Source: Acidipila sp. EB88 (GTDB lineage: Bacteria > Acidobacteriota > Terriglobia > Terriglobales > Acidobacteriaceae). From it: 64,000 nt of DNA. The first letter of the stretch is position 1. Every line of letters begins with the position of its first letter. The stretch is from NCBI RefSeq assembly GCF_003858395.1, contig NZ_QWEV01000005.1, positions 4,030,001 to 4,094,000 on the forward strand. The letters run 5' to 3'. This document shows positions 1 to 64,000 of this stretch, piece after piece. A program made the position numbers and the translations under genes. The notes beneath the pieces were generated by a model. The model was not told where the DNA came from. It made no database searches and saw only the letters and a list, made by a program, of their open reading frames with translations.

Positions 1-880
1 TTTGATGAGCCGTGCTGCCCTGCTTCCACACCCGCAACCAGTAACAACCATGGACCGCGACCAGACGTGACGTGATCACTGCGGGATCGCACAGCAACTG
101 GGACATGGCAGCGGTCATGCCGGGCACGCTCGCGGCTTCCACCGACACACAGGCAGGCGGTCTCTGGCCGAGCAACTCGCGCGTCACCTGCCAGAACTCC
201 GTTGCGGTCAGCAGCCCGGCATCCACGGAAAGCCCGTGCATGCGCTCAGCCGCACTCAGCAGCTCCAGGTCAATGTGGTCTTCAAAGCAGATGGAAAGGC
301 GCTCAGGCGCGCCGGTGATCCGAAGCGGCAGTGCACCATGCTTTTCCATCAGGGCAGCAGGAAGATAGCTCACCATGCGAGCAGCCTGGAATGCGCCCAT
401 CCGAAACACGGGACGCTGCCACTGGATCGACAAGGCTGCCGTAAAGTCCGCCTCCGGCAACTCCACCTGCTGCTTCAGCCAGCAGCCGAGCTTGCCGGCA
501 CCTACGGACCGCTGGGAACGAAGCGCCTGTTCCAGCTGTGCTTCATTGATAATTCCTTGCTCGATCAGGATGCGACCCAGCTTGACTCGCGGAGCAGCAT
601 GGAGCGCAGCGGCAGCGGCCAGCGCCTGCTCTGCGATCACAACCGCACGCAGCAACTGCTCGAGACAATCCACGCTGCAGGCCCACTGCCCGTTGAAGTG
701 GTACACCCCCTGGGCCGCGCACGCGACAACCGCACAGGGTCCGCTTCCGGGCGCTGCCGCAGGCTGCGGTGGGCTCGTCTCCCCCTGATACTCGATACCT
801 GTGCAGCCTGGGTGGGCCCACGTGTTCACCACGCGGGCGGTTGCTCCAGTTGCCACGATTCCCTGCATACATCCTGTCAT
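1..880 (-). CDS. GspE-N/MshEN-like domain protein with N-terminal Cys cluster (partial)
   Basis: The reading frame is open from an ATG at 880 to the window edge, so the C-terminus is missing. A ribosome site (AGGGGG) lies a few bases upstream. Residues about 23-72 hold a Cys/His cluster (HPGC, C49, C54, then WACSVDC), which resembles a small zinc-binding module. Residues about 98-160 match the type II secretion ATPase N-terminal (GspE_N/MshEN) fold, with the pattern LGRILIEQGIINEAQLEQAL followed by a second helical repeat. In other proteins this fold can bind c-di-GMP or act as an interaction module; neither role is shown here. It lies 116 bases downstream of the sigma factor gene on the same strand, so it could be read with it. 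The exact function is unknown. Confidence 0.75.
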   Translation of the reverse strand, partial: MTGCMQGIVATGATARVVNTWAHPGCTGIEYQGETSPPQPAAAPGSGPCAVVACAAQGVYHFNGQWACSVDCLEQLLRAVVIAEQALAAAAALHAAPRVKLGRILIEQGIINEAQLEQALRSQRSVGAGKLGCWLKQQVELPEADFTAALSIQWQRPVFRMGAFQAARMVSYLPAALMEKHGALPLRITGAPERLSICFEDHIDLELLSAAERMHGLSVDAGLLTATEFWQVTRELLGQRPPACVSVEAASVPGMTAAMSQLLCDPAVITSRLVAVHGCYWLRVWKQGSTAHQ

Positions 881-996
881 CACATTCCCCCTGTGTTCGT
901 CGCCCTTGAAGATTGTTCGCCGTGCACTCGCCCGGCGACCGAGTGCCTGTGTCGCGTTTGCCCGCGGCCGTTTCTGCTCGTTGCAGAACGTCGCAG

Positions 997-2262
997 CTAA
1001 CTCGCGAGCCGCTCCTGCTGGTACGCGGCCGGTGCAGGGCAGCCTCGCGGCTTGCCGCGCAGCTCGGCTACCGAAACGCGGAGTCGTCGCAGGGCCATGT
1101 GGTGAATCTGCGAAATGCGCGATTCCACCACGCCAAGCATCGAGCCGATCTCGCGCATCGTCAGTTCTTCGAAGTAGTACAGCAGCATCACTTCCCGCTC
1201 GCGTGCAGGAAGACTTTCCAGCGCGGTGCGAACCCTGTCGCGCGCCTCTCCTTCGAGCAGCATGGCCAGCGGGTTCTCGCTCTCCTTGGCCGGGAGAAAC
1301 TGCAGCTCTTCATCGCCACCGTCTTCGCCGCCACGCTCTGTCTGCAGGCTGCCCATCTCAAGGCTCCGCAACTGGCCCGTGAGCTGCTGCAGATGCAGCA
1401 GCGAGAGCCCCATGGCAGCCGCCACCTCTGCATCCTGTGGTTCGCGCCCCAGTCTCGCCTTGAGCGTGTTCGCCGCTTCGTGGAGTGCACGCCCTTTGCG
1501 CCGCAGCTCGCGGGGACTCCAATCCAGCGCCCGCAGGCTGTCGAGGATCGCTCCGCGAACACGGAACTGCGCGTACGAACGGTACTGCACGTTCTTGGTC
1601 GGGTTGAACTTGCGCGCCGCATCCACCAGGCCCAGCGTACCGGCGCTGACCAGCTCGTCCAGCTCCACGTGCTGCGGCAGGCGGTCGTGAATGGCGCGCG
1701 CCACAAAGCGAACAATCGGGAGGTGCGCCAGCAACAGCTGCTCCTGCGCAGTGGTGAGGCCGCGAGCGCCTGGCTCGGTCACACGCTGCACCTGGGGAAC
1801 CTTGCCCCCCACCATGAGGCTGCCTGTATGTTGACCTCCCCGCACCGGCATCCCGCCCACTGCCGGCAGCTGCTTCAGCTTTGCCGACGCTGCGTTGCCT
1901 GTGCCGAGGTACAGCCCTGCCTGCTGCACGCCCGCCTGTACCTGCGACTGTGTCTGATCCTGTGTCTGCGCTTGAAACCCTGCATCGCCCATCCCCCGTG
2001 TTGCTTCGCTGGGCTCGCCTGCATGTTGCTGCTGCGCTGCCCTATGACAGGACACTTGTGCAAGAGAGTGGCCGCCAAGGACGCTGCTTCCTGGGGGTTT
2101 CTTCATGAAGAAAACTTCATGTTCCCCCGCGAGCGAGCTGCTCCGGCGCATACCAGCAGGCTGTTTTTGCAGGGCACACGCTGCCGGCAGCATCGCTGCA
2201 ACGACGCGGGCCACGTAGCTCAGCGCCCGGCTTCCGCGCTGGGCGTCAACGCCGGAAAGCAT
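997..2262 (-). CDS. fliA: FliA/WhiG-type sigma-70 family RNA polymerase sigma factor
   Basis: Alternative sigma factor of the motility/sporulation group. The last ~255 residues carry region 2 (LPIVRFVARAIHDRLP, then ELVSAGTLGLVDAARKF and YRSYAQFRVRGAILDSLR), region 3, and region 4 (LPAREREVMLLYYFEELTMREIG, an HTH). The ~165 residues before that are Gln/Ala-rich and not part of the family, whose usual length is about 240-260. The true start is therefore uncertain. The longest frame begins at an ATG with no ribosome site, but a CATAGT hexamer lies 5 bases upstream of it, which fits a leaderless start. Other in-frame ATGs lie at 2106 and 1992. Neighbouring sigma-54 activator and response-regulator genes suggest a regulatory block for surface structures or motility; the target genes are not in the window. 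Confidence 0.85.
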   Translation of the reverse strand: MLSGVDAQRGSRALSYVARVVAAMLPAACALQKQPAGMRRSSSLAGEHEVFFMKKPPGSSVLGGHSLAQVSCHRAAQQQHAGEPSEATRGMGDAGFQAQTQDQTQSQVQAGVQQAGLYLGTGNAASAKLKQLPAVGGMPVRGGQHTGSLMVGGKVPQVQRVTEPGARGLTTAQEQLLLAHLPIVRFVARAIHDRLPQHVELDELVSAGTLGLVDAARKFNPTKNVQYRSYAQFRVRGAILDSLRALDWSPRELRRKGRALHEAANTLKARLGREPQDAEVAAAMGLSLLHLQQLTGQLRSLEMGSLQTERGGEDGGDEELQFLPAKESENPLAMLLEGEARDRVRTALESLPAREREVMLLYYFEELTMREIGSMLGVVESRISQIHHMALRRLRVSVAELRGKPRGCPAPAAYQQERLAS

Positions 2263-2267
2263 CTGTA

Positions 2268-2273
2268 ACTATG
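2268..2273 (-). promoter_or_regulatory. candidate -10 box, possible leaderless start of the sigma factor
   Basis: CATAGT on the minus strand is separated by only 5 bases from the ATG at 2262. It parallels the TATAGT-5 bases-ATG arrangement of gltB. No clear -35 is visible. Confidence 0.35.
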
Positions 2274-2544
2274 GTTGGGGCATGCCGCAGAGAAGCAGCT
2301 GCGGACGGGCTGCCATGAGGAGGGGACAGCGGAGACGTTTGCATCCGCGATTTGGATCCGTGGTTGCATCCGCGGCTAACACCGCGGACGCTGTGCGGCC
2401 CTTTCGTGTCCCTACAGGGGCATGCGTCGTCATGGCAGACAACGCGACCTGTCACACAGACGCAGCAAAACAGCGTTCCGACCCTGGCGCACCAGGCAGG
2501 AACACCCTGTATCGTTTGCCCCTTGCAGGCACACACTGACGTAG

Positions 2545-4092
2545 TTACAGGAGCGAGTCTCCGAAGTCCACGCACTCTGCATCGATTGCCGGCGCGCCGC
2601 CTGCAAGGATCCAGGCCCGCTCCACAGTGTGCTCCAACTCGCGCACATTGCCTGGCCATGCGTGGGCGCGCAGCTTGGCGCGCGCTGCCGCAGTGAGCTG
2701 CTTGGCAGGCTCAGTCCTGCCCAGTCTCCCCATCGCGTGCGAAAGCAGCGCATCGATGTCGTCGATGCGCCCGGCAAGCGCGGGTGTGTGCACCAGGAAC
2801 ACTGCCAGGCGGTGCAACAGGTCGGTCCGGAAGGTGCCTTCCAGCGCCATGGCTCCCAGCTTGCGGTGGGTCGCAGCCACAATGCGGGCATCAATCCGGA
2901 CCGCCTCGTTTTCGCCCACTCTCTGGATCTCCCCGCTCTCCAGGAAGCGCAACAGCTTGCTCTGGACGGGCAGGGGCAGCTCACCCACTTCGTCCAGGAA
3001 CAGGGTGCCGCCCGCGGCCGCCTCGATGCGCCCCATCCGCGCGTGCACCGCCCCGGTAAACGCGCCGCGCGCATGCCCGAACAACTCTGCCTCGACCAGG
3101 GCTTCGGGGATGGCGGCGCAGTTGATGGCGACGAAGCGGCCTTCATGGCGTGTGCTCAACCGGTGGATCGCCCGCGCCACCAACTCCTTGCCCGTACCCG
3201 TTGGACCATGCACCAGCACGGGCGTGCTGCGATGGGCGACCAGGCGGATCCTGCGGCTGACTTCCAGCATGCGGGTATCCCGGCCGATGAACTCCGGGAG
3301 CGGGACCGTTGCCGCCTGCGCCGCGCCGGTGGTCTCGCCATCTTGAGCGGCGACCTGCGCCCGGTTGTCGCCCTCGCCGGCAGGTGCCTGCGGCGGCGCA
3401 CCGGGGTCTGCTTGGAGAGGCGCACTGCCGCGGCCCGGCGCGACGGGAGGACCGTCCCCACTCCGTGCCGCTTCTGCAGCAAACGCCAGGGGAGTGGTCA
3501 GCGACGCCGGCGCGAACGATTGCACCGGCACCGCACCGCGCCCCGCATCGCGAGGGTCCTGGTTCCCTTCCCAAACGCGCCCGGGCTCCTGCGCCATCGC
3601 CCGGTCCGCGTCCTGAGGCAGCATCGCCTCGACTTCCGCGGTTGCCGTGCGCTCCCAGGCTGGCTCGTCTACCGGGGCCGCCTGCTGGGCGGCCTGTGCG
3701 TGGCGCAGTACATGGAGCAACTCCGCCCGGTGCGGGGCAGCCGCAGCCGTGCCGGGGCCAGTGCCATCCATCCGCAGTACATCCATCCCGGGAAACTCCG
3801 CCGTCAGCAGCCGGCTACACTCCTCCGCCTCGAGATCAGGCAGCCACCCGTCCAGCACAAGGGTGGACGGAGTTTCCTGCTCCAGAAGGAAGAACATCGC
3901 TGCCGCCCCGGCTGCTTCACGCACGGTCCAGCGGCGCATCCGCAGATCGGCCGCCAGTGCAGAGCGCGCCGCACCATCCGCACTGACCAGCAGGACGCTG
4001 CGCCGGGAACCACTCTTCCCAGGCACGGGCGCCAGAGCAGGGGTATGGCGCAGGGGTGCCTGGGAAATCCGTGTCGCGTCGAAAGGGGTCAT
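2545..4092 (-). CDS. sigma-54 interacting AAA+ activator lacking a C-terminal DNA-binding domain
   Basis: 515 residues from an ATG with AGGAGG 7 bases upstream. Residues 30-130 resemble a degenerate receiver domain: the likely phospho-site Asp81 (LVLDGWLPD) is present but the acidic pair near its N-terminus is replaced by SADG. Residues 135-262 form an Ala/Pro/Gln-rich linker. Residues 265-500 are a complete sigma-54 activator AAA+ domain with Walker A GPTGTGKE (296-303), the sigma-54 contact loop GAFTGA (343-348), Walker B LFLDE (364-368) and the WPGNVRELEH sensor II helix. The protein ends only 15 residues after the AAA+ core, so the Fis-type HTH normal for NtrC-like proteins is absent. Its start overlaps the stop of the upstream response-regulator gene (ATGA), so the two are translationally coupled. 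It should open sigma-54 promoters without its own DNA contact. Confidence 0.9.
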   Translation of the reverse strand: MTPFDATRISQAPLRHTPALAPVPGKSGSRRSVLLVSADGAARSALAADLRMRRWTVREAAGAAAMFFLLEQETPSTLVLDGWLPDLEAEECSRLLTAEFPGMDVLRMDGTGPGTAAAAPHRAELLHVLRHAQAAQQAAPVDEPAWERTATAEVEAMLPQDADRAMAQEPGRVWEGNQDPRDAGRGAVPVQSFAPASLTTPLAFAAEAARSGDGPPVAPGRGSAPLQADPGAPPQAPAGEGDNRAQVAAQDGETTGAAQAATVPLPEFIGRDTRMLEVSRRIRLVAHRSTPVLVHGPTGTGKELVARAIHRLSTRHEGRFVAINCAAIPEALVEAELFGHARGAFTGAVHARMGRIEAAAGGTLFLDEVGELPLPVQSKLLRFLESGEIQRVGENEAVRIDARIVAATHRKLGAMALEGTFRTDLLHRLAVFLVHTPALAGRIDDIDALLSHAMGRLGRTEPAKQLTAAARAKLRAHAWPGNVRELEHTVERAWILAGGAPAIDAECVDFGDSLL

Positions 4093-4919
4093 GCCAATCC
4101 TCCTGGATACGCTTGCTGATACGCTCGCTGCTGCCGTGCTTCCGTAGCCGCCCAGTCGCCCGGATGGATCACCGGTTCCAGCGGCACCGGCGCCGGTGCG
4201 ATGCTGTTGTGCCGCGGCATCACCGGCTGCGGCTGTGCCACGCGCAGGGAGTAGCCGACTCCGCGTACGGAGCCAAGCAGCACCGTGCTCCCTGTGCTGT
4301 TGAGTTTGCGGCGCAGCGTGCCCATGTGGACATCCAGCACGTTGGTCTCGCGTGCCGCGTCCTGCCACACCGCTTCGCGGAGAAAACTCCGTGTCACGAC
4401 GTTTCCGCCTGCGAGCATCAACTGCTCCAGCAGGGCAAACTCCAGGTTCGTGAGATGAACGGGCCGATCGGCAATGGCGACCCGGCGAAGCATGCGGTCC
4501 ATCGCGAGCGCGCCCACGGTGAGCACCGGGGAAACAGCCGCACGGTCAGGAACCAGCGCTGCCTGCCGGCGCAGCATGGCCCGGCATCGTGAACGAAGCT
4601 CCCCGAGTGAGAACGGCTTCTGCAGGCAGTCGTCCGCACCGGCATCCAGGCAGGCGATGCGGCACTGTGTCTCGGCTCGGCCGCTCACGACCAGGATGGA
4701 GCAACGGGGCGAGGCAGCACGCGCGGCTGCAAGCACCTCCATCCCGGAACGTACCGGAAGGTCCAGGTCCAGAATCAGCAGTGCGGGCTCCTGTTCCAGG
4801 AAACGGGTGATCGCCTGTTCCCCGTCGGCGGCAAGCTCGATCTCCGATGCTTCGGACAACAAGGCGCGGCGCAGAAGCATTCCCAGCTTTTCATCATCTT
4901 CTGCAATCAGCACGCGCAT
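4089..4919 (-). CDS. OmpR/PhoB-family response regulator
   Basis: 276 residues. The receiver domain (1-115) has Asp8/Asp9, phospho-acceptor Asp51 (LLILDLDLP) and Lys101 (QKPF). A winged-helix DNA-binding domain follows at about 133-228 (LTNLEFALLEQLM, then NVLDVHMGTLRRKL and VRGVGYSLR). The ~45-residue C-terminal tail is Pro/Gln-rich and outside the family. The ATG is preceded by GGGAG at suitable spacing. No histidine kinase gene is adjacent, so the partner kinase is encoded elsewhere. The stop overlaps the start of the sigma-54 activator by four bases, which implies fixed stoichiometry of the two regulators. Confidence 0.92.
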   Translation of the reverse strand: MRVLIAEDDEKLGMLLRRALLSEASEIELAADGEQAITRFLEQEPALLILDLDLPVRSGMEVLAAARAASPRCSILVVSGRAETQCRIACLDAGADDCLQKPFSLGELRSRCRAMLRRQAALVPDRAAVSPVLTVGALAMDRMLRRVAIADRPVHLTNLEFALLEQLMLAGGNVVTRSFLREAVWQDAARETNVLDVHMGTLRRKLNSTGSTVLLGSVRGVGYSLRVAQPQPVMPRHNSIAPAPVPLEPVIHPGDWAATEARQQRAYQQAYPGGLA

Positions 4920-5175
4920 CCCGCTTCTCCCACACCCAACCTACGACCGCATACGCAGTCGCGGTACACCTTTCCCGCCTTTCCCCAGAGCCTTCTTCTC
5001 TTCTGAACCCGGCCGCCACTGGTCGTCCCAAAAGCGGACCTTACCTCAGGATTGCGCCAGGTCTCGCTTGACTGACGCATTTCGATTCAGGAAGAGCGAG
5101 GTTCGCAGCCGCCCGGGCGCCTTGGGGCCGCCCAATGCAGAGCCTGGCACCGGTACCCTCTCGGGCGACACCACC

Positions 5176-5203
5176 TTGCAATTCGCTTTTTCTTCGCTAT
5201 AAT
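5176..5203 (+). promoter_or_regulatory. lexA promoter, leaderless type
   Basis: A -35 TTGCAA (5176-5181) and a perfect -10 TATAAT (5198-5203) are separated by 16 bases. The lexA ATG begins 8 bases after the -10, so transcription should start at or within 1-2 bases of the start codon. No ribosome-binding site can fit. Confidence 0.8.
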
Positions 5204-5211
5204 GGGCGACT

Positions 5212-5823
5212 ATGGCTGTTACACGTCGACAAAAGGAAGTACTGGACTTCATTGCAGGGTTTGTGGAACGGCAGGGCTACTCGCCGTCGTTCGAGGAGAT
5301 CGCGCGCGGGCTCAACCTGAAGTCGCTGGCCACCGTGCACAAACACATCACGAACCTGCAAACCAAAGGAATTCTGCAGCGTGGGCACAACCGCAGCCGG
5401 TCGATTGACGTGTTGCCGCAGCCCCGGGCACAACGCGCTGCACCCACCCGCGAGCGCCTCCCGTTGATGGGACGGATCGTCGCCGGGCTGCCGGTGGAAG
5501 CGGTGCAGACCAGCGAGACCATCTCGCTGTCCGACATCGTGGGCAACAAGGAGGTGTTTGCGCTGGAGGTAAGCGGCGACTCCATGCGGGACGAACACAT
5601 CGTGGATGGAGATTATGTGCTGGTAGAGCGGACACGCGCCGCCCGCGATGGTGAGATCGTAGTGGCCCTGGTCCGGGGCTCGGAAACAACCCTGAAGCGT
5701 TTCTACGTGGAAGGCGACACCGTCCGGCTGCAACCCTCCAACCAGGAGATGCTGCCGATCCTGATACCAGCCGGCCAGGTAGAGGTGCAGGGGCGGGTGC
5801 TCGGCGTGCTGCGTCGTTACTAA
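5212..5823 (+). CDS. lexA: LexA repressor, SOS response autoprotease
   Basis: 203 residues, normal length. The N-terminal winged helix (1-65) begins with the family signature TRRQKEVLDFI. The self-cleavage bond Ala91-Gly92 (IVAGLPVEA) and the catalytic dyad Ser124 (SGDSM) and Lys162 (TTLKRF) are all present, so the protein should be a functional RecA-stimulated autoprotease. The start is fixed by homology because MAVTRRQKEV is the usual beginning, which makes the leaderless promoter reading robust. I could not identify a convincing LexA operator in its own upstream region. It is followed by a strong bidirectional terminator. Confidence 0.97.
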   Translation: MAVTRRQKEVLDFIAGFVERQGYSPSFEEIARGLNLKSLATVHKHITNLQTKGILQRGHNRSRSIDVLPQPRAQRAAPTRERLPLMGRIVAGLPVEAVQTSETISLSDIVGNKEVFALEVSGDSMRDEHIVDGDYVLVERTRAARDGEIVVALVRGSETTLKRFYVEGDTVRLQPSNQEMLPILIPAGQVEVQGRVLGVLRRY

Positions 5824-5847
5824 GTACGGTGCTTGAACTCACAAATG

Positions 5848-5876
5848 AAAAGAGCCCGGGATCCCCGGGCTCTTTT
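5848..5876. terminator. bidirectional intrinsic terminator between lexA and trxA
   Basis: The stem AAAGAGCCCGGG pairs with CCCGGGCTCTTT around an ATC loop. T-runs lie on the outer side on both strands, so it can serve the convergent lexA and thioredoxin genes. Confidence 0.9.
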
Positions 5877-5927
5877 CTTTGCGTTTTGGATCTGTCAGCG
5901 ACCGGTAATAGCGCCGGCTCGTGCTAA

Positions 5928-6263
5928 CTAGACGCCAACAACCTTGCTGACCGACTTTGAGATCGTGTCCTTGGGCACGTAGCCCACGATCTGGTCCGCA
6001 AGCTTGCCGTCCTTGAAGATCAACAGGGCCGGGATGCCGCGAATGCCGTAGCGTGCCGGGGTGGCCGAGTTCCGGTCCACGTCCATCTTCATGACCTTGA
6101 GCTTGCCGTCGAAATCCTTTGCCACTTCGTCCACAATGGGAGCGAGTGCCTTACAGGGGCCGCACCAGCCTGCCCAGAAATCCACCAGAACAGGCTGCGA
6201 AGACTGCAGAACCTCCGCCTCGAAACTGCTGTCGTTTACTTCGTGTACGCCCACACCTGCCAT
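5928..6263 (-). CDS. trxA: thioredoxin
   Basis: 111 residues with the active site WCGPC (Cys34, Cys37) and the cis-Pro loop (GIPAL). It is a general cytoplasmic disulfide reductase, reduced by thioredoxin reductase. The start is the ATG at 6263, preceded by GGGAG; a longer frame to 6419 has no homology in its extra residues. The gene is convergent with lexA. Confidence 0.95.
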   Translation of the reverse strand: MAGVGVHEVNDSSFEAEVLQSSQPVLVDFWAGWCGPCKALAPIVDEVAKDFDGKLKVMKMDVDRNSATPARYGIRGIPALLIFKDGKLADQIVGYVPKDTISKSVSKVVGV

Positions 6264-6551
6264 GTTGCTCTCCCTTGAAGGCCGCATCCTGTTGCGCTTC
6301 GTCCGCCGAAGCGTCACTCGAATCCAGACCAGCGTAGATCCTTGCTCAACAATAGATGCAGGAAGAGGGCCGAACGTCGCAGGTGGGCGCTTGAACGCAT
6401 AAGCGCCCGTGCTCAACAAGCCACGGGCGCAGGGAGCAGCCCTCCCCCAGAGCTGCCCACTGCACGAACATAGGGGGTGTCACCTGCGGCTGTAAAGCAA
6501 ACTTCGGTAACTAAGTCCCAAAAAATTGCTGTTGCCGACAGAACAGAAGCA

Positions 6552-7730
6552 TTATTTTTCCAGGATTTCCTCGGCATGAAGAATAGCTGCCCCGGTGGCA
6601 AGCGCGCACGGCAGCAGCTCGGCAATAGGCAGCGCTCCCTGCCCATCAGAATGGGTACTATGCGCCGCGGCTGCCAGCACGCGAGCCGATGCCTCGGCGA
6701 CCGAGGCTTCGCTTTCGAGGAGGCACAGCACGCCCGACCCCGCACCGCTCAGCGTGACGCTGAGGATGCCTGCGGACCCGGCCAGCGGCAGAAGACGCGG
6801 CAACAAGGGGCAAACCTTACCCCGGAAGGGCTGATGGAGCCGATCGGTTGTGGCCACGTGCAGGAGGTCGCCCCGTCCTTGGCCAAAAGCGGCAACCAGC
6901 AGAGCGACATTTTGAAGATTGGGAACGATGGCGTCGAGGCCGTACTGCTCTGGAAGCACTGCGCGGGACTCTACCGTGGCGAAGGGACGTTCCGGCAGAA
7001 CCAGCAACGCATACCAGGAGGCCGGTGGATGGATGGAGACCGCCCGCACCCTGAGTTGAGACGAGACGGTGGCGGGTAGTGGGCCGGAGCCCTGTGCGCC
7101 GGCAGCGCCTCCGAGGCTCATGTCTGTGAGCGCGCCTTTGATCGCAGAGTCCATCGCAGGTGGTGTCGCCGACAAATACTTCTCTGGAGTCGCGTCCGCA
7201 GCCAGGTAGCCCGAGACCACAAACCCGCCAAGGCAGCAGGCAGCCGCATTGTCAGGATGGTGTTCGAGCGCGGCAACCTCCTCGAGCATGCGCAGTTGGT
7301 CCCAGCCCAGTCCGGCGAAGTGCGACGCAAGCGCCACTCCAGCGAACCGGGAAGCAGCCGACGAGCCGCAGCCCATGCCAAGCGGGATCCCGTTGCGCAC
7401 CGAGAGATGAAGCGGTATCGCCGCGCTGCCCATAGAGCCCGCGTGCCGCATCCAGGTCTCGCGGTAGGTGTCGAGCAGAAGGTTGCCGGTGAGCGCGGAG
7501 CAAAGCGCCACACTGCGACCGGAAGCCTCGATCTGAAATGCTGGCAGCACCGCGTGCGCAGAGGTGGCGATGGGCCTGGCATCTACCTCGAGATAGAGGG
7601 CGAGGGCCAGGGCGATCGCGTCAAAGCCTGGGCCCAGATTGGCGGAAGTCGCAGGAAGACGAAGACGGATCGGAGCAGGTATGGCAGCACTCAAAACTGC
7701 TTCCCTCGAGAGCTTGCGGGCCGGGTCCAT
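6552..7730 (-). CDS. thrB: homoserine kinase
   Basis: GHMP-family kinase that phosphorylates homoserine to O-phosphohomoserine in threonine synthesis. The N-terminal motif LPATSANLGPGFDAIALAL is diagnostic and the ATP-binding glycine motif is PLGMGCGSSAASR. At 392 residues it is longer than the usual ~300-330, with an N-terminal leader of ~20 residues and a longer middle section. AAGGG lies upstream of the ATG. It starts 24 bases after the stop of threonine synthase, so thrC-thrB form a two-gene operon supplying consecutive steps. Confidence 0.93.
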   Translation of the reverse strand: MDPARKLSREAVLSAAIPAPIRLRLPATSANLGPGFDAIALALALYLEVDARPIATSAHAVLPAFQIEASGRSVALCSALTGNLLLDTYRETWMRHAGSMGSAAIPLHLSVRNGIPLGMGCGSSAASRFAGVALASHFAGLGWDQLRMLEEVAALEHHPDNAAACCLGGFVVSGYLAADATPEKYLSATPPAMDSAIKGALTDMSLGGAAGAQGSGPLPATVSSQLRVRAVSIHPPASWYALLVLPERPFATVESRAVLPEQYGLDAIVPNLQNVALLVAAFGQGRGDLLHVATTDRLHQPFRGKVCPLLPRLLPLAGSAGILSVTLSGAGSGVLCLLESEASVAEASARVLAAAAHSTHSDGQGALPIAELLPCALATGAAILHAEEILEK

Positions 7731-7754
7731 TGCTGCCCTTGCGCGGGCGAAGTA

Positions 7755-9179
7755 TCACGCATGCATCGCTCCAGCGTGGTCCAGGGTATTGAGCTTGCTC
7801 ATGGCGCGGAGGATGGTGTCGGCATCCGCGTCGAGCAGCTCGGAGTTACGCTGCGTGGCCTTGATCTCGCCCGCATAGGAAGACATCTCCGCGGCATCGA
7901 GCAGCTCGCCCCGGTGGTACTGGATGGTGAAATCAGAGTCTTTCAGTGTGTGCCCAGTCAGGAACAGGACGACGGACGCCCCGGGATCGATCCTCCCGGC
8001 TGCCTGCAGCTTCTTGAAGCCGGCGAGCGTCACTGCGGAAGCCGGCTCGCAGCCGATGCCTTCCCTGCCAATCTCGGCCTTGGCCAGGGCCAGTTCGGCT
8101 TCTGAAACCTGTTCGCAGTACCCGTCGGTGAGCTGCAGGATGCGCAGCGCCTTGCGCCACGAGGCGGGATTGCCGATCTGGATGGCGCTGGCCCGCGTTT
8201 TAGCTGTCACCGGCTCAAGGCGGCTGGCATCGGCACCCTTCTGGATCAGCCGATAGAGCGGGTTCGCACCCTCGGCCTGGATCACCGAGAGCCTCGGCAT
8301 GCGCGTCGTGAGACCAAGCAGCATCAGTTCCTCAAACCCCTTACCCAAGGCTGAGACATTGGCCAGATTGCCGCCCGGCACGATCACGTGATCGGGAACA
8401 TCCCAGTTCATCGCTTCGGCGATCTCGAACGCCGGGGTCTTCTGCCCCTCCAGCCGGTAGGGGTTCACCGAGTTGAGCAGAAACACCGGGGCGCGGCGCA
8501 CCACTTCCGCAAGCACCCGCACACAGCCGTCGAAGTCAGTTCTCAGCTGGAAGGTATGGGCGCCGTAGTCCATGGACTGCGACAGCTTACCCCAGGCGAT
8601 CTTGCCTTCGGGAATCAGCACCAGCGAACGCATGCCTGCGCGCGCTGCATAGGCTGCCATGGCGGCGGACGTATTTCCCGTGGAGGCGCAGGCCACCCAG
8701 TCGAAACCATCCTCGTGCGCGACGGAGAGCGCGGCGGTCATACCGGTGTCCTTGAAAGAGCCGGTAGGATTCATCCCCTGGTGCTTGGCGTAGAGCGCCT
8801 CATGCCCAAGGCGGCGCCCGCTCTGCTTCAGATGAAACAGGGGCGTGTTGCCTTCCCGCAGGGTGATGATCTTGGAGGTGTCCTGCACGATGGGCAGGAG
8901 GTCGCGGAAGCGCCAGACACCGCTCTGGTCAATGGCGGCGCTGGAAAGACGCCGCCGCTGCCAGCGGTCACGCATCTGCTGCACCGAAAGTCTGTCCGCG
9001 CCCTCAGAGCTCGACCAATGGGGATAGTGCACGGCATAAAGGTCGCCGCACTCGCAACGGAGGTCGCCTTTAAGGGTGCCGCGACCAGCCTGGGTGCCAC
9101 ACCCGGTGCAGAGGAGTTGATGGAGGTCGGTTGCGCCTGTCTCATTCACGGCAGTGGCCTCATACGCTGCACTATGCAT
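7755..9179 (-). CDS. thrC: threonine synthase
   Basis: 474 residues. The N-terminal zinc-ribbon-like segment carries CTGC (24-27) and CEC (42-44). The PLP-dependent lyase core binds cofactor at Lys143 (GSFKDTGM). The enzyme converts O-phosphohomoserine to threonine, and the adjacent thrB makes its substrate. This is the class with an extra N-terminal Cys module. The ATG context has only a weak AGG ribosome site. Confidence 0.94.
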   Translation of the reverse strand: MHSAAYEATAVNETGATDLHQLLCTGCGTQAGRGTLKGDLRCECGDLYAVHYPHWSSSEGADRLSVQQMRDRWQRRRLSSAAIDQSGVWRFRDLLPIVQDTSKIITLREGNTPLFHLKQSGRRLGHEALYAKHQGMNPTGSFKDTGMTAALSVAHEDGFDWVACASTGNTSAAMAAYAARAGMRSLVLIPEGKIAWGKLSQSMDYGAHTFQLRTDFDGCVRVLAEVVRRAPVFLLNSVNPYRLEGQKTPAFEIAEAMNWDVPDHVIVPGGNLANVSALGKGFEELMLLGLTTRMPRLSVIQAEGANPLYRLIQKGADASRLEPVTAKTRASAIQIGNPASWRKALRILQLTDGYCEQVSEAELALAKAEIGREGIGCEPASAVTLAGFKKLQAAGRIDPGASVVLFLTGHTLKDSDFTIQYHRGELLDAAEMSSYAGEIKATQRNSELLDADADTILRAMSKLNTLDHAGAMHA

Positions 9180-9490
9180 AGTTAGTTAGCCTACCGCATC
9201 GGAACGGGTCTTGCGTGGTCCGGTGTCCGGCTCGGCGCAGCGTCGTCGACCGGCGACAGGACCCTTTGGCGGATGTTGCTGCCCGCAGGTGCAGAGGCGT
9301 CGCCAGTATAACCGCACGCAACAGGAAGGACTGCTTGAGAGCGCCGGCCAGAACGCCTCCACGCAGGCCCGGTTTGAAGCACGCCGATGACTGCTAGGTC
9401 TCTGCACAGCGCAGCCGACCCAGAACGCTGCGGGAACAACCGGGCTAAGTCGTACCGGAGATAGCGAGACAAAGTCGTATACTACCGGCT
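9180..9490. other. divergent intergenic region thrC / molybdate operon
   Basis: This 311-base spacer must hold promoters for both directions. Only the -10 next to the Mop regulator stands out. Two copies of AAGTCGTA...CCGG at 9446-9456 and 9472-9488 flank that -10 and could be an operator. I see no gene, riboswitch or repeat otherwise. Confidence 0.5.
9478..9483 (+). promoter_or_regulatory. candidate -10 for the molybdate operon, leaderless type
   Basis: TATACT is followed by 7 bases and then the ATG at 9491. No Shine-Dalgarno sequence can fit between them. The -35 is weak. Confidence 0.6.
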
Positions 9491-9892
9491 ATGCCAGCCA
9501 TGCTTACGCCCAGAGAGGCCGCGCTTCGCCTGGGCATCTCCTACCCGACCATGAAGCAATGGCTCTACAACGGGAAGGTCAAGGCAGCAAAGACCCCGGG
9601 TGGGCACTACCGCATCGATGAAAGCGAACTGGACGCATGGCTGCACAAGGCCCGCGGTCCGGAGACGCCGAAGCGCGAAATGATGCGCACGATTTCGGGG
9701 CGCAACCAGCTTGTGGGCCGCGTGGTGGATTTGCGGGTTGAAGGACTGCTGGCACAGGTCAAGATTTCGATCGGCGGCCAGATCCTCACGTCCATCATCA
9801 CGGCAGATGCAGCGCGCGAACTTAACCTGGTCGTGGGCGAGACGGTGGCTGCCCTGGTGAAGGCCACAGAAGTCATGGTGTTGCGCGTATGA
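9491..9892 (+). CDS. HTH-Mop (TOBE) molybdate-responsive regulator
   Basis: 133 residues in two parts. Residues 4-55 are an excisionase/MerR-like HTH (LTPREAALRLGISYPTMKQW, then GHYRIDESELDAWL). Residues 66-133 are a Mop/TOBE molybdate-binding domain (ISGRNQLVGRVVDLRVEGL through VGETVAALVKATEVMVLRV). The combination is a compact functional analogue of ModE, which instead joins a winged helix to two TOBE domains. Its stop overlaps the modA start (ATGA), so it is the first gene of modABC. It most likely senses molybdate or tungstate and controls this operon. Confidence 0.9.
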   Translation: MPAMLTPREAALRLGISYPTMKQWLYNGKVKAAKTPGGHYRIDESELDAWLHKARGPETPKREMMRTISGRNQLVGRVVDLRVEGLLAQVKISIGGQILTSIITADAARELNLVVGETVAALVKATEVMVLRV

Positions 9893-10728
9893 AAACAATC
9901 CTGAAAAACCAGTCAGGCGCTGGGTGGCAACTGGCAGTGCGCCGGGCTGCAATACTGGCGGCGGTCTGGGCGCTCTGCTGCGGTGGTTCTGCGTTACTCT
10001 CTGCGCAGTCCGCGCACACTGTTCCCGTTGTGCATGTAGCAGCCGCTGCTGATCTGCAACCGGTGCTGCCCGCAGTGCTTGAAACGTTCGAGCACCGCAC
10101 CGGGATCCACGCGGAGGCTACCTACCAGAGCTCGGCGACGCTGACGCAGCAGATCTTCAACGGTGCTCCGTTCGACCTGTTCCTGGCCGCCGACATGAGC
10201 TATCCCCAGCGCCTCGTCGCTGCCGGCCTCACCAACGAAAGCCGGCCCGTGCCATATGCGCGCGGAACGCTGGTGCTGTGGGCACGGCACGATGCCAAGG
10301 TGTTGCGGGGCGGTCCCCTGACGTTCGCCGTGCTGCGCCACCCGCAGCTGCAATCCGTCGCCATCGCGAACCCGGACCATGCTCCCTACGGACGCGCGGC
10401 CAAGGCTGCCATTGCAACCATGCACCTTGCGAGCACTCTGGGCCCCAAGCTAAAGGTGGCTGAAAACATTGCCCAGGCAGCCCAGTATGCCGATTCCGGC
10501 AATGCCGAGGTGGGCTTCCTGTCGCTGACCAGCGCCAGCAGCGCGAAGCTCAGTGCGGATGGCACCTACCTGAAAGTTCCCGAGGAGTTCTACCCGCCGA
10601 TCGTGCAGGGTGCCGTTGTGCTGCACAAGGGTGCCAATGCAGCGGCCGCCGAGCAGCTGCTGCACTTCCTCGCTGCCCCGTCGACCCGCGCGATGCTGGC
10701 GAGTGGCGGGCTGCAGCCGCCACAGTAG
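9889..10728 (+). CDS. modA: molybdate ABC transporter, periplasmic binding protein
   Basis: 279 residues with a long signal peptide: a basic N-terminus, then a hydrophobic stretch around residues 20-38 ending near SAQS. The mature part starts with the family pattern VHVAAAADLQPVLPAVLETFE and contains the anion-binding SSATLTQQI and LFLAADMSYP motifs. It captures molybdate for the ModBC channel. It overlaps the upstream HTH-Mop gene by four bases and precedes modB by 11 bases. Confidence 0.94.
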   Translation: MKTILKNQSGAGWQLAVRRAAILAAVWALCCGGSALLSAQSAHTVPVVHVAAAADLQPVLPAVLETFEHRTGIHAEATYQSSATLTQQIFNGAPFDLFLAADMSYPQRLVAAGLTNESRPVPYARGTLVLWARHDAKVLRGGPLTFAVLRHPQLQSVAIANPDHAPYGRAAKAAIATMHLASTLGPKLKVAENIAQAAQYADSGNAEVGFLSLTSASSAKLSADGTYLKVPEEFYPPIVQGAVVLHKGANAAAAEQLLHFLAAPSTRAMLASGGLQPPQ

Positions 10729-10739
10729 ACCCTAGAGAG

Positions 10740-11408
10740 ATGGTGGACACCGAAGCCCTGCTGCTTACCCTGCGCCTTTCCTCGCTATGCGCCCTGCTGT
10801 TGCTTGTAGCGACCGTTCCGCTAGCGGCGTGGCTGGTACTGGGCCGCAGCGGCTGGCGACCGGTGGCAGAGGCGATCGCGATGGTGCCGCTGGTGCTGCC
10901 GCCGACCGTGCTTGGCTACTACCTGCTGGTGCTGCTTGGCCCACGCACAGCCCTGGGACGCGCGTTGACCCACGTGCTGGGGCACCCGCTGGCGTTTTCC
11001 TTCGCGGGGCTGCTGATCGGTTCCCTTTTGTACAGCCTGCCGTTTGCGTTGCAGCCACTGGTAGCGGGCTTTTCGCAGGTTCCGCGGGAGCTGCTGGAAG
11101 CAGCTGCGCTGCTGGGTGCAGGGCGGCTCCGGGTGGTGTGGTCGGTGCTGCTGCCCTTGTCGCGCCGCGCGATCCTGGGCAGCGTGCTGCTGGCGTTTGC
11201 GCACACTGTGGGCGAGTTCGGCGTGGTGCTGATGATCGGGGGCGATATCCCGGGAGCGACGCGTACGCTTTCCATTTCGCTGCTCGACTCGGTACAAAGC
11301 TTTGATTATGCCGCCGCGAATCGTACTGCGACCCTGTTGCTGGTGGCCTCGGTTGCCGGCCTCACCGCGCTGTACTCGCTGCGTCAACGGCGGTCGCGAT
11401 CTTGGTGA
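10740..11408 (+). CDS. modB: molybdate ABC transporter, permease
   Basis: 222 residues with five to six membrane segments. The cytoplasmic EAA loop that docks on the ATPase is visible as ELLEAAALLGAGRLRVVWSV. It uses the normal ModB start region (LLLTLRLSSLCALLLL) and is a normal length for the family. The ATG is preceded by GAGAG. The stop overlaps the modC start. Confidence 0.94.
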   Translation: MVDTEALLLTLRLSSLCALLLLVATVPLAAWLVLGRSGWRPVAEAIAMVPLVLPPTVLGYYLLVLLGPRTALGRALTHVLGHPLAFSFAGLLIGSLLYSLPFALQPLVAGFSQVPRELLEAAALLGAGRLRVVWSVLLPLSRRAILGSVLLAFAHTVGEFGVVLMIGGDIPGATRTLSISLLDSVQSFDYAAANRTATLLLVASVAGLTALYSLRQRRSRSW

Positions 11409-12172
11409 GCGTGGCGCAGGGCGCAACCGGGCACAGCGGAGCCCCGCTGCTGGAGATCCACCTGAGTCACCGCATCGGGTCGCTGCCGATGCAGGCCAGC
11501 TTATGCCTAAGTGGCGAGCGCTCCGCGCTGTTCGGGCCATCGGGTTCCGGCAAGAGCACGCTGCTCAGGATTCTGGCTGGCCTTTGTCAGCCGCGCGACG
11601 GCCGGGTGGCGCTGGAAGGCCGGGTTCTCCTGGATACAGCCGCCGCCATCGTTCTGCCGCCCGCGGACCGACGCATCGGGCTGGTCACGCAGCAGCCTGC
11701 GCTGTTCCCGCACCTGTCTGTGCAGGACAACCTCGGATTTGGGCTCAGGCATTTGTCGCCGGCCGAGCAGAAGGCGCGCATCGATCAGCCCTGCGAGCTG
11801 TTTCAGCTCAATGAGCTGCGGTCGCGGTGGCCTGCCACGCTCTCGGGTGGAGAAAGGCAGCGTGTGGCGCTGGTGCGGGCGATGGTGCGCCAGCCACGGC
11901 TGCTGCTGCTGGATGAACCGTTCAGTGCGCTCGACGGCGCCAGCAAGAAGGACACCTGGCTGGCGCTCGGGCCCTATCTCCAGCAGCACAACATCGCGAC
12001 GCTGCTCGTCTCGCATGACGCTGCGGAGGTCTGGAGCCATGCCGACTACGTGGTGCGTATCGCGGAAGGATCGGTGACGGCCCAAGGCCCGCCTGAGCGA
12101 ATCCTTGCCGGCGAACGGATGCGGGCGCTAGAGCAGTTTGGCGCGCGTGACGCGGTGGAAGAGGCGCGCTAG
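11405..12172 (+). CDS. modC: molybdate ABC transporter, ATPase (no TOBE domain)
   Basis: About 255 residues. It has Walker A GPSGSGKST, the signature LSGGERQR, Walker B LLLLDEPFSAL and the H-loop VSHD. The likely start is a GTG that overlaps the modB stop (GTGA); a TTG one codon earlier is possible. Typical ModC proteins are ~350 residues because of a C-terminal TOBE domain; this one stops right after the ATPase core. The Mop domain in this operon is on the HTH regulator instead. Confidence 0.93.
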   Translation: MSVAQGATGHSGAPLLEIHLSHRIGSLPMQASLCLSGERSALFGPSGSGKSTLLRILAGLCQPRDGRVALEGRVLLDTAAAIVLPPADRRIGLVTQQPALFPHLSVQDNLGFGLRHLSPAEQKARIDQPCELFQLNELRSRWPATLSGGERQRVALVRAMVRQPRLLLLDEPFSALDGASKKDTWLALGPYLQQHNIATLLVSHDAAEVWSHADYVVRIAEGSVTAQGPPERILAGERMRALEQFGARDAVEEAR

Positions 12173-12255
12173 CTGGACCTGGCGCTGTGGCGTTCACACG
12201 CCCTGGGCAACGACCCGGCGCGGCCGCACCCGGATACTGCCAGCCATGCAGCCGA

Positions 12256-13470
12256 CTATCCGACCGAAATCGGTTCCTGCTCCAGTTGAACGCCGAAGCG
12301 CAGCTTCACCCCTGTGGCAAGCGCATCGCGAAGGGCGATGACCTCGGCGGCAGTGGCCTCGCCAGAGTGGTTGGTGAGTGCGAGCGTGTGCTTGGAGGAG
12401 ATGGCGGCGCCGGCCATGCGGAACCCCTTTGGAAAACCTGCCTGCTCCAGCAGCCATGCAGCGGGCAGCTTGCGCTGAGGGCTGCCATCCGTGGCGGCGG
12501 GCGCGGGATAAGACGGTGTGTTCGCAGGGGCGACGGAGGCGGCGATCGAGCGGTAGAGCGTCTCGGCGACAACAGGATTCTTGAAAAAAGAGCCGGCGCT
12601 GCGGGTGTCAGGATCGCGCGCCGGTTGAGCGGCGTTGTCGATCACCATGCCCTTGGCGCGGCGGATGGTGCGGATGGCTTCCGCAACCTCCGGCAGCGAG
12701 GGTGTGGTGGTGCGATCGGCGAAGAAGCGCTGCACATCGGCATAGGCGAGCGACGGCGCCGCGCCGGGGTGCAGCGCGAACTCCACGGAGGTAACGACGT
12801 AGCGCCCGCGATCCGGCGCGGTGTTGAAGCGGCTGGTGCGGTAGGCGAAGCCGCACTGCTCGTTGGGGAAGCAGACGAAGCAGTCTCCTTCGCGATCGTA
12901 GCAACGGACGGAGGTGATGCACTGCGCAACTTCCTGCCCATAGGCGCCGACGTTCTGCACGGGGGTGCCACCGACGGTGCCCGGGATGCCGGCAAGACAC
13001 TCCATGCCGGCGCAGCCTGCGCCGACGGAGCGGGCAACGAGCGCGTCCCAGTCTTCGCCCGCAGCCGCTGCGAACGTTGTGGTGCCCGCAGCATCGTCGT
13101 GCGTGGTCTGCACGCCGAGCAGGGCGATGTGGAGCACGAGGCCGGCAAAGCCGCTGTCCGCGACGAGCACGTTGCTGCCGCCTCCGAGCACAAACAGGGG
13201 TAGCCCCTGTCTGCGGGCCCATTGGCAGGCTGCGGCAAGCTGCTGCTCCGTCGCAACAGAAGCAAACCAGCGGGCCGGCCCGCCGATACCAAACGTGGTG
13301 TAGGGAGCGAGCAGCACCTGCTCCCGGAGGGGAAAGCCGGGCCCGGCACCATCCGTCGGCTGCGGCAAAGTGTCGTGCAGCGACGCTCCAGGGGTGACGA
13401 CAGGATGGTCGGCGGCAGGCGTAGCAGCAGCGCGTTTGGGAGAATGCATCGGGGCCGGAGAGTTGAGCAT
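12256..13470 (-). CDS. murB: UDP-N-acetylmuramate dehydrogenase (UDP-N-acetylenolpyruvoylglucosamine reductase)
   Basis: Second committed step of peptidoglycan precursor synthesis, reducing the enolpyruvyl product of MurA with NADPH. The FAD-binding start motif YTTFGIGGPARWF is at residues ~56-68, with the second FAD segment FVLGGGSNVLVADSGF. The active-site serine lies in SAGSFFKNP and a C-terminal Glu in NHSGEATA. At 404 residues it has ~50 extra N-terminal residues of low complexity. AAGGG precedes the ATG. Its substrate enzyme murA is also in the window (45.8 kb). Confidence 0.94.
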   Translation of the reverse strand: MLNSPAPMHSPKRAAATPAADHPVVTPGASLHDTLPQPTDGAGPGFPLREQVLLAPYTTFGIGGPARWFASVATEQQLAAACQWARRQGLPLFVLGGGSNVLVADSGFAGLVLHIALLGVQTTHDDAAGTTTFAAAAGEDWDALVARSVGAGCAGMECLAGIPGTVGGTPVQNVGAYGQEVAQCITSVRCYDREGDCFVCFPNEQCGFAYRTSRFNTAPDRGRYVVTSVEFALHPGAAPSLAYADVQRFFADRTTTPSLPEVAEAIRTIRRAKGMVIDNAAQPARDPDTRSAGSFFKNPVVAETLYRSIAASVAPANTPSYPAPAATDGSPQRKLPAAWLLEQAGFPKGFRMAGAAISSKHTLALTNHSGEATAAEVIALRDALATGVKLRFGVQLEQEPISVG

Positions 13471-13589
13471 CTGGAACCCTTAGGGTAACGCGTCGCGTCG
13501 TCGGTCGAACAGGCTCCGGCGGCCGACGCGCTTACAATAAAAGGGTGGCTGCGGCAACCAAGCGCACGCCCTTCCTCGAGAGGAGTTTT

Positions 13590-14015
13590 ATGTATCCAGA
13601 GATCATGGTCATCCCGATGCGGGAAGAGCTGACGCGGGTCGGCATCACTGAGGCGCGGACCCCGGCGGAAGTGGATGCGGCGCTGGCAAAGTCCGGCACC
13701 ACGATGGTTGTTGTGAACTCGATCTGCGGCTGCGCAGCGGGCAAGATGCGCCCGGGCGTTCGCCTGGCGTTGCAGGGTACGGTGAAGCCGGACCAGTCGG
13801 TCACGGTGTTTGCCGGCCAGGATCGCGACGCGACCGAAAAGGCGCGTGGCTACTTCGGCAGCAACCCTCCCACCTCGCCAGCGATCGCTATTCTGCGCGA
13901 CGGAGAATTGGTGTACCTGATGCAGCGGTACGCAATTGAGGCCAACACGGCACAGGCCATCGCAGGCGAACTGCAGAGGGCGTTCCAGGAATTCTGCGCT
14001 ACGGCAAACGCGTAG
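13590..14015 (+). CDS. bacilliredoxin (BrxA/BrxB, YphP family)
   Basis: 141 residues with the CGC redox motif at 46-48 (NSICGCAAGKMRPG), which defines the family. In Firmicutes these proteins remove bacillithiol from mixed disulfides; whether this organism makes bacillithiol cannot be seen here. The start is the ATG at 13590 with AGAGGAG upstream; a longer frame from 13545 adds only non-conserved residues. ACAATA about 45 bases upstream is a possible -10. The gene stands alone and ends in a strong terminator. Confidence 0.92.
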   Translation: MYPEIMVIPMREELTRVGITEARTPAEVDAALAKSGTTMVVVNSICGCAAGKMRPGVRLALQGTVKPDQSVTVFAGQDRDATEKARGYFGSNPPTSPAIAILRDGELVYLMQRYAIEANTAQAIAGELQRAFQEFCATANA

Positions 14016-14028
14016 GCTGAGCGGCAGC

Positions 14029-14058
14029 AAAAGAGCCCGGCTAAAGCCGGGCTCTTTT
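14029..14058. terminator. bidirectional intrinsic terminator after the bacilliredoxin
   Basis: AAAAGAGCCCGGC pairs with GCCGGGCTCTTTT around a TAAA loop. It sits between convergent genes and its stem sequence is nearly the same as the lexA terminator. Confidence 0.9.
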
Positions 14059-14136
14059 GTCTGCGCGTTGAAGGAGCGGTTCCCTTCTTCTGCGGCTGCT
14101 GGGATGCAGGAGCACTGCTTCTCAGCAGCGCTCCTG

Positions 14137-15681
14137 CTAGCGCCCCGTGGTCTCGCCCTGCGGCAGCTTCTGCACGTTGCTGTGCTTCACCGAGTAGCCG
14201 AAGTAGATCACGAGCCCCACGACCAGCCACACACCGACCACCTCCCAGGTGAGGGCGGGCAGCTGGAACATGAGGTAGAAGGCGCTGATGATGCCGCAGA
14301 TCGGCACGAGCGGCACCAGCGGCGTCTTGAACGGACGGACGAGATCAGGCTGCCGTACACGCAGGATCCACACACCGGCCGAGACGATGGAAAACGCAAG
14401 CAGCGTGCCCATATTGACCAACTGCGAGAGGCGGTCAACGTCGAGCATGGCAGGGAGAAAAGCAACCACGCCGCCGACCACGATGCTGGAGATCCAAGGG
14501 GTGCGGAACCTGGGATGCACGGCGCTCGCCCACTTCGGCAGCAGACCGTCCTTGGACATGGAGAAGAACACGCGCGACTGGCCAAGCAGCATGACCAGCA
14601 TGACGGTGAACAACCCGAACACCGCGCCAACCTTGACCAGGATGCCGCCCCACGCAACACCGGTCGCATCAATACCGACCGCCACCGGCTCTGCGACGTT
14701 GAGCGTGCGGTAGTTGACCATGCCGGTGAGCACCAGCGAAACCACGATGTACAGAAGGGTGCAGAAGACCAGCGATCCGAGGATACCGATGGGCATGTCT
14801 CGGCGAGGGTTCTTGGCTTCCTGCGCGGCGGTGGAAACCGCGTCAAAGCCGATGTAGGCGAAGAAGACCGAGGCCGCGCCAGCAGCGATCCCCGAGACTC
14901 CGTAGCGGCCCGGCCCCTCGTTCGGCGGGATGAACGGGTGCCAGTTGGCGTGCGCGATGCTGGGGTGGTGAATAAGGTAGTTGATGCCGAGCACCAGGAA
15001 GACGCCGACGATCAGCAGCTTCACGATCACGATCAAGGAGTTGAGGTTCGCCGACTCCTTGATGCCGACGACCAGGATCGTCGTGACCAGCGCGATGATC
15101 AGGAAAGCGATGAGGTTGAAGGCGCCGGTGACATGCGGGAGGGAGCTGAGGTCAGAACCGGGCAGGAAAGAACCGGCAAGCTGCCACCGGTTGTGGGTCA
15201 GGTAGACCGAGGCGCCGTAGTTGTAACAGAAGCGGGCGATCGCAGGCGAAGGGGTGTAGCCAAGCTGGCCCACCAGCGAAAGCAGGTAGCCCGACCAGCC
15301 ACTGGCCACCGTTGCGGCACCAAAGGCGTACTCCAGCACAAGGTCCCAGCCGATAATCCAGGCGACGAACTCGCCGAGCGTAGCGTAACCGTAGGTGTAG
15401 GCAGACCCGGCAATGGGGATAATCGAGGCGAATTCGGCATAGCAGAGGCCGGCAAAGGCACAGGTGATGCCGGCGAGCACAAACGAGAGCGCCAGCGCAG
15501 GACCCGCGTTGGCTGCCGCTGCGTGGCCCGTAAGCACAAAGATACCTGCACCCACAATGGCGCCGATGCCAAGCGTGATGAGGTTGATGGGCCCGAGCGA
15601 ACGTTTGAGCGTGTGTTCGCCTTCTTCGCTGGCCTCATGCTTGAGCATGGAAAGCGGCTTGGTTGCTAGGAGGTTCGCCAT
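14137..15681 (-). CDS. APC-family amino acid permease (CAT-like)
   Basis: 514 residues with about 12-13 predicted membrane segments. The first helix has the substrate-site glycine motif GAIVGAGIFVLTG, and helix 2-3 shows the normal APC pattern (SYAEFAS-like CYAEFASIIPIAGSAYTY). FAYIGFDAVSTAAQEAKNP marks helix 6. This resembles cationic amino acid transporters, but substrate cannot be fixed from sequence alone. AAGGGA lies upstream of the ATG. It is the last gene of a minus-strand run thiE, permease, permease, with a 61-base gap to the upstream permease. Confidence 0.9.
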   Translation of the reverse strand: MANLLATKPLSMLKHEASEEGEHTLKRSLGPINLITLGIGAIVGAGIFVLTGHAAAANAGPALALSFVLAGITCAFAGLCYAEFASIIPIAGSAYTYGYATLGEFVAWIIGWDLVLEYAFGAATVASGWSGYLLSLVGQLGYTPSPAIARFCYNYGASVYLTHNRWQLAGSFLPGSDLSSLPHVTGAFNLIAFLIIALVTTILVVGIKESANLNSLIVIVKLLIVGVFLVLGINYLIHHPSIAHANWHPFIPPNEGPGRYGVSGIAAGAASVFFAYIGFDAVSTAAQEAKNPRRDMPIGILGSLVFCTLLYIVVSLVLTGMVNYRTLNVAEPVAVGIDATGVAWGGILVKVGAVFGLFTVMLVMLLGQSRVFFSMSKDGLLPKWASAVHPRFRTPWISSIVVGGVVAFLPAMLDVDRLSQLVNMGTLLAFSIVSAGVWILRVRQPDLVRPFKTPLVPLVPICGIISAFYLMFQLPALTWEVVGVWLVVGLVIYFGYSVKHSNVQKLPQGETTGR

Positions 15682-15742
15682 GGGGCCAAGTCCCTTCTTG
15701 TGGTGCTGAGTTTGAACTTATATGCGCTGCGATTGCCCAAGA

Positions 15743-17317
15743 CTAATTGTGCACAGGGGGAAGCGAAGAAGCCACAGCCTCTGAACGAGCGGCGGAGCGT
15801 GACCAGAACAGGTAGACCGGGACACCAAGCAGCACCAGGAAAAGGCCGGGCCAGGTGTACTGCGGCTTGTACCGCAGCAGCGTAAAGCAGATCGTTGCGG
15901 CCAAGACGATGTAAAGCGCGGGCAGCACGGGGTAGCCCAGCGCACGGTACGGGCGCACGGCGTCGGGCCGGCGAATGCGCAGCACAAACAGGCTCACGAT
16001 CGTGAGGATGTAGAAGACCAACTCCGCGCAGATGATGTAGTCGAGCAGCTGCCCATAGGAGCCCGAGATACAGAGGAAGCAGGTCCAGATGGCCTGGATC
16101 ACCAGCGAGGCAACCGGCGTTTTGTAGCGCGGGTGCAGGCGGCCGGTGGCGCGGAAGAACAAGCCGTCCTGGCTCATGGCGTAGTACACGCGCGAGCCGG
16201 CCAGGATCAATCCGTTGGCGCAGCCAAAGGTCGAGATAAGAATGGCGCCGGCCATGAGGTACGCGCCCGCGGAGTGGAAGATCTGCTCCAGCACGGCGGT
16301 GGCCACACGATCTTCACCCGCGTACTGGATGCCGCGTGCGAACACGGTTGCGCCATGCGGGTCGCCGGCAAGCGGCAGCGCAAAGAGATAAACGAAGTTC
16401 GAGAGCAGGTACAGCGCGAGCACGATGCCGGTGCCAAGGATCAACGACAGCGGCAGGTTGCGGCTCGGGTTGCGCACCTCGCCCGCGGTGTAGGTGACGT
16501 TGTTCCAGGCATCGGCCGAAAACAGCGAGCCGGTCTGCACCACTGCCAGCATGGTGACGATGCCGACCAGCATGACGCTGCCACCGGCGCCTGCAAGCGG
16601 ATGCAGGGTGTGCAGCCCGGCACCAGCAAAGAAGTGTCCGTGCGAGAAGTTGGCCCCGATGGCCGCATGGTTGCGGCCGAGAGCAACGCCGAACAGCACC
16701 AGCGCGAGCAACGCCAGCGTCTTTGCAGTGGTGAAGATGTTCTGCACCAGCGCGCCCAGGCGCACGCCGAAGATGTTCACCGCGGTCAGCAGGATGGTGA
16801 TGAGGATCCCGGCGAGGTTTGCCGTGTTGATGCCTAGATCCATGTTGCCGAGCGTGACAGGGCCAAGCTGCAGCGCGGGTACATGGCCAATGCGCAGCAG
16901 CCAGTGCGTGGAGGAAACCGTGGGAAAGAACACGCCGAGGAACTTGCCGAACGCCACGCCGACCGCGGCGATGGTGCCGGTCTGGATGACCAGGAACAGC
17001 GTCCAGCCAAACAGAAAGCCCCACATGGGCCCAAGCGCTTCGCGCAGGTACACATACTGGCCGCCGGCCCGGGGCATCATGGCGGCAAGCTCCGCGTAGG
17101 AGAGTGCGCCGATGATGGTCATCACCGCGGTGACCAGCCAGGCGCCAATCAGCAGTGCGGGCGAACCGGTGACGCGAGCTATGTCGGCCGACACGATGAA
17201 AATGCCGGACCCGATCATGGAACCAACCACAATCGAAGTCGCACTGAAAAGGCCAAGGCCCTGGATCAGCGGTTCATGGGTTGTGCTGGAGGAGCCTACG
17301 GGGGTTGCTGTGGTCAC
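15743..17317 (-). CDS. APC-family amino acid permease
   Basis: 524 residues, about 12 membrane segments. Motifs are GSMIGSGIFIVSADIA (helix 1), SYAELAAMMPRAGGQYVYLREA (helices 2-3) and DAWNNVTYTAGEVRNPSRN (helix 6 to the cytoplasmic loop). This pattern is close to the L-type/serine-threonine group; the substrate is unproven. The start is taken as the GTG at 17317, 13 bases after the thiE stop, with no clear ribosome site, so translational coupling to thiE is plausible. It is only distantly related to the downstream permease. Confidence 0.88.
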   Translation of the reverse strand: MTTATPVGSSSTTHEPLIQGLGLFSATSIVVGSMIGSGIFIVSADIARVTGSPALLIGAWLVTAVMTIIGALSYAELAAMMPRAGGQYVYLREALGPMWGFLFGWTLFLVIQTGTIAAVGVAFGKFLGVFFPTVSSTHWLLRIGHVPALQLGPVTLGNMDLGINTANLAGILITILLTAVNIFGVRLGALVQNIFTTAKTLALLALVLFGVALGRNHAAIGANFSHGHFFAGAGLHTLHPLAGAGGSVMLVGIVTMLAVVQTGSLFSADAWNNVTYTAGEVRNPSRNLPLSLILGTGIVLALYLLSNFVYLFALPLAGDPHGATVFARGIQYAGEDRVATAVLEQIFHSAGAYLMAGAILISTFGCANGLILAGSRVYYAMSQDGLFFRATGRLHPRYKTPVASLVIQAIWTCFLCISGSYGQLLDYIICAELVFYILTIVSLFVLRIRRPDAVRPYRALGYPVLPALYIVLAATICFTLLRYKPQYTWPGLFLVLLGVPVYLFWSRSAARSEAVASSLPPVHN

Positions 17318-17330
17318 GTTACAAGCTGTT

Positions 17331-17996
17331 CTACCGGAAAAGCTTCAGAAAGTCTGCAGCTAATCTCCCCGCCTCCGCAGGGGACGCGGCCGAGCGCGTG
17401 CCGGGCTGTGCGAAGATGGCGCCGATGACGGCAAGGCTATCTGCACCTGCATCGCGCACCGATTCTGCGTTGTACGGCGTGATGCCGCCAATGGCGACCA
17501 GGGGCCGGGCGGTGACTCCGCGTGCCAAGCGCACGCCGTCAAGGCCGATGTGCGGCTCGGCATCCGCCTTGGAGCCGGTGGCGAACACGGGCCCGGTGGC
17601 AATGTAATCGGCGGAGGAGGCCCCGCCCTGCTCAAGCTGCGCAAGGGTATGCGTGGAGATGCCGATCAGCACGTCAGAGCCGAGGGCAGCGCGAGCTTGG
17701 GCGACAGGCATATCTGCCTGGCCCAGGTGCACACCGTGGAAGCCGCTCGCGGCGAGCAGGGGCGCAGCGTCGTTGAGGATAAGCCGCAAAGACGGCGGAG
17801 ACGCGGCATGCAGGACATGCGCCGCATGCAGGATTGCTGGCGCTGCGGCACCTTTCATGCGCAACTGCAGGAGCGTGACACCTGCATCGGTGAGCACGTG
17901 CACCATCTCGGTGAGATACCGGTCGCAGGTGGCAGGATCAGCCGGAAAGAACGCAGAGTCTAGGATGGGGTAAAGCGGAGGGAGCGCCAGGGCCAT
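17331..17996 (-). CDS. thiE: thiamine phosphate synthase
   Basis: 221-residue TIM-barrel enzyme that joins the thiazole and pyrimidine phosphates to make thiamine monophosphate. Visible motifs are YPILDS at the first strand, LLQLRMKG, LILND, GVHLGQADMP and the phosphate loop ATGPVFATGSKA, then VAIGGITPYN. It is the first gene of a run with two amino acid permeases, an unusual context for thiE. No other thiamine gene and no TPP riboswitch is visible; the start codon lies 6 bases from a -10-like hexamer. Confidence 0.93.
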   Translation of the reverse strand: MALALPPLYPILDSAFFPADPATCDRYLTEMVHVLTDAGVTLLQLRMKGAAAPAILHAAHVLHAASPPSLRLILNDAAPLLAASGFHGVHLGQADMPVAQARAALGSDVLIGISTHTLAQLEQGGASSADYIATGPVFATGSKADAEPHIGLDGVRLARGVTARPLVAIGGITPYNAESVRDAGADSLAVIGAIFAQPGTRSAASPAEAGRLAADFLKLFR

Positions 17997-18002
17997 AGCA
18001 AA

Positions 18003-18008
18003 ACTCTA
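18003..18008 (-). promoter_or_regulatory. candidate -10 for thiE, leaderless type
   Basis: TAGAGT on the minus strand is followed by 6 bases and then the thiE ATG. A leader long enough for a TPP riboswitch cannot exist if this promoter is used. Confidence 0.5.
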
Positions 18009-18102
18009 CACACGCGGCAGGGAAAGCCAGCCGGGGAGCAGTTTCGCAGCATGGCTGGCGATGCTCCGTGGGCGCACGGCACGGCCGCAGGGGTGCCATA
18101 AG

Positions 18103-18798
18103 ATGACAGCAGGCATGGACAACAACGCGAGTCACTCCCCTTCCTCCGCTGACGACAACAATGACCCTGAACCACGGTGGCCGGCTATACTCGCCGTCTT
18201 CGCAGTAGGCGCGCTTGAGTTCGCGCTGCCGCGGCAACTTTCCTTCGGACCAGGATGGCTGCTGCTGCTGGTGGTGCTGCTGCTGGCGATCCCGGCAACG
18301 CTGGCGCGCATGCGCGGCAAGCACAAGCTCACCGAGATGCTGGGCTTCGCTTCAAATGGCCTGATCACGCTGGCGATGATCTGGTCTCTGGCGCTGCTGG
18401 TGCGATCGCTGCCGCAGCACACGCTCTCGCCCCGCACCCTGCTGACGGTGGCCGCTGTGCTCTGGACCAGCAACGTGCTGGTATTTGCTTCGTGGTACTG
18501 GAGACTGGATGCGGGCGGTCCGCATGCGCGCGACCTGCGGGAAACGCATACCGAGGGCGCGTTCCTGTTCCCGCAGATGACCCTCGGCTCGGCCGGCGGC
18601 GACCTCGCGGACAAGGCGCAGGGGTGGACGCCCGGCTTTGTGGACTACCTGTTCCTGGCGTACAACACCAGCACTGCGTTCTCACCGACCGATGCACCGG
18701 TGCTTTCGCGCTGGGCCAAGGGGCTGATGATGGTGCAGGCCAGCATCTCGCTGGTGACGATTGCGCTGCTGGCTGCACGCGCGGTCAATATCCTCTAA
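18103..18798 (+). CDS. DUF1345-like integral membrane protein
   Basis: About 231 residues with five to six predicted membrane segments, separated by short basic loops. The C-terminal half has the conserved run GFVDYLFLAYNTSTAFSPTD, followed by LSRWAKGLMMVQASISLVTI. Similar proteins are known as DUF1345-type membrane proteins, and the pattern recalls the pore region of ion channels; function unknown. The start is uncertain: ATGs lie at 18061, 18103 and 18115; I chose 18103 because AGGGG lies upstream. It is convergent with accC, 35 bases away. Confidence 0.8.
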   Translation: MTAGMDNNASHSPSSADDNNDPEPRWPAILAVFAVGALEFALPRQLSFGPGWLLLLVVLLLAIPATLARMRGKHKLTEMLGFASNGLITLAMIWSLALLVRSLPQHTLSPRTLLTVAAVLWTSNVLVFASWYWRLDAGGPHARDLRETHTEGAFLFPQMTLGSAGGDLADKAQGWTPGFVDYLFLAYNTSTAFSPTDAPVLSRWAKGLMMVQASISLVTIALLAARAVNIL

Positions 18799-18833
18799 TC
18801 CAGGCGAACCACGCAGGGCCTGGCGGGACCCTT

Positions 18834-20255
18834 CTATGCGGAAGGAGTCTCGCCGGACGGCGGCGCATCGCTCTGCGCGATAATGTGCTGCATGTTGGCG
18901 CGGCGTTCTTTTTCGCGATCGAAAAACCGCTCCATGAACTTCGTGTCGAAAGCCCCGGTGCGAAACTCCTCGTCCTTGAAGATCTTGCGGTGCAGCGGGA
19001 TGGTGGTGTGAATGCCTTCCACCACGAACATCTCCAGCGCACGCTCCATGCGGGCCATGGCTTCGGCGCGATCCTTACCGTGCACGATCAGCTTGGCGAT
19101 AAGTGAGTCGTAGTAAGGCGGCACAACACCCTCGGCATACTGCGCCGTGTCGACACGAACGCCATTGCCACCGGGCAGGTTGAACGCGGTAATCTTGCCG
19201 GCCGACGGGGTGAACTTCTCAGGATGCTCCGCGTTGACGCGGCACTCAATCGCATGGCCACGAATCGCAATCGGGTCGGGAATGATCGACGACAGTTTCT
19301 CGCCAGCCGCGACGCGCAGCTGCGCTTTGACGAGATCCACGCCGGTGATCATCTCGGTGACGGGGTGTTCGACCTGGATGCGCGTGTTCATCTCGATGAA
19401 GTAAAGCTTGCCGTCTTCGTCCATCAGGAATTCGATGGTGCCGGCGTTCTGGTAGCCGACGTCAACGAGCGACTTTCGAATGGTCTTGCCGATGTCGTCG
19501 CGCATCTTCTGCGTGACCTGCAGCGATGGCGCTTCTTCGATCAGCTTCTGGTGGCGGCGCTGAATGGAACATTCGCGCTCGCCGAGCGAAAGCACGTTGC
19601 CATGCTCATCGGCCAGTACCTGGAACTCGATGTGACGCGGCCGCTCGATGAACTTTTCCATGTACAGGTCGCCATTGCCAAAAGCATTGGCGGCCTCGGT
19701 GTGCGCGGCCTGGTAAAGCGCGGGCAGCTCCTCGGGGGTGCGCACAATGCGCATGCCACGGCCGCCGCCGCCGGCGACTGCCTTGAGGATGACTGGGTAG
19801 CCAATCGACCTTGCCCACTCCAGGGCTTCGTTCTGGTCAACCAGCACGCCGTCGGAGCCGGGCAGGATGGGCACTTTCGCCTTTTTCATCGTCTGGCGCG
19901 CCATGGATTTCTCACCCATCATGCGGGTGACTTCAGGCGGCGGTCCGATGAACTTGATGTTGGACTCGCGGCAGACCTCGGCGAAGTTGGCGTTCTCGCT
20001 GAGCAACCCATAGCCAGGATGGATCGCGTCCACGTCCGCGATTTCAGCCGCGGCGATCACGGCCGGCACGTGGAGGTAGCTTTCGCTGGAGCGCGGCGGC
20101 CCGATGCAGATGGCTTCATCGGCAAAGCGGACGTGCAGCGCGTTGCGATCGGCCTCGGAGTAGACGGCTACCGTGCGAATGCCGAGTTCCTTGCAGGCGC
20201 AGATGACGCGGAGTGCGATTTCGCCACGGTTGGCGATCAGAACTTTTCGAAACAT
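18834..20255 (-). CDS. accC: acetyl-CoA carboxylase, biotin carboxylase subunit
   Basis: 473 residues. The N-terminal motif [17 protein letters not shown], the ATP-grasp glycine loop [12 protein letters not shown], the [17 protein letters not shown] segment and the [13 protein letters not shown] active site (Glu, Arg) are all present. It carboxylates biotin on AccB, the first half of malonyl-CoA formation. A ~20-residue C-terminal tail beyond the usual end is Pro/Ser-rich. The start is the ATG at 20255; a longer frame to 20345 has unrelated residues. It lies 148 bases downstream of accB on the same strand. Confidence 0.95.
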
Positions 20256-20403
20256 GGGAAGTGCTTCTTTCCAGTCGGAGCGGGGCGGCTGATACCCGGC
20301 CGCGCCGGCGAGCTTCGGTGGTCCATCCCGGCGCGAGCTGGACACAGATGAAGGAGCAAAGGAGCGGCGCCGGAGAGATCAGGATGCGGGTGAGAGCGCC
20401 TTG

Positions 20404-20946
20404 TCAGCGCACGCGCACTGCGAAAAGGGGCTGGCCGTACTCGACCGGCTGACCGTTCTGCACCAGGCGCTTGACGATCTCGCCTGCCACGTCGGACTCG
20501 ATCTCGTTCATCAGCTTCATGGCTTCCACGATGCAAATGGGCTGGGCCACTTCCACCATGTCGCCGATCTTGACGAACGCGGCTGACCCCGGGGAAGGCG
20601 ATTCGTAGAAGGTCCCCACAATGGGCGACTTCACCGTGTGCAGCACTTCTTCCGCAGCCTCCGCAGCAGCGGGCTGGGCCGTCAACTCGTGCACAGGCGG
20701 CGCCGGGCTTGCAGGCGCGGCGGCGGCAGCCGGTGCGGGCGCCCCACCGCCGAGCAGGCGTGCCAGCAGCAAGGGATCCATCTGCTGGGCGGGATGCGGA
20801 GCATTTTGGGCAGCAGCCGCGATCATGGCGGCTTCGAACTTCAGCTCTACCTTGAGTTCGCCGCGCTCCAGGCGGAACTCCCCGATCTTCTTCTCCTGCA
20901 GGAACTCGATGAGCTCTTTGAGCGCTTTGATTTCTTCCGGATTCAT
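20404..20946 (-). CDS. accB: acetyl-CoA carboxylase, biotin carboxyl carrier protein
   Basis: 180 residues. The N-terminal helical part (IKALKELIEFLQEKKIGEF) is followed by a flexible Ala/Pro linker (50-100) and the biotinyl domain with EAMKLMNEIE (141-150), where Lys144 carries biotin. It is the swinging carrier between AccC and the carboxyltransferase. The 22-base gap to the upstream peptidase gene suggests co-transcription as peptidase-accB-accC, a common gene order in bacteria. Confidence 0.95.
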   Translation of the reverse strand: MNPEEIKALKELIEFLQEKKIGEFRLERGELKVELKFEAAMIAAAAQNAPHPAQQMDPLLLARLLGGGAPAPAAAAAPASPAPPVHELTAQPAAAEAAEEVLHTVKSPIVGTFYESPSPGSAAFVKIGDMVEVAQPICIVEAMKLMNEIESDVAGEIVKRLVQNGQPVEYGQPLFAVRVR

Positions 20947-20968
20947 CTCTTCTCTGTTCTTCCTTCGC

Positions 20969-22072
20969 TTACAGCATAAGCAGTTCTTTAGGGCTGAAGG
21001 TCAGCACCCGAGCGCCGGTGGCCTCGACTACCACCATATCTTCTATGCGGATACCGAACCGCTCCGGCAGGTACACACCCGGTTCCACGGTGACGACCAT
21101 GCCTTCCGCGAGGACATCCTCGGATTTGGCGGCAAGCCGTGGTCCTTCGTGGATCTCCAGGCCGACCCCATGCCCCGTGGAGTGCGAAAAGTAGTTGGCA
21201 AGCCCTGCGCGCCGCAGCACCGCGCGGGATGCCGCGTCCACGGAAGCACCCGTTACCCCGGCCCGGACCGCCTCAATACCGGCCTGCTCCGCTTCAAGCA
21301 CTGCCTGGTAGGCGGACTTCTCTTCCCGGGTTGGCTTGCCCATGTACACGGTGCGGGTCATATCGGAACAGTAGCCCCCTAAGATAACACCGAAGTCCAT
21401 GGTCACAAACCCGCGCCGGGGCAGCGGCTGGGCCGAGGCGTGGCCATGCGGCAGGGCGGAGCGCCTGCCCGACGCCACAATCGTATCGAAGGACATGCCC
21501 TCGGCGCCCCGCCGGCGCGCCGCGTACTCGAGTTCCGCGGCAATCTCTCGTTCGGCGACCCCGGCTGCGAGGTGATGCAATACGTCCTCAAAGATCTGGC
21601 AGCCCACAGCAGCCGCCTCCGCCATGCCTTGCAGTTCCTCGCTGTCCTTCACCTGGCGCAACGAAGCCACAGGTGAGTCGGCCATTGGAGAGAAAAAGCG
21701 TCGGCGCGCCACCTTGCCATGGCTCTCGGGCAGGGCGGCCTCAAACCGGCTTAATGCCGCCACGGTGGTGTGATTGCTGTCGTAGGCGACGGAGGTGACA
21801 CCTGCGCGGAGCAGCAGCACGCAGGCCTCGCTCGCCAGGCGCTTGCCGATCACCACGCGGGCACCGCTGCCGGCTGTTTCCTGCCGCGCCTGCGTCGTGT
21901 AGCGGCCGTCGGTCAGCAGCACCGTGGAGCGGGCAAACACCAGCAAAACGGCGTTGGAGCCGGTGAAGCCCGAAAGGTAGCGGACGTCTGGCCCATGGGT
22001 CAACAGCAAGGCCCTGGTGCTGCTGAGTGCCAGTTTGCTGCGGAGTGCCTGGAGGCGTGCCTTATGGTTCAT
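20969..22072 (-). CDS. M24-family Xaa-Pro aminopeptidase
   Basis: About 367 residues with a creatinase-like N-domain and pita-bread catalytic domain. Metal ligands are visible: two Asp in MDFGVILGGYCSDMTRTV, His in STGHGVGLEIHEGP, Glu in VTVEPGVY and Glu in GIRIEDMV. It removes N-terminal residues preceding proline in the cytosol. The start is taken at ATG 22072 with CAGGGTGG just upstream; another ATG lies six codons earlier. It begins a run with accB and accC. Confidence 0.92.
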   Translation of the reverse strand: MNHKARLQALRSKLALSSTRALLLTHGPDVRYLSGFTGSNAVLLVFARSTVLLTDGRYTTQARQETAGSGARVVIGKRLASEACVLLLRAGVTSVAYDSNHTTVAALSRFEAALPESHGKVARRRFFSPMADSPVASLRQVKDSEELQGMAEAAAVGCQIFEDVLHHLAAGVAEREIAAELEYAARRRGAEGMSFDTIVASGRRSALPHGHASAQPLPRRGFVTMDFGVILGGYCSDMTRTVYMGKPTREEKSAYQAVLEAEQAGIEAVRAGVTGASVDAASRAVLRRAGLANYFSHSTGHGVGLEIHEGPRLAAKSEDVLAEGMVVTVEPGVYLPERFGIRIEDMVVVEATGARVLTFSPKELLML

Positions 22073-22275
22073 TCCACCCTGAAGATACATGAGGCGCGCG
22101 CTTCCTGCGGCGCGCGCGTGACTGGGTGAGAAGCGGCTCGGGCGTGGTCCACCTCGCAGAAATTGCTGCCAGGCAAGAGGTACCCACCTCTGTGAAGCCA
22201 TCCTACAAAGTGAGCAGACTGGTCCAGGCAGTGCCTTCAGTGTCAGGGTCGCGTAACTTTCCGCGGCACCCTGTG

Positions 22276-22336
22276 TTCTCATAGCCGAAGCAAACGGGCA
22301 AAAAGCCGTGATCCGCAAGCGGCATAGCGAGGAAGA
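22276..22336 (+). ncRNA. possible c-di-GMP (GEMM-like) riboswitch element, weak
   Basis: Just upstream of the DUF3300 gene, the segment contains GCAAAC, then GCAAAAAGCC, then CATAGCGAGG...ACCGATG. The order and spacing of these blocks recall the 3' half of GEMM-I aptamers, but the first helix is missing or very short. I treat this as a suggestion only. Confidence 0.15.
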
Positions 22337-22339
22337 CCG

Positions 22340-23830
22340 ATGCAGAAACAGAGCAACACGGCAGCAGCCGGCAAGCCATGTGCCATCCGGCTCTTTCAAA
22401 AGAGCACTCCGCGTTTCAGTGCGCAGCAGATGATCGCTGCTGTGCTGGCCATGACGATGTTTCCACTGACCGCGGGCTCGGCTCTCGCCCAGGACTACGG
22501 GCCGCCGCCGCCGCCCGATGCGGAGCAGGGCTATCCCCCGCAGGGCAACCAGGGCAACTACCAACCGCTGGGGCCGGACCAGATCAACCAGCTGGTTGCG
22601 CCGATCGCGCTCTACCCCGACTCACTGGTAGCGCAGGTGCTTGCGGGCGCCACGTACCCGGCCCAGCTCGCCAGCGCCGAGCAGTTTGTCCAGCAGGGCG
22701 GCAACTACCCGCCCGAGCAGCTGGCCGAAATGGCCAATGGGCAGCCTTGGGACCCGAGCGTGAAGTCCCTGGTGGCGTTTCCACAGGTGCTGGATAACCT
22801 GAACCGGAACATGGACTGGACCACGCAGCTCGGCAATGCCTATTACAACCAGCCGCAGGACGTGCTTTCCGCCGTGCAGGACATGCGGCAGCGGGCGTAT
22901 GCAGCCGGAAGCCTGCGCTCGAACTCGCAGCTTGCGGTGCAGTATGCCCCCGGTGACATCGAGATCGCGCCGGTGAGCCCTTCGGTGGTGTACGTGCCGT
23001 ACTACAACCCCTGGGTGGTTTACGGCGCGCCGATCCCGGCATACGGGCACTACTACTATGGGCCGCCGCGCGGCATCTCCTTCGGAACGGGCCTGGCCAT
23101 CGGGTTTGGTGTGGGCATCGCCATCGGAGCCTTCACGCACTTCGCGTGGGGCTTCCATAGCTGGGCGCCCGACTGGCATCAGCGCGCAGTGGTGTTTAAC
23201 CACAACACGTACATCTCGCGCAGCGTGACGGTGGTGAACCACGGCAACTATGGCGGGTTTGACCGCAATCCGCAGGCGCGCGCGTTCAACCAGACGCAGG
23301 CAGCCCGCTTTGGCGGCAACCGCTCCATCAACAACGTGACCATCAACCGGGGCGGTGGCGGCTTCAACGGTGGCAACGCGGTGAACCGTGGTGGCTTCAA
23401 CAACGGTGGCAACACCGTGAACCGTCCCGGTGGCGGGTTCAACAACGGCGGCAACACAGTGAATCGTGGTGCCAACACCTTCAATGCCGGCGGCAACACG
23501 GTGAACCGAGGCGGCGCCAACACCTTCAACAATGGTGGCAACAACACGCTGAATCGCGGCCAGGGCTATACGGGCGGAGCGCAGACGGGCCAGTTCAACA
23601 ATGCAAATCGCGGCTCCTACCAGGGTGGTCAGACCGGAGCACGCCCCCAGCAGGCTGCGCCGGGAGGCTCCGCGAACTACGCCCGTCCACAAGGAAACAC
23701 GGCAGGGCGGCCAGCAGGCCAGGCAGCACCGGCACAGCAGCAGCGTAGCGCGCCCGCGCATACCCAGGCCAAACCGAGCGGTGGTGGTGGCCATGAAGCC
23801 CATGAGCATGGCGGCAACCACGATCACTAG
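22340..23830 (+). CDS. DUF3300 secreted protein with Asn/Gly-rich repeat tail
   Basis: 496 residues. A long signal sequence (residues ~30-52, hydrophobic, ending SALAQ) precedes the DUF3300 domain (about 75-230), including QLVAPIALYPDSLVAQVL and YVPYYNPWVVYG. A short hydrophobic segment follows (GFGVGIAIGAF, ~245-265). Residues ~335-430 are an imperfect tandem repeat of G-G-N-T-V-N-R-G plus F-N-N/G-G. The C-terminus is Ala/Gln/His-rich. GAGGAAG precedes the ATG. Function is unknown; repeat tails of this type often bind surfaces or other polymers. Confidence 0.9.
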   Translation: MQKQSNTAAAGKPCAIRLFQKSTPRFSAQQMIAAVLAMTMFPLTAGSALAQDYGPPPPPDAEQGYPPQGNQGNYQPLGPDQINQLVAPIALYPDSLVAQVLAGATYPAQLASAEQFVQQGGNYPPEQLAEMANGQPWDPSVKSLVAFPQVLDNLNRNMDWTTQLGNAYYNQPQDVLSAVQDMRQRAYAAGSLRSNSQLAVQYAPGDIEIAPVSPSVVYVPYYNPWVVYGAPIPAYGHYYYGPPRGISFGTGLAIGFGVGIAIGAFTHFAWGFHSWAPDWHQRAVVFNHNTYISRSVTVVNHGNYGGFDRNPQARAFNQTQAARFGGNRSINNVTINRGGGGFNGGNAVNRGGFNNGGNTVNRPGGGFNNGGNTVNRGANTFNAGGNTVNRGGANTFNNGGNNTLNRGQGYTGGAQTGQFNNANRGSYQGGQTGARPQQAAPGGSANYARPQGNTAGRPAGQAAPAQQQRSAPAHTQAKPSGGGGHEAHEHGGNHDH

Positions 23831-23883
23831 AACTGCGACCTCAAGACGGTGGCCATTGCAAACCAGCAGCGGCCAGACATAAA

Positions 23884-23924
23884 CAAGGGGCACGATCATG
23901 GCGATCGTGCCCCTTGCGTGTTTT
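23884..23924 (+). terminator. intrinsic terminator after the DUF3300 gene
   Basis: A 14-base stem CAAGGGGCACGATC pairs with GATCGTGCCCCTTG around a five-base loop, followed by CGTGTTTT. A shorter A-run on the left side could also serve the opposite strand. Confidence 0.88.
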
Positions 23925-23969
23925 GGATGATGCTGCGAGACCCGCGTCTGACCTCGCTATGTCTCCCGT

Positions 23970-24272
23970 TCAGCGCACAGCGCGCAGGGGAGGCTTCTGC
24001 ACGGAGCGGGCGGGCTTTTTCTTGCCTGCCGCCATCGTCGGCACAGGATCGCTCTGCTCTTCCATCCAGCTGTCGAGCTTGGACTTTTTGAAGCGCCACC
24101 TGTTGCCTAGGCGAAATGCTGGGATCGTGGCTTCAGCTGCATAGCGATACAGGCTGTCCGCGCTGATACCAAGGTAGTCAGCAGCCTGCCTGATATCCAT
24201 GACCTCGCGCGCCTGGGCGGCATCCACCAGTGCGGGTCGACTTTTCTCGGGACGTTGCGTCTCAGCGCGCAT
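23970..24272 (-). CDS. excisionase-type HTH DNA-binding protein
   Basis: 100 residues. A single MerR/excisionase-like HTH (MDIRQAADYLGISADSLYRY, then FRLGNRWRFKKSKLDSWM) sits at ~25-70 with a basic tail (AGKKKPARSVQKPP). The start is the ATG at 24272, with GAAGGAG 6 bases upstream. Nothing adjacent suggests a mobile element, so I read it as a small transcription factor rather than an excisionase. Confidence 0.85.
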   Translation of the reverse strand: MRAETQRPEKSRPALVDAAQAREVMDIRQAADYLGISADSLYRYAAEATIPAFRLGNRWRFKKSKLDSWMEEQSDPVPTMAAGKKKPARSVQKPPLRAVR

Positions 24273-24387
24273 AGGCACTCCTTCGCTGCCAGCCTTATAC
24301 CCGCTTTGCCGTTCTGTTGCAAGCACTTACAGGTTCAAGGGAGCGGAGGTAATGACCGCTGCGGAACGCACGCGACATCGGGCTTAT

Positions 24388-26226
24388 TCAGCCTGGATGG
24401 AACAATGAGGCTATTTCCACCTGGTACCGCTCTTTCAGCACCCTGCGCTTGAGCTTCATCGAGGGCGTGAGTTCCCCGCTGTCGATGGTCCACTCATCGG
24501 CCACGAGTGCGAAGTTCTTGAGCAGCTCGTAGTCCGCCAATCCCCGGTTTACCTGCTTGATCGTTTCCTTGTACCGCGCGATGACTGCAGGATTGCGGAT
24601 GAGTTCCTGGCGGCTGGCAGCGACGATCTTCTGCTCGCGTGCCCAGGCTTCCAGGACTTCAAAGTTTGGCGCGATCAAGGCGGCCACGTACTTCTCCCGG
24701 TCGCCGAACACCGCAGCACTCGCCACAAAAAGGTCTGCCGCCAGCTTGCCTTCGATGGCCTGGGGAGCGATGAACTTGCCCGCGGAAGTCTTGATCAGTT
24801 CTTTCTTGCGATCGGTGATCGTCAGGAAGCCGTCCGCGTCCTGGCTCGCGATGTCGCCCGTTAGGAACCAGCCCTCGCTGTCGAAAGCCTGGGCAGTCAG
24901 GCCAGGGCTTTCCCAGTAGCCCTTGAAAACACTCGGCCCTTTTACGAGCAGTTCGCCGTCCTCGGCGAGGCGTACCTGCAGGTTGGGCAATGGCTTGCCG
25001 ATTGTGCCCAGCCGGTAGGCGACCGGGGTGTTGACGCCGATCACGGGCGAAGTCTCGGTCAGCCCGTAACCCTCGAGGATCCGGATGCCGGCTTGCGCAA
25101 ACCAGTGAGCGGTGTCTCCACCGAGCGGAGCGCCGCCCGCCACGAAATACAACACTTCGCCGCCGAACACAGCGCGCACCTTGCTGTAGAAGAGCTTATC
25201 CGCCAGCTTCCACAGGGGTGAGCGCGGTGTGCGTCCGGCCAGGATGGTGGACTCGTTGCGCCGGCCGACACCCAGCGCCCAGCGCACCACGGCGCTGCTG
25301 AGTTTCGAGCCCCGCGAGCGACGCTCGACCTCCTGGCGCACCTTTTCAAAGACCCGGGGCACGGCGACGATCAAAGTCGGCTTCACGGTCTTGAGCGCGC
25401 TCATCAACTTGTCCATGGATGGGCAGTACGCCATGGAGAACCCGAGCGAGTAGAGGTCGTAGTCCGCGTGCCGCGCCGTCACATGCGAGAGCGGCAGGAA
25501 GGACACAGTACGTTGCGGGCCCGAGAACGGCATGAACTCGCGCAGTGCGTAGGAGACATTGCTGGCCAGGTTGCCGTGCGTGAGCATGACCCCCTTGGGC
25601 TCGCCCGTGGTGCCCGAGGTATAGATGATCGACCCCAGGTCACTGCCCGTAATGGCGTGGGCTGCGGCATCGAAAGCGGTGTCCCTCGCTGTGGTGCGCT
25701 CGGCGATCAGGGCGCCAAAGCTCAGAATGCTAGGAACCTCTGCACTGCCACCGGGGGTGTCGCTGTTGCCAGCAAGCGTAGCGATTTCGTCTTTCACATC
25801 GTCCATGACGATGATGTGCTCGAGCCTGGTCTGGGCCAGCACCGAAAGCACCTTGCGCAGTTGCACCTTGGTGGACACCACCGCGACACGGCAGCCGGAG
25901 TGCTGCAGCAGGTCGCCGATCTGCGGCGCATGCAGGGTTGGGAACAGCGGCACGTTGACCATGCCGGTCGCCAGCGTTGCGAAGTCGGTGATGGCCCACT
26001 CGGCCCGGTTCTCACTCAGGATGGCAACGCGATCTCCCTTGCCGAGGCCGAGGGAGGTGAGCGCATGCGCGAGTGCCCGGACGCGCGCGTAGAGTTCCGC
26101 TGCCGACAGGATCAGCCAGGCGCCGTTGCGCTCCAGCACCCGCACCACGTCGGCGGAGCCGGAATCTGCAACCTTGTAGAAGATGTCATTGACGGTCTGG
26201 TAGTTCGGCGCGTTCTCGGTAGCCAT
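24388..26226 (-). CDS. AMP-forming long-chain acyl-CoA synthetase
   Basis: 612 residues of the ANL superfamily. The P-loop-like motif YTSGTTGEPKGVMLTH, the A5 motif GYGLTETSPVIG, the A7 aspartate segment GWFLTGDIASQDADGFLTI and DRKKELIKTSAGKFIAP are all present. It activates fatty acids with ATP and CoA. The start is ATG 26226, where a -10-like TACAGT lies 7 bases upstream and no ribosome site is visible. Downstream of gltB but separated by a terminator, so it has its own promoter. Chain-length preference cannot be read from sequence. Confidence 0.9.
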   Translation of the reverse strand: MATENAPNYQTVNDIFYKVADSGSADVVRVLERNGAWLILSAAELYARVRALAHALTSLGLGKGDRVAILSENRAEWAITDFATLATGMVNVPLFPTLHAPQIGDLLQHSGCRVAVVSTKVQLRKVLSVLAQTRLEHIIVMDDVKDEIATLAGNSDTPGGSAEVPSILSFGALIAERTTARDTAFDAAAHAITGSDLGSIIYTSGTTGEPKGVMLTHGNLASNVSYALREFMPFSGPQRTVSFLPLSHVTARHADYDLYSLGFSMAYCPSMDKLMSALKTVKPTLIVAVPRVFEKVRQEVERRSRGSKLSSAVVRWALGVGRRNESTILAGRTPRSPLWKLADKLFYSKVRAVFGGEVLYFVAGGAPLGGDTAHWFAQAGIRILEGYGLTETSPVIGVNTPVAYRLGTIGKPLPNLQVRLAEDGELLVKGPSVFKGYWESPGLTAQAFDSEGWFLTGDIASQDADGFLTITDRKKELIKTSAGKFIAPQAIEGKLAADLFVASAAVFGDREKYVAALIAPNFEVLEAWAREQKIVAASRQELIRNPAVIARYKETIKQVNRGLADYELLKNFALVADEWTIDSGELTPSMKLKRRVLKERYQVEIASLFHPG

Positions 26227-26233
26227 ATTCAGC

Positions 26234-26239
26234 ACTGTA
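26234..26239 (-). promoter_or_regulatory. candidate -10 for the acyl-CoA synthetase, leaderless type
   Basis: TACAGT on the minus strand is followed by 7 bases and then the ATG at 26226. A TTTCCC 18 bases upstream is the best -35 candidate. Confidence 0.45.
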
Positions 26240-26390
26240 TCCGACCTGGCAGGAGGCGGGAAAGCGCCGCCCCCGTGCCCGGCACGCAGATGACTGGGCG
26301 GTAAACAGCCCATGAACAAGGGTTGAACAGGCGGGCGAATCATCCGCGCCGGAGGACGGTTGCTTGCTGCGGGGACGCGTCCACGCGCTG

Positions 26391-26419
26391 AAAAGGAACC
26401 GGGCGTGGGGCCCGGCTCC
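26391..26419 (-). terminator. intrinsic terminator after gltB
   Basis: GGAGCCGGGC pairs with GCCCGGTTCC (one mismatch) on the minus strand, followed by TTTT. It ends just below the gltB stop. Confidence 0.8.
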
Positions 26420-26427
26420 TGCCTTGG

Positions 26428-29400
26428 TTACGCTTGCGGTAAGGGAGTAAGGCGAACCAGCTTCGTGGCCTGCGTGGGCCACTCGGCAAGCAGCCAAGCC
26501 GCCCGGGTGCTGCCGGTCTTTTCCCCGTGCAGCTGGATCAGATCGCGGATCACGCCCTGGGCTTCTTCGTCGAGGTGATCGAACCGCTCGGCCTCCAGAA
26601 AGGACGCGTGGTAACGGCCATCGCTCAGGAAGTCGCCATCCTCATCGAAAACCCAGGCACTTCCGCCGGTCATGCCTGCGCCGAAGTTCATGCCGGTGCG
26701 ACCCAGCACCACCACGGTGCCGCCCGTCATGTACTCGCAGCCATGGTCGCCCACGCCTTCAACCACGGCGAGCACGCCGGAGTTCCGGACCGCAAAGCGT
26801 TCGCCCGCGCGGCCTGCGGCAAACAGCGAGCCGCTGGTGCCACCGTACAGCGCGACATTGCCAAGGATGACATGACGCTCACTTTCGCGCGCGGCCCGTC
26901 CCTGGCCGCGCAGCACGAGTTCCGCACCGCATAGTCCCTTGCCGACAAAGTCGTTTGCCAGACCTTCGAGCACCAGGGACAAGCCCCTGGTTGCGAAGGC
27001 GCCAAAGCTCTGCCCAGCTACGCCCTTCATGTCGAAGCGCAGCGCAGGGTGGGTGTCGTCACCCGCGTGCTGGCGACGCGCCTGCTGCAGCGCCAGTTCA
27101 CCCGAGAGGCGCGCTCCGAGGGTCCGGTCCTTGTTGGAGACAGTCCCGCTCCACTCAAAGGCCTTGCCCGCAGCGTAGGCGGCAAGCGCCGGCTCAACCC
27201 ATGCGTCATCAATGGGCGCATCTTCGCCCGTCTCGGGACGATCGTTGCGGCCACCGGCCCAGCGTGTTTCGCCGCTGACCGAGGCAGCCAGCATCGGGGC
27301 GAGATCGAGACCGCCCGCGTGGCGTACCTGGGTAAGCAGGTCGGCGCGCCCGATGGCGGCGTCGATCGAGGGCAGGCCCAGCCGGGCAAGCAGCCCCTGG
27401 ACGTCGCCCGCGAGTTCCTCAAAGAAGCGCACGATGTGCTCTGGCTTGCCGCGGAACTTGGCCCGTAGGTCTTCTCGCTGGGTGGCGATACCGACGGGGC
27501 AGGTGTTGAGGTGGCACTGCCGCGCCATGTCGCAGCCGATCGCCACCAGCACCGCGGTGCCGAAGGCGAACTCGTCTGCGCCGAGCATGGCGGCGACCAG
27601 CAGGTCGTTGCCGGTGCGCAGGCCGCCGTCGACACGCAGGCGCACGCGACCGCGCAGGCCATTGCGCATCAGGGTTTGCTGCGCTTCAGCCAGGCCCAGC
27701 TCCCAGGGCGAGCCGGTGTACTTGATGCTTGAGAGCGGCGAGGCGCCGGTGCCGCCGGAGTAGCCGGCAATCACAATGTAGTCGGCGTATGCCTTGGCGA
27801 CGCCTGCAGCGACCGTGCCGACCCCGTACTCGGACACGAGCTTGACGCCCACGGCCGCCTTCGGGTTGATGCGCTTCAGGTCATAGATGAGCTGCGCGAG
27901 GTCTTCGATCGAGTAGATGTCGTGGTGCGGCGGCGGAGAGATCAGCGTGACGCCGGGCTGTGCATGGCGAAGGCGAGCGATCAGGCCGGTCACCTTGTGG
28001 CCTGGCAGCTGGCCACCCTCGCCTGGCTTGGCGCCCTGCGCCATCTTGATCTCAATCTCCTCGGCATTGCGGAGGTATTCCGCGGTGACGCCGAACCGGC
28101 CCGAGGCAATCTGCTTGGTCTTATTGTTGAGCAGGTGCGCCGGGTACTTGCGACCCACCAGTTCGAGCTCCGTGTCCGCCTGGTACACGGAGCGGTCTTC
28201 CCCGCCCTCTCCGGTGTTGGAACGGCCGCCCAGCAGGTTCATTGCGGCGGTAACCGTCTGGTGCGCCTCCGGGCTCAGCGAGCCCAGCGACATGGCACTG
28301 GCGATGCAGCGGGCAAAGATGCTCGACGACTTCTCGACGGAATCTACGGGCAAGGCAGCGCCCGCCGCACGGAAATCCAGAAGATCCCGCAGGTTGGCCG
28401 GCTCCTTCTCCGCGGCCTGCGCCGTGAACGCAGCCCAGGCTGCACCAGGCCCGGGAGCCGGAACCACTGCGCGTGCCGTGCTGCCGGCAACAGTCTGCAG
28501 CAGGCGCACGGTGGAGGGCTGCCAGGAGTGCGGCTCCGCGCCTTCGGTCTTGCGGAAGCGAACCCAGCCGAAATCCGGCAGGTCCTTGGAGACAACCGCA
28601 GGCGCGGCCGCGGCGGCGGAGGGTACAGCAGCAGACGCAGCAGCGGTCACCGGTGCTCCAGCGCCCACGGCGACGGGGACGCCTTCCGACGAGGCATTCA
28701 CGGTCTCGACCACAGGCGCCGTAGCGACAGCAGGCGAAGCCGCCGGCGCGTAGGTGCTCCAGTTTGCGCGTACGTGCGACTCGAGGTCGGCATACCCGAT
28801 GCCTCCGAGCGGCGCGGGCGTACCGAAGAAGCATTGCTCAATCACGGTATGATCCAGGCCGATCGAGTCGAACAGGTGTGCGCCGCGGTACGAGTCGAGC
28901 ACCGAGATGCCCATCTTGGACATGATCTTCGCTAAGCCGGCGTTGAACGCCTTGAGCAGGTTGCTCTCACCCACGTCTGGCACTGCCGCTTTGGCTGTTT
29001 CGAAAGCCAGCCATGGGCACACCGCGCCCGCGCCCATGCCCAGCAGCACGGCGGCATGGTGCACATCGCGACAGTCCCCGGCTTCCACAGCCAGGCCGAC
29101 CTGGGTGCGAATGCCTTCGCGGATGAGCTTGTGGTGCACGGCGCCGAGCGCAAGAGCCATCGGTACCGGCGCATGGTCCGCGTCGGTAGCGCGATCGGAA
29201 AGCAGCAAAATCGCCGCGCCGCCACGCACCAGGTCGGCGGCCTTGGCCATCAGATCCTCGATCGTGGAAGCAAGCGTGGCACCGGTCGGCAAAAGACAGT
29301 CGAGCACGGCGAGCGGAAGCTCATCACCCAGCGAGTGCCTGCGCGTGCGCAGGGCCTCGACCTGCCCGAGCGACAGCAAGGGCGACGCGAGCGAAAGCCC

Positions 29401-31047
29401 TGTCAAACGGGCCTTGTTGTCGAGCAGGTGCGGCCAGGGTCCCAGCCGAGTGTGCAGGTGAATTACCACGGCCTCGCGCAGCGAATCGATGGGAGGATTG
29501 GTCACCTGGGCGAAGCGCTGGCGGAAGTACGCGTAGACCGGGCGCGGCGAGCGAGCCATCGGGGCCAGCGGCGTGTCATCGCCCATGGACCAGATGGCAT
29601 CCTTGCCATCGGTCGACATCGGCTTGAGCACCATGGCGACGTCTTCACGCGTGTAGCCGAAGCCATGCTGCAGGCGAAGCAGTTCGCCGTCCGGCAGGGG
29701 AGTCACCGGCGTTGCCATGTCGAGCGTGCGGTCGTTCAGCAGGGGCTCGTACATCGGCGCGCGCCCGTCAAACACTTCCTGCACTTCGTCGTTCTCGTAG
29801 AGGTGGTGTTCGTCGAGATCGATACAAAGCATCTGTCCGGGGCCGAGGCGGCCGGAGTGCACCACGTGCTCGGGATCCAGGTCGACCAGGCCAGCTTCTG
29901 AGCCGACCACGACGAGTTGATCGTCGGTGACGAAGAAGCGGCAGGGCCTCAAGCCGACACGGTCGAGCGCGGCACCGACCAGGCGGCCGTCTGTGAACAC
30001 CACGGCGGCGGGACCATCCCAGTGCTCGATGCAGTCCTCATTGTAGGCAAAGAACGCGGACTGCTTGCGGTGCTGGGCCGGCGGCAGCATCAGCCGGATG
30101 GACTCCGCGATGGAGCGCCCATTGTGCGACAGCAGCTCGGCGGTTTCATCAAGCGAGGTGGAGTCGGAACCGTCGGGAGAAAAGATCGGCTTCACTTCGG
30201 CCGGGAGCGTGGCGTCGCGGGCATCCATGCGGGCCCGGTTGCCCCAAACCGTGTTGATCTCGCCGTTGTGCGAAATGGTGCGCAGGGGCTGCGCGCGATC
30301 CCAGGACGGGGCAACATTGGTGGCATAGCGCTGGTGAAAGATCGCGAACGACGTAACGTAGCGCGGGTCAGCCAGGTCGGCATAGAAGTGCGGCAGCTGC
30401 CGGCCGGAACACATGGATTTGTAAATGATGGTGCGGGATGACAGCGAGCAGACGTAGCCGGGCGTGCGGCTACGCTCGAAGGCTTTGCGCGCAATGTAAA
30501 GGCGGCGCTCAATGGCCTCGACATTGGCGGTGGTGAGCAGGACCTGCCGGACCACAGGCATGGTCGAGCGCGCGATGGTGCCAAGAATGGAAGGCTGCGT
30601 GGGCACGGTACGCCAGCCCAGCACCTCAAACTCCTGCGCGGCAAGCACGCCGGAGAGCGCGCCCTCGAAGCCGGCCTGCACATCCGCATCAGTGCCCACG
30701 GGCCAGAAGACCATGCCCACGGCCAGAGTCTGCTCGGGTGCCAGCGAGATGCCGGTGGAGGCAAGCAGGAGCTCACGCGGAATCGCGGTGCAGATGCCGA
30801 TGCCGTCGCTCGAAACACCGTCGGATGCGATCGCTCCGCGATGGGCAAGGCGGCTCAGGGCTTCCAGCGCCTGCTCCAGGATCGACCGCGAGGCCACGTC
30901 CGTCAGGGTCGCAACAAAGCCGACGCCGCAGCTTTCATGTTCAAAACGGGGGTCGTACAGACCGGCGGAGAGGCTGTTGGACGACGCGGCGTCCAGCTCG
31001 GAGGGAACCACGGCAGCGTGGGATGCAACAGATTGGTGACGGCCCAT
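26428..31047 (-). CDS. gltB: glutamate synthase, large (alpha) subunit
   Basis: 1539 residues, normal for the bacterial large subunit. The glutaminase domain begins at Cys40 (ESCGVGF), so a 39-residue propeptide must be cleaved to expose the nucleophile. The FMN domain has the 3Fe-4S cysteines in CDMARQCHLNTCPVGIATQ, and the C-terminal glycine-rich helix domain follows. An Ala/Val/Pro-rich stretch of ~55 residues (about residues 767-823) interrupts the central region. The start is ATG 31047; a TTG lies two codons earlier. The small subunit gltD is not in the window. It is divergent from the arginine operon and transfers nitrogen to glutamate, the arginine precursor. Confidence 0.96.
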   Translation of the reverse strand: MGRHQSVASHAAVVPSELDAASSNSLSAGLYDPRFEHESCGVGFVATLTDVASRSILEQALEALSRLAHRGAIASDGVSSDGIGICTAIPRELLLASTGISLAPEQTLAVGMVFWPVGTDADVQAGFEGALSGVLAAQEFEVLGWRTVPTQPSILGTIARSTMPVVRQVLLTTANVEAIERRLYIARKAFERSRTPGYVCSLSSRTIIYKSMCSGRQLPHFYADLADPRYVTSFAIFHQRYATNVAPSWDRAQPLRTISHNGEINTVWGNRARMDARDATLPAEVKPIFSPDGSDSTSLDETAELLSHNGRSIAESIRLMLPPAQHRKQSAFFAYNEDCIEHWDGPAAVVFTDGRLVGAALDRVGLRPCRFFVTDDQLVVVGSEAGLVDLDPEHVVHSGRLGPGQMLCIDLDEHHLYENDEVQEVFDGRAPMYEPLLNDRTLDMATPVTPLPDGELLRLQHGFGYTREDVAMVLKPMSTDGKDAIWSMGDDTPLAPMARSPRPVYAYFRQRFAQVTNPPIDSLREAVVIHLHTRLGPWPHLLDNKARLTGLSLASPLLSLGQVEALRTRRHSLGDELPLAVLDCLLPTGATLASTIEDLMAKAADLVRGGAAILLLSDRATDADHAPVPMALALGAVHHKLIREGIRTQVGLAVEAGDCRDVHHAAVLLGMGAGAVCPWLAFETAKAAVPDVGESNLLKAFNAGLAKIMSKMGISVLDSYRGAHLFDSIGLDHTVIEQCFFGTPAPLGGIGYADLESHVRANWSTYAPAASPAVATAPVVETVNASSEGVPVAVGAGAPVTAAASAAVPSAAAAAPAVVSKDLPDFGWVRFRKTEGAEPHSWQPSTVRLLQTVAGSTARAVVPAPGPGAAWAAFTAQAAEKEPANLRDLLDFRAAGAALPVDSVEKSSSIFARCIASAMSLGSLSPEAHQTVTAAMNLLGGRSNTGEGGEDRSVYQADTELELVGRKYPAHLLNNKTKQIASGRFGVTAEYLRNAEEIEIKMAQGAKPGEGGQLPGHKVTGLIARLRHAQPGVTLISPPPHHDIYSIEDLAQLIYDLKRINPKAAVGVKLVSEYGVGTVAAGVAKAYADYIVIAGYSGGTGASPLSSIKYTGSPWELGLAEAQQTLMRNGLRGRVRLRVDGGLRTGNDLLVAAMLGADEFAFGTAVLVAIGCDMARQCHLNTCPVGIATQREDLRAKFRGKPEHIVRFFEELAGDVQGLLARLGLPSIDAAIGRADLLTQVRHAGGLDLAPMLAASVSGETRWAGGRNDRPETGEDAPIDDAWVEPALAAYAAGKAFEWSGTVSNKDRTLGARLSGELALQQARRQHAGDDTHPALRFDMKGVAGQSFGAFATRGLSLVLEGLANDFVGKGLCGAELVLRGQGRAARESERHVILGNVALYGGTSGSLFAAGRAGERFAVRNSGVLAVVEGVGDHGCEYMTGGTVVVLGRTGMNFGAGMTGGSAWVFDEDGDFLSDGRYHASFLEAERFDHLDEEAQGVIRDLIQLHGEKTGSTRAAWLLAEWPTQATKLVRLTPLPQA

Positions 31048-31052
31048 GTCCA

Positions 31053-31058
31053 ACTATA
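31053..31058 (-). promoter_or_regulatory. candidate -10 for gltB, leaderless type
   Basis: TATAGT on the minus strand is followed by 5 bases and then the ATG at 31047. Confidence 0.5.
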
Positions 31059-31274
31059 CGTCCTCATTGCGGGAGTGGGTACATCTTGATTTCGCAGCGC
31101 CCGCAGCCCTGAAGGCGTCCGCAGGCAGGATGCTGCCGGACCTGCAGGTACCGGAACAACCGGCGGTCGAGCAACACGACGCGGGCAAAGCGGAAGACCA
31201 CGCGAACGGCGGCAGCCAGGCCGGTTTCAGCCGGGCTCTCAGCCGGATCGCGAACTGCCTTGCGGCCGGTCGCT

Positions 31275-31308
31275 TGCATAGTTATACACCGGAGCGTATT
31301 TTTATGCA
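31275..31308. promoter_or_regulatory. tandem ARG-box-like operators of the arg operon
   Basis: Two imperfect palindromes, TGCATAGTTATACA (31275-31288) and CGTATTTTTATGCA (31295-31308), each match the ArgR consensus TGAATwwwwATTCA at about 11 of 14 positions. Their centres are exactly 20 bases apart, the spacing bound by an ArgR hexamer. They overlap a plausible promoter (TTGCAT at 31274, TATTTT at 31298, 18-base spacer), so ArgR binding would block transcription. Confidence 0.7.
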
Positions 31309-31360
31309 GTGGGCTCTGCCCCGCCTTAACCAGCCCCAGCAGCGAGGATCAGCAAAGCGC

Positions 31361-31834
31361 GTGACCGCATCTGAAAACAAGGCCGAGCGCCACACAGCGA
31401 TCCGGGACGTGCTCCACGCTTCGGCGATTGCGAGCCAGGACGAGCTCCGGCGCAAGCTGGCCCGTCGCGGCTTCCGCGTCACCCAGGCCACCCTGTCCCG
31501 CGACATTCGTGAGCTGCACCTGATGAAGGGGCCGAGCGGGTATGCACTGCCCGGCCAAGGGAATAATGGCGTTGCGGATGAAGAAAACGAGGACCGCCTG
31601 CCCGCGCTGGGGGACCTTCTGGACAGTTTTGGACTGCGCATTGAACAGGCACAGAATCTCCTGGTGGTGATCACCGTGATGGGTTCGGCGCAGCCGGTAG
31701 CCGCAGCGCTTGATTATGCAGGATTGCCGGAGGTCGTCGGGACCGTGGCCGGGGACAACACCGTGTTGATCATCTGCCCGGATCGTAAGCAGGCCAAGGC
31801 GCTTTGCACTCGTTTGCGCATCCTGATCGGTTAG
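31361..31834 (+). CDS. argR: arginine repressor
   Basis: 157 residues from a GTG start. The N-terminal winged helix (SQDELRRKLARRGFRVTQATLSRDIREL) is diagnostic, and the C-terminal oligomerisation and arginine-binding domain has GTVAGDNTVLIIC. A longer frame from 31046 adds unrelated residues and would run through the operators, so I use the internal GTG at the conserved beginning. GAGGA lies 12 bases upstream, rather far. ArgR as the first gene of the operon it controls gives direct autoregulation through the adjacent boxes. Confidence 0.92.
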   Translation: MTASENKAERHTAIRDVLHASAIASQDELRRKLARRGFRVTQATLSRDIRELHLMKGPSGYALPGQGNNGVADEENEDRLPALGDLLDSFGLRIEQAQNLLVVITVMGSAQPVAAALDYAGLPEVVGTVAGDNTVLIICPDRKQAKALCTRLRILIG

Positions 31835-31883
31835 CGCCCAGCAAGCATCGCGGCCATGCCGCGGCAAAGGATTCGACGTTCGG

Positions 31884-32942
31884 ATGGATCAGCTACTTTC
31901 AAACAACAATCAAACCGCGGTGGTGGGTGCCCGCGGGTATGCGGGCCAGGAGCTTGCGCGTATCCTGCTGGCCCACCCTCGTCTCGGTGGCTTGCCCCCA
32001 GTGTTCTGCGGGCGCGAGCGGGACTCGCTTGCGACGGTGCACCCGGCGCTGCGCTCACTGGCCAGCGCCGAGGCGCTGACTGTGCAGCCGTTTGCCTGGT
32101 CTTTGCTCGAGGAGCGCGGGGTCGATACGGTTTTTCTGGCGACGCCGCACGAGCAGTCGCGGCAGTGGGTGCCGGAAGCCCTGGCGCGAGGGTTCCGCGT
32201 GATCGACCTGAGCGGCGCATGGCGGCTGGAATCCAACCAGTACCGGGCCGTGTACGGCTTTGAGGATAACGAGGCGGAGGCTGCGCTCGCGACGCAGCAG
32301 CAGGCCGTGTACGGCATGCCCGAATTGCACCGCGAGGCAATCGCAAAGGCACGGCTTGTGGCCAACCCGGGCTGTTATGCAACCTCCGTGATCCTGGCAC
32401 TGAAGCCGCTGGTCGCCGCGGGCCTCCTCGACCTGGATCACGGCATCATCTGCGATGCGAAGTCCGGTGTCTCGGGCGCGGGCCGTGAACCCACGGCGAA
32501 AACCCACTACATGTACGCGGCGGACAATCTTTCCGTGTACGGGCTATGGAAGCATCGGCATACCGGCGAACTGTTTGAGCAACTGGGTGTCAGCGAGGAG
32601 CAGCTCGTTCTTACGCCCCACCTGCTGCCGATTCCGCGCGGCATCCTGTCTACGATCTATGTGCGGTTTCGCGAGCGCGTCACCTTGGCACAGGTGCAGG
32701 ATTGTTTCCGCAGCTTTTACGCGGGGCGCCGGCTGGTGCGGCTGTTTGAATCGCCGGACCTGCCGCAGATCCAGTACGTGGAGCGTACTAACTTCTGCGA
32801 CCTGGGCGTGTCGCTCGCGGCGGACGGACGGCGCGGCATCGTGGTTGCCTGCCTGGACAACCTGCTCAAGGGCGCTGCCAGCCAGGCCGTGCAGAATTGG
32901 AACCTGATGTGCGGCTGGCCGGAAACGGAAGGGCTGCTGTGA
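31884..32942 (+). CDS. argC: N-acetyl-gamma-glutamyl-phosphate reductase
   Basis: 352 residues. NADP-binding N-terminal motif AVVGARGYAGQELARIL, and the catalytic cysteine is Cys164 in NPGCYATS. The active-site His lies in LTPHLLPIPRGI. It reduces acetylglutamyl phosphate to the semialdehyde, the third step of arginine synthesis. 49 bases after argR. No strong ribosome site precedes the ATG, only AAGGA at a distance. Confidence 0.95.
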   Translation: MDQLLSNNNQTAVVGARGYAGQELARILLAHPRLGGLPPVFCGRERDSLATVHPALRSLASAEALTVQPFAWSLLEERGVDTVFLATPHEQSRQWVPEALARGFRVIDLSGAWRLESNQYRAVYGFEDNEAEAALATQQQAVYGMPELHREAIAKARLVANPGCYATSVILALKPLVAAGLLDLDHGIICDAKSGVSGAGREPTAKTHYMYAADNLSVYGLWKHRHTGELFEQLGVSEEQLVLTPHLLPIPRGILSTIYVRFRERVTLAQVQDCFRSFYAGRRLVRLFESPDLPQIQYVERTNFCDLGVSLAADGRRGIVVACLDNLLKGAASQAVQNWNLMCGWPETEGLL

Positions 32943-32982
32943 TGGGCCGGCAGTACGCCGGCGGGAACGCGGAGGGCTTGCT

Positions 32983-33765
32983 ATGAAGTACATCGTGAAG
33001 CTGGGCGGTGCCACGCTTGAAGATCCTGCGCTGCTGCGCTCCTGCGCCCGTGCGCTCGCCCAGTTGAAGCAGGCGGGCAACGACGTCGCGGTCGTGCATG
33101 GTGGCGGGGTGCAGCTGACGCGCACGCTCAAGCAGCTTGGCAAGCAGAGTGAGTTTGTGGGCGGTTTGCGCATCACGGATGCGGAGACCCGCGACACCGC
33201 GCTAATGGTCCTCGGCGGCGCGGTGAACAAGGCGTTGGTCGCTGCTTTAGCCGCACAGGCAGTCCCGGCGATGGGCATGTCGGGCGGCGATGGCATGGTG
33301 TTTCGCGCGCGCAAGAAGCGCATGGCGCCGGACCTCGGCTTTGTGGGCGAGATTGCCGCCGCGGATCCGCGCTGGCTGGACGCCATCTGGCGGATGGGCG
33401 GCGTGCCGGTGCTCTCAAGCATGGCGCTCGGTTTCGATGGCGAGTACTACAACATCAATGCGGACGAGATGGCAGCGGCCTGCGCGGCTGCCTGCCATGC
33501 TGATGCGCTGGTGTTCCTGACGGATGTGCCCGGTGTGCGCGGGGCAGATGGCACGGTGATGCGCTGGCTCAACACGGAGCAGATTGCGGGGCTGGTGCGG
33601 GATGCCGTGATCACGGGCGGGATGCTGCCCAAGCTGCATGCCTGCCGGGATGCTCTGGCGCAGGGGGTGAAACGCGTGCGCATCCTGCCGGCGGATCGCG
33701 CCGCGCTGCTGCCCGAGCTGTGCTCGGCACGCATTCCGGATGGTACCGAGGTTCTCGTCGCGTAA
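32983..33765 (+). CDS. argB: acetylglutamate kinase
   Basis: 260 residues, amino acid kinase fold: KYIVKLGGATLEDPALLRS at the start, the phosphate loop VVHGGGVQL, and GGMLPKLHACRDAL near the end. It phosphorylates N-acetylglutamate, usually the feedback-controlled step; the N-terminal helix found in arginine-inhibited hexameric kinases is absent, so it may be arginine-insensitive. GGAGG precedes the ATG. Confidence 0.93.
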   Translation: MKYIVKLGGATLEDPALLRSCARALAQLKQAGNDVAVVHGGGVQLTRTLKQLGKQSEFVGGLRITDAETRDTALMVLGGAVNKALVAALAAQAVPAMGMSGGDGMVFRARKKRMAPDLGFVGEIAAADPRWLDAIWRMGGVPVLSSMALGFDGEYYNINADEMAAACAAACHADALVFLTDVPGVRGADGTVMRWLNTEQIAGLVRDAVITGGMLPKLHACRDALAQGVKRVRILPADRAALLPELCSARIPDGTEVLVA

Positions 33766-33898
33766 CGCAGCCGTGAGGCACTCTTTTACAAGGAACAGAG
33801 ACATAGTTCCGCTTTACGAATTTTCGTTGTTTTTGAAGCGCATCGGGTTCGGCAGGTCTCAACAACCCGTCTAATAGAACGTTGCGCGGGAGAGATCC
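33766..33898. promoter_or_regulatory. AT-rich argB-argD spacer with inverted repeats
   Basis: This is the only sizeable gap within the arg operon. It is markedly AT-richer than its surroundings and holds three small inverted repeats: GGAAC/GTTCC at 33792-33810, ACGAATTTTCGT at 33816-33827 and CGGGTT/AACCCG at 33844-33869. TAATAG at 33872 could be a -10. An internal promoter or an mRNA processing element is possible. Confidence 0.4.
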
Positions 33899-35158
33899 AT
33901 GAGGCTTGAGGAGTTACAGGCGGCGGAGCAGAAGCTGTTGCTGCCAACGTACGAACGGAACCCACTGCTTGTCACCGGCGGTGAAGGTGTGTTTCTGCAG
34001 GCGGAGCATGGCGTGCGCTACCTCGACCTGCTGAGCGGGATCGGGGTAAGCGCACTTGGCTATGCGCACCCGGTGATCACGGCAGCGATCCAGGCGGCGT
34101 CTGCTTCGGTGCTTCACACGTCCAACCTCTTCTTCCATGAAGGACAGGCAGCGCTTGCCCTGCGGCTCACCGAAGCCAGCGGGCTGAATCGCGCCTTCTT
34201 CTGCAACAGCGGCACCGAGGCATGGGAGGCAGCGCTCAAGATGGCGCGCCTTTATGGCACAATGCGCCGCGGTGAAGGCGCCGCGCTTGGCACGCGCTTC
34301 CTGGCGATGGAAGGCTCGTTCCACGGGCGCACGATGGGTTCGGTGGCCACCACGCACAAGGAAAAGTATCGCGAACCGTTCGCGCCGGTTATGCCGGAAG
34401 TCGATTACATTCCGTTCAACGATGTAGCCGCGCTGGAAGCCGCGTGGTCGAACGAGTACTGCGCCCTGTTGATCGAGCCGATCCAGGGTGAGGGCGGCAT
34501 CCGGCCGGTTTCGCAGGCGTTCATGGACGCCGCGCGCGCAGTCACACAGCGCACGGGAGGACTGCTGGTGGCTGATGAAATCCAGGCAGGCTTTGGCCGC
34601 ACGGGTAAGTGGTTTGCGTTCCAGCACTACGATGTCGCACCTGACATCATCACCGTGGCAAAACCCCTGGCCGGCGGTTTGCCGCTCGGTGCGATGCTTT
34701 GCACGGACGAGGTTGGACGCGCCATGCAACCCGGTCTCCATGGCACCACCTTTGGCGGTGGTCCGCTGGCATGCCGCGTGGCGGTGGCGGTGTTCGACGA
34801 GATCGAGCGCTCTGCCCTGCTGGCACATGTCACCGAGGTTGGCGCTTATTTTGAGCAGCGGCTTGCCGAGTTGAAGCAGCGGCACCCCCAGATCGTGGAC
34901 GTACGCGGCAAGGGCCTGATGCTTGCGATTGAACTCAGCGATGCATTGGATGCGAAGGCCGTGCTCGAACAAATGATTAACACGCACCATGTGCTGATCA
35001 ACCGCACCAGCGAGACGGTGCTTCGCTTTTTGCCGCCGTACATTCTGAAGGCCGAGCATGTGGATCTTGGCATTGCAGCACTGGATGCTTCGCTGCGACA
35101 CCTCAACGAAAAACAGCTACAGGCGGCCGCGCAAACGGGAGGAACTATTGGTGACTAA
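33899..35158 (+). CDS. argD: acetylornithine aminotransferase
   Basis: 419-residue class III PLP transaminase. The cofactor lysine lies in TVAKPLAGGLPLGAM, and GEGGIRPVSQAFMDAAR, LVADEIQAGFGRTGKW and HGTTFGGGPLACRVA are the usual signatures. It converts acetylglutamate semialdehyde to acetylornithine, and could also serve succinyldiaminopimelate transamination in lysine synthesis. GGGAGA precedes the ATG. It overlaps argF by eight bases. Confidence 0.95.
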   Translation: MRLEELQAAEQKLLLPTYERNPLLVTGGEGVFLQAEHGVRYLDLLSGIGVSALGYAHPVITAAIQAASASVLHTSNLFFHEGQAALALRLTEASGLNRAFFCNSGTEAWEAALKMARLYGTMRRGEGAALGTRFLAMEGSFHGRTMGSVATTHKEKYREPFAPVMPEVDYIPFNDVAALEAAWSNEYCALLIEPIQGEGGIRPVSQAFMDAARAVTQRTGGLLVADEIQAGFGRTGKWFAFQHYDVAPDIITVAKPLAGGLPLGAMLCTDEVGRAMQPGLHGTTFGGGPLACRVAVAVFDEIERSALLAHVTEVGAYFEQRLAELKQRHPQIVDVRGKGLMLAIELSDALDAKAVLEQMINTHHVLINRTSETVLRFLPPYILKAEHVDLGIAALDASLRHLNEKQLQAAAQTGGTIGD

Positions 35159-36194
35159 CCAGCTGATCGAACCACAGGTGCATACACCGGGCGAGCTCTC
35201 GGCGAAGGCGTTTGCGGACGCGCAGGAGTCGCTCGCCGGGCGCGATCTGTGCTCCATCGCCGACCTATCCACGACGGAAGCCGCAGCGATCCTGGCCCTT
35301 GCGCACAAGGTCAAAGCCAATCCCGCAGCCTTCCGCTACGCACTCGATGCCAAGCAGATGGTGATGTTTTTTGAGAAAGCTTCGCTGCGCACGCGCCTGA
35401 CCTTCGAGGTCGCGATGAACACATCGGGTGGCGACGCCATGTTCGTGGACCAGACGCAGTCGCCGCTGGGCGAGCGCGAGTCGCTGGCGGACATGTCCCG
35501 GAACGTGGAGCGTTGGGTGCAGGTCATCGTGCTGCGGACATACTCGCACGACACCATCACGGAGATGGCGCAGTACGCGACCTGTCCCGTGATCAATGCC
35601 CTGTCCGACCACGAGCATCCCTGCCAGGCGCTGGCGGACTTCATGACAGTGGAAGAACGCTTCGGCGGTTCTGCCCGCGGGATCCAGTTCACGTATGTCG
35701 GCGACGGCAACAACGTGGCGCACTCACTGATGCTGCTGGCCGCGCAGCTTGGCGCGCACTGCACCATCGGCACACCGAAGAACTATGCACCCAAGGCCGA
35801 AGTGGTGGCGCAGGCACGTGCGATCGCCAACATCACCGGTTCGAACATCACGCTGGTGCAGGACCCGGTTGCTGCCGTGGCCGGAGCGAACGTGGTGTAC
35901 ACGGACGTATGCACCAGCATGGGCTTTGAACACGAAGCGACCAAGCGCGCGCCGATCTTCAAGCCTTACCAGGTCAACGAAGAGCTGATGGCGCATGCGC
36001 AGCCCGACGCCGCCTTCATGCACTGCCTGCCTGCGCACCGCAACGCCGAGGTGACAGACGCGGTGTTCGATGGTCCAAACTCTGTTGTGTTTGAACAGGC
36101 GGAGAACCGCATGCACGTACAGAAGGCGCTGCTGCTGCTCCTGCTTGGCGCCAAGCTTCCTGCGACCCCCTTCGCCCACATCGCCGCGATCTAA
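35151..36194 (+). CDS. argF: ornithine carbamoyltransferase
   Basis: 347 residues. The carbamoyl phosphate motif is KASLRTRLTFE, the DHEHPCQALADFM motif contains HPCQ, and the ornithine loop has the conserved HCLPAHRNAEVTD. It joins ornithine and carbamoyl phosphate into citrulline. The start is the GTG at 35151, inside argD, with GGGAGG upstream; TTG one codon earlier is possible. No sign of the acetylornithine-specific variant. Confidence 0.93.
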   Translation: MTNQLIEPQVHTPGELSAKAFADAQESLAGRDLCSIADLSTTEAAAILALAHKVKANPAAFRYALDAKQMVMFFEKASLRTRLTFEVAMNTSGGDAMFVDQTQSPLGERESLADMSRNVERWVQVIVLRTYSHDTITEMAQYATCPVINALSDHEHPCQALADFMTVEERFGGSARGIQFTYVGDGNNVAHSLMLLAAQLGAHCTIGTPKNYAPKAEVVAQARAIANITGSNITLVQDPVAAVAGANVVYTDVCTSMGFEHEATKRAPIFKPYQVNEELMAHAQPDAAFMHCLPAHRNAEVTDAVFDGPNSVVFEQAENRMHVQKALLLLLLGAKLPATPFAHIAAI

Positions 36195-36234
36195 GAGCGC
36201 GGCACCCGCACCTGAACAAGGATTGGAGAAATAC

Positions 36235-37467
36235 ATGGCAAATGACAAGGTAGTGCTGGCGTACTCGGGTGGACTCGATACATCCATCATCATTCCGTGG
36301 CTCAACGAAAACTATGGCCTCGACGTGATCGCTATGGTGGCCGACGTGGGCCAGGGTGAGGACATCGACGCGGTGGTGCAGAAGGCGTACACCACTGGCG
36401 CGAAAAAGGTGGTCGTGCAGGATCTGCGGGATGAGTTCGTGCGCGAGTACATCACGCCGACCGTCCAGGCGGGCGCAATGTATGAAGGCAAGTACCTGCT
36501 CGGCACCTCGATCGCTCGCCCCGTGATCGCCAAGGCGCAGGTCGAAGTAGCCCTTGCGGAGGGAGCTACCTCGGTCGCGCATGGCTGCACTGGCAAGGGC
36601 AACGACCAGGTGCGTTTTGAGCACGCCTACCAGGCGCTTGCGCCCGAGTTGAAGGTGATTGCGCCGTGGCGCGAGTGGGACCTGCGCTCACGCGAAGACT
36701 GCATTGACTACGCCGAAGCACACAATATCCAGGTCTCCGCGAGCCGCGTCAAGATCCACTCGCGCGACCGCAACCTCTGGCATGTAAGCCATGAAGGCGG
36801 TGAACTCGAAGACGCCAACAATGCGCCACTCGACACAACCTGGACAATGACACGCAGCCCGCAGGAAGCCCCGGACAAGGATGAACTTGTCACGATCGGT
36901 TTCGAACGTGGCATCCCGGTGTCCGTAGGCGGCCAGACGCTTGAGCCGGTGCAACTGGTGGAACTGCTCAACGAGATCGGCGCCCGCAATGCCATCGGCC
37001 GCATTGACCTGGTGGAGAACCGCTTTGTCGGCATGAAGAGCCGCGGCTGTTATGAGACGCCCGGCGGCACGCTGATCGTTGCGGCCCATGCGGAGCTCGA
37101 GGCCCTCACGCTTGAGCGCGATGTGAAGCACTACAAGCAGCACGTGGGTCTTCGCTACGCAGACATGGTCTACAACGGGTTGTGGTTTACCCCGCTGCGC
37201 GAAGCGCTCGATGCCTTTGTGCTGCAGACGCAGACAACGGTCACAGGATCGGTTACGCTTTCGCTCTACAAGGGCAACATCGCGATTGCCGGCCGCACCA
37301 GCCCGTTCTCGCTGTATTCGGATGAGCTGTCGTCGTTCACCATGGGCGACTCCTACGACCAGCGCGATGCAGCCGGCTTTATTCGCATCCTGGGCCTGCC
37401 TGCGCGTACCCAGGCCAAGCTGCGCAGCCTGCAGCAGGACCAAAGCCACAAGGTGGTCTCCAAGTGA
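36235..37467 (+). CDS. argG: argininosuccinate synthase
   Basis: 410 residues. The ATP-pyrophosphatase P-loop AYSGGLDTSI is near the start, with AHGCTGKGNDQVRFE further on. It condenses citrulline with aspartate using ATP. The start is ATG 36235 with GGAG upstream; a longer frame from 36070 overlaps argF. It overlaps argH by four bases (GTGA). Confidence 0.96.
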   Translation: MANDKVVLAYSGGLDTSIIIPWLNENYGLDVIAMVADVGQGEDIDAVVQKAYTTGAKKVVVQDLRDEFVREYITPTVQAGAMYEGKYLLGTSIARPVIAKAQVEVALAEGATSVAHGCTGKGNDQVRFEHAYQALAPELKVIAPWREWDLRSREDCIDYAEAHNIQVSASRVKIHSRDRNLWHVSHEGGELEDANNAPLDTTWTMTRSPQEAPDKDELVTIGFERGIPVSVGGQTLEPVQLVELLNEIGARNAIGRIDLVENRFVGMKSRGCYETPGGTLIVAAHAELEALTLERDVKHYKQHVGLRYADMVYNGLWFTPLREALDAFVLQTQTTVTGSVTLSLYKGNIAIAGRTSPFSLYSDELSSFTMGDSYDQRDAAGFIRILGLPARTQAKLRSLQQDQSHKVVSK

Positions 37468-38924
37468 AGATGTGGTCCGGCCGCTTTCGGGAGCCGCTTG
37501 ATTCTTTTTTCGACACGTGGCAGCGCTCGATCACTTTTGATCGTGCGCTGCTGCAGCAAGAGGTGCAGGCGAGCAAGGCGCACGCACGGGCCCTCGCGGC
37601 TGCGGGGGTTCTTGACGAGCAGGAGCAGCAGCAGATCAGCAGTGCTCTCGACAGCATCGCCGCGCGTTTCTCCGCCGCAAAAGCGGTGGAGGAAATCGGT
37701 GTCGCCACCGGGCACGACGCCGAGGACATTCACCACTTTGTCGAGATGGAGCTGGTCGAGCTGGTCGGCAATCTTGGCCTCAAGCTGCATACCGGGCGCT
37801 CACGCAACGAGCAGGTCGCCACGGACCTGCGGCTCTATATCCGCGAGAGCGGGGCAATGTTGATCCGTCACCTTGGGCGCTGGGCCAACGCTCTGCTGGC
37901 GCAGGCAGTGGCTGCGGGCGAGGCGGCTATGCCGGCCTACACGCACCTGCAGCGTGCCGAGCCCGTGCTGGTTGCGCACTGGCTGCTTGCTTACGTCGAA
38001 ATGATTCTCCGCGACGCCTCGCGGCTTGAGGATTGCCTGGAGCGGCTTAACTTCTGCCCACTCGGCTCGGGCGCCGTGGCCGGGGCTACCCTTGCGCTGG
38101 ATCGCACGATCACCTCGGAGACACTTCGCTTTGCCGCGCCCACGGCCAACAGCATGGATGCAACGAGCGATCGCGACTTTGTGCTCGAGTACCTGCAGGT
38201 ACTAACGCTGCTGGGTGTCCACGTGAGCCGTTTCGCGGAAGAGATGACGTTGTTTGCTACGGCAGAGTTCGGTTTTGTGGAGCTGCCGGAGGCGTACTCG
38301 ACCGGATCGAGCGCCATGCCGCAGAAGAAGAACCCGGATCTTACCGAGCTGCTGCGCGCCAAGGTTGGCCGTCTTTCGGCTGCGGCACAGAGCGTGTTGT
38401 TGACCCTGAAAGGTCTGCCGCTGGCCTACAACAAGGACATGCAGGAAACGCAGGAACCGGTGTTCGCAGCGACACAGGTAGCGCACGGAATGCTGCACCT
38501 GCTGGCCGGCTTTACCCATGCCGTCCGCTTCAAGACCGATCGCATGCGGGTCGCCTGCGAACAAGGCTATCTGAATGCGATGGCGGCGGCTACCTACCTC
38601 ACCGAGAAGGGTGTTCCCTTTCGCACCGCGCACGAGCGCGTCGGTACCGCGGTGCGCTTCGGGCTTGAGAGCGGCCGCGAGCTGCAGGAGTTGTCACTGC
38701 AAGAGCTGCAGTCGATCGAACCGCTCTTCGGGGCGGATGTGTACGCCGCGATCACCCTGGAGGCGACGCTCGATTGCCACGACGTGATCGGCGGAACGGC
38801 ACGCGCGCGCGTGCGCGCAGCACTGGCGGAAACGACGCAGCGGGTGCAGGCGCTGTGCTCCCGCTTCGCCCTCGTGACAGAGCCACACGCCGACTTAAAG
38901 GAAGCAGCGCATGCGGGTACGTAA
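37464..38924 (+). CDS. argH: argininosuccinate lyase
   Basis: 486 residues, fumarase/aspartase superfamily. The signature GSSAMPQKKNPDLTELLRAK contains the catalytic serine region, and HTGRSRNEQVATDLRLY the substrate loop. It releases arginine and fumarate, the last step. The start is the GTG overlapping the argG stop; an ATG follows two codons later (MWSGRFREP). Confidence 0.95.
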   Translation: MKMWSGRFREPLDSFFDTWQRSITFDRALLQQEVQASKAHARALAAAGVLDEQEQQQISSALDSIAARFSAAKAVEEIGVATGHDAEDIHHFVEMELVELVGNLGLKLHTGRSRNEQVATDLRLYIRESGAMLIRHLGRWANALLAQAVAAGEAAMPAYTHLQRAEPVLVAHWLLAYVEMILRDASRLEDCLERLNFCPLGSGAVAGATLALDRTITSETLRFAAPTANSMDATSDRDFVLEYLQVLTLLGVHVSRFAEEMTLFATAEFGFVELPEAYSTGSSAMPQKKNPDLTELLRAKVGRLSAAAQSVLLTLKGLPLAYNKDMQETQEPVFAATQVAHGMLHLLAGFTHAVRFKTDRMRVACEQGYLNAMAAATYLTEKGVPFRTAHERVGTAVRFGLESGRELQELSLQELQSIEPLFGADVYAAITLEATLDCHDVIGGTARARVRAALAETTQRVQALCSRFALVTEPHADLKEAAHAGT

Positions 38925-39432
38925 GGCCCTGCTTCATGATGCGACCAACATCTATGAACTGGTGAACTCGCTTTCTCACGACGGCACGCTGTTGCGGCGT
39001 GTGTTCGCGGAGATCTGCGAGAACGTGCGCGACTTTACCGTGGCCGAGAGCGATGCGGGCGCATTTCTCGGCTGCGGAGCCTTGCATCTTTACGGCCCGC
39101 ACCTTGCGGAGGTCCGCTCGATCGTGGTGCGCCCCGAAGCCAAGGGCCAGGGTGTGGGAGCAAAGCTGCTCGCCGCAATCCTTGCCGAGAGCGAGGAGCA
39201 TGGCATTGGCTGCGTGTGCCTGTTCACACGCATTCCAGATTTCTTTTTTCGCTATGGATTTCGCGAAGTCACGGATCGTGCGGCGCTGCCGGACAAGATC
39301 TACAAGGACTGCCAGAACTGCCCGCGCATTTACCACTGCGACGAGATCGCGATGGCGCGTGGCGAGGTTCCCCGGGTGTCTATCCTGGGTACGCGTGAAA
39401 AGGTAGAGAACCTGGTCCAGATCGGCGCCTGA
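38911..39432 (+). CDS. GNAT N-acetyltransferase, probable short N-acetylglutamate synthase
   Basis: 173 residues. The acetyl-CoA motif is VVRPEAKGQGVGAKLLAA (73-90), followed by the GNAT C-terminal strands (LFTRIPDFFFRYGF). The gene overlaps the argH end by 14 bases and AAGGAA precedes its ATG. No argA, argJ or ArgA-argH fusion is otherwise present, and the operon would need a first-step enzyme, so it very likely acetylates glutamate, as in other short GNAT-type ArgA proteins. A CX2CX5C set (Cys134, Cys137, Cys143) in the C-terminal part is not needed for GNAT chemistry and could bind a metal. Confidence 0.82.
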   Translation: MRVRKALLHDATNIYELVNSLSHDGTLLRRVFAEICENVRDFTVAESDAGAFLGCGALHLYGPHLAEVRSIVVRPEAKGQGVGAKLLAAILAESEEHGIGCVCLFTRIPDFFFRYGFREVTDRAALPDKIYKDCQNCPRIYHCDEIAMARGEVPRVSILGTREKVENLVQIGA

Positions 39433-39464
39433 CTCCCGACCTGTTCAGCACCAGCCGTGGTTCC

Positions 39465-40016
39465 CTAGCGCACGACCCCCACTCCATCCGACGGCCAGTA
39501 CACAAACGCTGCCTTGCCGTAGATCAGGTCGCGTGCGACCGGGCCAAAGTCGCGGCTGTCGCTCGAGATGGAGCGATGGTCACCCATGACCCAGAAGGAA
39601 CCGTCCGGAATCCGCTCTTCATCGACAGAGCGTCCATCCTCATACAGGGGCGGCACGTAGGGCTCCGGCACCCGCTTGCCGTTGACGAACACCACGCCAT
39701 CCGCGATGCGCAGGTCGTCCCCGGGCAGTGCGATGACCCGCTTGATGTAGCTCTTGGTAAGGTCGCCCGGGTAGCGAAAGACCACCACGTCTCCACGCTC
39801 GATGTGCTCGAAATGGTAGACGAACTTGTTGATGAAGAGCCGGTCCTTGTCGTGGAGCCGCGGCTGCATGCTGGTTCCTTCGACCCGCACGGGCTGGTAA
39901 ATGCAGGTGATGATGAGGGCGGAGACGCCCAGCGAAACGGCCAGGTCGCGCAGCCACTGCGTGACATGATTCCGAAATGGGCCCGGTTGGTGCGACTTGT
40001 CACTGTTTTCTGTCAC
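39465..40016 (-). CDS. lepB: signal peptidase I
   Basis: 183 residues with one N-terminal membrane anchor (24-41). The catalytic Ser49 (EGTSMQP) and Lys92 (SYIKRVIALPGD) are present, and the end carries the GDHR-SSDSRDFGPV box (VMGDHRSISSDSRDFGPV). It cleaves signal peptides of exported proteins. The start is a GTG 3 bases after the stop of the upstream gene, so the two are probably co-transcribed. Confidence 0.95.
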   Translation of the reverse strand: MTENSDKSHQPGPFRNHVTQWLRDLAVSLGVSALIITCIYQPVRVEGTSMQPRLHDKDRLFINKFVYHFEHIERGDVVVFRYPGDLTKSYIKRVIALPGDDLRIADGVVFVNGKRVPEPYVPPLYEDGRSVDEERIPDGSFWVMGDHRSISSDSRDFGPVARDLIYGKAAFVYWPSDGVGVVR

Positions 40017-40019
40017 GAA

Positions 40020-40910
40020 CTATGGGCACCCCAGGCCGCCGGGCGGGCAGAGTGTGCGGGCGTGCGCTGGCTTTGGCAGGGAACGCTGGGCGGTCGGTTC
40101 CACACCGGGACCCTCTCCGGGGGCAAGGTTGATCGGGGTCAGGGTCAGCGGGCGTTGCAGCACCATTTCGACTGTTTCTCCCTGCTCCAGATTGACATCG
40201 TTGCCGCGGGTGAACAGTGTGTAGACAAGACCGGTGAGGCCGCCGGCGACCGCACCGTACCCGGCCCCGGCAAGCGGGCTGCCGCCGATCGCACCGCCGA
40301 TTGCGCCGATCCCGGCGCCGGTCTCGGCGCCACGGGCGATAGTGCCTGCATCTTTGCCCTTGGAGCCTGCCTGCTGCACATCCCCCTCCCCGTTCTTGAC
40401 TTTGGCGTCCGTCGCGCCCGGCAGAGCGTTGAGTGCCCCGGGGACGGCTACAACGCTGCCATTGCTGAAGATCATGGTGGTGAAATGCATGCCGACCTCC
40501 GCGCGACCCTTGACGCGGCCTGCCCGCTGCACCCTGTCGATCACGCCCTGCACATACACCCCGGCGGGGATGGCAACGCGGGTACCCACGACCACAGGGA
40601 ATGTCGATGCCAGGTAAACCCCGTCGCCGGGCTGCGCCGAACGAGTGTTGATCCCTGATCGAAGAGCCAGAAGAACCTTGGTACCGGCCGGCACGGTGAT
40701 GCTGGAAGCGACCACAGAAGATTGCTCGGGGGCAGGCTCAGCAGGGGCTGAAACGGGAGAGGGTGGCGTGGAGACACTTTGCGCGGAGGACGCCTGAGGA
40801 AGCGCCACGACAGCCAGACCGCTCAGGGCGGCCAGGTGGAAGAGTGCGCGCAGCGCGTTGCCGGGCCATGCGTTCGCTTCTGTGGAATACACCTGGATGG
40901 TTCTCGGCAC
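40020..40910 (-). CDS. secreted glycine-zipper protein, paralogue of the gene at 49.3 kb
   Basis: About 296 residues. A hydrophobic signal (LFHLAALSGLAVVALPQASSAQ) is followed by a Pro/Ser linker and a ~90-residue beta-rich domain (VPAGTKVLLALRSGIN, TRVAIPAGVYVQGVI). A glycine zipper (GIGAIGGAIGGSPLAGAGYGAV) forms a transmembrane-like stretch, and EQGETVEMVLQRPLTL follows. The chosen start is a GTG (40910) with GGGGG upstream; a longer frame to 41072 is non-conserved. Function unknown. It shares domain order with the gene at 49342, and may act in the cell envelope. Confidence 0.75.
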   Translation of the reverse strand: MPRTIQVYSTEANAWPGNALRALFHLAALSGLAVVALPQASSAQSVSTPPSPVSAPAEPAPEQSSVVASSITVPAGTKVLLALRSGINTRSAQPGDGVYLASTFPVVVGTRVAIPAGVYVQGVIDRVQRAGRVKGRAEVGMHFTTMIFSNGSVVAVPGALNALPGATDAKVKNGEGDVQQAGSKGKDAGTIARGAETGAGIGAIGGAIGGSPLAGAGYGAVAGGLTGLVYTLFTRGNDVNLEQGETVEMVLQRPLTLTPINLAPGEGPGVEPTAQRSLPKPAHARTLCPPGGLGCP

Positions 40911-41199
40911 GATGAAGTCCCCCGGGACAAGCTCTCTTCCTGTAGACCCTGCTGAGGCCGTATTGTCGCAGAAAGCGTGTGCAACTCGTTGCCTCTTGCC
41001 GTGACAGGGCTGGTAACCCGTATCCCAAATCGGTACGGTGAGCCGGCGGTGTATGTTGCCAAACGGCGACAACCGGGAGGCATCTCAAGGTCGATGTCCT
41101 ATTCTCATACAGGGCACATTGCAGGTGGCGCACGTGGAACCGAGTGATCTGCGAATCGGCAAACCCGGCAGCATCAAGGTGACTCCGTTGCCAGGTGCG

Positions 41200-42354
41200 A
41201 TGGGCGGCATTCGCTGGAAAGAACAGTTTCAAAGGGTCGACCAACTGCTGGCCGATGCCATAACCGCCGGGGCATTCCCTGGGGCTGCGTATGGCGTTTC
41301 GCTGCGGGGCACCGTTGTTGGCCTTGGGGCCGTGGGGCATTTTACCTATGCACCGGACAGCCACCCTGTGGAACGGGGCACGTCGTTCGACCTGGCGAGT
41401 GTCACCAAGGCACTCGCCACAACGGGAATGGCCATGCTGCTCTGGCAGCGTGGGCAGCTTGACCTTGATTGTTCATTGGGTGAACTGCTGCCCGGCTTCA
41501 TCGTTCACCAGGGCTCCGGAGGGGAGTTCAGCTCGACGGAGAGGCGGCAGGTAACGCTACGGATGCTGCTGGCCCACTGCTCTGGACTGCCTGCCTATGT
41601 GCGGTATTTCGAGGAACATACGACCCCCGAAGGGGTTCTCCGGGCTGTGCTGCGCACGCCACTGGTCGCCGCGCCGGGGACGGTTGAGGCCTACTCGGAC
41701 CCCGGGTTCATCCTCCTCGGCAAGGCGCTGGAAGTGCTGGCGGATGAACCACTTGCGCAGTTCTGCCAGCGGGAGATCTTTGCGCCGCTGGCGATGCAGG
41801 CCACGCGCTTCTGCCCTTCGGCTGCTGACAGGCACAGCATTCCGCCGACGGAGCTGGACCAGAGCTTCCGGCATTGCGTGGTGCAGGGTTTCGTGCAGGA
41901 TGAAAACTGTTTTGTTCTGGGAGGCGCGTCCGGACATGCCGGTTTATTCGCGCCGGCAGTCGATGTACTACGGTTCGCAGAGGCCATGCTGGGGCCATGC
42001 CGCCCCGCAACCACGGGAGACTTGCTGTTCGAACGCAGGACAGTGGAGCTGTTCACCCACCGCGCTGCGCTGGTTTCGGGCTCCAGCCGCGCACTCGGCT
42101 GGGACACGCCCAGCGGCCTCGTATCTTCAGCAGGGAGCTATTTTGCCCCGACAAGCTTCGGGCATCTTGGTTACGCTGGTACCTCGTTATGGATAGACCC
42201 CGTGGCGGACATTGGTATCGTATTGCTCACCAACCGCACTTACCCCGAGCGCGCAAATACGCAGATCCAGCAGGTGCGCCCCGCATTCCACGATGCGGTC
42301 CGTTCCGTTCTGGACCAGGATTGGACCAGGAAGCACTCCAGCACCTTTGACTAA
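41200..42354 (+). CDS. beta-lactamase-family serine hydrolase (possible muramyl-peptide amidase)
   Basis: About 384 residues with the class C beta-lactamase/esterase fold. The SxxK motif is SVTK (67-70, DLASVTKALATTG), and YSD replaces the usual YxN box at VEAYSDPGF. No signal peptide is visible, so it is likely cytoplasmic. It precedes murQ on the same strand. In Bacillus subtilis, murQ sits with amiE, an amidase of this superfamily that acts on muramyl peptides, so a recycling role is a fair inference; a simple esterase remains possible. The start is uncertain; AGGTG precedes the chosen ATG. Confidence 0.82.
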   Translation: MGGIRWKEQFQRVDQLLADAITAGAFPGAAYGVSLRGTVVGLGAVGHFTYAPDSHPVERGTSFDLASVTKALATTGMAMLLWQRGQLDLDCSLGELLPGFIVHQGSGGEFSSTERRQVTLRMLLAHCSGLPAYVRYFEEHTTPEGVLRAVLRTPLVAAPGTVEAYSDPGFILLGKALEVLADEPLAQFCQREIFAPLAMQATRFCPSAADRHSIPPTELDQSFRHCVVQGFVQDENCFVLGGASGHAGLFAPAVDVLRFAEAMLGPCRPATTGDLLFERRTVELFTHRAALVSGSSRALGWDTPSGLVSSAGSYFAPTSFGHLGYAGTSLWIDPVADIGIVLLTNRTYPERANTQIQQVRPAFHDAVRSVLDQDWTRKHSSTFD

Positions 42355-42430
42355 GTTTGCGCGTACTTAGCGGTGCCAACCGTGCAGTAAGAGGCATACA
42401 ATCGCAGAGCACAAAGGCGAAGAGAAAACG

Positions 42431-43393
42431 ATGGCGACGATTACGCAGGCACCACTCGACGCGCAGCATGAACCAGAGGAACAGCTCCCGCTCCACCAAC
42501 TCACCACGGAGAGCTCGAACGAAGCATCGCAGGGCTTCGATACCAAGTCCGCTCTGGAAATCGCACGGATTATCAACCATGAAGACGCCAAGGTCGCGGC
42601 GGCCGTGAAAAAGGCCCTGCCGGAGATCGCGCTCGTTATTGACGCAGTGGCACGATCCCTGCGGGAGGGTGGCCGTCTCATCTACATCGGCGCGGGCTCA
42701 AGCGGACGCATCGCAGCGCTTGACTCCTGTGAGTGCCCACCTTACTTTTCCAACGACCCGCACTCCATTCAATACATTATGGCCGGCGGTCCCAAGGCAC
42801 TGGCGTCTCCCGTGGAAGTCAATGAAGACTCCGAGGAGCTGGGCCAGCGGGACATCGCCCGCAGGCGTCCGTCACGAAAGGATGTTGTGGTGGGTCTTTC
42901 CGCCAGTGGCCGCACCCCATACGTGGTCGCGGCGCTTGCCTACGCGCGGACACAGGGTGCGCGCACAGCATGCATCACCTGCAATCACAACACCTCCATC
43001 GCGAATGCCGCGGACATCGTCATCGTAGCTGACGTGGGCCCGGAAGTTGTTTCCGGTTCCACCCGCATGAAGGCAGCGACCGCCCAGAAGATGATCACCA
43101 ACATGATTACCACGGGGGCCATGACGCGGCTCGGCTACGTCTATGACAACCTCATGGTGCACGTGCACATGCAGAACTCCAAGCTCGTGGAGCGTGGCAT
43201 CTCGATCCTGAAACGTGCCTGTGCGGTCAGCCGTGACGAGGCTGTGAGCGTGATCAAGAGCGCGGGCCGTAGCGTGCCGGTCGCCCTGGTGATGCTCAAG
43301 GCTGCCGTCGACAAGCAGGAAGCCGTGCGGCGCCTGGCCAAGGCGGACGGCAATGTGCGGCGCGCGGTGGAAGACTCGACCATGGACCTCTAG
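42431..43393 (+). CDS. murQ: N-acetylmuramic acid 6-phosphate etherase
   Basis: 320 residues with one SIS sugar-phosphate domain. Motifs are LIYIGAGSSGRIAALDSCEC, where the catalytic Glu is expected (CECPP), and GPEVVSGSTRMKAATAQKM. It removes lactate from MurNAc-6-phosphate, returning wall material to GlcNAc-6-phosphate. TACAAT about 30 bases upstream is a plausible -10 for its own promoter. A terminator follows. Confidence 0.95.
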   Translation: MATITQAPLDAQHEPEEQLPLHQLTTESSNEASQGFDTKSALEIARIINHEDAKVAAAVKKALPEIALVIDAVARSLREGGRLIYIGAGSSGRIAALDSCECPPYFSNDPHSIQYIMAGGPKALASPVEVNEDSEELGQRDIARRRPSRKDVVVGLSASGRTPYVVAALAYARTQGARTACITCNHNTSIANAADIVIVADVGPEVVSGSTRMKAATAQKMITNMITTGAMTRLGYVYDNLMVHVHMQNSKLVERGISILKRACAVSRDEAVSVIKSAGRSVPVALVMLKAAVDKQEAVRRLAKADGNVRRAVEDSTMDL

Positions 43394-43443
43394 ACGAACC
43401 TCCAAGCAAACGCTGCAGGCGAAATGCAAGCACGGCATACCCT

Positions 43444-43472
43444 AAGCGCGAACCCTCCGGTTCGCGCTTTTG
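43444..43472 (+). terminator. intrinsic terminator after murQ
   Basis: AAGCGCGAACC pairs with GGTTCGCGCTT around CTCC, followed by TTTGCTCG. Confidence 0.88.
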
Positions 43473-43487
43473 CTCGTCGTGCCATTG

Positions 43488-43513
43488 CCGCATCCGAGTT
43501 CCGCATCCGAGTT
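43488..43513 (+). repeat. perfect 13-bp tandem duplication upstream of the small membrane protein
   Basis: CCGCATCCGAGTT occurs twice head to tail, immediately before the TTTTAC-ATG start. It may be slippage; it moves the gene relative to any upstream promoter. Confidence 0.8.
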
Positions 43514-43517
43514 TTAC

Positions 43518-43964
43518 ATGCGGCTTTTGATCCCGGTGCAGCTTTGCAGCACGCTTGCGATGTTCGGCCTGATTTGGTTCATCCAGGTGGTGCACTATCC
43601 CTTGTTTCTCCAGGTCACCCCATCGCAGTTCCCTGTCTACGAAGCGGCGCATGCCAACCGGACCACCTATGTGGTGGCCCCGCTGATGCTGCTGGAGCTT
43701 GCCTCGGCGCTGCTACTACTGGTGCCGCGTATGCGGCCCCCGCAGGTAAGTGCTCCGGAGGCCTGGATAGGAGTTGCGCTGGTGGCCGTGCTGTGGGGTT
43801 CCACCGCTTTCATCCAGGTGCCGCTCCACAACCGGCTGCACCTGGCGTACTCGGCACCCCTGATCCAGCGGCTTGTCCGAACCAACTGGATCCGCACCGT
43901 CGCGTGGTCGGCGCGGGCATTGCTAGTGTTGCACTGGGCTTACCGCGGAGCGCTCACCACTTAG
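43518..43964 (+). CDS. small integral membrane protein, four helices
   Basis: 148 residues with four predicted membrane helices: PVQLCSTLAMFGLIWFIQVV, LMLLELASALLLLVP, WIGVALVAVLWGSTAFIQV and a last helix near ALLVLHWAY. The conserved look (VHYPLF, HNRLHLAYS, LIQRLVRTNWIRT) resembles a small uncharacterised membrane family; function unknown. The start is ATG 43518 because an earlier TTG lies inside the murQ terminator. No ribosome site is visible. Confidence 0.7.
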   Translation: MRLLIPVQLCSTLAMFGLIWFIQVVHYPLFLQVTPSQFPVYEAAHANRTTYVVAPLMLLELASALLLLVPRMRPPQVSAPEAWIGVALVAVLWGSTAFIQVPLHNRLHLAYSAPLIQRLVRTNWIRTVAWSARALLVLHWAYRGALTT

Positions 43965-43978
43965 CCCGCCCTGCCGAC

Positions 43979-45672
43979 TTACTTCGTTCCATAAGCCGTC
44001 TGCAGAAACAGGAACTGGTCGCGAAGCGGGTCCTTCTCCGCTTTCTCCGCACTCGCAGGCTGTGACAGGTACATCACCTGCGCGCCCGAGGCGGGCAGAT
44101 AGACAGGCCAGTGCGGCAGGCTGGCTGTGCCGCGGCCCCCACCATTCGGGTCGCCTGTTTTCGCGAAGTTCGTCCAGTAGGTCATCATCTGCTCACTCAT
44201 CGCGCGATCTTCGGGGCGCCAGGCGATGCCCTTGCGCGAGTCGATCACGCCAAAGACGTACTCGATCTCGTCCGAGTGGAAGGCACCATAGCGGCCAGGC
44301 CGCGCCGGGTCCGGGGGTGGCACCAAGTCGAAGCGGTACCGGTAAACAGGCGACTTCCCTGTTTCTGTCTGGGCTTCCAGCCAGCTCCAGGTGCCGTAGC
44401 CGATGAACTTGGCGGTGGCGTACTGCTGCAAACGTTCCAGCGCCTCGGCGTCGGTGGAAGCAGGGAATGCCGCGAGGAACTCTGCACTGTGTCCCGGGAA
44501 GTCCTTCTCGGCCGTCTCTTTCAATCGCGTGATGTCGCTCGGCGCGTCCACGGCGGGCGCGGCCGATGAGCCGCCCGTGGGCGTGATGGTGGTGTTGGCT
44601 TTGCCGCTGCCGCCCTCATCGTGGTTCCAGCCGGCCATCATGGGTACGTCATTCTGCTTGCCCGCCGCAAAGATCGCGGAAGGCGCCTGCGGCAGGAACA
44701 AGCCATCCACATCGGGGCCGAAGTTCTGTCCGGGCGTGCCGGGGGATGGGGAGCGGTAGAGTCCAGCAACTGCTGGGCCGTGAGGGCGCGCAGAGCCGCG
44801 AGCGATTCCGCATGGAGCCGTGTGCGCGCAAACTCCGCGTCCGTGGCCTCCCGGATCTCTGCCGGCTTGAAGCGCAGCGTCGGGCCACCGAACGCGCCAC
44901 CGCTTTCCCCGATCGCATGGGCAAACAGTCCGTGCGCGAGCGGCGATGCCATCAAGGCGCTGACCGCGAACGAGCCCGCGCTTTCGCCGAAGATGGTGAC
45001 ATTGCCAGGGTCGCCACCGAACGCGCTGATGTTGGCGTGCAGCCACTGCAGCGCTGCCACGGCATCGAGCAGCCCGTAGTTGCCGGCCGCGTGCGCGGGC
45101 GATTCCGCCGCGAGTTCCGGATGGGTCATGAAGCCGAAGATGCCCAGGCGATAGTTGAACGTCACCACGATGACGCCCTTGGTCGACAAGTGCGCTCCAT
45201 CCTGCCTGGGCTCGGACGTGCTGCCGGTGGTGAAGCCTCCTCCATACACCCAGAGCATCACGGGCAGCTTTTTGCCAGGCTTGCCCGCGGACGCGCTGGT
45301 CGGGGGCGCCCAGATGTTGAGGCTAAGGCAGTCCTCGCTCTGGCCCGGGTCGCGGAAGAACATGTCGTCATAGAGCGTGGGCTGCATGCACCGCGGCCCG
45401 AACGCCGTGGCAGGACGCACGGCGGTCCATGTGGCTGCAGCTACCGGCGGCTTCCAGCGGAGTGGGCCGACGGGCGGCGCCGCGTACGGAATACCGAGGA
45501 AGGCGCGCGCCGGGCCGCCGGGCGTGTCCTGAAGCATGCCCTGTACCGGGCCGGAGGGTGCTTGCACGGTAAGGTCGTTCTGCGTGGCGCTCGGAACGGG
45601 AGCGGTCTGGGCAATGGCGGCAGGGATCAAGGGAGAAACAGCAGCGGCGAGCAGCAGGAGAGGGATGCGCAT
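43979..45672 (-). pseudogene. type B carboxylesterase, broken by a frameshift
   Basis: The 5' part (45672 to about 44745) encodes a signal peptide (MRIPLLLLAAAVSPLIPAA), then the esterase core with the oxyanion run VYGGGF and the nucleophile elbow FGESAGS. The frame then changes within the G-rich stretch near 44740-44755, and the rest of the family continues in another frame (PGQNFGPDVDGLFLPQAP... through the His segment AFHSDEIEYVFG to QTAYGTK). Both halves look intact, so one base gained or lost at about 44745 is the only defect. It could be a young pseudogene, a sequencing error or phase variation. A single un-shifted enzyme would be ~560 residues. Confidence 0.8.
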
Positions 45673-45772
45673 GATCGCCGCCAGTGTACTCCCATATTCC
45701 TGTCGCACGCGCGGAGCACGCCGGCGCGCGCAAGCCATTTAGACTGAGTGTCGAGGAGTAAGCAAGAAGCAC

Positions 45773-47050
45773 ATGGACAAATTCGTCATCCGCGGCGGTA
45801 ATCCGCTGCTTGGAACAGTTCGAGTCAGTGGCGCAAAGAACTCGGCTCTCCCCTGCATGGCAGCTGCCATTCTGACTGCTGAAGAAGTGGTGCTTGAGAA
45901 CATTCCGCAGGTCCAGGACATTGAGACGGAGCGCAAGCTGCTGGTGTCCATGGGTGCCGAGGTGGAACTTGGCTATGGGCGCGCCCAGCACCGCACCACG
46001 GTCAGCTGCGCGGTGCTCTCCGATCCGGTCGCCAAGTACGAGATCGTCAAGACCATGCGTGCCTCCTCGCTGGTGCTGGGGCCGCTGATCGCCCGCACCG
46101 GGGTCGCCCGGGTGGCCATGCCGGGCGGCTGCGCCATCGGCGGTCGCCCCATCGATCTGCACATCAAGGGACTCGAGAAGATGGGGGCGACCATCTCTTA
46201 CGAGCACGGTTACATTGAGGCCAAGGCAGAGCGCCTCAAGGGTACCGAGATCCTGTTCGACAAGATCACGGTGACCGGTACGGAAGACCTGCTGATGGCG
46301 GCAGTGCTGGCCGAGGGCGAGACAGTTTTCGAAAACTGCGCCTGCGAGCCCGAAGTTGTGGATCTTGCCACGATGCTGATTGGCATGGGCGCCAAGATTG
46401 AAGGCGCGGGTACCCCGACCATCCGGGTACAAGGCGTGGACAAGCTTCATGGCGTCCGTCACCGCATCAACCCGGATCGCATCGAGGCAGGCACGTTCCT
46501 GGTGGCAGGCGCCATCACCGGCGGCGATCTGCAACTGACCAATTGCAATCCCGAGCACCTGGGTGCGGTCATCCACAAGCTGCAGGAATGCGGCGCGCGG
46601 ATCGATATTCTGGGCAAGGACGCGATTCGTGTGCGCAGCGAGGGCAACCTCAAGGCAGCGGATGTTTCAACGCAGGAATACCCGGGCTTCCCGACCGACA
46701 TGCAGGCGCAGTACATGGCGCTGGCAACGCAGGCGGAAGGCGCGTCGCTCGTGGTCGAAAACATCTTCGAAAACCGCTTCATGCATGTAAGCGAGCTGGC
46801 CCGCATGGGCGCCAACATCAAGGTCGAAGGCCGCACCGCAACCATCACCGGCAAGAGCCCGCTTTCCGCGGCAGCCGTGATGTGCTCGGACCTGCGGGCC
46901 TCTGCTTCGCTGGTGCTTGCGGCACTGGTCGCCGATGGCGAGTCGATCCTGGATCGCGTGTACCATATGGATCGCGGATACGAGCACATCGAGGAGAAGC
47001 TGCGCGGAGTGGGTGCGCAGATTCGCCGCATGGGCAAGGTCTTCGGCTGA
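45773..47050 (+). CDS. murA: UDP-N-acetylglucosamine 1-carboxyvinyltransferase
   Basis: 425 residues. N-terminal motif [25 protein letters not shown]; the active-site cysteine is Cys120 in [13 protein letters not shown], so the enzyme should be fosfomycin-sensitive. It makes the first committed step of peptidoglycan synthesis. TAGACT ~35 bases upstream is a plausible -10. It lies near murQ and the serine hydrolase, which handle wall recycling. Confidence 0.96.
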
Positions 47051-47112
47051 GAACACAGCCCGCGCGCGTGGCTCCAGGGGCGACGTGCGCGGGCGAGGCA
47101 AGGAGCTTCGCG

Positions 47113-47589
47113 ATGCAGGAACAACAAGTCACCATGCTGCGCGAGCAGCTGGTAGAGGCAATCGAAGGCGGGGCCGCGCACCAGGATATCGCTGCCGTCT
47201 TCGGCAAGGTGCGTGACCAGGACTGGGGCGCGAAAGCAGCCGGCTCACCACACACCCTGTGGCAACTGCTGGAGCACATGCGGTTCACGCTGCGGGACCT
47301 GTTCGTGTTCTCCACGGACGAGGCGTACGTAGCGCCGGAGTGGCCACGAGACTACTGGCCACCGGAAGAGGCGCCTGAGAATGCTGCGGCAGCGAAACGC
47401 GCATTCGCAGCGCTGGAGCAGGCCGTGGAAGAGATGACCACGCTGATCAGCAACCCGGAGACAGATCTTTTTGCCGAGATCGCGTGGGGCGAAGGGCAGA
47501 CCATTCTCCGGGAAGCGTTGCTTGCGGCTGAGCACAACAGCTACCACCTTGGGCAGGCCATGTTGCTCCGGCGCCAGCTGGAGGGTTAG
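47113..47589 (+). CDS. DinB-superfamily four-helix metal-binding protein
   Basis: 158 residues. Helical throughout with His in LLEHMRFTLRD and AEHNSYHLGQAMLLRRQ, where the DinB/YfiT metal ligands normally lie. AAGGAG precedes the ATG. The family includes bacillithiol and mycothiol transferases and uncharacterised thiol-dependent enzymes; a link with the bacilliredoxin at 13.6 kb is possible but speculative. It lies 62 bases downstream of murA. Confidence 0.85.
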   Translation: MQEQQVTMLREQLVEAIEGGAAHQDIAAVFGKVRDQDWGAKAAGSPHTLWQLLEHMRFTLRDLFVFSTDEAYVAPEWPRDYWPPEEAPENAAAAKRAFAALEQAVEEMTTLISNPETDLFAEIAWGEGQTILREALLAAEHNSYHLGQAMLLRRQLEG

Positions 47590-47592
47590 CGC

Positions 47593-48003
47593 TTACTCCC
47601 AGCTGACGGCAAGGTGCCAGCGCCCGCCGCGGGTGGAGCTTTTCTCGAGCACCTGTTGGTACTCCTGCAGCTCGCCGACCAGGTCTCCGGTGCTGGAGCC
47701 ATAACTCGCGGGGTGTTGTTGCAGATAGGCAAGCAGCGCACGCACGGTGGTGAGCCCTTCAAAGGGCGTGAACCATTGCGGGTCGGGCAGCGATGCGGAC
47801 CAGGCTGGGTCGCCTGCTCCCTGCTCCAGCAAAATGGCCATGGAATTGCGATCAGCGGAGAAGAAGTCGAGCAGCGGAGGCACGCCCAGCGCGGTCGCCA
47901 ACTGTTCCAGTTCGGCTTCATGACGGGCAAGCGCGTGCCCATTGACGAAGATGTCGTAACCCGGATCTTCGCCTTCGACGACGATGTAGAAACAGGCACT
48001 CAT
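47593..48003 (-). CDS. small acidic hypothetical protein
   Basis: 136 residues from ATG 48003, starting with a conserved-looking MSACFYIVVEGEDPGYDIFV. The remaining residues suggest a mixed alpha/beta fold with many acidic residues. I do not recognise the family. The start sits 7 bases from a -10-like TACACT and no ribosome site is visible. Confidence 0.65.
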   Translation of the reverse strand: MSACFYIVVEGEDPGYDIFVNGHALARHEAELEQLATALGVPPLLDFFSADRNSMAILLEQGAGDPAWSASLPDPQWFTPFEGLTTVRALLAYLQQHPASYGSSTGDLVGELQEYQQVLEKSSTRGGRWHLAVSWE

Positions 48004-48010
48004 GCAGCAC

Positions 48011-48016
48011 AGTGTA
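48011..48016 (-). promoter_or_regulatory. candidate -10 for the hypothetical at 47.6 kb, leaderless type
   Basis: TACACT on the minus strand, then 7 bases, then the ATG. Confidence 0.45.
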
Positions 48017-48081
48017 ATGGCAAACGCGGATCGCATCTGTCGCGCCTGCGCTGCGGATCCGAAAAGTATCTTGTAAGTCAA

Positions 48082-49047
48082 CTAAGCGAACGGGCTCTCA
48101 AGCAAGTTTGTCAGAGCGGAGTTTCCAGGGGCCGTGCCCGGCTGCCACAGCACCAGCAACACGCACACTGCGAGCGCCACGGCAGCAGCCAGCCAGGTTG
48201 TCGAGGGCTCAGCCTGGGAAAGCACCATGGCTTCCATGGCCGCGACCAGGAACTGTATCCACTGTGTGACGACGACCTGGTGGGTACACAAAGGTGACCG
48301 GGTCAGCAGCCACAGGAGGGCGGCATAGGGTACGGCGATGCCGAGCGTGCTGAGCAGCAGCATCGCGGAGAGTTCGCTACCGGCCCACACGTGTGGTGCT
48401 GCGAGTCTCGGGGCTGGTTCAACCACAAAGCTGACGCTGCCGAGCAACACTGCGGCGACTGCACACTGCAGCGCGAGCGAGCGTACCAGCGAACGTAGCG
48501 GGTGCGGTCCAAGGTCACCGCGCAGCTGCACCGCAGCCATTCGCAGTCCGGAGGCTTGTGTGGCAACGGCCAGCAGCGACAGCAGCGCCCACGCTGCCTT
48601 GTTCCAGGCGAACGGCACGGATCCGTTCAGGAGCACCAGGGTTGCGCCGACAGCTGCCGACAGGGGAAGGATGAGCGAACCCGCGGCGAGTCCGTCCGCA
48701 AGGGCAAGCATCAACGGCATCGTGGCAGCGCAAAGCGGGGCCCAGCCACTTGCCCCATGCTCGCCGGCGACGATCAGCAGGGCGGCTGGCGCTGCAAAAA
48801 GCAGCACTGCCAGGAGGAGGCTGCGCGCGACAGGCACGCGCCCGCTGCTGGTGATGGGCGGCCCACTCGCACGCATCGTCTTTCGCATAAAGATGGACGC
48901 GCACAGCAACCAGGCGGCCGCCTCCAGGTGCAGCATCGCCGCCAGGGCAAAGGGAGGAGCCAGGCTGCTCGCAGTGGGTGCGATGATCCAGCTTGAACCC
49001 CACAGACCGCTGATGCCGAGGAGCAGGAGCACGGAGCGTCGTTGCAC
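48082..49047 (-). CDS. EamA/DMT-family transporter
   Basis: 321 residues with about ten predicted membrane helices in two halves, as in the drug/metabolite transporter superfamily (LLLGISGLWGSSWIIAP at the start). The substrate is unknown. The start is a GTG at 49047, 6 bases from a -10-like TACTAT and without a ribosome site. The reading frame extends further upstream, but those residues are not membrane-like. Confidence 0.8.
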   Translation of the reverse strand: MQRRSVLLLLGISGLWGSSWIIAPTASSLAPPFALAAMLHLEAAAWLLCASIFMRKTMRASGPPITSSGRVPVARSLLLAVLLFAAPAALLIVAGEHGASGWAPLCAATMPLMLALADGLAAGSLILPLSAAVGATLVLLNGSVPFAWNKAAWALLSLLAVATQASGLRMAAVQLRGDLGPHPLRSLVRSLALQCAVAAVLLGSVSFVVEPAPRLAAPHVWAGSELSAMLLLSTLGIAVPYAALLWLLTRSPLCTHQVVVTQWIQFLVAAMEAMVLSQAEPSTTWLAAAVALAVCVLLVLWQPGTAPGNSALTNLLESPFA

Positions 49048-49053
49048 ATGTCG

Positions 49054-49059
49054 ATAGTA
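49054..49059 (-). promoter_or_regulatory. candidate -10 for the DMT transporter, leaderless GTG start
   Basis: TACTAT on the minus strand is followed by 6 bases and then the GTG start. TTGTCC about 19 bases upstream of it could be the -35. Confidence 0.5.
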
Positions 49060-49341
49060 GCGGGCATTTGTGCGCTTAGGACAAGCCTGGGTAAGCAGCG
49101 CACGGAAGCTGGAGCACGCCATCTGGATCCAGCTTGCGCAAACCAGGTCCGGGCACGTGCCGGCGCGGGCAGGAGCGTGCAGAATCAGGCAGAGGCGGAG
49201 CAACTTCATGCATTGCGGCCTCGTCCATGCTGTGGAGGCGTAGCCGCAGACGGTGAATGCGCGGCCGCCCGGCAACCTCAGCAGAACGCACTTGCAGGAA
49301 CCAGACGCACCCTCATCGCAGGGGAAGACGGAGTGACCGGA

Positions 49342-50310
49342 ATGCGCCACAGAAACACATTGCTCGCCCTGATCGTAGCCTCGTGGATTGTGCCGCCGGG
49401 AGTGGCGCAGACACGCCGCAGTTCCCCACCCACGGACGAACAGATTGAAGCCCAGGTGGAGCAGGTGTTGCAGCAGGATCACTCGTTTGCCGGCTCCTCC
49501 ATCTCCTCCAGCGTAAGCAAGGGTGTGGTCACCCTGAGCGGCAATGTGCGGAGTGAAGCGGAGAAGACCCTGGCATCGGCGGAGCTTGCAAAAATAGGCG
49601 GCATCAAGACGGTGCTGAACAACCTCAACATCGTGTCGCCCCAGCTGGTAGCGCCGCCACCGCCCCCTCCGCCGCCGACGCCACCGCCCGCCGTGGTCAA
49701 CACGTCAAAGACGCTGACGTTGCCGGAGGGAACGTCCATTCCGGTACGTATCTCCGACGATGTGAATAGCAAGACCGCCAAGGCCGGGGACACGTTCCAT
49801 GGCACCACCGCCAGCAACCTGATGCTGGACAGCTACACGCTCGTGCCGACCGGGACGCTGGTTACGGGGCGCGTCATCGCTGCGAAAAGTGCAGGCCACT
49901 TCACAGGTGCGGCACAGCTTTCCGTGGAGCTTGTGAGCCTGCGGCTCGCCACGAGCGGCAGCGTCCAGGACGTGTCGGTCGTGACCGAGCCGATCTCGAA
50001 CAAGGCCGATGGACGCGGGGCAAACACCGCGGAAAAAGCCGGAGGCGGTGCAGCGCTCGGCGCGGTCATCGGTGCGGTAGCCGGAGGCGGTGCAGGGGCC
50101 GGCATCGGCGCGTTGAGCGGCGGCGCGCTTGGGGCCGGGGCGAACGGGATCACGCGTGGCAAGGAGATTGAACTGAAGCCTGAGCAGCTTCTTGAGTTCC
50201 GCACCAGCGCCCCTTTGCAGGTAACGATTGCGCTTGAGAACGGCAGGCAGATCCTGCTCCCGGCGGTGTCCGGTCCCACGCTGCAGACCCGACCAAATGA
50301 TCAGAACTGA
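49342..50310 (+). CDS. BON-domain glycine-zipper secreted protein
   Basis: 322 residues. A signal peptide (MRHRNTLLALIVASWIVPPG) precedes a BON domain at ~33-90 (DEQIEAQVEQVLQQD, GVVTLSGNVRSEAEK, IKTVLNNL). A polyproline linker follows, then the same beta domain plus glycine zipper (AALGAVIGAVAGGGAGAGIGA) found in the protein at 40.0 kb. BON domains bind membranes or osmotic-stress partners. Probably a periplasmic or outer-membrane structural protein; function unknown. Confidence 0.85.
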   Translation: MRHRNTLLALIVASWIVPPGVAQTRRSSPPTDEQIEAQVEQVLQQDHSFAGSSISSSVSKGVVTLSGNVRSEAEKTLASAELAKIGGIKTVLNNLNIVSPQLVAPPPPPPPPTPPPAVVNTSKTLTLPEGTSIPVRISDDVNSKTAKAGDTFHGTTASNLMLDSYTLVPTGTLVTGRVIAAKSAGHFTGAAQLSVELVSLRLATSGSVQDVSVVTEPISNKADGRGANTAEKAGGGAALGAVIGAVAGGGAGAGIGALSGGALGAGANGITRGKEIELKPEQLLEFRTSAPLQVTIALENGRQILLPAVSGPTLQTRPNDQN

Positions 50311-50379
50311 GTCTCGTGCCGTGGTCATTTTAGAGCGAGGCGCCCGACGCTTCATGGTGCAGGGTCACGCTGGCCGAGC

Positions 50380-50419
50380 CTAGAAAGAAGCCCGATGCGG
50401 CTCAGGAGTGAGCCGCATC
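50380..50419 (-). terminator. intrinsic terminator overlapping the end of the MFS gene
   Basis: GATGCGGCTCA pairs with TGAGCCGCATC around GGAG. On the minus strand it is followed by a T-rich stretch (GGGCTTCTTTCT). It includes the MFS stop codon. Confidence 0.75.
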
Positions 50420-51859
50420 GCCAAGCAGGTGCGCGACTTTGTCTGCGCTTTGGCGCGACCAGGGAGTGTTCGAGGCCCAGCCAAGTACCACGATGCCCAC
50501 ACTGCAACTGACCATGATCCACCAGATGGGGTGCGTGGCGCGGCTGAAGTCAGTGCCATGCGTGCGGCTCGCGTTGACCACGGTGCCAGCCACGGCCACG
50601 CCGAGCGCGGCACCGACCTGGCGACTTGTGGATGCGATTGCAGAAGCGACCCCGGCCTGCGAGAGGGGCATCCCGGCCACGGCATTGTTGGCAATCGCAG
50701 GGTTGATCATGCCCAGGCCGATGCCGAACAGCAGGTAGGAGAACAGCAGGAGAGCAACCGAGGTCGTGCCAGAAAGCTGTGTCAGCAGCAACGTACTGGC
50801 CAGCAGGCCGCTGCCTGAGAGCAGGATCGAAGCGCGGGTTCCGTGGCTTCCCACAAGCCTTCCGGAGAGAGGCGCCGTCAGCATCATCATGACCGCGAGG
50901 GGCAGCGTGTACAGCCCCGTCCGCAGCGCTGAGAGCCCTCGTACCTGCTGCAGGTAAATGGCATTCAAAAACAAAAAACCTGCGAAAGAAGCGAACGAAA
51001 GCACCGCGAGCAGCGTTGCGCTGCTGAAAGGCACACTGCGGAAGAAACGTAGATCGAGCAGTGGCTCCCGACGGCGAGGTTCGTAGAGCAGGAAGCACAC
51101 CAGCGCGACGGCGCACGTTGCGAACAGTCCGATGATGCGGTGCGCGTGCCATCCGGCATGGGGTCCTTCAATCACGCCGTAGCACAGCGAAGCCAGGATG
51201 AGGAACACCAGAGCCTGACCGACGGGATCGAACGAGCGTGCCTGCTTTGCTTTCGATTCCGGTACAAACAGAGTCGCGAGCACCACCGCGATCAGGCCGA
51301 GTGGCAGGTTGATCCAGAAGATGGAACGCCACCCCACCGCCTGTGTCAGCGCTCCTCCGAGCACCGGGCCGAGCGCGAACGAGAGACCTGCGACCGCGCC
51401 CCAGATGCCGATCGCGCGGGCCCGCATTTTTGGGTCCCGTATGGAGTTCACGATGATCGACAGCGCAACGGGGTTGAGCATGGACGCGCCAAGGCCCTGC
51501 ATGACCCGGAAGGCGACCAGCCCCTCGATGTTGGGCGCCACGCTGCACAACCAGGAACCCGCGGTGAACAGAACCAGGCCGATCAGGAAGACTCTTCGCC
51601 TGCCAAAGCGATCGGAGATCGCGCCTGCCAGCATCAGCAGGCTCGCTACCACGAGGGTGTACGCGTCCACAACCCATTGCAGTTGAGAGAAGGTTGCGTG
51701 CAGATCGTGCTGGATCGCGGGAAGCGCGACGTTGACGATGGTGACGTCCATCGTCAGCAGCAGCACGCTCATGCAGCAGATACCGAGGATCAGATTTGGG
51801 CGGAGGAGTTTTCGCTCGTTTGCAGCATCAGCGGTGTTGGCGGTGTCGATGGCGTTCAC
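50402..51859 (-). CDS. DHA2-family MFS drug exporter (EmrB/QacA type)
   Basis: About 485 residues with 14 predicted membrane segments. Motif A is LAGAISDRFGRRRVFLIG and helix 1 carries the DHA2 signature (LLTMDVTIVNVALPAIQHDL). It should export hydrophobic compounds with proton exchange; a MFP partner (EmrA) is not adjacent. The start is the GTG at 51859; no ribosome site is clear, and frames going further upstream to 52117 are not conserved. Upstream lies an inverted repeat that may bind a repressor. Confidence 0.85.
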   Translation of the reverse strand: MNAIDTANTADAANERKLLRPNLILGICCMSVLLLTMDVTIVNVALPAIQHDLHATFSQLQWVVDAYTLVVASLLMLAGAISDRFGRRRVFLIGLVLFTAGSWLCSVAPNIEGLVAFRVMQGLGASMLNPVALSIIVNSIRDPKMRARAIGIWGAVAGLSFALGPVLGGALTQAVGWRSIFWINLPLGLIAVVLATLFVPESKAKQARSFDPVGQALVFLILASLCYGVIEGPHAGWHAHRIIGLFATCAVALVCFLLYEPRRREPLLDLRFFRSVPFSSATLLAVLSFASFAGFLFLNAIYLQQVRGLSALRTGLYTLPLAVMMMLTAPLSGRLVGSHGTRASILLSGSGLLASTLLLTQLSGTTSVALLLFSYLLFGIGLGMINPAIANNAVAGMPLSQAGVASAIASTSRQVGAALGVAVAGTVVNASRTHGTDFSRATHPIWWIMVSCSVGIVVLGWASNTPWSRQSADKVAHLLGDAAHS

Positions 51860-52230
51860 ATTGTCTGGGATGTTGCTGCGCCCTGGACCGATGCGCAAAG
51901 AACAGCTTTTCCGGCGAGCAGTGCGCTCGCCGCTGGAAGATTCCGGAGCCGGAGTGTCCAAGACTTCGGACGGTCGGGATGGTGCCAGCGAGGCCAGGGA
52001 AAAGCGTGACCCCCGCGAAGCTGGAAGCAAAGAGCACCGGGCTGCTGGAGAGTGCACGCGCCGATTCACGCACTTTTCACAACAAAAAGCATGGAAGCGG
52101 CGCTTCAAGTAGAGCACGCGCTCGCACGCAGCGGGATAAGGTTAGAAGTGTGACGAACTACGCCGCAGCAAGACACCAGCTTCTCCCATTAATAGGCAAT
52201 GGCACTGCTTCACCGAAGAAGCTGGCCCGT
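51860..52230. other. MFS/porin divergent spacer with an inverted repeat
   Basis: A 371-base region without a supported gene. It has the 7-base inverted repeat GGCGAGC/GCTCGCC (51913-51931, 5-base spacer), which may be an operator of the MFS gene. A -10-like TAAGGT at 52137 sits 7 bases before an in-frame GTG of the porin. Confidence 0.5.
51913..51931. promoter_or_regulatory. candidate operator upstream of the MFS exporter
   Basis: GGCGAGC-AGTGC-GCTCGCC, a perfect 7-base inverted repeat, 54 bases from the MFS start. The regulator is unknown. Confidence 0.35.
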
Positions 52231-53688
52231 ATGTTTCACAGGAACTGGCCGGTCATGGCCGCGCTGGTGTTGCTGTGCTCCTCGCTGGCCGCAATAGCAC
52301 AGGAGAGCGCGCCGGCACCGGTGGACGAGGATCAGCCGTCCTTTATGAAGCTCCTGGCATCGCACGGGAAGCATGACCTGGCGGACGAACGATGGAATGC
52401 GTATGGCCAGTTCACCTATATCTATGGGTGGAAGCAGGCGTTCTCCGCGGCGTACACCAACGCCGACGGCAGCATCAATTCCCTGCTGCCTACGCCGGAA
52501 CAGAGCTTCACCGGCTCAGCCACGCTCCACCTGGGAGCGAAACCCTGGAAGGGCGGCGAGGTGTACTTTGTCCCGGAACTGATCTCGGAGCGGCCGCTCT
52601 CCAACCTGAAAGGCCTGGGGGGCGCGGTGCAGAACTTCGAGTTGCAGAAGGGCGGCGCGGAAACCCCAACACTGTATGTTTCGCGGATCTACCTTCGCCA
52701 GACTCTTGAGCTTGGGGGCGACGAGGTCAAGGAAGACTCCGGGCCGAGCCAGGTGGGAACGACCTACCGCAGCCGCAGAGTCAACCTCACGGTCGGCAAC
52801 TTCAGCATCCTCGACTTCTTCGACAAGAACGCGTTCGACATCGATCCGCGCCAAGGGCTCTTCAGCCTGGCGTTTCTAACCTACAGCGCGTACGACTTCG
52901 CATCGAACGCGCGTGGTTACTCGTGGGGCGGTGTCTCTGAGCTGTTCTGGGATCGCTGGTCGGCCCGTTACGGGCGCATCACGCCACCCAAGCAGCCGAA
53001 CCAGCTGCCCACAGACTTCCGCCTGGCGAAGTACTACGGCGACCAGATCGAAGTGGAACACGATCACCAGCTTGGGCATCGCGAGGGAGTGCTGCGTGTG
53101 CTCGGCTACCGCAACCGAGAAGACATAGGCCGCTTCAGCGATGCCATCCGCGTCTTCAAAGCGAATCCACTAGAGAATGCTGCCAACTGCACCACCTTTA
53201 ACTATGGGTCGACCAATGCCAATGCCCCGGACCTGTGCTGGGTGCGCAAGCCAAATACCAAGACCGGCATCGGCATCTTCGGTGAGCAGTACATCACGCA
53301 CGGTATCGGCGTGTTTTCACGCGGCATGTACTCCGATGGCAAGACCGAGGTGGACGCCTACACCTCCACGGATCGTTCGGCTTCTTTCGGGGTGCTGGCC
53401 AAGGGAGCACGCTGGTCCAGGCCGCTCGATGTAGGTGGGGTGGGCTATAACCTTGGCTGGATCTCGAATCCGCACGCGCAATACCTCGGGCTGGGTGGGA
53501 TCGACGGGTTTGTGGGTGACGGCCATATTCGCGCCCGATCGGAGCAGGTGCTCGATGCTTTCTACAGTCTCAATTTGCACAAGGCGTACTGGCTGGCCGG
53601 CGACTACCAGCGGATCCGCAACCCAGGCTTCAACGCCGATCGCGGGCCGGTCGACGTCATCAGCGTGAAACTGCACGGCGAGTTCTGA
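52231..53688 (+). CDS. carbohydrate-type outer-membrane porin
   Basis: About 485 residues. A signal peptide (MFHRNWPVMAALVLLCSSLAAIAQ) is followed by a beta-strand-rich sequence ending in F (LHGEF), typical of outer-membrane barrels. The pattern (DERWNAYGQFTYIYGWKQAF and YVSRIYLRQTLELGGDEVKE) resembles OprB-like porins. The start may instead be a GTG at 52150, giving 27 extra residues, because TAAGGT lies 7 bases before it. It precedes a Tat-exported esterase, and together they may serve uptake and processing of extracellular compounds. Confidence 0.75.
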   Translation: MFHRNWPVMAALVLLCSSLAAIAQESAPAPVDEDQPSFMKLLASHGKHDLADERWNAYGQFTYIYGWKQAFSAAYTNADGSINSLLPTPEQSFTGSATLHLGAKPWKGGEVYFVPELISERPLSNLKGLGGAVQNFELQKGGAETPTLYVSRIYLRQTLELGGDEVKEDSGPSQVGTTYRSRRVNLTVGNFSILDFFDKNAFDIDPRQGLFSLAFLTYSAYDFASNARGYSWGGVSELFWDRWSARYGRITPPKQPNQLPTDFRLAKYYGDQIEVEHDHQLGHREGVLRVLGYRNREDIGRFSDAIRVFKANPLENAANCTTFNYGSTNANAPDLCWVRKPNTKTGIGIFGEQYITHGIGVFSRGMYSDGKTEVDAYTSTDRSASFGVLAKGARWSRPLDVGGVGYNLGWISNPHAQYLGLGGIDGFVGDGHIRARSEQVLDAFYSLNLHKAYWLAGDYQRIRNPGFNADRGPVDVISVKLHGEF

Positions 53689-53762
53689 TCCCCGGGTGAT
53701 CGATTGCCGCCGCAGCATGCAAACGCAGGCGCACGCGGCAGATTTTCAGGATAGAAAGAAGC

Positions 53763-55316
53763 GTGCATACCTCGCGACGCAACTTCCTGATCTCCACCGC
53801 GGCTGCGGCTGTTCCAGCAGCGGCAAAAGCTCTCCCCCTGGGCAGCCATGCCGCGGCGCTGCTGGCACAATCCTCCTTTGCGACCTCGTTCCCGAGCGTG
53901 GTCAGCACGCCGAGCGGCAAGCTGCGAGGCACGCTCCAGGATGGAGTGCGCGTGTTTCGTGGCGTGCCCTATGCAGCGCCGCCCGTGGGTCCGCTTCGCT
54001 TTCGACCCACCTCGCCGGTCGTGCCATGGCCTGGCATTCGCGATGCAAACAGCGCTGCGCCGACAGCCCTGCAAACACACCCGCAGGGCCCTACGAGTGA
54101 GGACTGCCTGTACCTCAACCTGTGGACGCCGGAGGGGCCGGGCCCGTTCCCGGTGCTGGTGTGGATCCATGGAGGAGGCTTCACGGCGGGCTCTGCGTCC
54201 GACCCCATGGCGGACGGCGCGCGGTTCGCGCGGGACGGAATCGTCTGCATCACGGTGGCGTATCGGCTGGGAGTGTTTGGCTTTCTGGATGTGGAGCCCC
54301 TGCTCGGGCCCTCCTACGCCGGCTCCGCCAACAATGCCCTGCACGACCTCATCACGGCGCTCCGCTGGACACAAACACACGTTGCCTCCTTTGGTGGCGA
54401 TCCCGCCCGGGTCACAGTGGGCGGACAGTCGGCAGGGGCCAAGCTTACCGACATCCTGCTCGGCGTGCCCGCAGCGCAGTTGCTGTTTCAAAGCGCGATC
54501 TCGGAGAGCGGCGGAGCGGAGCGGGTCTGGTCAACGCAGCAGGCGCGCACCGTCGGCGAAGGCTTCAGCAAGCAGTGGCGGGGACAAAGCGGAAACACCG
54601 TCGACGCGCTGCGTGCCGCGCCAGCCGATCTGCTGCAAGCGCAGGAGCGGTTCATGGCTATCTGGCCGCGACACTTCCCTTTGCGCCCGCAGATCGATGG
54701 CGACCTGCTGACACGTTTGCCCCTGGAGAACGTGGCCACTGGCAGCACGCGCGGCAGGCGATTGTTGATCGGCACCAACCTGGATGAGAGTGCGTTCTTC
54801 CTGGGACCCACGCCCGGCGCCCAACCCACCCGCTCCGACCTGGGCAATCTGTCGCTCGAAGCATTTGATCCAATCCTGGCGCGCTACGCAGCGATCTACC
54901 CGAAGCTGTCTGTTTCCGATCGCTGCATTCGTGCGGTCACCGCGGAGGAGTACTGGATCCCTTCGTTGCGCGTGGCGGAGGCTGCTGCTGGCGCGGGGTG
55001 CGCGACCTGGATGTACCGCTTCGACTACAGCGAGAACGCCGGGCGGCTGCGCGGTTATGCATTTCACTCACTCGAGCTGCGATTTGTATGGCAGGCACCC
55101 GGGCACAGCAAAGGTGCAGCCGAAGCTGCACTGGCGACACAGATGCACACGGCCTGGGTCACGTTCATCAAGGGAGACGCGCCTGCGGCCACGGGGCTGC
55201 CATCGTGGCCGCGCTATGACGCCCAGGCTCGCTCGACCCTGATCCTCGATCGCGAGAGCCGGGTCGAACAGCAGCCACACGCCGGGGAAATGCTCTTGTG
55301 GAGTGGCTCGTTGTGA
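53763..55316 (+). CDS. type B carboxylesterase with a Tat signal
   Basis: 517 residues. The twin-arginine signal is SRRNFLI (4-10), then an Ala-rich hydrophobic run. The oxyanion loop is HGGGF (136-140), the nucleophile Ser223 (GGQSAGAK), and a candidate His lies in YAFHSLELRFVW. The start is a GTG with weak GAAAG upstream, 74 bases after the porin. It shares family with the frameshifted esterase at 44-45.7 kb. Substrate unknown; a secreted ester hydrolase is likely. Confidence 0.9.
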   Translation: MHTSRRNFLISTAAAAVPAAAKALPLGSHAAALLAQSSFATSFPSVVSTPSGKLRGTLQDGVRVFRGVPYAAPPVGPLRFRPTSPVVPWPGIRDANSAAPTALQTHPQGPTSEDCLYLNLWTPEGPGPFPVLVWIHGGGFTAGSASDPMADGARFARDGIVCITVAYRLGVFGFLDVEPLLGPSYAGSANNALHDLITALRWTQTHVASFGGDPARVTVGGQSAGAKLTDILLGVPAAQLLFQSAISESGGAERVWSTQQARTVGEGFSKQWRGQSGNTVDALRAAPADLLQAQERFMAIWPRHFPLRPQIDGDLLTRLPLENVATGSTRGRRLLIGTNLDESAFFLGPTPGAQPTRSDLGNLSLEAFDPILARYAAIYPKLSVSDRCIRAVTAEEYWIPSLRVAEAAAGAGCATWMYRFDYSENAGRLRGYAFHSLELRFVWQAPGHSKGAAEAALATQMHTAWVTFIKGDAPAATGLPSWPRYDAQARSTLILDRESRVEQQPHAGEMLLWSGSL

Positions 55317-55360
55317 TGGCAGGGCGCGTCCTTGGGCGCGCTGCTGCGGAGCCGGTCCAG

Positions 55361-55426
55361 GGTTGTTCCAGGGCCGTTCCAGGGTTGTTCCAGGGCTGTT
55401 CCAGGGCTGTGACAGGGCTGTGACAG
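55361..55426 (+). repeat. six 11-bp tandem repeats
   Basis: Six consecutive units close to GGCTGTTCCAG with no spacers (GGTTGTTCCAG, GGCCGTTCCAG, GGTTGTTCCAG, GGCTGTTCCAG, then GGCTGTGACAG twice). The period matches one helical turn, so all units face one side of the DNA. Confidence 0.9.
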
Positions 55427-55663
55427 GGCAAGAAGCTGCCCCGCTAATGAGCATGGCACGCCATGAACATAAATTCTCCTCAATTGCAACAGCAGGAGTG
55501 AATTTTCGTCGCGGAGCGCACATGCCATCCGGCATTGTGGATTAAATACAAAATCTCATCCACCAAACCATAGAACAGGGTGACCCTTGGTCGGAAAAGA
55601 TGCCCGGAAATGGACATTTCACTTTGGTCCTGTGATTGCACTGCTCCTCTCCAAGAGCCGCCC

Positions 55664-55696
55664 GTAATCACGATCTCAGCCTTGAGTCGTGATTAC
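55664..55696 (+). promoter_or_regulatory. hairpin or operator before the TonB receptor
   Basis: GTAATCACGA (55664-55673) and TCGTGATTAC (55687-55696) are perfect inverted arms; the inner CTCA/TGAG extends the stem to 14 pairs with one bulge. It lies 40 bases before the start codon. Confidence 0.6.
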
Positions 55697-55735
55697 AGAG
55701 GCCGCTATCGAGTTCCCCCTGAGGAGAATCACGCA

Positions 55736-58700
55736 TTGCTGAGATCATCATCCCGCCGGACCATCGTTCTCTCACAGCTTGTTCTGGCTTCGACCGTTGC
55801 GTTGAGCCAGACCACCGCATCTGTGACAGGCGTTGTCACCGACCCCGCAGGCGCTGTCATTCCCGGTGTCACTGTTGTATTGACCAACCCGTCTACGGGC
55901 GTCAAGTACCAGGTCAAGTCTGATTCTGCCGGTTCCTACCGGTTGTCGAACATTCCGCCGGGCCCCGGCTACCAGATCGATGTCACCACCCCCGGCTTCT
56001 CCCCGTACGCAGTCAAGAATGTGTACGTGGACGTGGCGAACACGCGCACTCAGAACGTGCAGTTGACTCCCGGCGGCGCCAGTGTAGAGATCAAGGTCAA
56101 TGCCGATGGCAACGCGGTGACGTTGAACACGACTGATGCCACCATCGGCAACAACTTCGAAGTGTCGAAGCTGCAGGACCTGCCTGTGTACGACCGCAGC
56201 TCGCCGAGCGTGCTCTTTACGCTGCAGCCCGGCATCACATTAGGCGGCGCGACCACCGGTGCCCGTACCGACCAGAACAACGTAACGGTCGATGGCCTGG
56301 ACACGAATGACCTGGCCAACGGAAACTTTACCGTGATCACCGGCAATGCCCCGGTTGACTCCATCCAGGAATTTCGCGGCACAACCGCGGGCTTCAGCGC
56401 GGACAATGGTCCGGGCGGCGGCGGCCAGTTCCAACTGGTTACCCGCAGCGGTACCAACGAGTGGCACGGCAACATCAACGAGTACCACCGCGACAACTCC
56501 ACCACCGCGAACGACTGGTTCGATGCCAATGATGGCGTCGCGCAGCCCGAGCTGGTGCAGAACCAGTTCGGCGGTTCCGTGGGTGGCCCAATCCTGCACG
56601 ACAAGCTGTTCTTCTTTTTCAACTACTTGGGCTCGCGCATTGCAGAGCAGACTGCCGTCGAACGTACCGTGCCTCTGCCAGCATTCGCTGCCGGCACCAT
56701 CTCGTACCTCAACAACAATGCGGGTTGCACCTCAGCGGCGCGCTTGAACACAGATCCGAGTTGCATCTCCTCGCTCAGTCCGACCCAGGTGCAGCAGATG
56801 GACCCGGCGCACGTCGGCGAGAGCCCGCAGGTGTTCGCGCTGCTCAACAGCCGCTATCCTGCAGCGAATGACTTGACTTACGGTGACGGACTCAATAGCG
56901 GCGGCTTCCGCTTCAACTCTCCGGAACCGGACAACAAGACGAACTACACCGGACGTGTGGACTACGCGTTCAGCCCGCAGATTAAGTTCTATGGCATCGG
57001 CAACGTTGCGCGCGAGAACCAGGTCGATGGCGCCGAGCAGTTCCCCGGCGATCCGGCATCGCAGCAGTTCGTGGATCGCAGCTACCGTTATGCCGCCGGC
57101 ATGGACTGGGAGATCAGCCAGTCGAAGTTCAACCAGTTCACCTACGGCAGCACGGTTGCGGACTACAACTACTCGCAGCCGCAGAACGCTGAAGGGCTAT
57201 ACCAGCTCAGCTTCTTCAATGGCTTCACGCCGACGCTCGTGGACAACCCGTACTCCAGCCCGTCGGGGGCGTCCAATCGCCACGTAGTTGTCTCGCAGGT
57301 GAACGATAACTTCACCTGGACGCTGGGACGCCACCAGGTGGAGCTGGGCGGCTACTTCAAGTGGATCCACTACATGGTCGCCACGACCAGCGGCTATGAC
57401 AGCTACAACATCGGTCTTGGCGGCCACGTGTACAGCACGCCCGGCCTCGAGCCCGCCAACCTGCTCCCGTCGAACAGCACCGCGTCGGAGTATTACGACA
57501 ACGCCTTTGTGTCCTCGCTGGGCCGCGTTGCCAGTACCGGCGGGACGTTCAACTACACGGCCGCAGGCACCGTGCTGCCGCAGCCCTCGGCGAACACCCG
57601 CAAGTGGGTCGACTACCAGATGCAGCCGTATATCAGCGACAGCTGGAAGGTCAATCCGCACCTCACGATCAATGCCGGTTTGAACTACCAGTTCTTCACC
57701 GTTCCTTACGAAACCCAAGGGCTGGAAACCATCCAGACGACCACCTTTGACCAGTACTTTGCGGCCCGCGAAACCCAGAGCACAGCCGGCATCACGGGCA
57801 ACAACTCGGTGCCGCTGGTGACATACGTGCTTGGGGGTAAGAAGAACAATGGTCCGGGTTTCTATCACTCCAACTTCCTGGACTTCGCTCCGCACCTGGG
57901 CTTCGCCTTCAGCCCCAGCTTTGATCCGAAGACGGTCTTCAACGGCAGCGCGAGCATCGTCTATGACCGCACCGTGATCAACGCGATCCTGAACCAGCAG
58001 ATCGAGTTTTCCTACCTGTTCCAGCAGAACGTCACCAACCAGAACGGCGACAATTCGAACGCGACGGGTTCTGTCGCCACTGACCCCCGCATCGCTTCGG
58101 CACCGACCGTTTCGGCTCCCGCGACGCCCAAAGCGCCATTTCAGCCATGGGTGACAAATGGCGTACCGGTCGGGCTGCAGGAAGGCCAGTTCAACACAAC
58201 ACTGGATCCAAGCCTCAAAACACCCTATTCGATCCTGCTCAGCTTCGGCATGCAGCACCAGTTCGCAGGCAACACGGTGCTCAAGGTCAACTACGTCGGT
58301 CGCTTCGGCCGCAGACTTTTGGCGCAGGCTGACGCAGCCCAGCTCATCGACTTCACCGATTCCGCATCGGGTCAGACGATGAACCAGGCCATGCAGAACA
58401 TCGAGCGGGAAGTGCGCGCCGGCAAGAGCCCGGCAAGCCTTCCCGCAGAGCCGTGGTTCGAACACCAGTTGGGTCCCAACTACAAGGGCAACCTGCCGAA
58501 CAACACCTCGGCCGCTGCTTCCTCGAACCCGAACCTTGTGCAAATCGGCGACTTTGGCGACTTCATCCAAGCGCTCTCTCCGAACCTGCAACCCAATGTT
58601 GGCATGTCGGCCCAGTTTGGTGAAAACACCATCTTCACCAACAAGGGTTTCTCAAGCTACGGTGGTCTGCTGGTGACGCTCCAGAAGAACCTTAGCCATG

Positions 58701-59437
58701 GTGTGCAGTTCGATGTGAACTACACCTGGTCGCACTCCATCGACAACACCTCCGAAGTTGCGAACGATGGCGCCGCGAGCGGCTATGGTTTTGTCTGCGA
58801 TGCAGTTCACCCGCGCGAATGCCGTGGCAACTCTGACTTCGACACCACGCACTACATCACCAGCGACTTTACCTACGCCCTGCCCTTTGGCCGCGGACGG
58901 TCCTTCGGCAGCAACCTGCCGATGATTGCCGACGAGGTCATTGGTGGCTGGAGTGTAAGCGGCATCCCTTCCTGGCATAGCGGGCAGGCATGGTCGCCCC
59001 TCTCCAACGCCTTCGTCGCGGGCTTCTCAAACGACGCCCCGGCGATCTTTAACGGGGACACGCACGCAGTCCGTCGTGGCATCCACAAGCTTTCGAATGG
59101 CTCCGTCACTGTCTTCGCTGATCCCGTTGCGGCAGCAGCGGCATTCTCCGGACCGGATGGCCTGACGATCGGCAGCCGCAACATCCTTCGTGGACCCAAC
59201 TACTTCAACACCGATGCCGGTCTGGCGAAGACGTTTGCGCTGATTCCGGAACGGAACGTGAACTTCAAATTCCGCGCGGATGCCTTCAACGTCTTCAACC
59301 ACCCGAACTTCGATGACCTCGATTACGGAAGCTACGGTGGCCAGGTCAACATCACTGCCGCGAGCAACTTCGGGCAGCTCACCGCAATGAACGGCAAACC
59401 TCGCGTGCTGCAGCTCTCAGGCCGCATCGAGTTCTAA
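55736..59437 (+). CDS. TonB-dependent receptor with carboxypeptidase-regulatory-like domain (Oar-like)
   Basis: About 1233 residues. Start taken as the TTG at 55736, with GAGGAG 8 bases upstream, giving a signal peptide (RRTIVLSQLVLASTVALSQ). Residues ~28-110 form a CarboxypepD_reg-like domain (TGVVTDPAGAVIPGVTVVLT, YRLSNIPPG). A plug domain (NNVTVDGLDTNDL, NEWHGNINEYHR) and a long beta-barrel ending in IEF follow. This architecture, widespread in acidobacteria, imports or binds large extracellular ligands; the ligand is unknown. The 52 residues upstream of the TTG are open but look unlike signal sequence. Confidence 0.93.
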   Translation: MLRSSSRRTIVLSQLVLASTVALSQTTASVTGVVTDPAGAVIPGVTVVLTNPSTGVKYQVKSDSAGSYRLSNIPPGPGYQIDVTTPGFSPYAVKNVYVDVANTRTQNVQLTPGGASVEIKVNADGNAVTLNTTDATIGNNFEVSKLQDLPVYDRSSPSVLFTLQPGITLGGATTGARTDQNNVTVDGLDTNDLANGNFTVITGNAPVDSIQEFRGTTAGFSADNGPGGGGQFQLVTRSGTNEWHGNINEYHRDNSTTANDWFDANDGVAQPELVQNQFGGSVGGPILHDKLFFFFNYLGSRIAEQTAVERTVPLPAFAAGTISYLNNNAGCTSAARLNTDPSCISSLSPTQVQQMDPAHVGESPQVFALLNSRYPAANDLTYGDGLNSGGFRFNSPEPDNKTNYTGRVDYAFSPQIKFYGIGNVARENQVDGAEQFPGDPASQQFVDRSYRYAAGMDWEISQSKFNQFTYGSTVADYNYSQPQNAEGLYQLSFFNGFTPTLVDNPYSSPSGASNRHVVVSQVNDNFTWTLGRHQVELGGYFKWIHYMVATTSGYDSYNIGLGGHVYSTPGLEPANLLPSNSTASEYYDNAFVSSLGRVASTGGTFNYTAAGTVLPQPSANTRKWVDYQMQPYISDSWKVNPHLTINAGLNYQFFTVPYETQGLETIQTTTFDQYFAARETQSTAGITGNNSVPLVTYVLGGKKNNGPGFYHSNFLDFAPHLGFAFSPSFDPKTVFNGSASIVYDRTVINAILNQQIEFSYLFQQNVTNQNGDNSNATGSVATDPRIASAPTVSAPATPKAPFQPWVTNGVPVGLQEGQFNTTLDPSLKTPYSILLSFGMQHQFAGNTVLKVNYVGRFGRRLLAQADAAQLIDFTDSASGQTMNQAMQNIEREVRAGKSPASLPAEPWFEHQLGPNYKGNLPNNTSAAASSNPNLVQIGDFGDFIQALSPNLQPNVGMSAQFGENTIFTNKGFSSYGGLLVTLQKNLSHGVQFDVNYTWSHSIDNTSEVANDGAASGYGFVCDAVHPRECRGNSDFDTTHYITSDFTYALPFGRGRSFGSNLPMIADEVIGGWSVSGIPSWHSGQAWSPLSNAFVAGFSNDAPAIFNGDTHAVRRGIHKLSNGSVTVFADPVAAAAAFSGPDGLTIGSRNILRGPNYFNTDAGLAKTFALIPERNVNFKFRADAFNVFNHPNFDDLDYGSYGGQVNITAASNFGQLTAMNGKPRVLQLSGRIEF

Positions 59438-59464
59438 GTCAAAGCAACAGGAAGTCACTTATCC

Positions 59465-59505
59465 GAGAGGCGATCGAGCATAATGCGATCGCCTCTCGCT
59501 TTTGC
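59465..59505. terminator. intrinsic terminator after the TonB receptor
   Basis: GAGAGGCGATCG pairs with CGATCGCCTCTC around a nine-base loop, then GCTTTTGCT. It lies between convergent genes. Confidence 0.85.
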
Positions 59506-59558
59506 TCCATCACGACAAGGCTGTTCGCGTGGAACGACCCGGGCAGTTACGCAAGGCT

Positions 59559-60533
59559 TCAGCCGATGGTGAAAACGACGCGTGGTTTGCCCTTGGCCGA
59601 ATCCCACACCGATGCGACGTCTGCAAGCGGGACAGACTTCGTAGCGATCTTCAAGCCGGCAGGCGCAACCGCTTCAAAGACATGGCGAACGGATTGCACC
59701 AGGCCCTTCCTGCTGACACTTCCTACGCCGGAACCCATCAGAGTGATCGCCGCAGAGCGAAGTGCGGCTCCCGGAAGCTCGATGTTTCTTTCACCGCTGG
59801 CGCTTCCAACATGCACGAAGCGGACAGACTTCTCTGCGACGGTCTTCGCCAAGGCCGCAATGACCATCAGGGCGCTCTCACCCCAAAGATAATCGATCAC
59901 TACATCGATGCCTTGCTGGAATGTCGCTGCCAGCGCTTCCTCGAATTCGCCGCGAGCGGCGGCGTGGCCTGGGCCCAGCGCGAACGGTATCGTGACATCG
60001 GCGCCGAGCTGTCTCAACTCCTCAAGTTCCTCCACGTTTCGGCCCGTCGCGATGACCCTTGCGGCTCCCAGGTACTTGGCCAGCTGGACGGCGATCCTGC
60101 CGGCGGTTCCGGTGGCACCATGGACGAGCACCGTCTCACCAGCGGTGAAATGCGAGCGCTCCATCAGGGCAGCCCACGCTGACATGCCGGGGTTCGCGAT
60201 CGCGGCAGCGGTGATGTCATCCAGGGCATCCGGAATGTCTACACAGCGCCTGGGATGCATGGGACAAAGCTCGGCAAGCGCGCCCCAGGGCGCCTCGGGC
60301 ATCGCGAAATACACGCGTGTTCCATCTTTCATGAGCCCGACGCCATCCACGCCAGCCACTGCGGGGTAGACCCCTGCGGCGCTATAGTGAACCCCCGACG
60401 CCCTGGATCTGGTCACGTTGCTCAGCGCAGCTGCGCGTACCGTGATGAGTTCCTCGTCTCCGTGGACAACAGCGTCGTTGAACTCTCCGTAGATCGGCGT
60501 CTTCCCTGCGCCCGTTACGATTGCTGCTTTCAT
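59559..60533 (-). CDS. zinc-free MDR-family oxidoreductase (quinone oxidoreductase-like)
   Basis: 324 residues with the medium-chain dehydrogenase fold: GroES-like N-terminus and a nucleotide-binding motif VLVHGATGTAGRIAVQLAKYLGAARVIATGR. No zinc-ligand Cys set is visible, so it is probably NADPH-dependent reductase rather than alcohol dehydrogenase. AAGGAG precedes the ATG. It is divergent from a TetR gene with a shared palindrome between them, so TetR probably controls it. Confidence 0.88.
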   Translation of the reverse strand: MKAAIVTGAGKTPIYGEFNDAVVHGDEELITVRAAALSNVTRSRASGVHYSAAGVYPAVAGVDGVGLMKDGTRVYFAMPEAPWGALAELCPMHPRRCVDIPDALDDITAAAIANPGMSAWAALMERSHFTAGETVLVHGATGTAGRIAVQLAKYLGAARVIATGRNVEELEELRQLGADVTIPFALGPGHAAARGEFEEALAATFQQGIDVVIDYLWGESALMVIAALAKTVAEKSVRFVHVGSASGERNIELPGAALRSAAITLMGSGVGSVSRKGLVQSVRHVFEAVAPAGLKIATKSVPLADVASVWDSAKGKPRVVFTIG

Positions 60534-60594
60534 CGTGCGTCTCCTTGCGTCCGGCCGCCGACTCTGTCGAGCAGTTACTGCGACCAGCCACTCA

Positions 60595-60615
60595 TTATTG
60601 AACAGCGTTCAATAA
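60595..60615. promoter_or_regulatory. perfect palindrome, candidate TetR operator
   Basis: TTATTGAAC-AGC-GTTCAATAA is a perfect 9-base inverted repeat with a 3-base spacer, midway between the divergent oxidoreductase and tetR genes. Arm length and spacer fit a TetR dimer site. Parts of it (TTCAAT) could be the -35 of tetR. Confidence 0.8.
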
Positions 60616-60632
60616 CCAGATGACCGCTCCCG

Positions 60633-60638
60633 TATGCT
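60633..60638 (+). promoter_or_regulatory. candidate -10 for tetR, leaderless type
   Basis: TATGCT, then 6 bases, then the tetR ATG at 60645. Confidence 0.5.
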
Positions 60639-60644
60639 GGATGC

Positions 60645-61286
60645 ATGAAAGTCAACAAGGCAATCGTCGCAGGTGCGGGACTGGAACTGCTCAACGAGGT
60701 GGGACTGGAGCAGCTTACGCTTCGGCGCCTGGCTACAAAGCTCAACGTGCAGGCGGCTGCTATCTATTGGCACTTCAAGGACAAGCAGGAGCTTCTCGAC
60801 GAGATGGCGACCACTGTGCTGGTGGAGGGTGCGTCCGGCCTGGTCCCGCGGCGCCCATCTGCGGACTGGCAGGTCTGGGCCTCCACGTACGGGCACGGCC
60901 TGCGCAAAACGTTGCTGGCGTACCGTGACGGGGCTCGCATGGTCAGCGGAACCAGGCTAACCAGCACGGAGCCTCTAAAGGCTGGTGAAGCCTTCGGCGC
61001 AAGGATGATTGGTTCTCACTTCGCGCTTCGCGAAGCGGTTGTGCTCCTGAGCACCATCTACAACTACACCCTCAGCTTCGTCATGGAGGAACAGGCCGTC
61101 TTTCCGACTCCAGGCATGCGCTCTCCCCTGTATGCACTGGAAGCGCGCCGCGCGCGGCTAGATCCGGCGCTGTTTCCTCATCACCGGCAGGCCAACACCA
61201 TTCTCTTCGATGGGTATAACCGCCGCTACAAGGAGGGACTGGCACTCATCATTGCGGGAGCAGAAGCATTGAAACAATCAGACTAA
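60645..61286 (+). CDS. TetR-family regulator (TetR_C type)
   Basis: 213 residues. The N-terminal HTH (LEQLTLRRLATKLNVQAAAIYWHFKDKQELLDEM) is close to the classical TetR proteins, and the C-terminal ligand-binding domain resembles TetR_C (HFALREAVVLLSTIYNYTLSF). It probably represses the divergent oxidoreductase and itself, releasing on ligand binding. The ligand is unknown. Its stop overlaps the stop of the convergent glycosyltransferase. Confidence 0.92.
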   Translation: MKVNKAIVAGAGLELLNEVGLEQLTLRRLATKLNVQAAAIYWHFKDKQELLDEMATTVLVEGASGLVPRRPSADWQVWASTYGHGLRKTLLAYRDGARMVSGTRLTSTEPLKAGEAFGARMIGSHFALREAVVLLSTIYNYTLSFVMEEQAVFPTPGMRSPLYALEARRARLDPALFPHHRQANTILFDGYNRRYKEGLALIIAGAEALKQSD

Positions 61287-61975
61287 GTCAAGACCCTGCC
61301 TGCAGGTCCACTGAGCAGTTCTTCATAAAAGTGCAGCATGCTGACAGCGCGGCGCTCGGCCGTTTGTTCCGACGCAAACTGCAGTGCCGCCTCGGACATG
61401 CTGCGCAGCCGTTGCGGGTCTGCTGCCAGACAATCACATGCATCGGCAAACCCTCGTACCATTTGCGGGAGGCTGCCGGGCTCCACTTTGACGGAAGCGG
61501 CATCGGGCACAAACGCTCGTAGGCCCTGATGATTCAAGCCGATCACCGGCAGGCCGCGCCCCGCAGCCTCCAGGATCACGGTGCCAAAAGCTTCACGGAG
61601 GCTCGTGAAGATCAAAGCGTCACAGCGATCGAACAGAGCCGCCATTGCCTCGGGGGAAACGCGGCCAAGAAAGGTCACCCGGTCTTCGAGTCCCAGCGAG
61701 CGAGCCAGACCCTTCATCGCGTCCTCTGTCTCGCCCGTGCCTGCTACGACCATGCGCACCTCCTTCTTGCTGCACGCAGCAACTGCACGCAGCGCGATCG
61801 GGAGACCCTTCTGCGTCACGATGCGTCCGGCCCAGAGGAGTGTTAGGCCATCACCCTTGGTCTTGGGCGCTATCTGTCCATCCTTCGGGGTAAACGCCCC
61901 ATCGAGAAACAGCTCCACGCGTTCAGCCCCTGCGCGGAGCAGGAGAGACCGCGTCTCATGGTTGGTTGCGAACAC
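61283..61975 (-). pseudogene. glycosyltransferase C-terminal half (5' truncated)
   Basis: The preserved part is a GT-B glycosyltransferase C-terminal domain (family 4-like): LTLLWAGRIVTQKGLPIALRAV, the nucleotide-sugar helix SLREAFGTVILEAAGRGLPVIGLNHQG and the tail. The N-terminal acceptor-binding domain is missing. In the same frame only ~16 more family-like residues (REALLASANLVF) can be read before a TAG stop at about 62025, so the rest has been lost or replaced. The GTG used as start is therefore artificial. Confidence 0.75.
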
Positions 61976-61981
61976 GAGGTT

Positions 61982-62176
61982 GGCGGACGCGAGGAGAGCC
62001 TCGCGCGCACTGTTCGCTCCTTGCTAGATACCCCTGTCTTCGCGGCTCGCATGCGTCGATCCGCACGAGAAGAGTTTGAGAGCAAGTACACGGCGCAACG
62101 CAATTACGCCGCTTTTCGCTTTATCTACCAGCAGGCGGCGCGGCACGCCGCAGCCGCAGCTTGCGTGCCATCTTGA
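61982..62176 (+). pseudogene. orphan C-terminal glycosyltransferase tail on the plus strand
   Basis: In one plus-strand frame, EESLARTVRSLLDTPVFAAR, then RRSAREEFESKYTAQRNYAA and FRFIYQQAARHAA, match the very C-terminal helices of a GT-B glycosyltransferase. No upstream part exists in this orientation; the sequence to the left belongs to the minus-strand glycosyltransferase. It is a remnant brought next to it by rearrangement. Confidence 0.6.
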
Positions 62177-62411
62177 ACACCTCACCCTCCCCCGCTTGTA
62201 AAGCTTGCAGTTCGGCATCCGCGTGCTTCCTGCATCGGCATCTGCGTATTACCACCCGGCAGATCCACAACTTCTCTTCTCGATCCCCACTACTTTCCCG
62301 TACCGTTTCTGACTTGCCGTTGGCGCTCTGACCGAAGCAATGGTCAGCGCCTACCTTTAATCTGCCGCGTGTATCGGCGTAGCTCTTTCCTCGCCAGGGG
62401 GAACGGAACGC

Positions 62412-62816
62412 ATGGAACAGCAGAGACTCAACGGGTGGAAAGAAATCAGCGCCTACCTTCAGCGAGGCACGCGCACCGTGCAGCGCTGGGAACTTCACTT
62501 TGGCCTGCCTGTACACAGACCTGCAAACCGTCCGCGCACAGCTGTGATGGCCTTCGCGGAGGAGCTGGAGGTATGGCTTCGGGGTAGCTCACGCGCTACA
62601 GACAAAGGCGAATCCCTCACCGCCGCGGCAAGTTCGTCAGAGCTCATTCTGGAGGTTGACCGACTGGCAAGTAAATCCAAGGAGATTACAGTGGAACTAT
62701 CTCATCTTCGCCAACAACTAGGCACGAGGCCGGACGCACTCATACGTTCAACGCTTCCTGCCAGTTCCCCCCGGTCGGCGAAGCGTGCAACCAGGTCGAA
62801 GACTATGGCTCGATGA
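62412..62816 (+). CDS. acidobacterial-type HTH protein
   Basis: 134 residues. The HTH at ~8-40 (LNGWKEISAYLQRGTRTVQR, WELHFGLPVHR) is a type abundant in acidobacteria, often fused to other domains. A coiled-coil-like segment (SELILEVDRLASKSKEI, VELSHLRQQL) and a basic Ser/Arg-rich tail follow. AGGGGG precedes the ATG. Target unknown. Confidence 0.85.
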   Translation: MEQQRLNGWKEISAYLQRGTRTVQRWELHFGLPVHRPANRPRTAVMAFAEELEVWLRGSSRATDKGESLTAAASSSELILEVDRLASKSKEITVELSHLRQQLGTRPDALIRSTLPASSPRSAKRATRSKTMAR

Positions 62817-62966
62817 GGTATAGCTCCACGTCGCAGGACCGCGTTGTGCAGTACCATGCGCGCTCAGTCCATCTGCGGCAGGTTGTGATGCAATCTCAGC
62901 CGCGGCGGAGATCGCGCGACTAGGATGCACGTCCGCCGGCAGCACCGGCTGCTCAGGAGAAAGCGG

Positions 62967-64000
62967 CTAGACCACTTCGACCTTTGTTCGAGCGAGCACA
63001 ACCTCTTCTCTCACTGGCTGGCCTAACAGGCGACTCTTCAAATTCAAGAAAGGCTGCTCGAAGAACCTGCGGGATAGATACGCTACCAGGACCGAAACAC
63101 TCGCGCAGACAAGAAAGGCTCCACTCTGCAGTGTCAGGTTCGATAAGCCAAGGTGATGGAGCAGTTCATTCACCAACCGCCAAAGCTTTTCGCTCACGAA
63201 CAATTGGAACAGGTACAGGCCGTAGCTTATATACGCAAGGAAGCCGAGGAAGCCCGGGGTTCTTTCTGTTGCGCCTACCCGTCCAGTTCTTGCAGCGTCA
63301 CGGTAGAGCCCGAAGAGGAGCATGCCGGCGCACAGCCACATCCACGGCAAGGCTCGAAGCGCCACCAGACTATTGCTGTTGTGAAAGGCTGCAAGGTACA
63401 ACGTCAACAGCACCAGTGGCGCGCTCATCGCGAGGAGACTGACTGCCACCCGGCGAATATTTGCCTGGTGAATCCTGCCGCGATGGAGCAGAGTCGCCAG
63501 CAGGGCTCCGTAGGCTATGTAGTCGAGCAGGAAGGGTGTCTTGAATCGAATGTCAATGTGTGCATTGTGGCGAATCGCCAAGACACGCAGCACCGGTTCA
63601 AGCACGATAACACTAGCCAGCAGTGGCAGCAGCTTTACCTCTTTCAGGTGTCGCACACAACTGGGCCATAGAAGATAGAAGTGCTCTTCTACGCAGAGCG
63701 ACCAGAGCGGACCGTACTCTCCTGAGGGGGCACCAAAGAGAGGCGCGAAGTTGGACAGGAAAAGGCAGCTGGCGAAGAAGAATCGCCAACTGATCGGCAG
63801 GAAGATCTTGAGCGTGATCAGCACCACCACGAATACTGGCAGGATCCGCAGAGCGCGCTTTATGTAGAACTCGCGGTAGTAGCTCGGTTTGCTCCGGCCC
63901 CGCAGGAGAATAGTGGTGATCAGGAAGCCGGAAAGCAGAAAGAACAAATGAACGCCGTAGTTGCATTCCCCGACCAGCGCATCGAGCAGAGATCCGGGCA
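62967..64000 (-). CDS. acyltransferase 3 family membrane protein (partial)
   Basis: The N-terminus lies outside the window. The frame is open to the edge, with GVHLFFLLSGFLITTILLRG, then FYIKRALRILPVFVVVL and at least seven further membrane helices typical of OafA/YrhL acyltransferases. It moves acyl groups onto surface polysaccharide, lipid or exopolysaccharide. Neighbouring glycosyltransferase remnants fit a polysaccharide locus continuing to the right. Confidence 0.9.
   Translation of the reverse strand, partial: PGSLLDALVGECNYGVHLFFLLSGFLITTILLRGRSKPSYYREFYIKRALRILPVFVVVLITLKIFLPISWRFFFASCLFLSNFAPLFGAPSGEYGPLWSLCVEEHFYLLWPSCVRHLKEVKLLPLLASVIVLEPVLRVLAIRHNAHIDIRFKTPFLLDYIAYGALLATLLHRGRIHQANIRRVAVSLLAMSAPLVLLTLYLAAFHNSNSLVALRALPWMWLCAGMLLFGLYRDAARTGRVGATERTPGFLGFLAYISYGLYLFQLFVSEKLWRLVNELLHHLGLSNLTLQSGAFLVCASVSVLVAYLSRRFFEQPFLNLKSRLLGQPVREEVVLARTKVEVV

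Follow-up and report, generated by a model that had tools for sequence, protein, structure and literature searches.

Introduction

Arginine genes carry ARG boxes to which hexameric repressors of the ArgR/AhrC family bind together with arginine, repressing the genes, as described in the accessible parts of two earlier reports (PMC6640053, PMC4865122). The standard operator of Escherichia coli consists of two 18-bp boxes with 3 bp between them, that is, 21 bp from center to center (accessible part of PMC6640053), and not 20 bp, which a preliminary description of the locus analyzed here had taken for the E. coli spacing. The ARG box of Streptomyces is given as AWTGCATRWWYATGCAWT, and that of the Bacillus AhrC/ArgR operators as CATGAATAAAAATKCAAK, in the accessible part of PMC4865122. 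A literature search, with regulon databases and most subscription papers outside its scope, found no study of ARG boxes or ArgR in acidobacteria; judging by their titles, the papers that pair acidobacteria with ArgR or with an arginine repressor deal with other subjects.

Results

The box pair and the arginine operon

The window, the whole 64-kb stretch of DNA analyzed here, comprises positions 4030001-4094000 of contig C5 in a genome of 4.48 Mb and has a G+C content of 63.5%. Downstream of argR, on the same strand, the genes follow in the order argC, argB, argD, argF, argG, argH and a GNAT acetyltransferase gene, and two candidate ARG boxes are located between argR and its divergent neighbor gltB:

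26428..31053, minus strand: gltB, divergent neighbor (NF008730 above cut-off)
31275..31288, plus strand: ARG box 1, TGCATAGTTATACA, 11/14 matches with the E. coli core, unchanged in G043 (same genus)
31295..31308, plus strand: ARG box 2, CGTATTTTTATGCA, 11/14 to the E. coli core, identical in G043
31361..31834, plus strand: argR, GTG start proposed (PF01316 and PF02863 above cut-off)
31884..32942, plus strand: argC (TIGR01850 above cut-off)
32983..33765, plus strand: argB (TIGR00761 above cut-off)
33899..35158, plus strand: argD (TIGR00707 above cut-off)
35058..36194, plus strand: argF, open frame with homology from about residue 59-62 (NF001986 and TIGR00658 above cut-off)
36070..37467, plus strand: argG, open frame with homology from residue 57 (NF001770 and TIGR00032 above cut-off)
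37464..38924, plus strand: argH (TIGR00838 above cut-off)
38911..39432, plus strand: GNAT acetyltransferase (best match NF005840, 147.7 bits, just below the cut-off of 154; GNAT Pfam domains above cut-off)

Scored against the E. coli core TGAATWWWWATTCA, the two 14-mers have the positions, the degree of matching and the center-to-center distance of 20 bp that had been reported for them. They form the sole pair in the window in which both boxes match at 10 or more positions at a spacing of 18-23; 200 dinucleotide shuffles of the window contain a mean of 0.055 pairs at this threshold and 0.005 at 11 or more, and none of 2000 shuffles of positions 31201-31362 contains a pair at 10 or more. A chance origin of the pair is rejected on the basis of these shuffles and the conservation described below. 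In the whole genome, the strict-pattern search yields one pair, the one at argR. The locus thus presents two imperfect palindromes of about 18 bp with centers about 20-21 bp apart (11/14 + 11/14, with 0.005 pairs expected), placed before arginine genes and conserved there. An open frame that begins at 31046 passes through the boxes in frame with argR; the homology to TIGR01529 starts only at residue 114 of this frame (approximately position 31385), so that the boxes most likely lie upstream of argR and not inside the coding sequence.

The frame of the GNAT acetyltransferase overlaps the end of argH, and the protein is similar to positions 464-610 of NF008964, the acetyltransferase portion of ArgH fusions. 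It is possibly N-acetylglutamate synthase, the first enzyme of the pathway, in the form of a stand-alone protein; the genome also has ArgJ. The operon had been described as the entire arginine pathway, which is accurate with regard to argC, argB, argD, argF, argG, argH and the acetyltransferase gene, all of which follow argR, but not with regard to carA and argJ, which are located elsewhere in the genome. The upstream regions of these two genes contain no pair above the level of shuffles, being equaled by 151 and 198 of 200 shuffles that preserve base content but not dinucleotides (scored with the family consensus introduced below).

Conservation within the family

Apart from the genome of the window, the genus is represented among the 150 family genomes searched by G043 alone. 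In the block around the boxes, 36 of 38 bases are identical between G043 and the window, as against 7 and 8 identical bases in the two 20-base flanks (ungapped comparison). Matches to ArgR were detected in 127 of the 150 genomes; for 90 of these, upstream regions of about 260 bases each were read, the remaining 37 being mostly lower-ranked. Loci L032-L037 are not among the 90, since their inclusion would have led to double counting of species (the upstream sequence of L032 is the same as that of G043).

With the family consensus TGNATAWTTATNCA, 89 of the 90 loci score at least 22 of 28, and 88 score at least 24. None of the 90 control stretches of equal length taken from inside argR reaches 21, and one reaches 20; the highest of 3600 shuffles, which preserve base content but not dinucleotides, scores 23, so that scores of 22-23 taken alone are not beyond chance. 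This consensus was picked after inspection of the relatives, and runs with the E. coli consensus provide an independent check: 89 loci score 22-27 and one scores 15, compared with a maximum of 20 for one shuffle of each locus, again with base content alone preserved. The spacing is 20 bp at 72 of the 89 loci, 21 at 16 and 22 at one. At the lone miss (L136, in G130), a strict pair is found 432 bases upstream instead. Genome-wide, the strict pattern gives 68 matches in 67 of the 150 genomes, compared with one match of the reversed pattern, and 63 of the 68 are located within 450 bp of argR. The pattern is absent from the other 83 genomes, and many true pairs fail it.

Pairs outside the family and away from argR

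The wider survey took in 119 genomes of the phylum. ArgR matches were present in 63 of these; 52 of the 63 belong to other families, and the best-scoring 19 of the 52 were read. At 17 of the 19 loci, a pair with a spacing of 19-21 bp (20 bp at 14 loci) scores above each of 100 shuffles when the family consensus is used; the E. coli consensus gives this result at 13 of the 19 (base content, but not dinucleotides, preserved in these shuffles). Only 7 of the 19 loci score 24 or higher, several pairs include one weak box (e.g., 8+13 at L229), and no pair was found at L232 and L243. Gene order outside the family differs, often with argC divergent from argR-argG. A pair close to argR seems to be common across the phylum, although this is less certain than within the family.

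Five strict matches lie away from argR, and four of these precede argC (two cases), carA or a DDAH-like gene. In G108 and G055, the pair directly precedes argC (in G055, argR sits with argF-argG, L225); in G030, it precedes carA; and in G149, the gene behind it encodes a DDAH domain (47.9 bits against a cut-off of 23). The fifth, in G058, is located between argR and gltB. These exceptions likewise point to a function of the pair.

Judged by sequence comparison, the pair is very probably the ArgR operator of the argR-argCBDFGH-GNAT operon, an assessment for which the family data are the basis. The original proposal of an ArgR operator in front of argR is strongly supported by the presence of the pair at 89 of 90 family loci and 17 of 19 loci outside the family, as well as by the conserved footprint in G043 and the identity of the genes that carry additional pairs.

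The divergent gltB gene

The position of the pair raises the alternative that, when bound by ArgR, it serves both divergent promoters, those of argR and gltB, and links arginine to glutamate supply. The E. coli ArgR represses gltBDF (accessible part of PMC1784095), and gltB is divergent upstream of argR in at least 36 of the 90 family loci, a lower bound because the flanks covered only about 800 to 1500 bases. In G058, where another gene separates argR from gltB, a second pair is found about 390 bases before codon 32 of gltB. Against this, the pair in the window is more than 220 bp from the start of gltB, and none of 20 gltB genes located apart from argR has the pair in the 600 bases upstream, including 9 of the closer type (at least 48% identity). 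The 20 are our own selection among 110 genomes with a gltB match, those in G139 and G033 being about 2 kb and about 1 kb from argR, and the corresponding shuffles preserve base content but not dinucleotides. Because these 20 genes lack it, the pair goes with the arg genes, and gltB is probably not governed by it. Shared control is accordingly unsupported by the comparison and, although kept as a rival because of G058, is unlikely.

At the G058 locus (L249, contig G058:C99), the gene between argR and gltB looks Rieske-like, as judged by eye, and has an ARG pair on each side.

Promoter position relative to the boxes

In the default promoter scan, no sigma-70 site with at least 9 of 12 matches was found between positions 30900 and 32000. 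The only candidate in this region, with 7/12 by our own count, is TTGCAT-17-TATTTT, which is common to the window and G043:

31274..31279, plus strand: proposed -35, TTGCAT, overlapping box 1, 3/6 to TTGACA, kept in G043
31297..31302, plus strand: proposed -10, TATTTT, in box 2, 17 bp past the -35, 4/6 to TATAAT

Among the relatives, promoters with at least 10 of 12 matches are present near the pair in 56 of 89 family loci, compared with 0.6% of shuffles (preserving base content but not dinucleotides). In 27 of the 56, the -10 hexamer starts exactly 8 bases into box 1 (TTGACA-17-TATACA); in 15, the best -10 lies 5-12 bases before box 1; in 8, it is at box 1 + 2; and in 6, it is found in other places. 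The remaining 33 loci, including those of the window and G043, have no promoter of this quality, and at the spacing found in the 27 loci, the match to TTGACA is 3 of 6 positions for the window and 1 of 6 for G043. Support for the claim that the boxes overlap a promoter comes from the relatives, in many of which the -10 is tied to box 1; the window shows no strong promoter at the boxes. For the genus of the window, the probable arrangement is a -35 in box 1 and a -10 in box 2.

At five loci (L138, L139, L142, L145 and L161), only a few bases separate the end of box 2 from the ATG of argR, and TTGACA-16-TAAGAT lies upstream; the leader at these loci is very short, and the operator lies over the start region.

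Given the possible promoter in the window and the -10 hexamers of many relatives inside box 1, the boxes might be no more than A+T-rich hexamers of a promoter whose likeness to ARG boxes is accidental. However, the palindromes and their spacing of 20-22 bp stay constant while the promoter moves from before box 1 to +2 and +8, and the upstream regions of the 20 separate gltB genes contain no such pair, which makes this explanation highly improbable. Starting from the ArgR operator, a more speculative evolutionary scenario can be tentatively put forward, namely, that in Acidobacteria the box pair is a fixed module around which the promoter slid, the -10 being placed before box 1 in some loci and within it in others, while in the genus of the window the -35 lies in box 1 and the -10 in box 2, so that promoter and operator have merged, and that the half-sites changed clade-wide from TGAATA to TGTATA/TGCATA. 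We consider this scenario plausible but somewhat less probable than its opposite. If it is true, the family would be a natural series showing how one repressor stays in control as the position of the promoter and the specificity of the site shift.

The ArgR protein

The argR product is the only match to PF01316 found in the genome. Both the N-terminal winged helix domain (PF01316, 64.8 bits) and the C-terminal domain (PF02863, 79.4 bits) score above the cut-off, and therefore we read the protein as a diverged member of the ArgR/AhrC family, predicted to work like ArgR independently of TIGR01529, whose equivalog cut-off it misses (116.4 vs 130.45 bits, E 1e-33). It is 75% identical to the ArgR of an uncultured Acidipila MAG, and its best match in the PDB is 1f9n ("arginine repressor/activator protein", E 1.2e-24), which we take to be the AhrC protein of B. 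subtilis.

In the motif AGDNT, Asn replaces the second Asp, where four full-length solved chains among the matches listed have GDD. This Asn is found in 7 of 90 family ArgR proteins, including that of the window, with 3 changes on a quick tree. The paired Asp is a feature of the arginine pocket, and the substitution may alter the response to the ligand. Among the matches listed in the literature search for ArgR and citrulline, a superrepressor is not mentioned.

ArgR proteins with V-G-Q-A-T accompany TGAATA half-sites and those with V-T-Q-A-T accompany TGTATA/TGCATA (L002-L031, L112-L171). In raw counts the association is strong: the third base of the half-site is A in 66 of 88 half-sites with the winged helix residue G and in 21 of 264 with T. 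The residue changes only twice on the quick tree, and 1 or 2 independent pairs exist; with so few independent changes, this covariation is indistinguishable from shared descent. A simple residue-base code is further disfavored by the fact that chain 1f9n has VTQAT although the Bacillus box has TGAAT (accessible part of PMC4865122).

A separate palindrome array in the same genome

The genome of the window also contains another array, about 115 bp long. Its three TGCATANNTATGCA-like palindromes have offsets of 0, +53 and +83; the sequence between them is conserved, and a TAAGAT-like hexamer lies past them. Eleven copies were aligned (two much diverged; G000:C5, L195-L202 and L205-L207; e.g., 2119279-2119444, 3646278-3646407 and 969435-969578). 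They look intergenic, and the neighboring open frames, examined by eye, often run towards the array. Searching the DNA with one copy gave 8 further matches (E up to 0.01), of which one is partial; the strict two-box form occurs at 7 places in the genome; the scan of viral contigs gave 5 stretches; and Rfam and tRNA scans of the array gave no match.

Given these approximately 11 copies, a second protein with a similar binding preference may exist, which raises the alternative that another palindrome-binding regulator uses the pair in front of argR. The array, however, differs in its spacings (53 and 30 bp), and the two central bases of its palindromes vary freely, unlike those of ARG boxes. Moreover, its strict form is present in none of 149 relatives, whereas the argR pair tracks argR and the arg genes in the family and beyond. 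Use of the pair by a regulator other than ArgR is thus very unlikely.

Discussion

By analogy with the known ArgR/AhrC family, the argR operon would be transcribed as a single unit and repressed in an arginine-dependent manner. When arginine is plentiful, an ArgR hexamer would bind both boxes, cover the start region of the operon and exclude RNA polymerase; arginine would thereby shut off its own synthesis and the production of ArgR, the autoregulation being suggested by the position of the pair. Nothing observed here departs from the known mechanism, and the differences in spacing, in the half-sites and in the Asn of 7 of 90 ArgR proteins are those of degree. The finding is ordinary in kind, a classic feedback switch, and strongly supported. 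It leaves the knowledge of how ArgR works unchanged; its main use is as a regulon prediction, with a well-supported predicted operator, a consensus and target genes, for a phylum that has been little studied. In the genome of the window, the arginine operon is predicted to be essentially the sole high-quality target with paired boxes.

Like the E. coli operators, the pair consists of imperfect palindromes that lie two helical turns apart at arg genes. It differs in the distance between centers, which is mostly 20 bp here (72 of 89 loci in the family and 14 of 17 outside) and not 21, in the third base of the half-site, which is mostly T or C in genomes with the V-T-Q-A-T form of ArgR, including the window, and in the presence of a single strict operator in the window's genome. 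A spacing of 20 bp is also found at the argR gene of E. coli itself. The half-sites of the window's clade are TGTATA or TGCATA and not TGAATA. The TGCAT half-site of the Streptomyces box (accessible part of PMC4865122) is shared with box 1 of the window, whereas box 2 departs to CGTAT and the regulon there is actinobacterial. The likeness to the Bacillus AhrC/ArgR system lies in the protein, 1f9n being the best structural match of the window's ArgR, whereas the Bacillus half-site, in the accessible part of PMC4865122, has A at the third base.

Follow-up and report, generated by a model that had tools for sequence, protein, structure and literature searches.

At positions 61,283 to 62,176 of the analysed DNA, parts of two glycosyltransferase genes stand back to back on opposite strands, which raises the question of whether they mark the endpoint of a rearrangement and, if so, how the two ends came to be joined. 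The window, by which the whole analysed stretch of 64,000 nucleotides of Acidipila sp. EB88 is meant, lies inside a 4.25-Mb contig (C5, positions 4,030,001 to 4,094,000) of a five-contig, 4.475-Mb assembly (G000) with a stated completeness of 88.09%. The features discussed below, in window coordinates, were:

48,100-64,000, continuing to about 65,900, no strand: stretch for which the anchor regions of relatives had no orthologue-grade match
60,645-61,286, plus strand: TetR-family regulator, apparently intact (Pfam TetR_N and TetR_C_1)
61,283-62,005, minus strand: GT-A, the C-terminal half (donor-binding domain) of a GT4-type glycosyltransferase (Pfam, BLAST and HMM)
61,283-61,285, minus strand: stop codon of GT-A
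61,985-62,005, no strand: junction, the overlap of the GT-A and GT-B homologies (profile and BLAST)
61,985-62,176, plus strand: GT-B, the last 55 or so residues and the stop codon of a second GT4-type glycosyltransferase (BLAST and HMM)
62,412-62,816, plus strand: short HTH-domain protein, the first gene to the right of the GT-B tail
62,967-64,000, minus strand: Acyltransferase_3 family gene, cut by the window edge (PF01757, E 6.5e-19)

Profile searches and controls

Of the 12 longer relatives of GT-A described below, 8 were used for the GT-A HMM and the GT-A alignments (L078 to L081 were omitted for their longer frames or lower ranks); the GT-B HMM was made from 8 GT4 relatives. The search space for both HMMs comprised 1470 frames of 30 aa or longer, taken from the window plus the 19 kb that follow it. 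In the reversed window (1396 frames), neither HMM had a match at E ≤ 1.

Minus-strand stub

The minus strand had a 246-aa open frame at 61,286-62,023, closed just upstream by a stop. Glycos_transf_1 (PF00534) matched this frame well above its cut-off (E 1.7e-27; 96.5 vs. 26.4 bits), by which the C-terminal donor-binding domain was present. It was also the sole frame matched by the GT-A HMM (E 2.2e-68), and the match covered only profile positions 193-422 of 435, the N-terminal acceptor-binding domain being absent from the gene. The match reached its limit at about 61,993 by profile and at about 62,005 by BLAST, and roughly 170-190 N-terminal residues were gone, varying with the start codon chosen.

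The best match to GT-A outside its own genome was in a genome of the same class (G098; 43% over 234 aa), as a 424-aa gene within a 440-aa open frame, and GT-A started at about residue 188 of it. As is expected for so large a family, all 100 genomes (own included) had some GT-A match at E ≤ 0.001. With E ≤ 1e-30 the class-wide search returned 13 of 399 genomes, own genome counted. Longer relatives were present in 12 of the 398 other genomes of the class, 11 of these 12 outside the family of the window, and their stop-free frames were 425-803 aa long, none of them of half length. The profile span and the length of these relatives confirmed the proposal of the initial annotation that a minus-strand glycosyltransferase had lost its N-terminal half. 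The GT-A front half has probably been lost from the genome, because residues 1-204 of the G098 protein, the one query with which the whole own genome was searched, had at E ≤ 10 a match for residues 171-204 only, at the stub itself.

The N-terminal parts of eight GT-A relatives had no convincing match in the window, in the 19 kb rightward or in the sampled contig ends. One of them matched contig C4 (E 0.001; 29 aa), which was judged spurious because the matched stretch translates to short repeats and stops, without a glycosyltransferase frame. A scan of genome contigs returned a single, distant locus, with 30% identity to residues 58-181 of the query, which was also rejected.

Plus-strand tail

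The GT-B tail was open from 61,985 to its stop codon at 62,174-62,176. It was matched by the GT-B HMM from its first base at 61,985 (positions 343-399 of 405), with an E-value of 2.5e-12 that is optimistic, the 8 sequences of the HMM having been selected for matching the tail. Single sequences supported it with 45-47% identity over about 51-53 aa for the best relative (G072; 47% over 51 aa), at E 1.0e-8 against one genome and 1.4e-10 against the set of loci. Pfam was sub-threshold (15.5 vs. 25 bits; E 0.017). Of 99 other genomes, 9 matched the tail at E ≤ 0.001 (10 of 100 with its own), and the own genome had 11 further GT4 matches besides both stubs. The plus strand thus carried, as had been proposed, the C-terminal tail of another glycosyltransferase, on the HMM and on the single-sequence matches alike.

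Neighbouring genes

Left of GT-A were the TetR regulator, the stop codon of which overlapped that of GT-A by 2 bases, and a dehydrogenase with an ADH_zinc_N domain. At E ≤ 1e-20, none of the 60 other relatives searched had a match to the TetR gene. The order rightward was the HTH protein, the acyltransferase and then, past the window, a GDSL hydrolase, a histidine kinase and a sigma-54-type response regulator. Of 30 other relatives, 14 had matches to the HTH protein at E ≤ 1e-5, mostly to its N-terminal part, and Pfam HTH_23 matched it weakly, under the cut-off. The acyltransferase starting at 62,967 was a 425-aa open frame in the full genome; its partial state, which had been read as a sign of a disrupted polysaccharide locus, was an artefact of the window edge.

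Flanking blocks in relatives

Left synteny held to 48.1 kb for the window genes tested, and weakly (40%, in the congeneric genome G001 only) to about 49.5 kb. In all five response-regulator loci read, the kinase, at about 65.9 kb, was the point where synteny resumed. Between the murA-side block and the histidine kinase/response regulator block was a stretch of about 16-18 kb without orthologue-grade matches, which contained an MFS gene, an OprB porin, a carboxylesterase, a large outer-membrane protein, the dehydrogenase/TetR pair, the glycosyltransferase stubs, the acyltransferase and the GDSL hydrolase. The ten anchor regions read had four family-level matches (27-40%) to genes of this stretch, none orthologue-grade: two to the large outer-membrane protein (27% in L149 and 32% in L155), one to the carboxylesterase (40% in L153, where the matched gene is orthologous to a different gene of the window, the one at 44638) and one to the acyltransferase (36% over 135 aa in L154). 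All four were taken as paralogues.

The murA and response-regulator anchors were about 20 kb apart in the genome of the window. In three single-contig genomes they were 2.78 Mb apart (G018; 0.90 Mb by the shorter arc, if circular), 2.70 Mb apart (G071; 1.42 Mb by the shorter arc, if circular) and 2.10 Mb apart (G033). They were on different contigs in 7 more genomes, G001 among them, and a close response-regulator orthologue was absent in 5 of 15 genomes. The flanking blocks were thus non-adjacent in relatives, with the boundary resolved only to about 16-18 kb. A rearrangement boundary is plausible here, anywhere in about 48.1-65.9 kb and not placed at the glycosyltransferase junction.

Longer relatives and parental arrangement

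A GT-B-like gene, defined as a BLAST match of the tail at E ≤ 0.01 in a stop-free frame of at least 150 aa, was on the same strand as GT-A and about 0.5-5.5 kb from it in 4 of the 12 loci of longer relatives (L075, L076, L078 and L081; tail matches E 3e-6 to 3e-4). A tail match on the opposite strand was found in none of the 12. This count excluded the GT4 neighbour in L060, which was cut by the contig end, and the 12 loci included one contig of 3.2 kb (L069). In G098, a flippase and an O-antigen ligase-type gene were beside GT-A.

The sole same-genus genome sampled, G001, had no glycosyltransferase match in the anchor regions read, and no same-species genome was compared; the parental arrangement was therefore not seen. 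The comparison with related genomes that had been suggested as a check hence returned longer GT-A genes and no parental locus. A DNA search of 61,283-62,420 in 60 relatives returned, apart from the window, only one 30-base match (90%; E 7.8e-4). In the part of the literature that was accessible, nothing recognisable on this locus was found.

Small contigs of the assembly

The end of C1 overlapped its own start (9.4 kb; 99.94%). Contig C2 (L089 and L118) had a direct 10.2-kb copy of its start at its end and, at its extreme end, an inverted copy of about 4.4 kb of its own bases 5834-10227, possibly an artefact of fold-back in the assembly. In C3 (L090) an 8,909-bp unit was written almost twice, with 8524 of 8526 positions identical, and in C4 (L091; first 20 of 24.5 kb read) a 14,469-bp unit was repeated; both are probably small circular plasmids assembled as concatemers. 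By reading, the genes of C4 resemble a Type III restriction-modification pair, a ParA-type ATPase and an integrase. All four contigs, C1 to C4, have the look of small circular replicons assembled from long reads. In C5, a contig read only in parts for assembly flaws, the terminal stretches of about 20 kb at the two ends did not overlap.

The junction and how it may have formed

The GT-A and GT-B homologies overlapped by 9 bp by profile (61,985-61,993) and by about 21 bp by BLAST, in close agreement with the initial annotation, which had them meet at about 61,990-62,015. Both stubs were truncated relative to full-length homologues; both pointed away from the junction, and the ends gone from both were the junction-facing, N-terminal ones. 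GC content had no sharp step across the junction. Just right of it, at 62,000-62,399 of the window, GC skew and AT skew dipped to about -0.2. As a candidate insertion site, no tRNA or tmRNA was found in 40,000-64,000 of the window or in the 19 kb rightward.

With a probability of about 0.75, the site is the scar of a non-homologous join of the C-terminal ends of two GT4-type genes, the N-terminal parts of which were lost or moved. The positions joined did not correspond (GT-A profile column 193 of 435 and GT-B column 343 of 405) and were in opposite orientation, which is why a non-homologous join fits better than the explanation put forward as the simplest, in which two similar glycosyltransferase genes recombined with each other and an inversion or a deletion was involved. 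A crossover between homologous genes joins corresponding positions, and between two inverted homologous genes it leaves full-length hybrids, not two stubs. The two GT4 types are homologous at the protein level, as the GT-B HMM also matched the GT-A frame (E 3.3e-20), but GT-A was only about 22-33% identical to nine aligned GT-B relatives. Among the reported repeats of at least 14 nt none had a copy at 61,985-62,005, a point that weighs little, the sequences of the parents being lacking. Homologous recombination at this site was thus left without support and is very unlikely. It is also very unlikely that the minus-strand stub is a working gene, a 230-aa stand-alone donor-binding half enzyme. 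Split glycosyltransferases, with the donor-binding half as a separate enzyme part, exist; the GT-A frame was open, with a GTG start at 61,975, and an E-x7-E motif was readable in its translation. Against this, the one G098 search of the assembly did not return an acceptor-domain half, and none of the 12 longer relatives was of half length.

An assembly mis-join, by which two real positions would have been wrongly joined and both glycosyltransferases would be intact in the organism, is improbable. The incomplete assembly, the head-to-tail repeats of C3 and C4, the inverted end copy of C2 and the distance between the flanking blocks in relatives are in its favour. However, the missing half of GT-A did not turn up elsewhere in the 4.475-Mb assembly (G098 query) or at the sampled contig ends; the window is interior to one 4.25-Mb contig, and the flaws seen were in small contigs or at ends. 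The proposal that the remnants mark a rearrangement breakpoint was supported in that two truncated ends abut and the flanking blocks are far apart in relatives. It is possible, though rather unlikely, that a chromosome-scale rearrangement, which would have fused the murA and kinase blocks in this species and removed a surface-polysaccharide locus, had its endpoint at the junction itself.

For the non-homologous join, two different GT4-type genes would each have been cut and their C-terminal ends joined back to back, and the DNA with both N-terminal parts would have been lost or moved elsewhere. The parent genes were probably from one surface-polysaccharide cluster. Stubs from a same-strand cluster would also need a reorientation, and because such genes were on the same strand in the loci of four relatives, a reorientation plus a deletion is the likeliest path; had the parents once been divergent, one deletion would have been enough. 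A single clean inversion would have left the GT-A front half somewhere in the genome. The common cluster origin of the two genes, this order of events and the loss of function of both are what we infer from the arrangement.

Function and likeness to known systems

The junction probably leaves no working enzyme. Because neither stub had internal stops, both could be recent or still partly translated. Among GT4-type glycosyltransferases of the GT-B fold (PF00534/PF13692), GT-A shared the C-terminal domain above the curated cut-offs but was without the N-terminal acceptor domain, and the GT-B tail was too short for the Pfam cut-off. Gene remnants occur at deletion and inversion endpoints in bacterial polysaccharide loci. 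The present site was like these in that truncated glycosyltransferase genes abut beside unrelated, apparently intact genes, and differed from them in that the parental locus was not seen in the relatives examined.

The stub pair is an ordinary rearrangement scar, of little significance beyond this genome. It is an example of two gene stubs that resemble coding ORFs and are open to annotation as enzymes, and it may record that a surface-polysaccharide locus was lost or reshuffled in one lineage of bacteria.

Kinase block in the congeneric genome

In G001 (L154 8573-19901, L159; contig C47), the kinase block was followed by a different acyltransferase and then by sugar-nucleotide genes. These, NTP_transferase and GDP_Man_Dehyd/Epimerase genes (Pfam), were some 12-14 kb away from the kinase, on the side equivalent to that of the stubs, and likely sugar-acid genes, named by reading their translations, were about 17-20 kb from it. 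This suggests a variable glycan locus near the kinase block in the genus.
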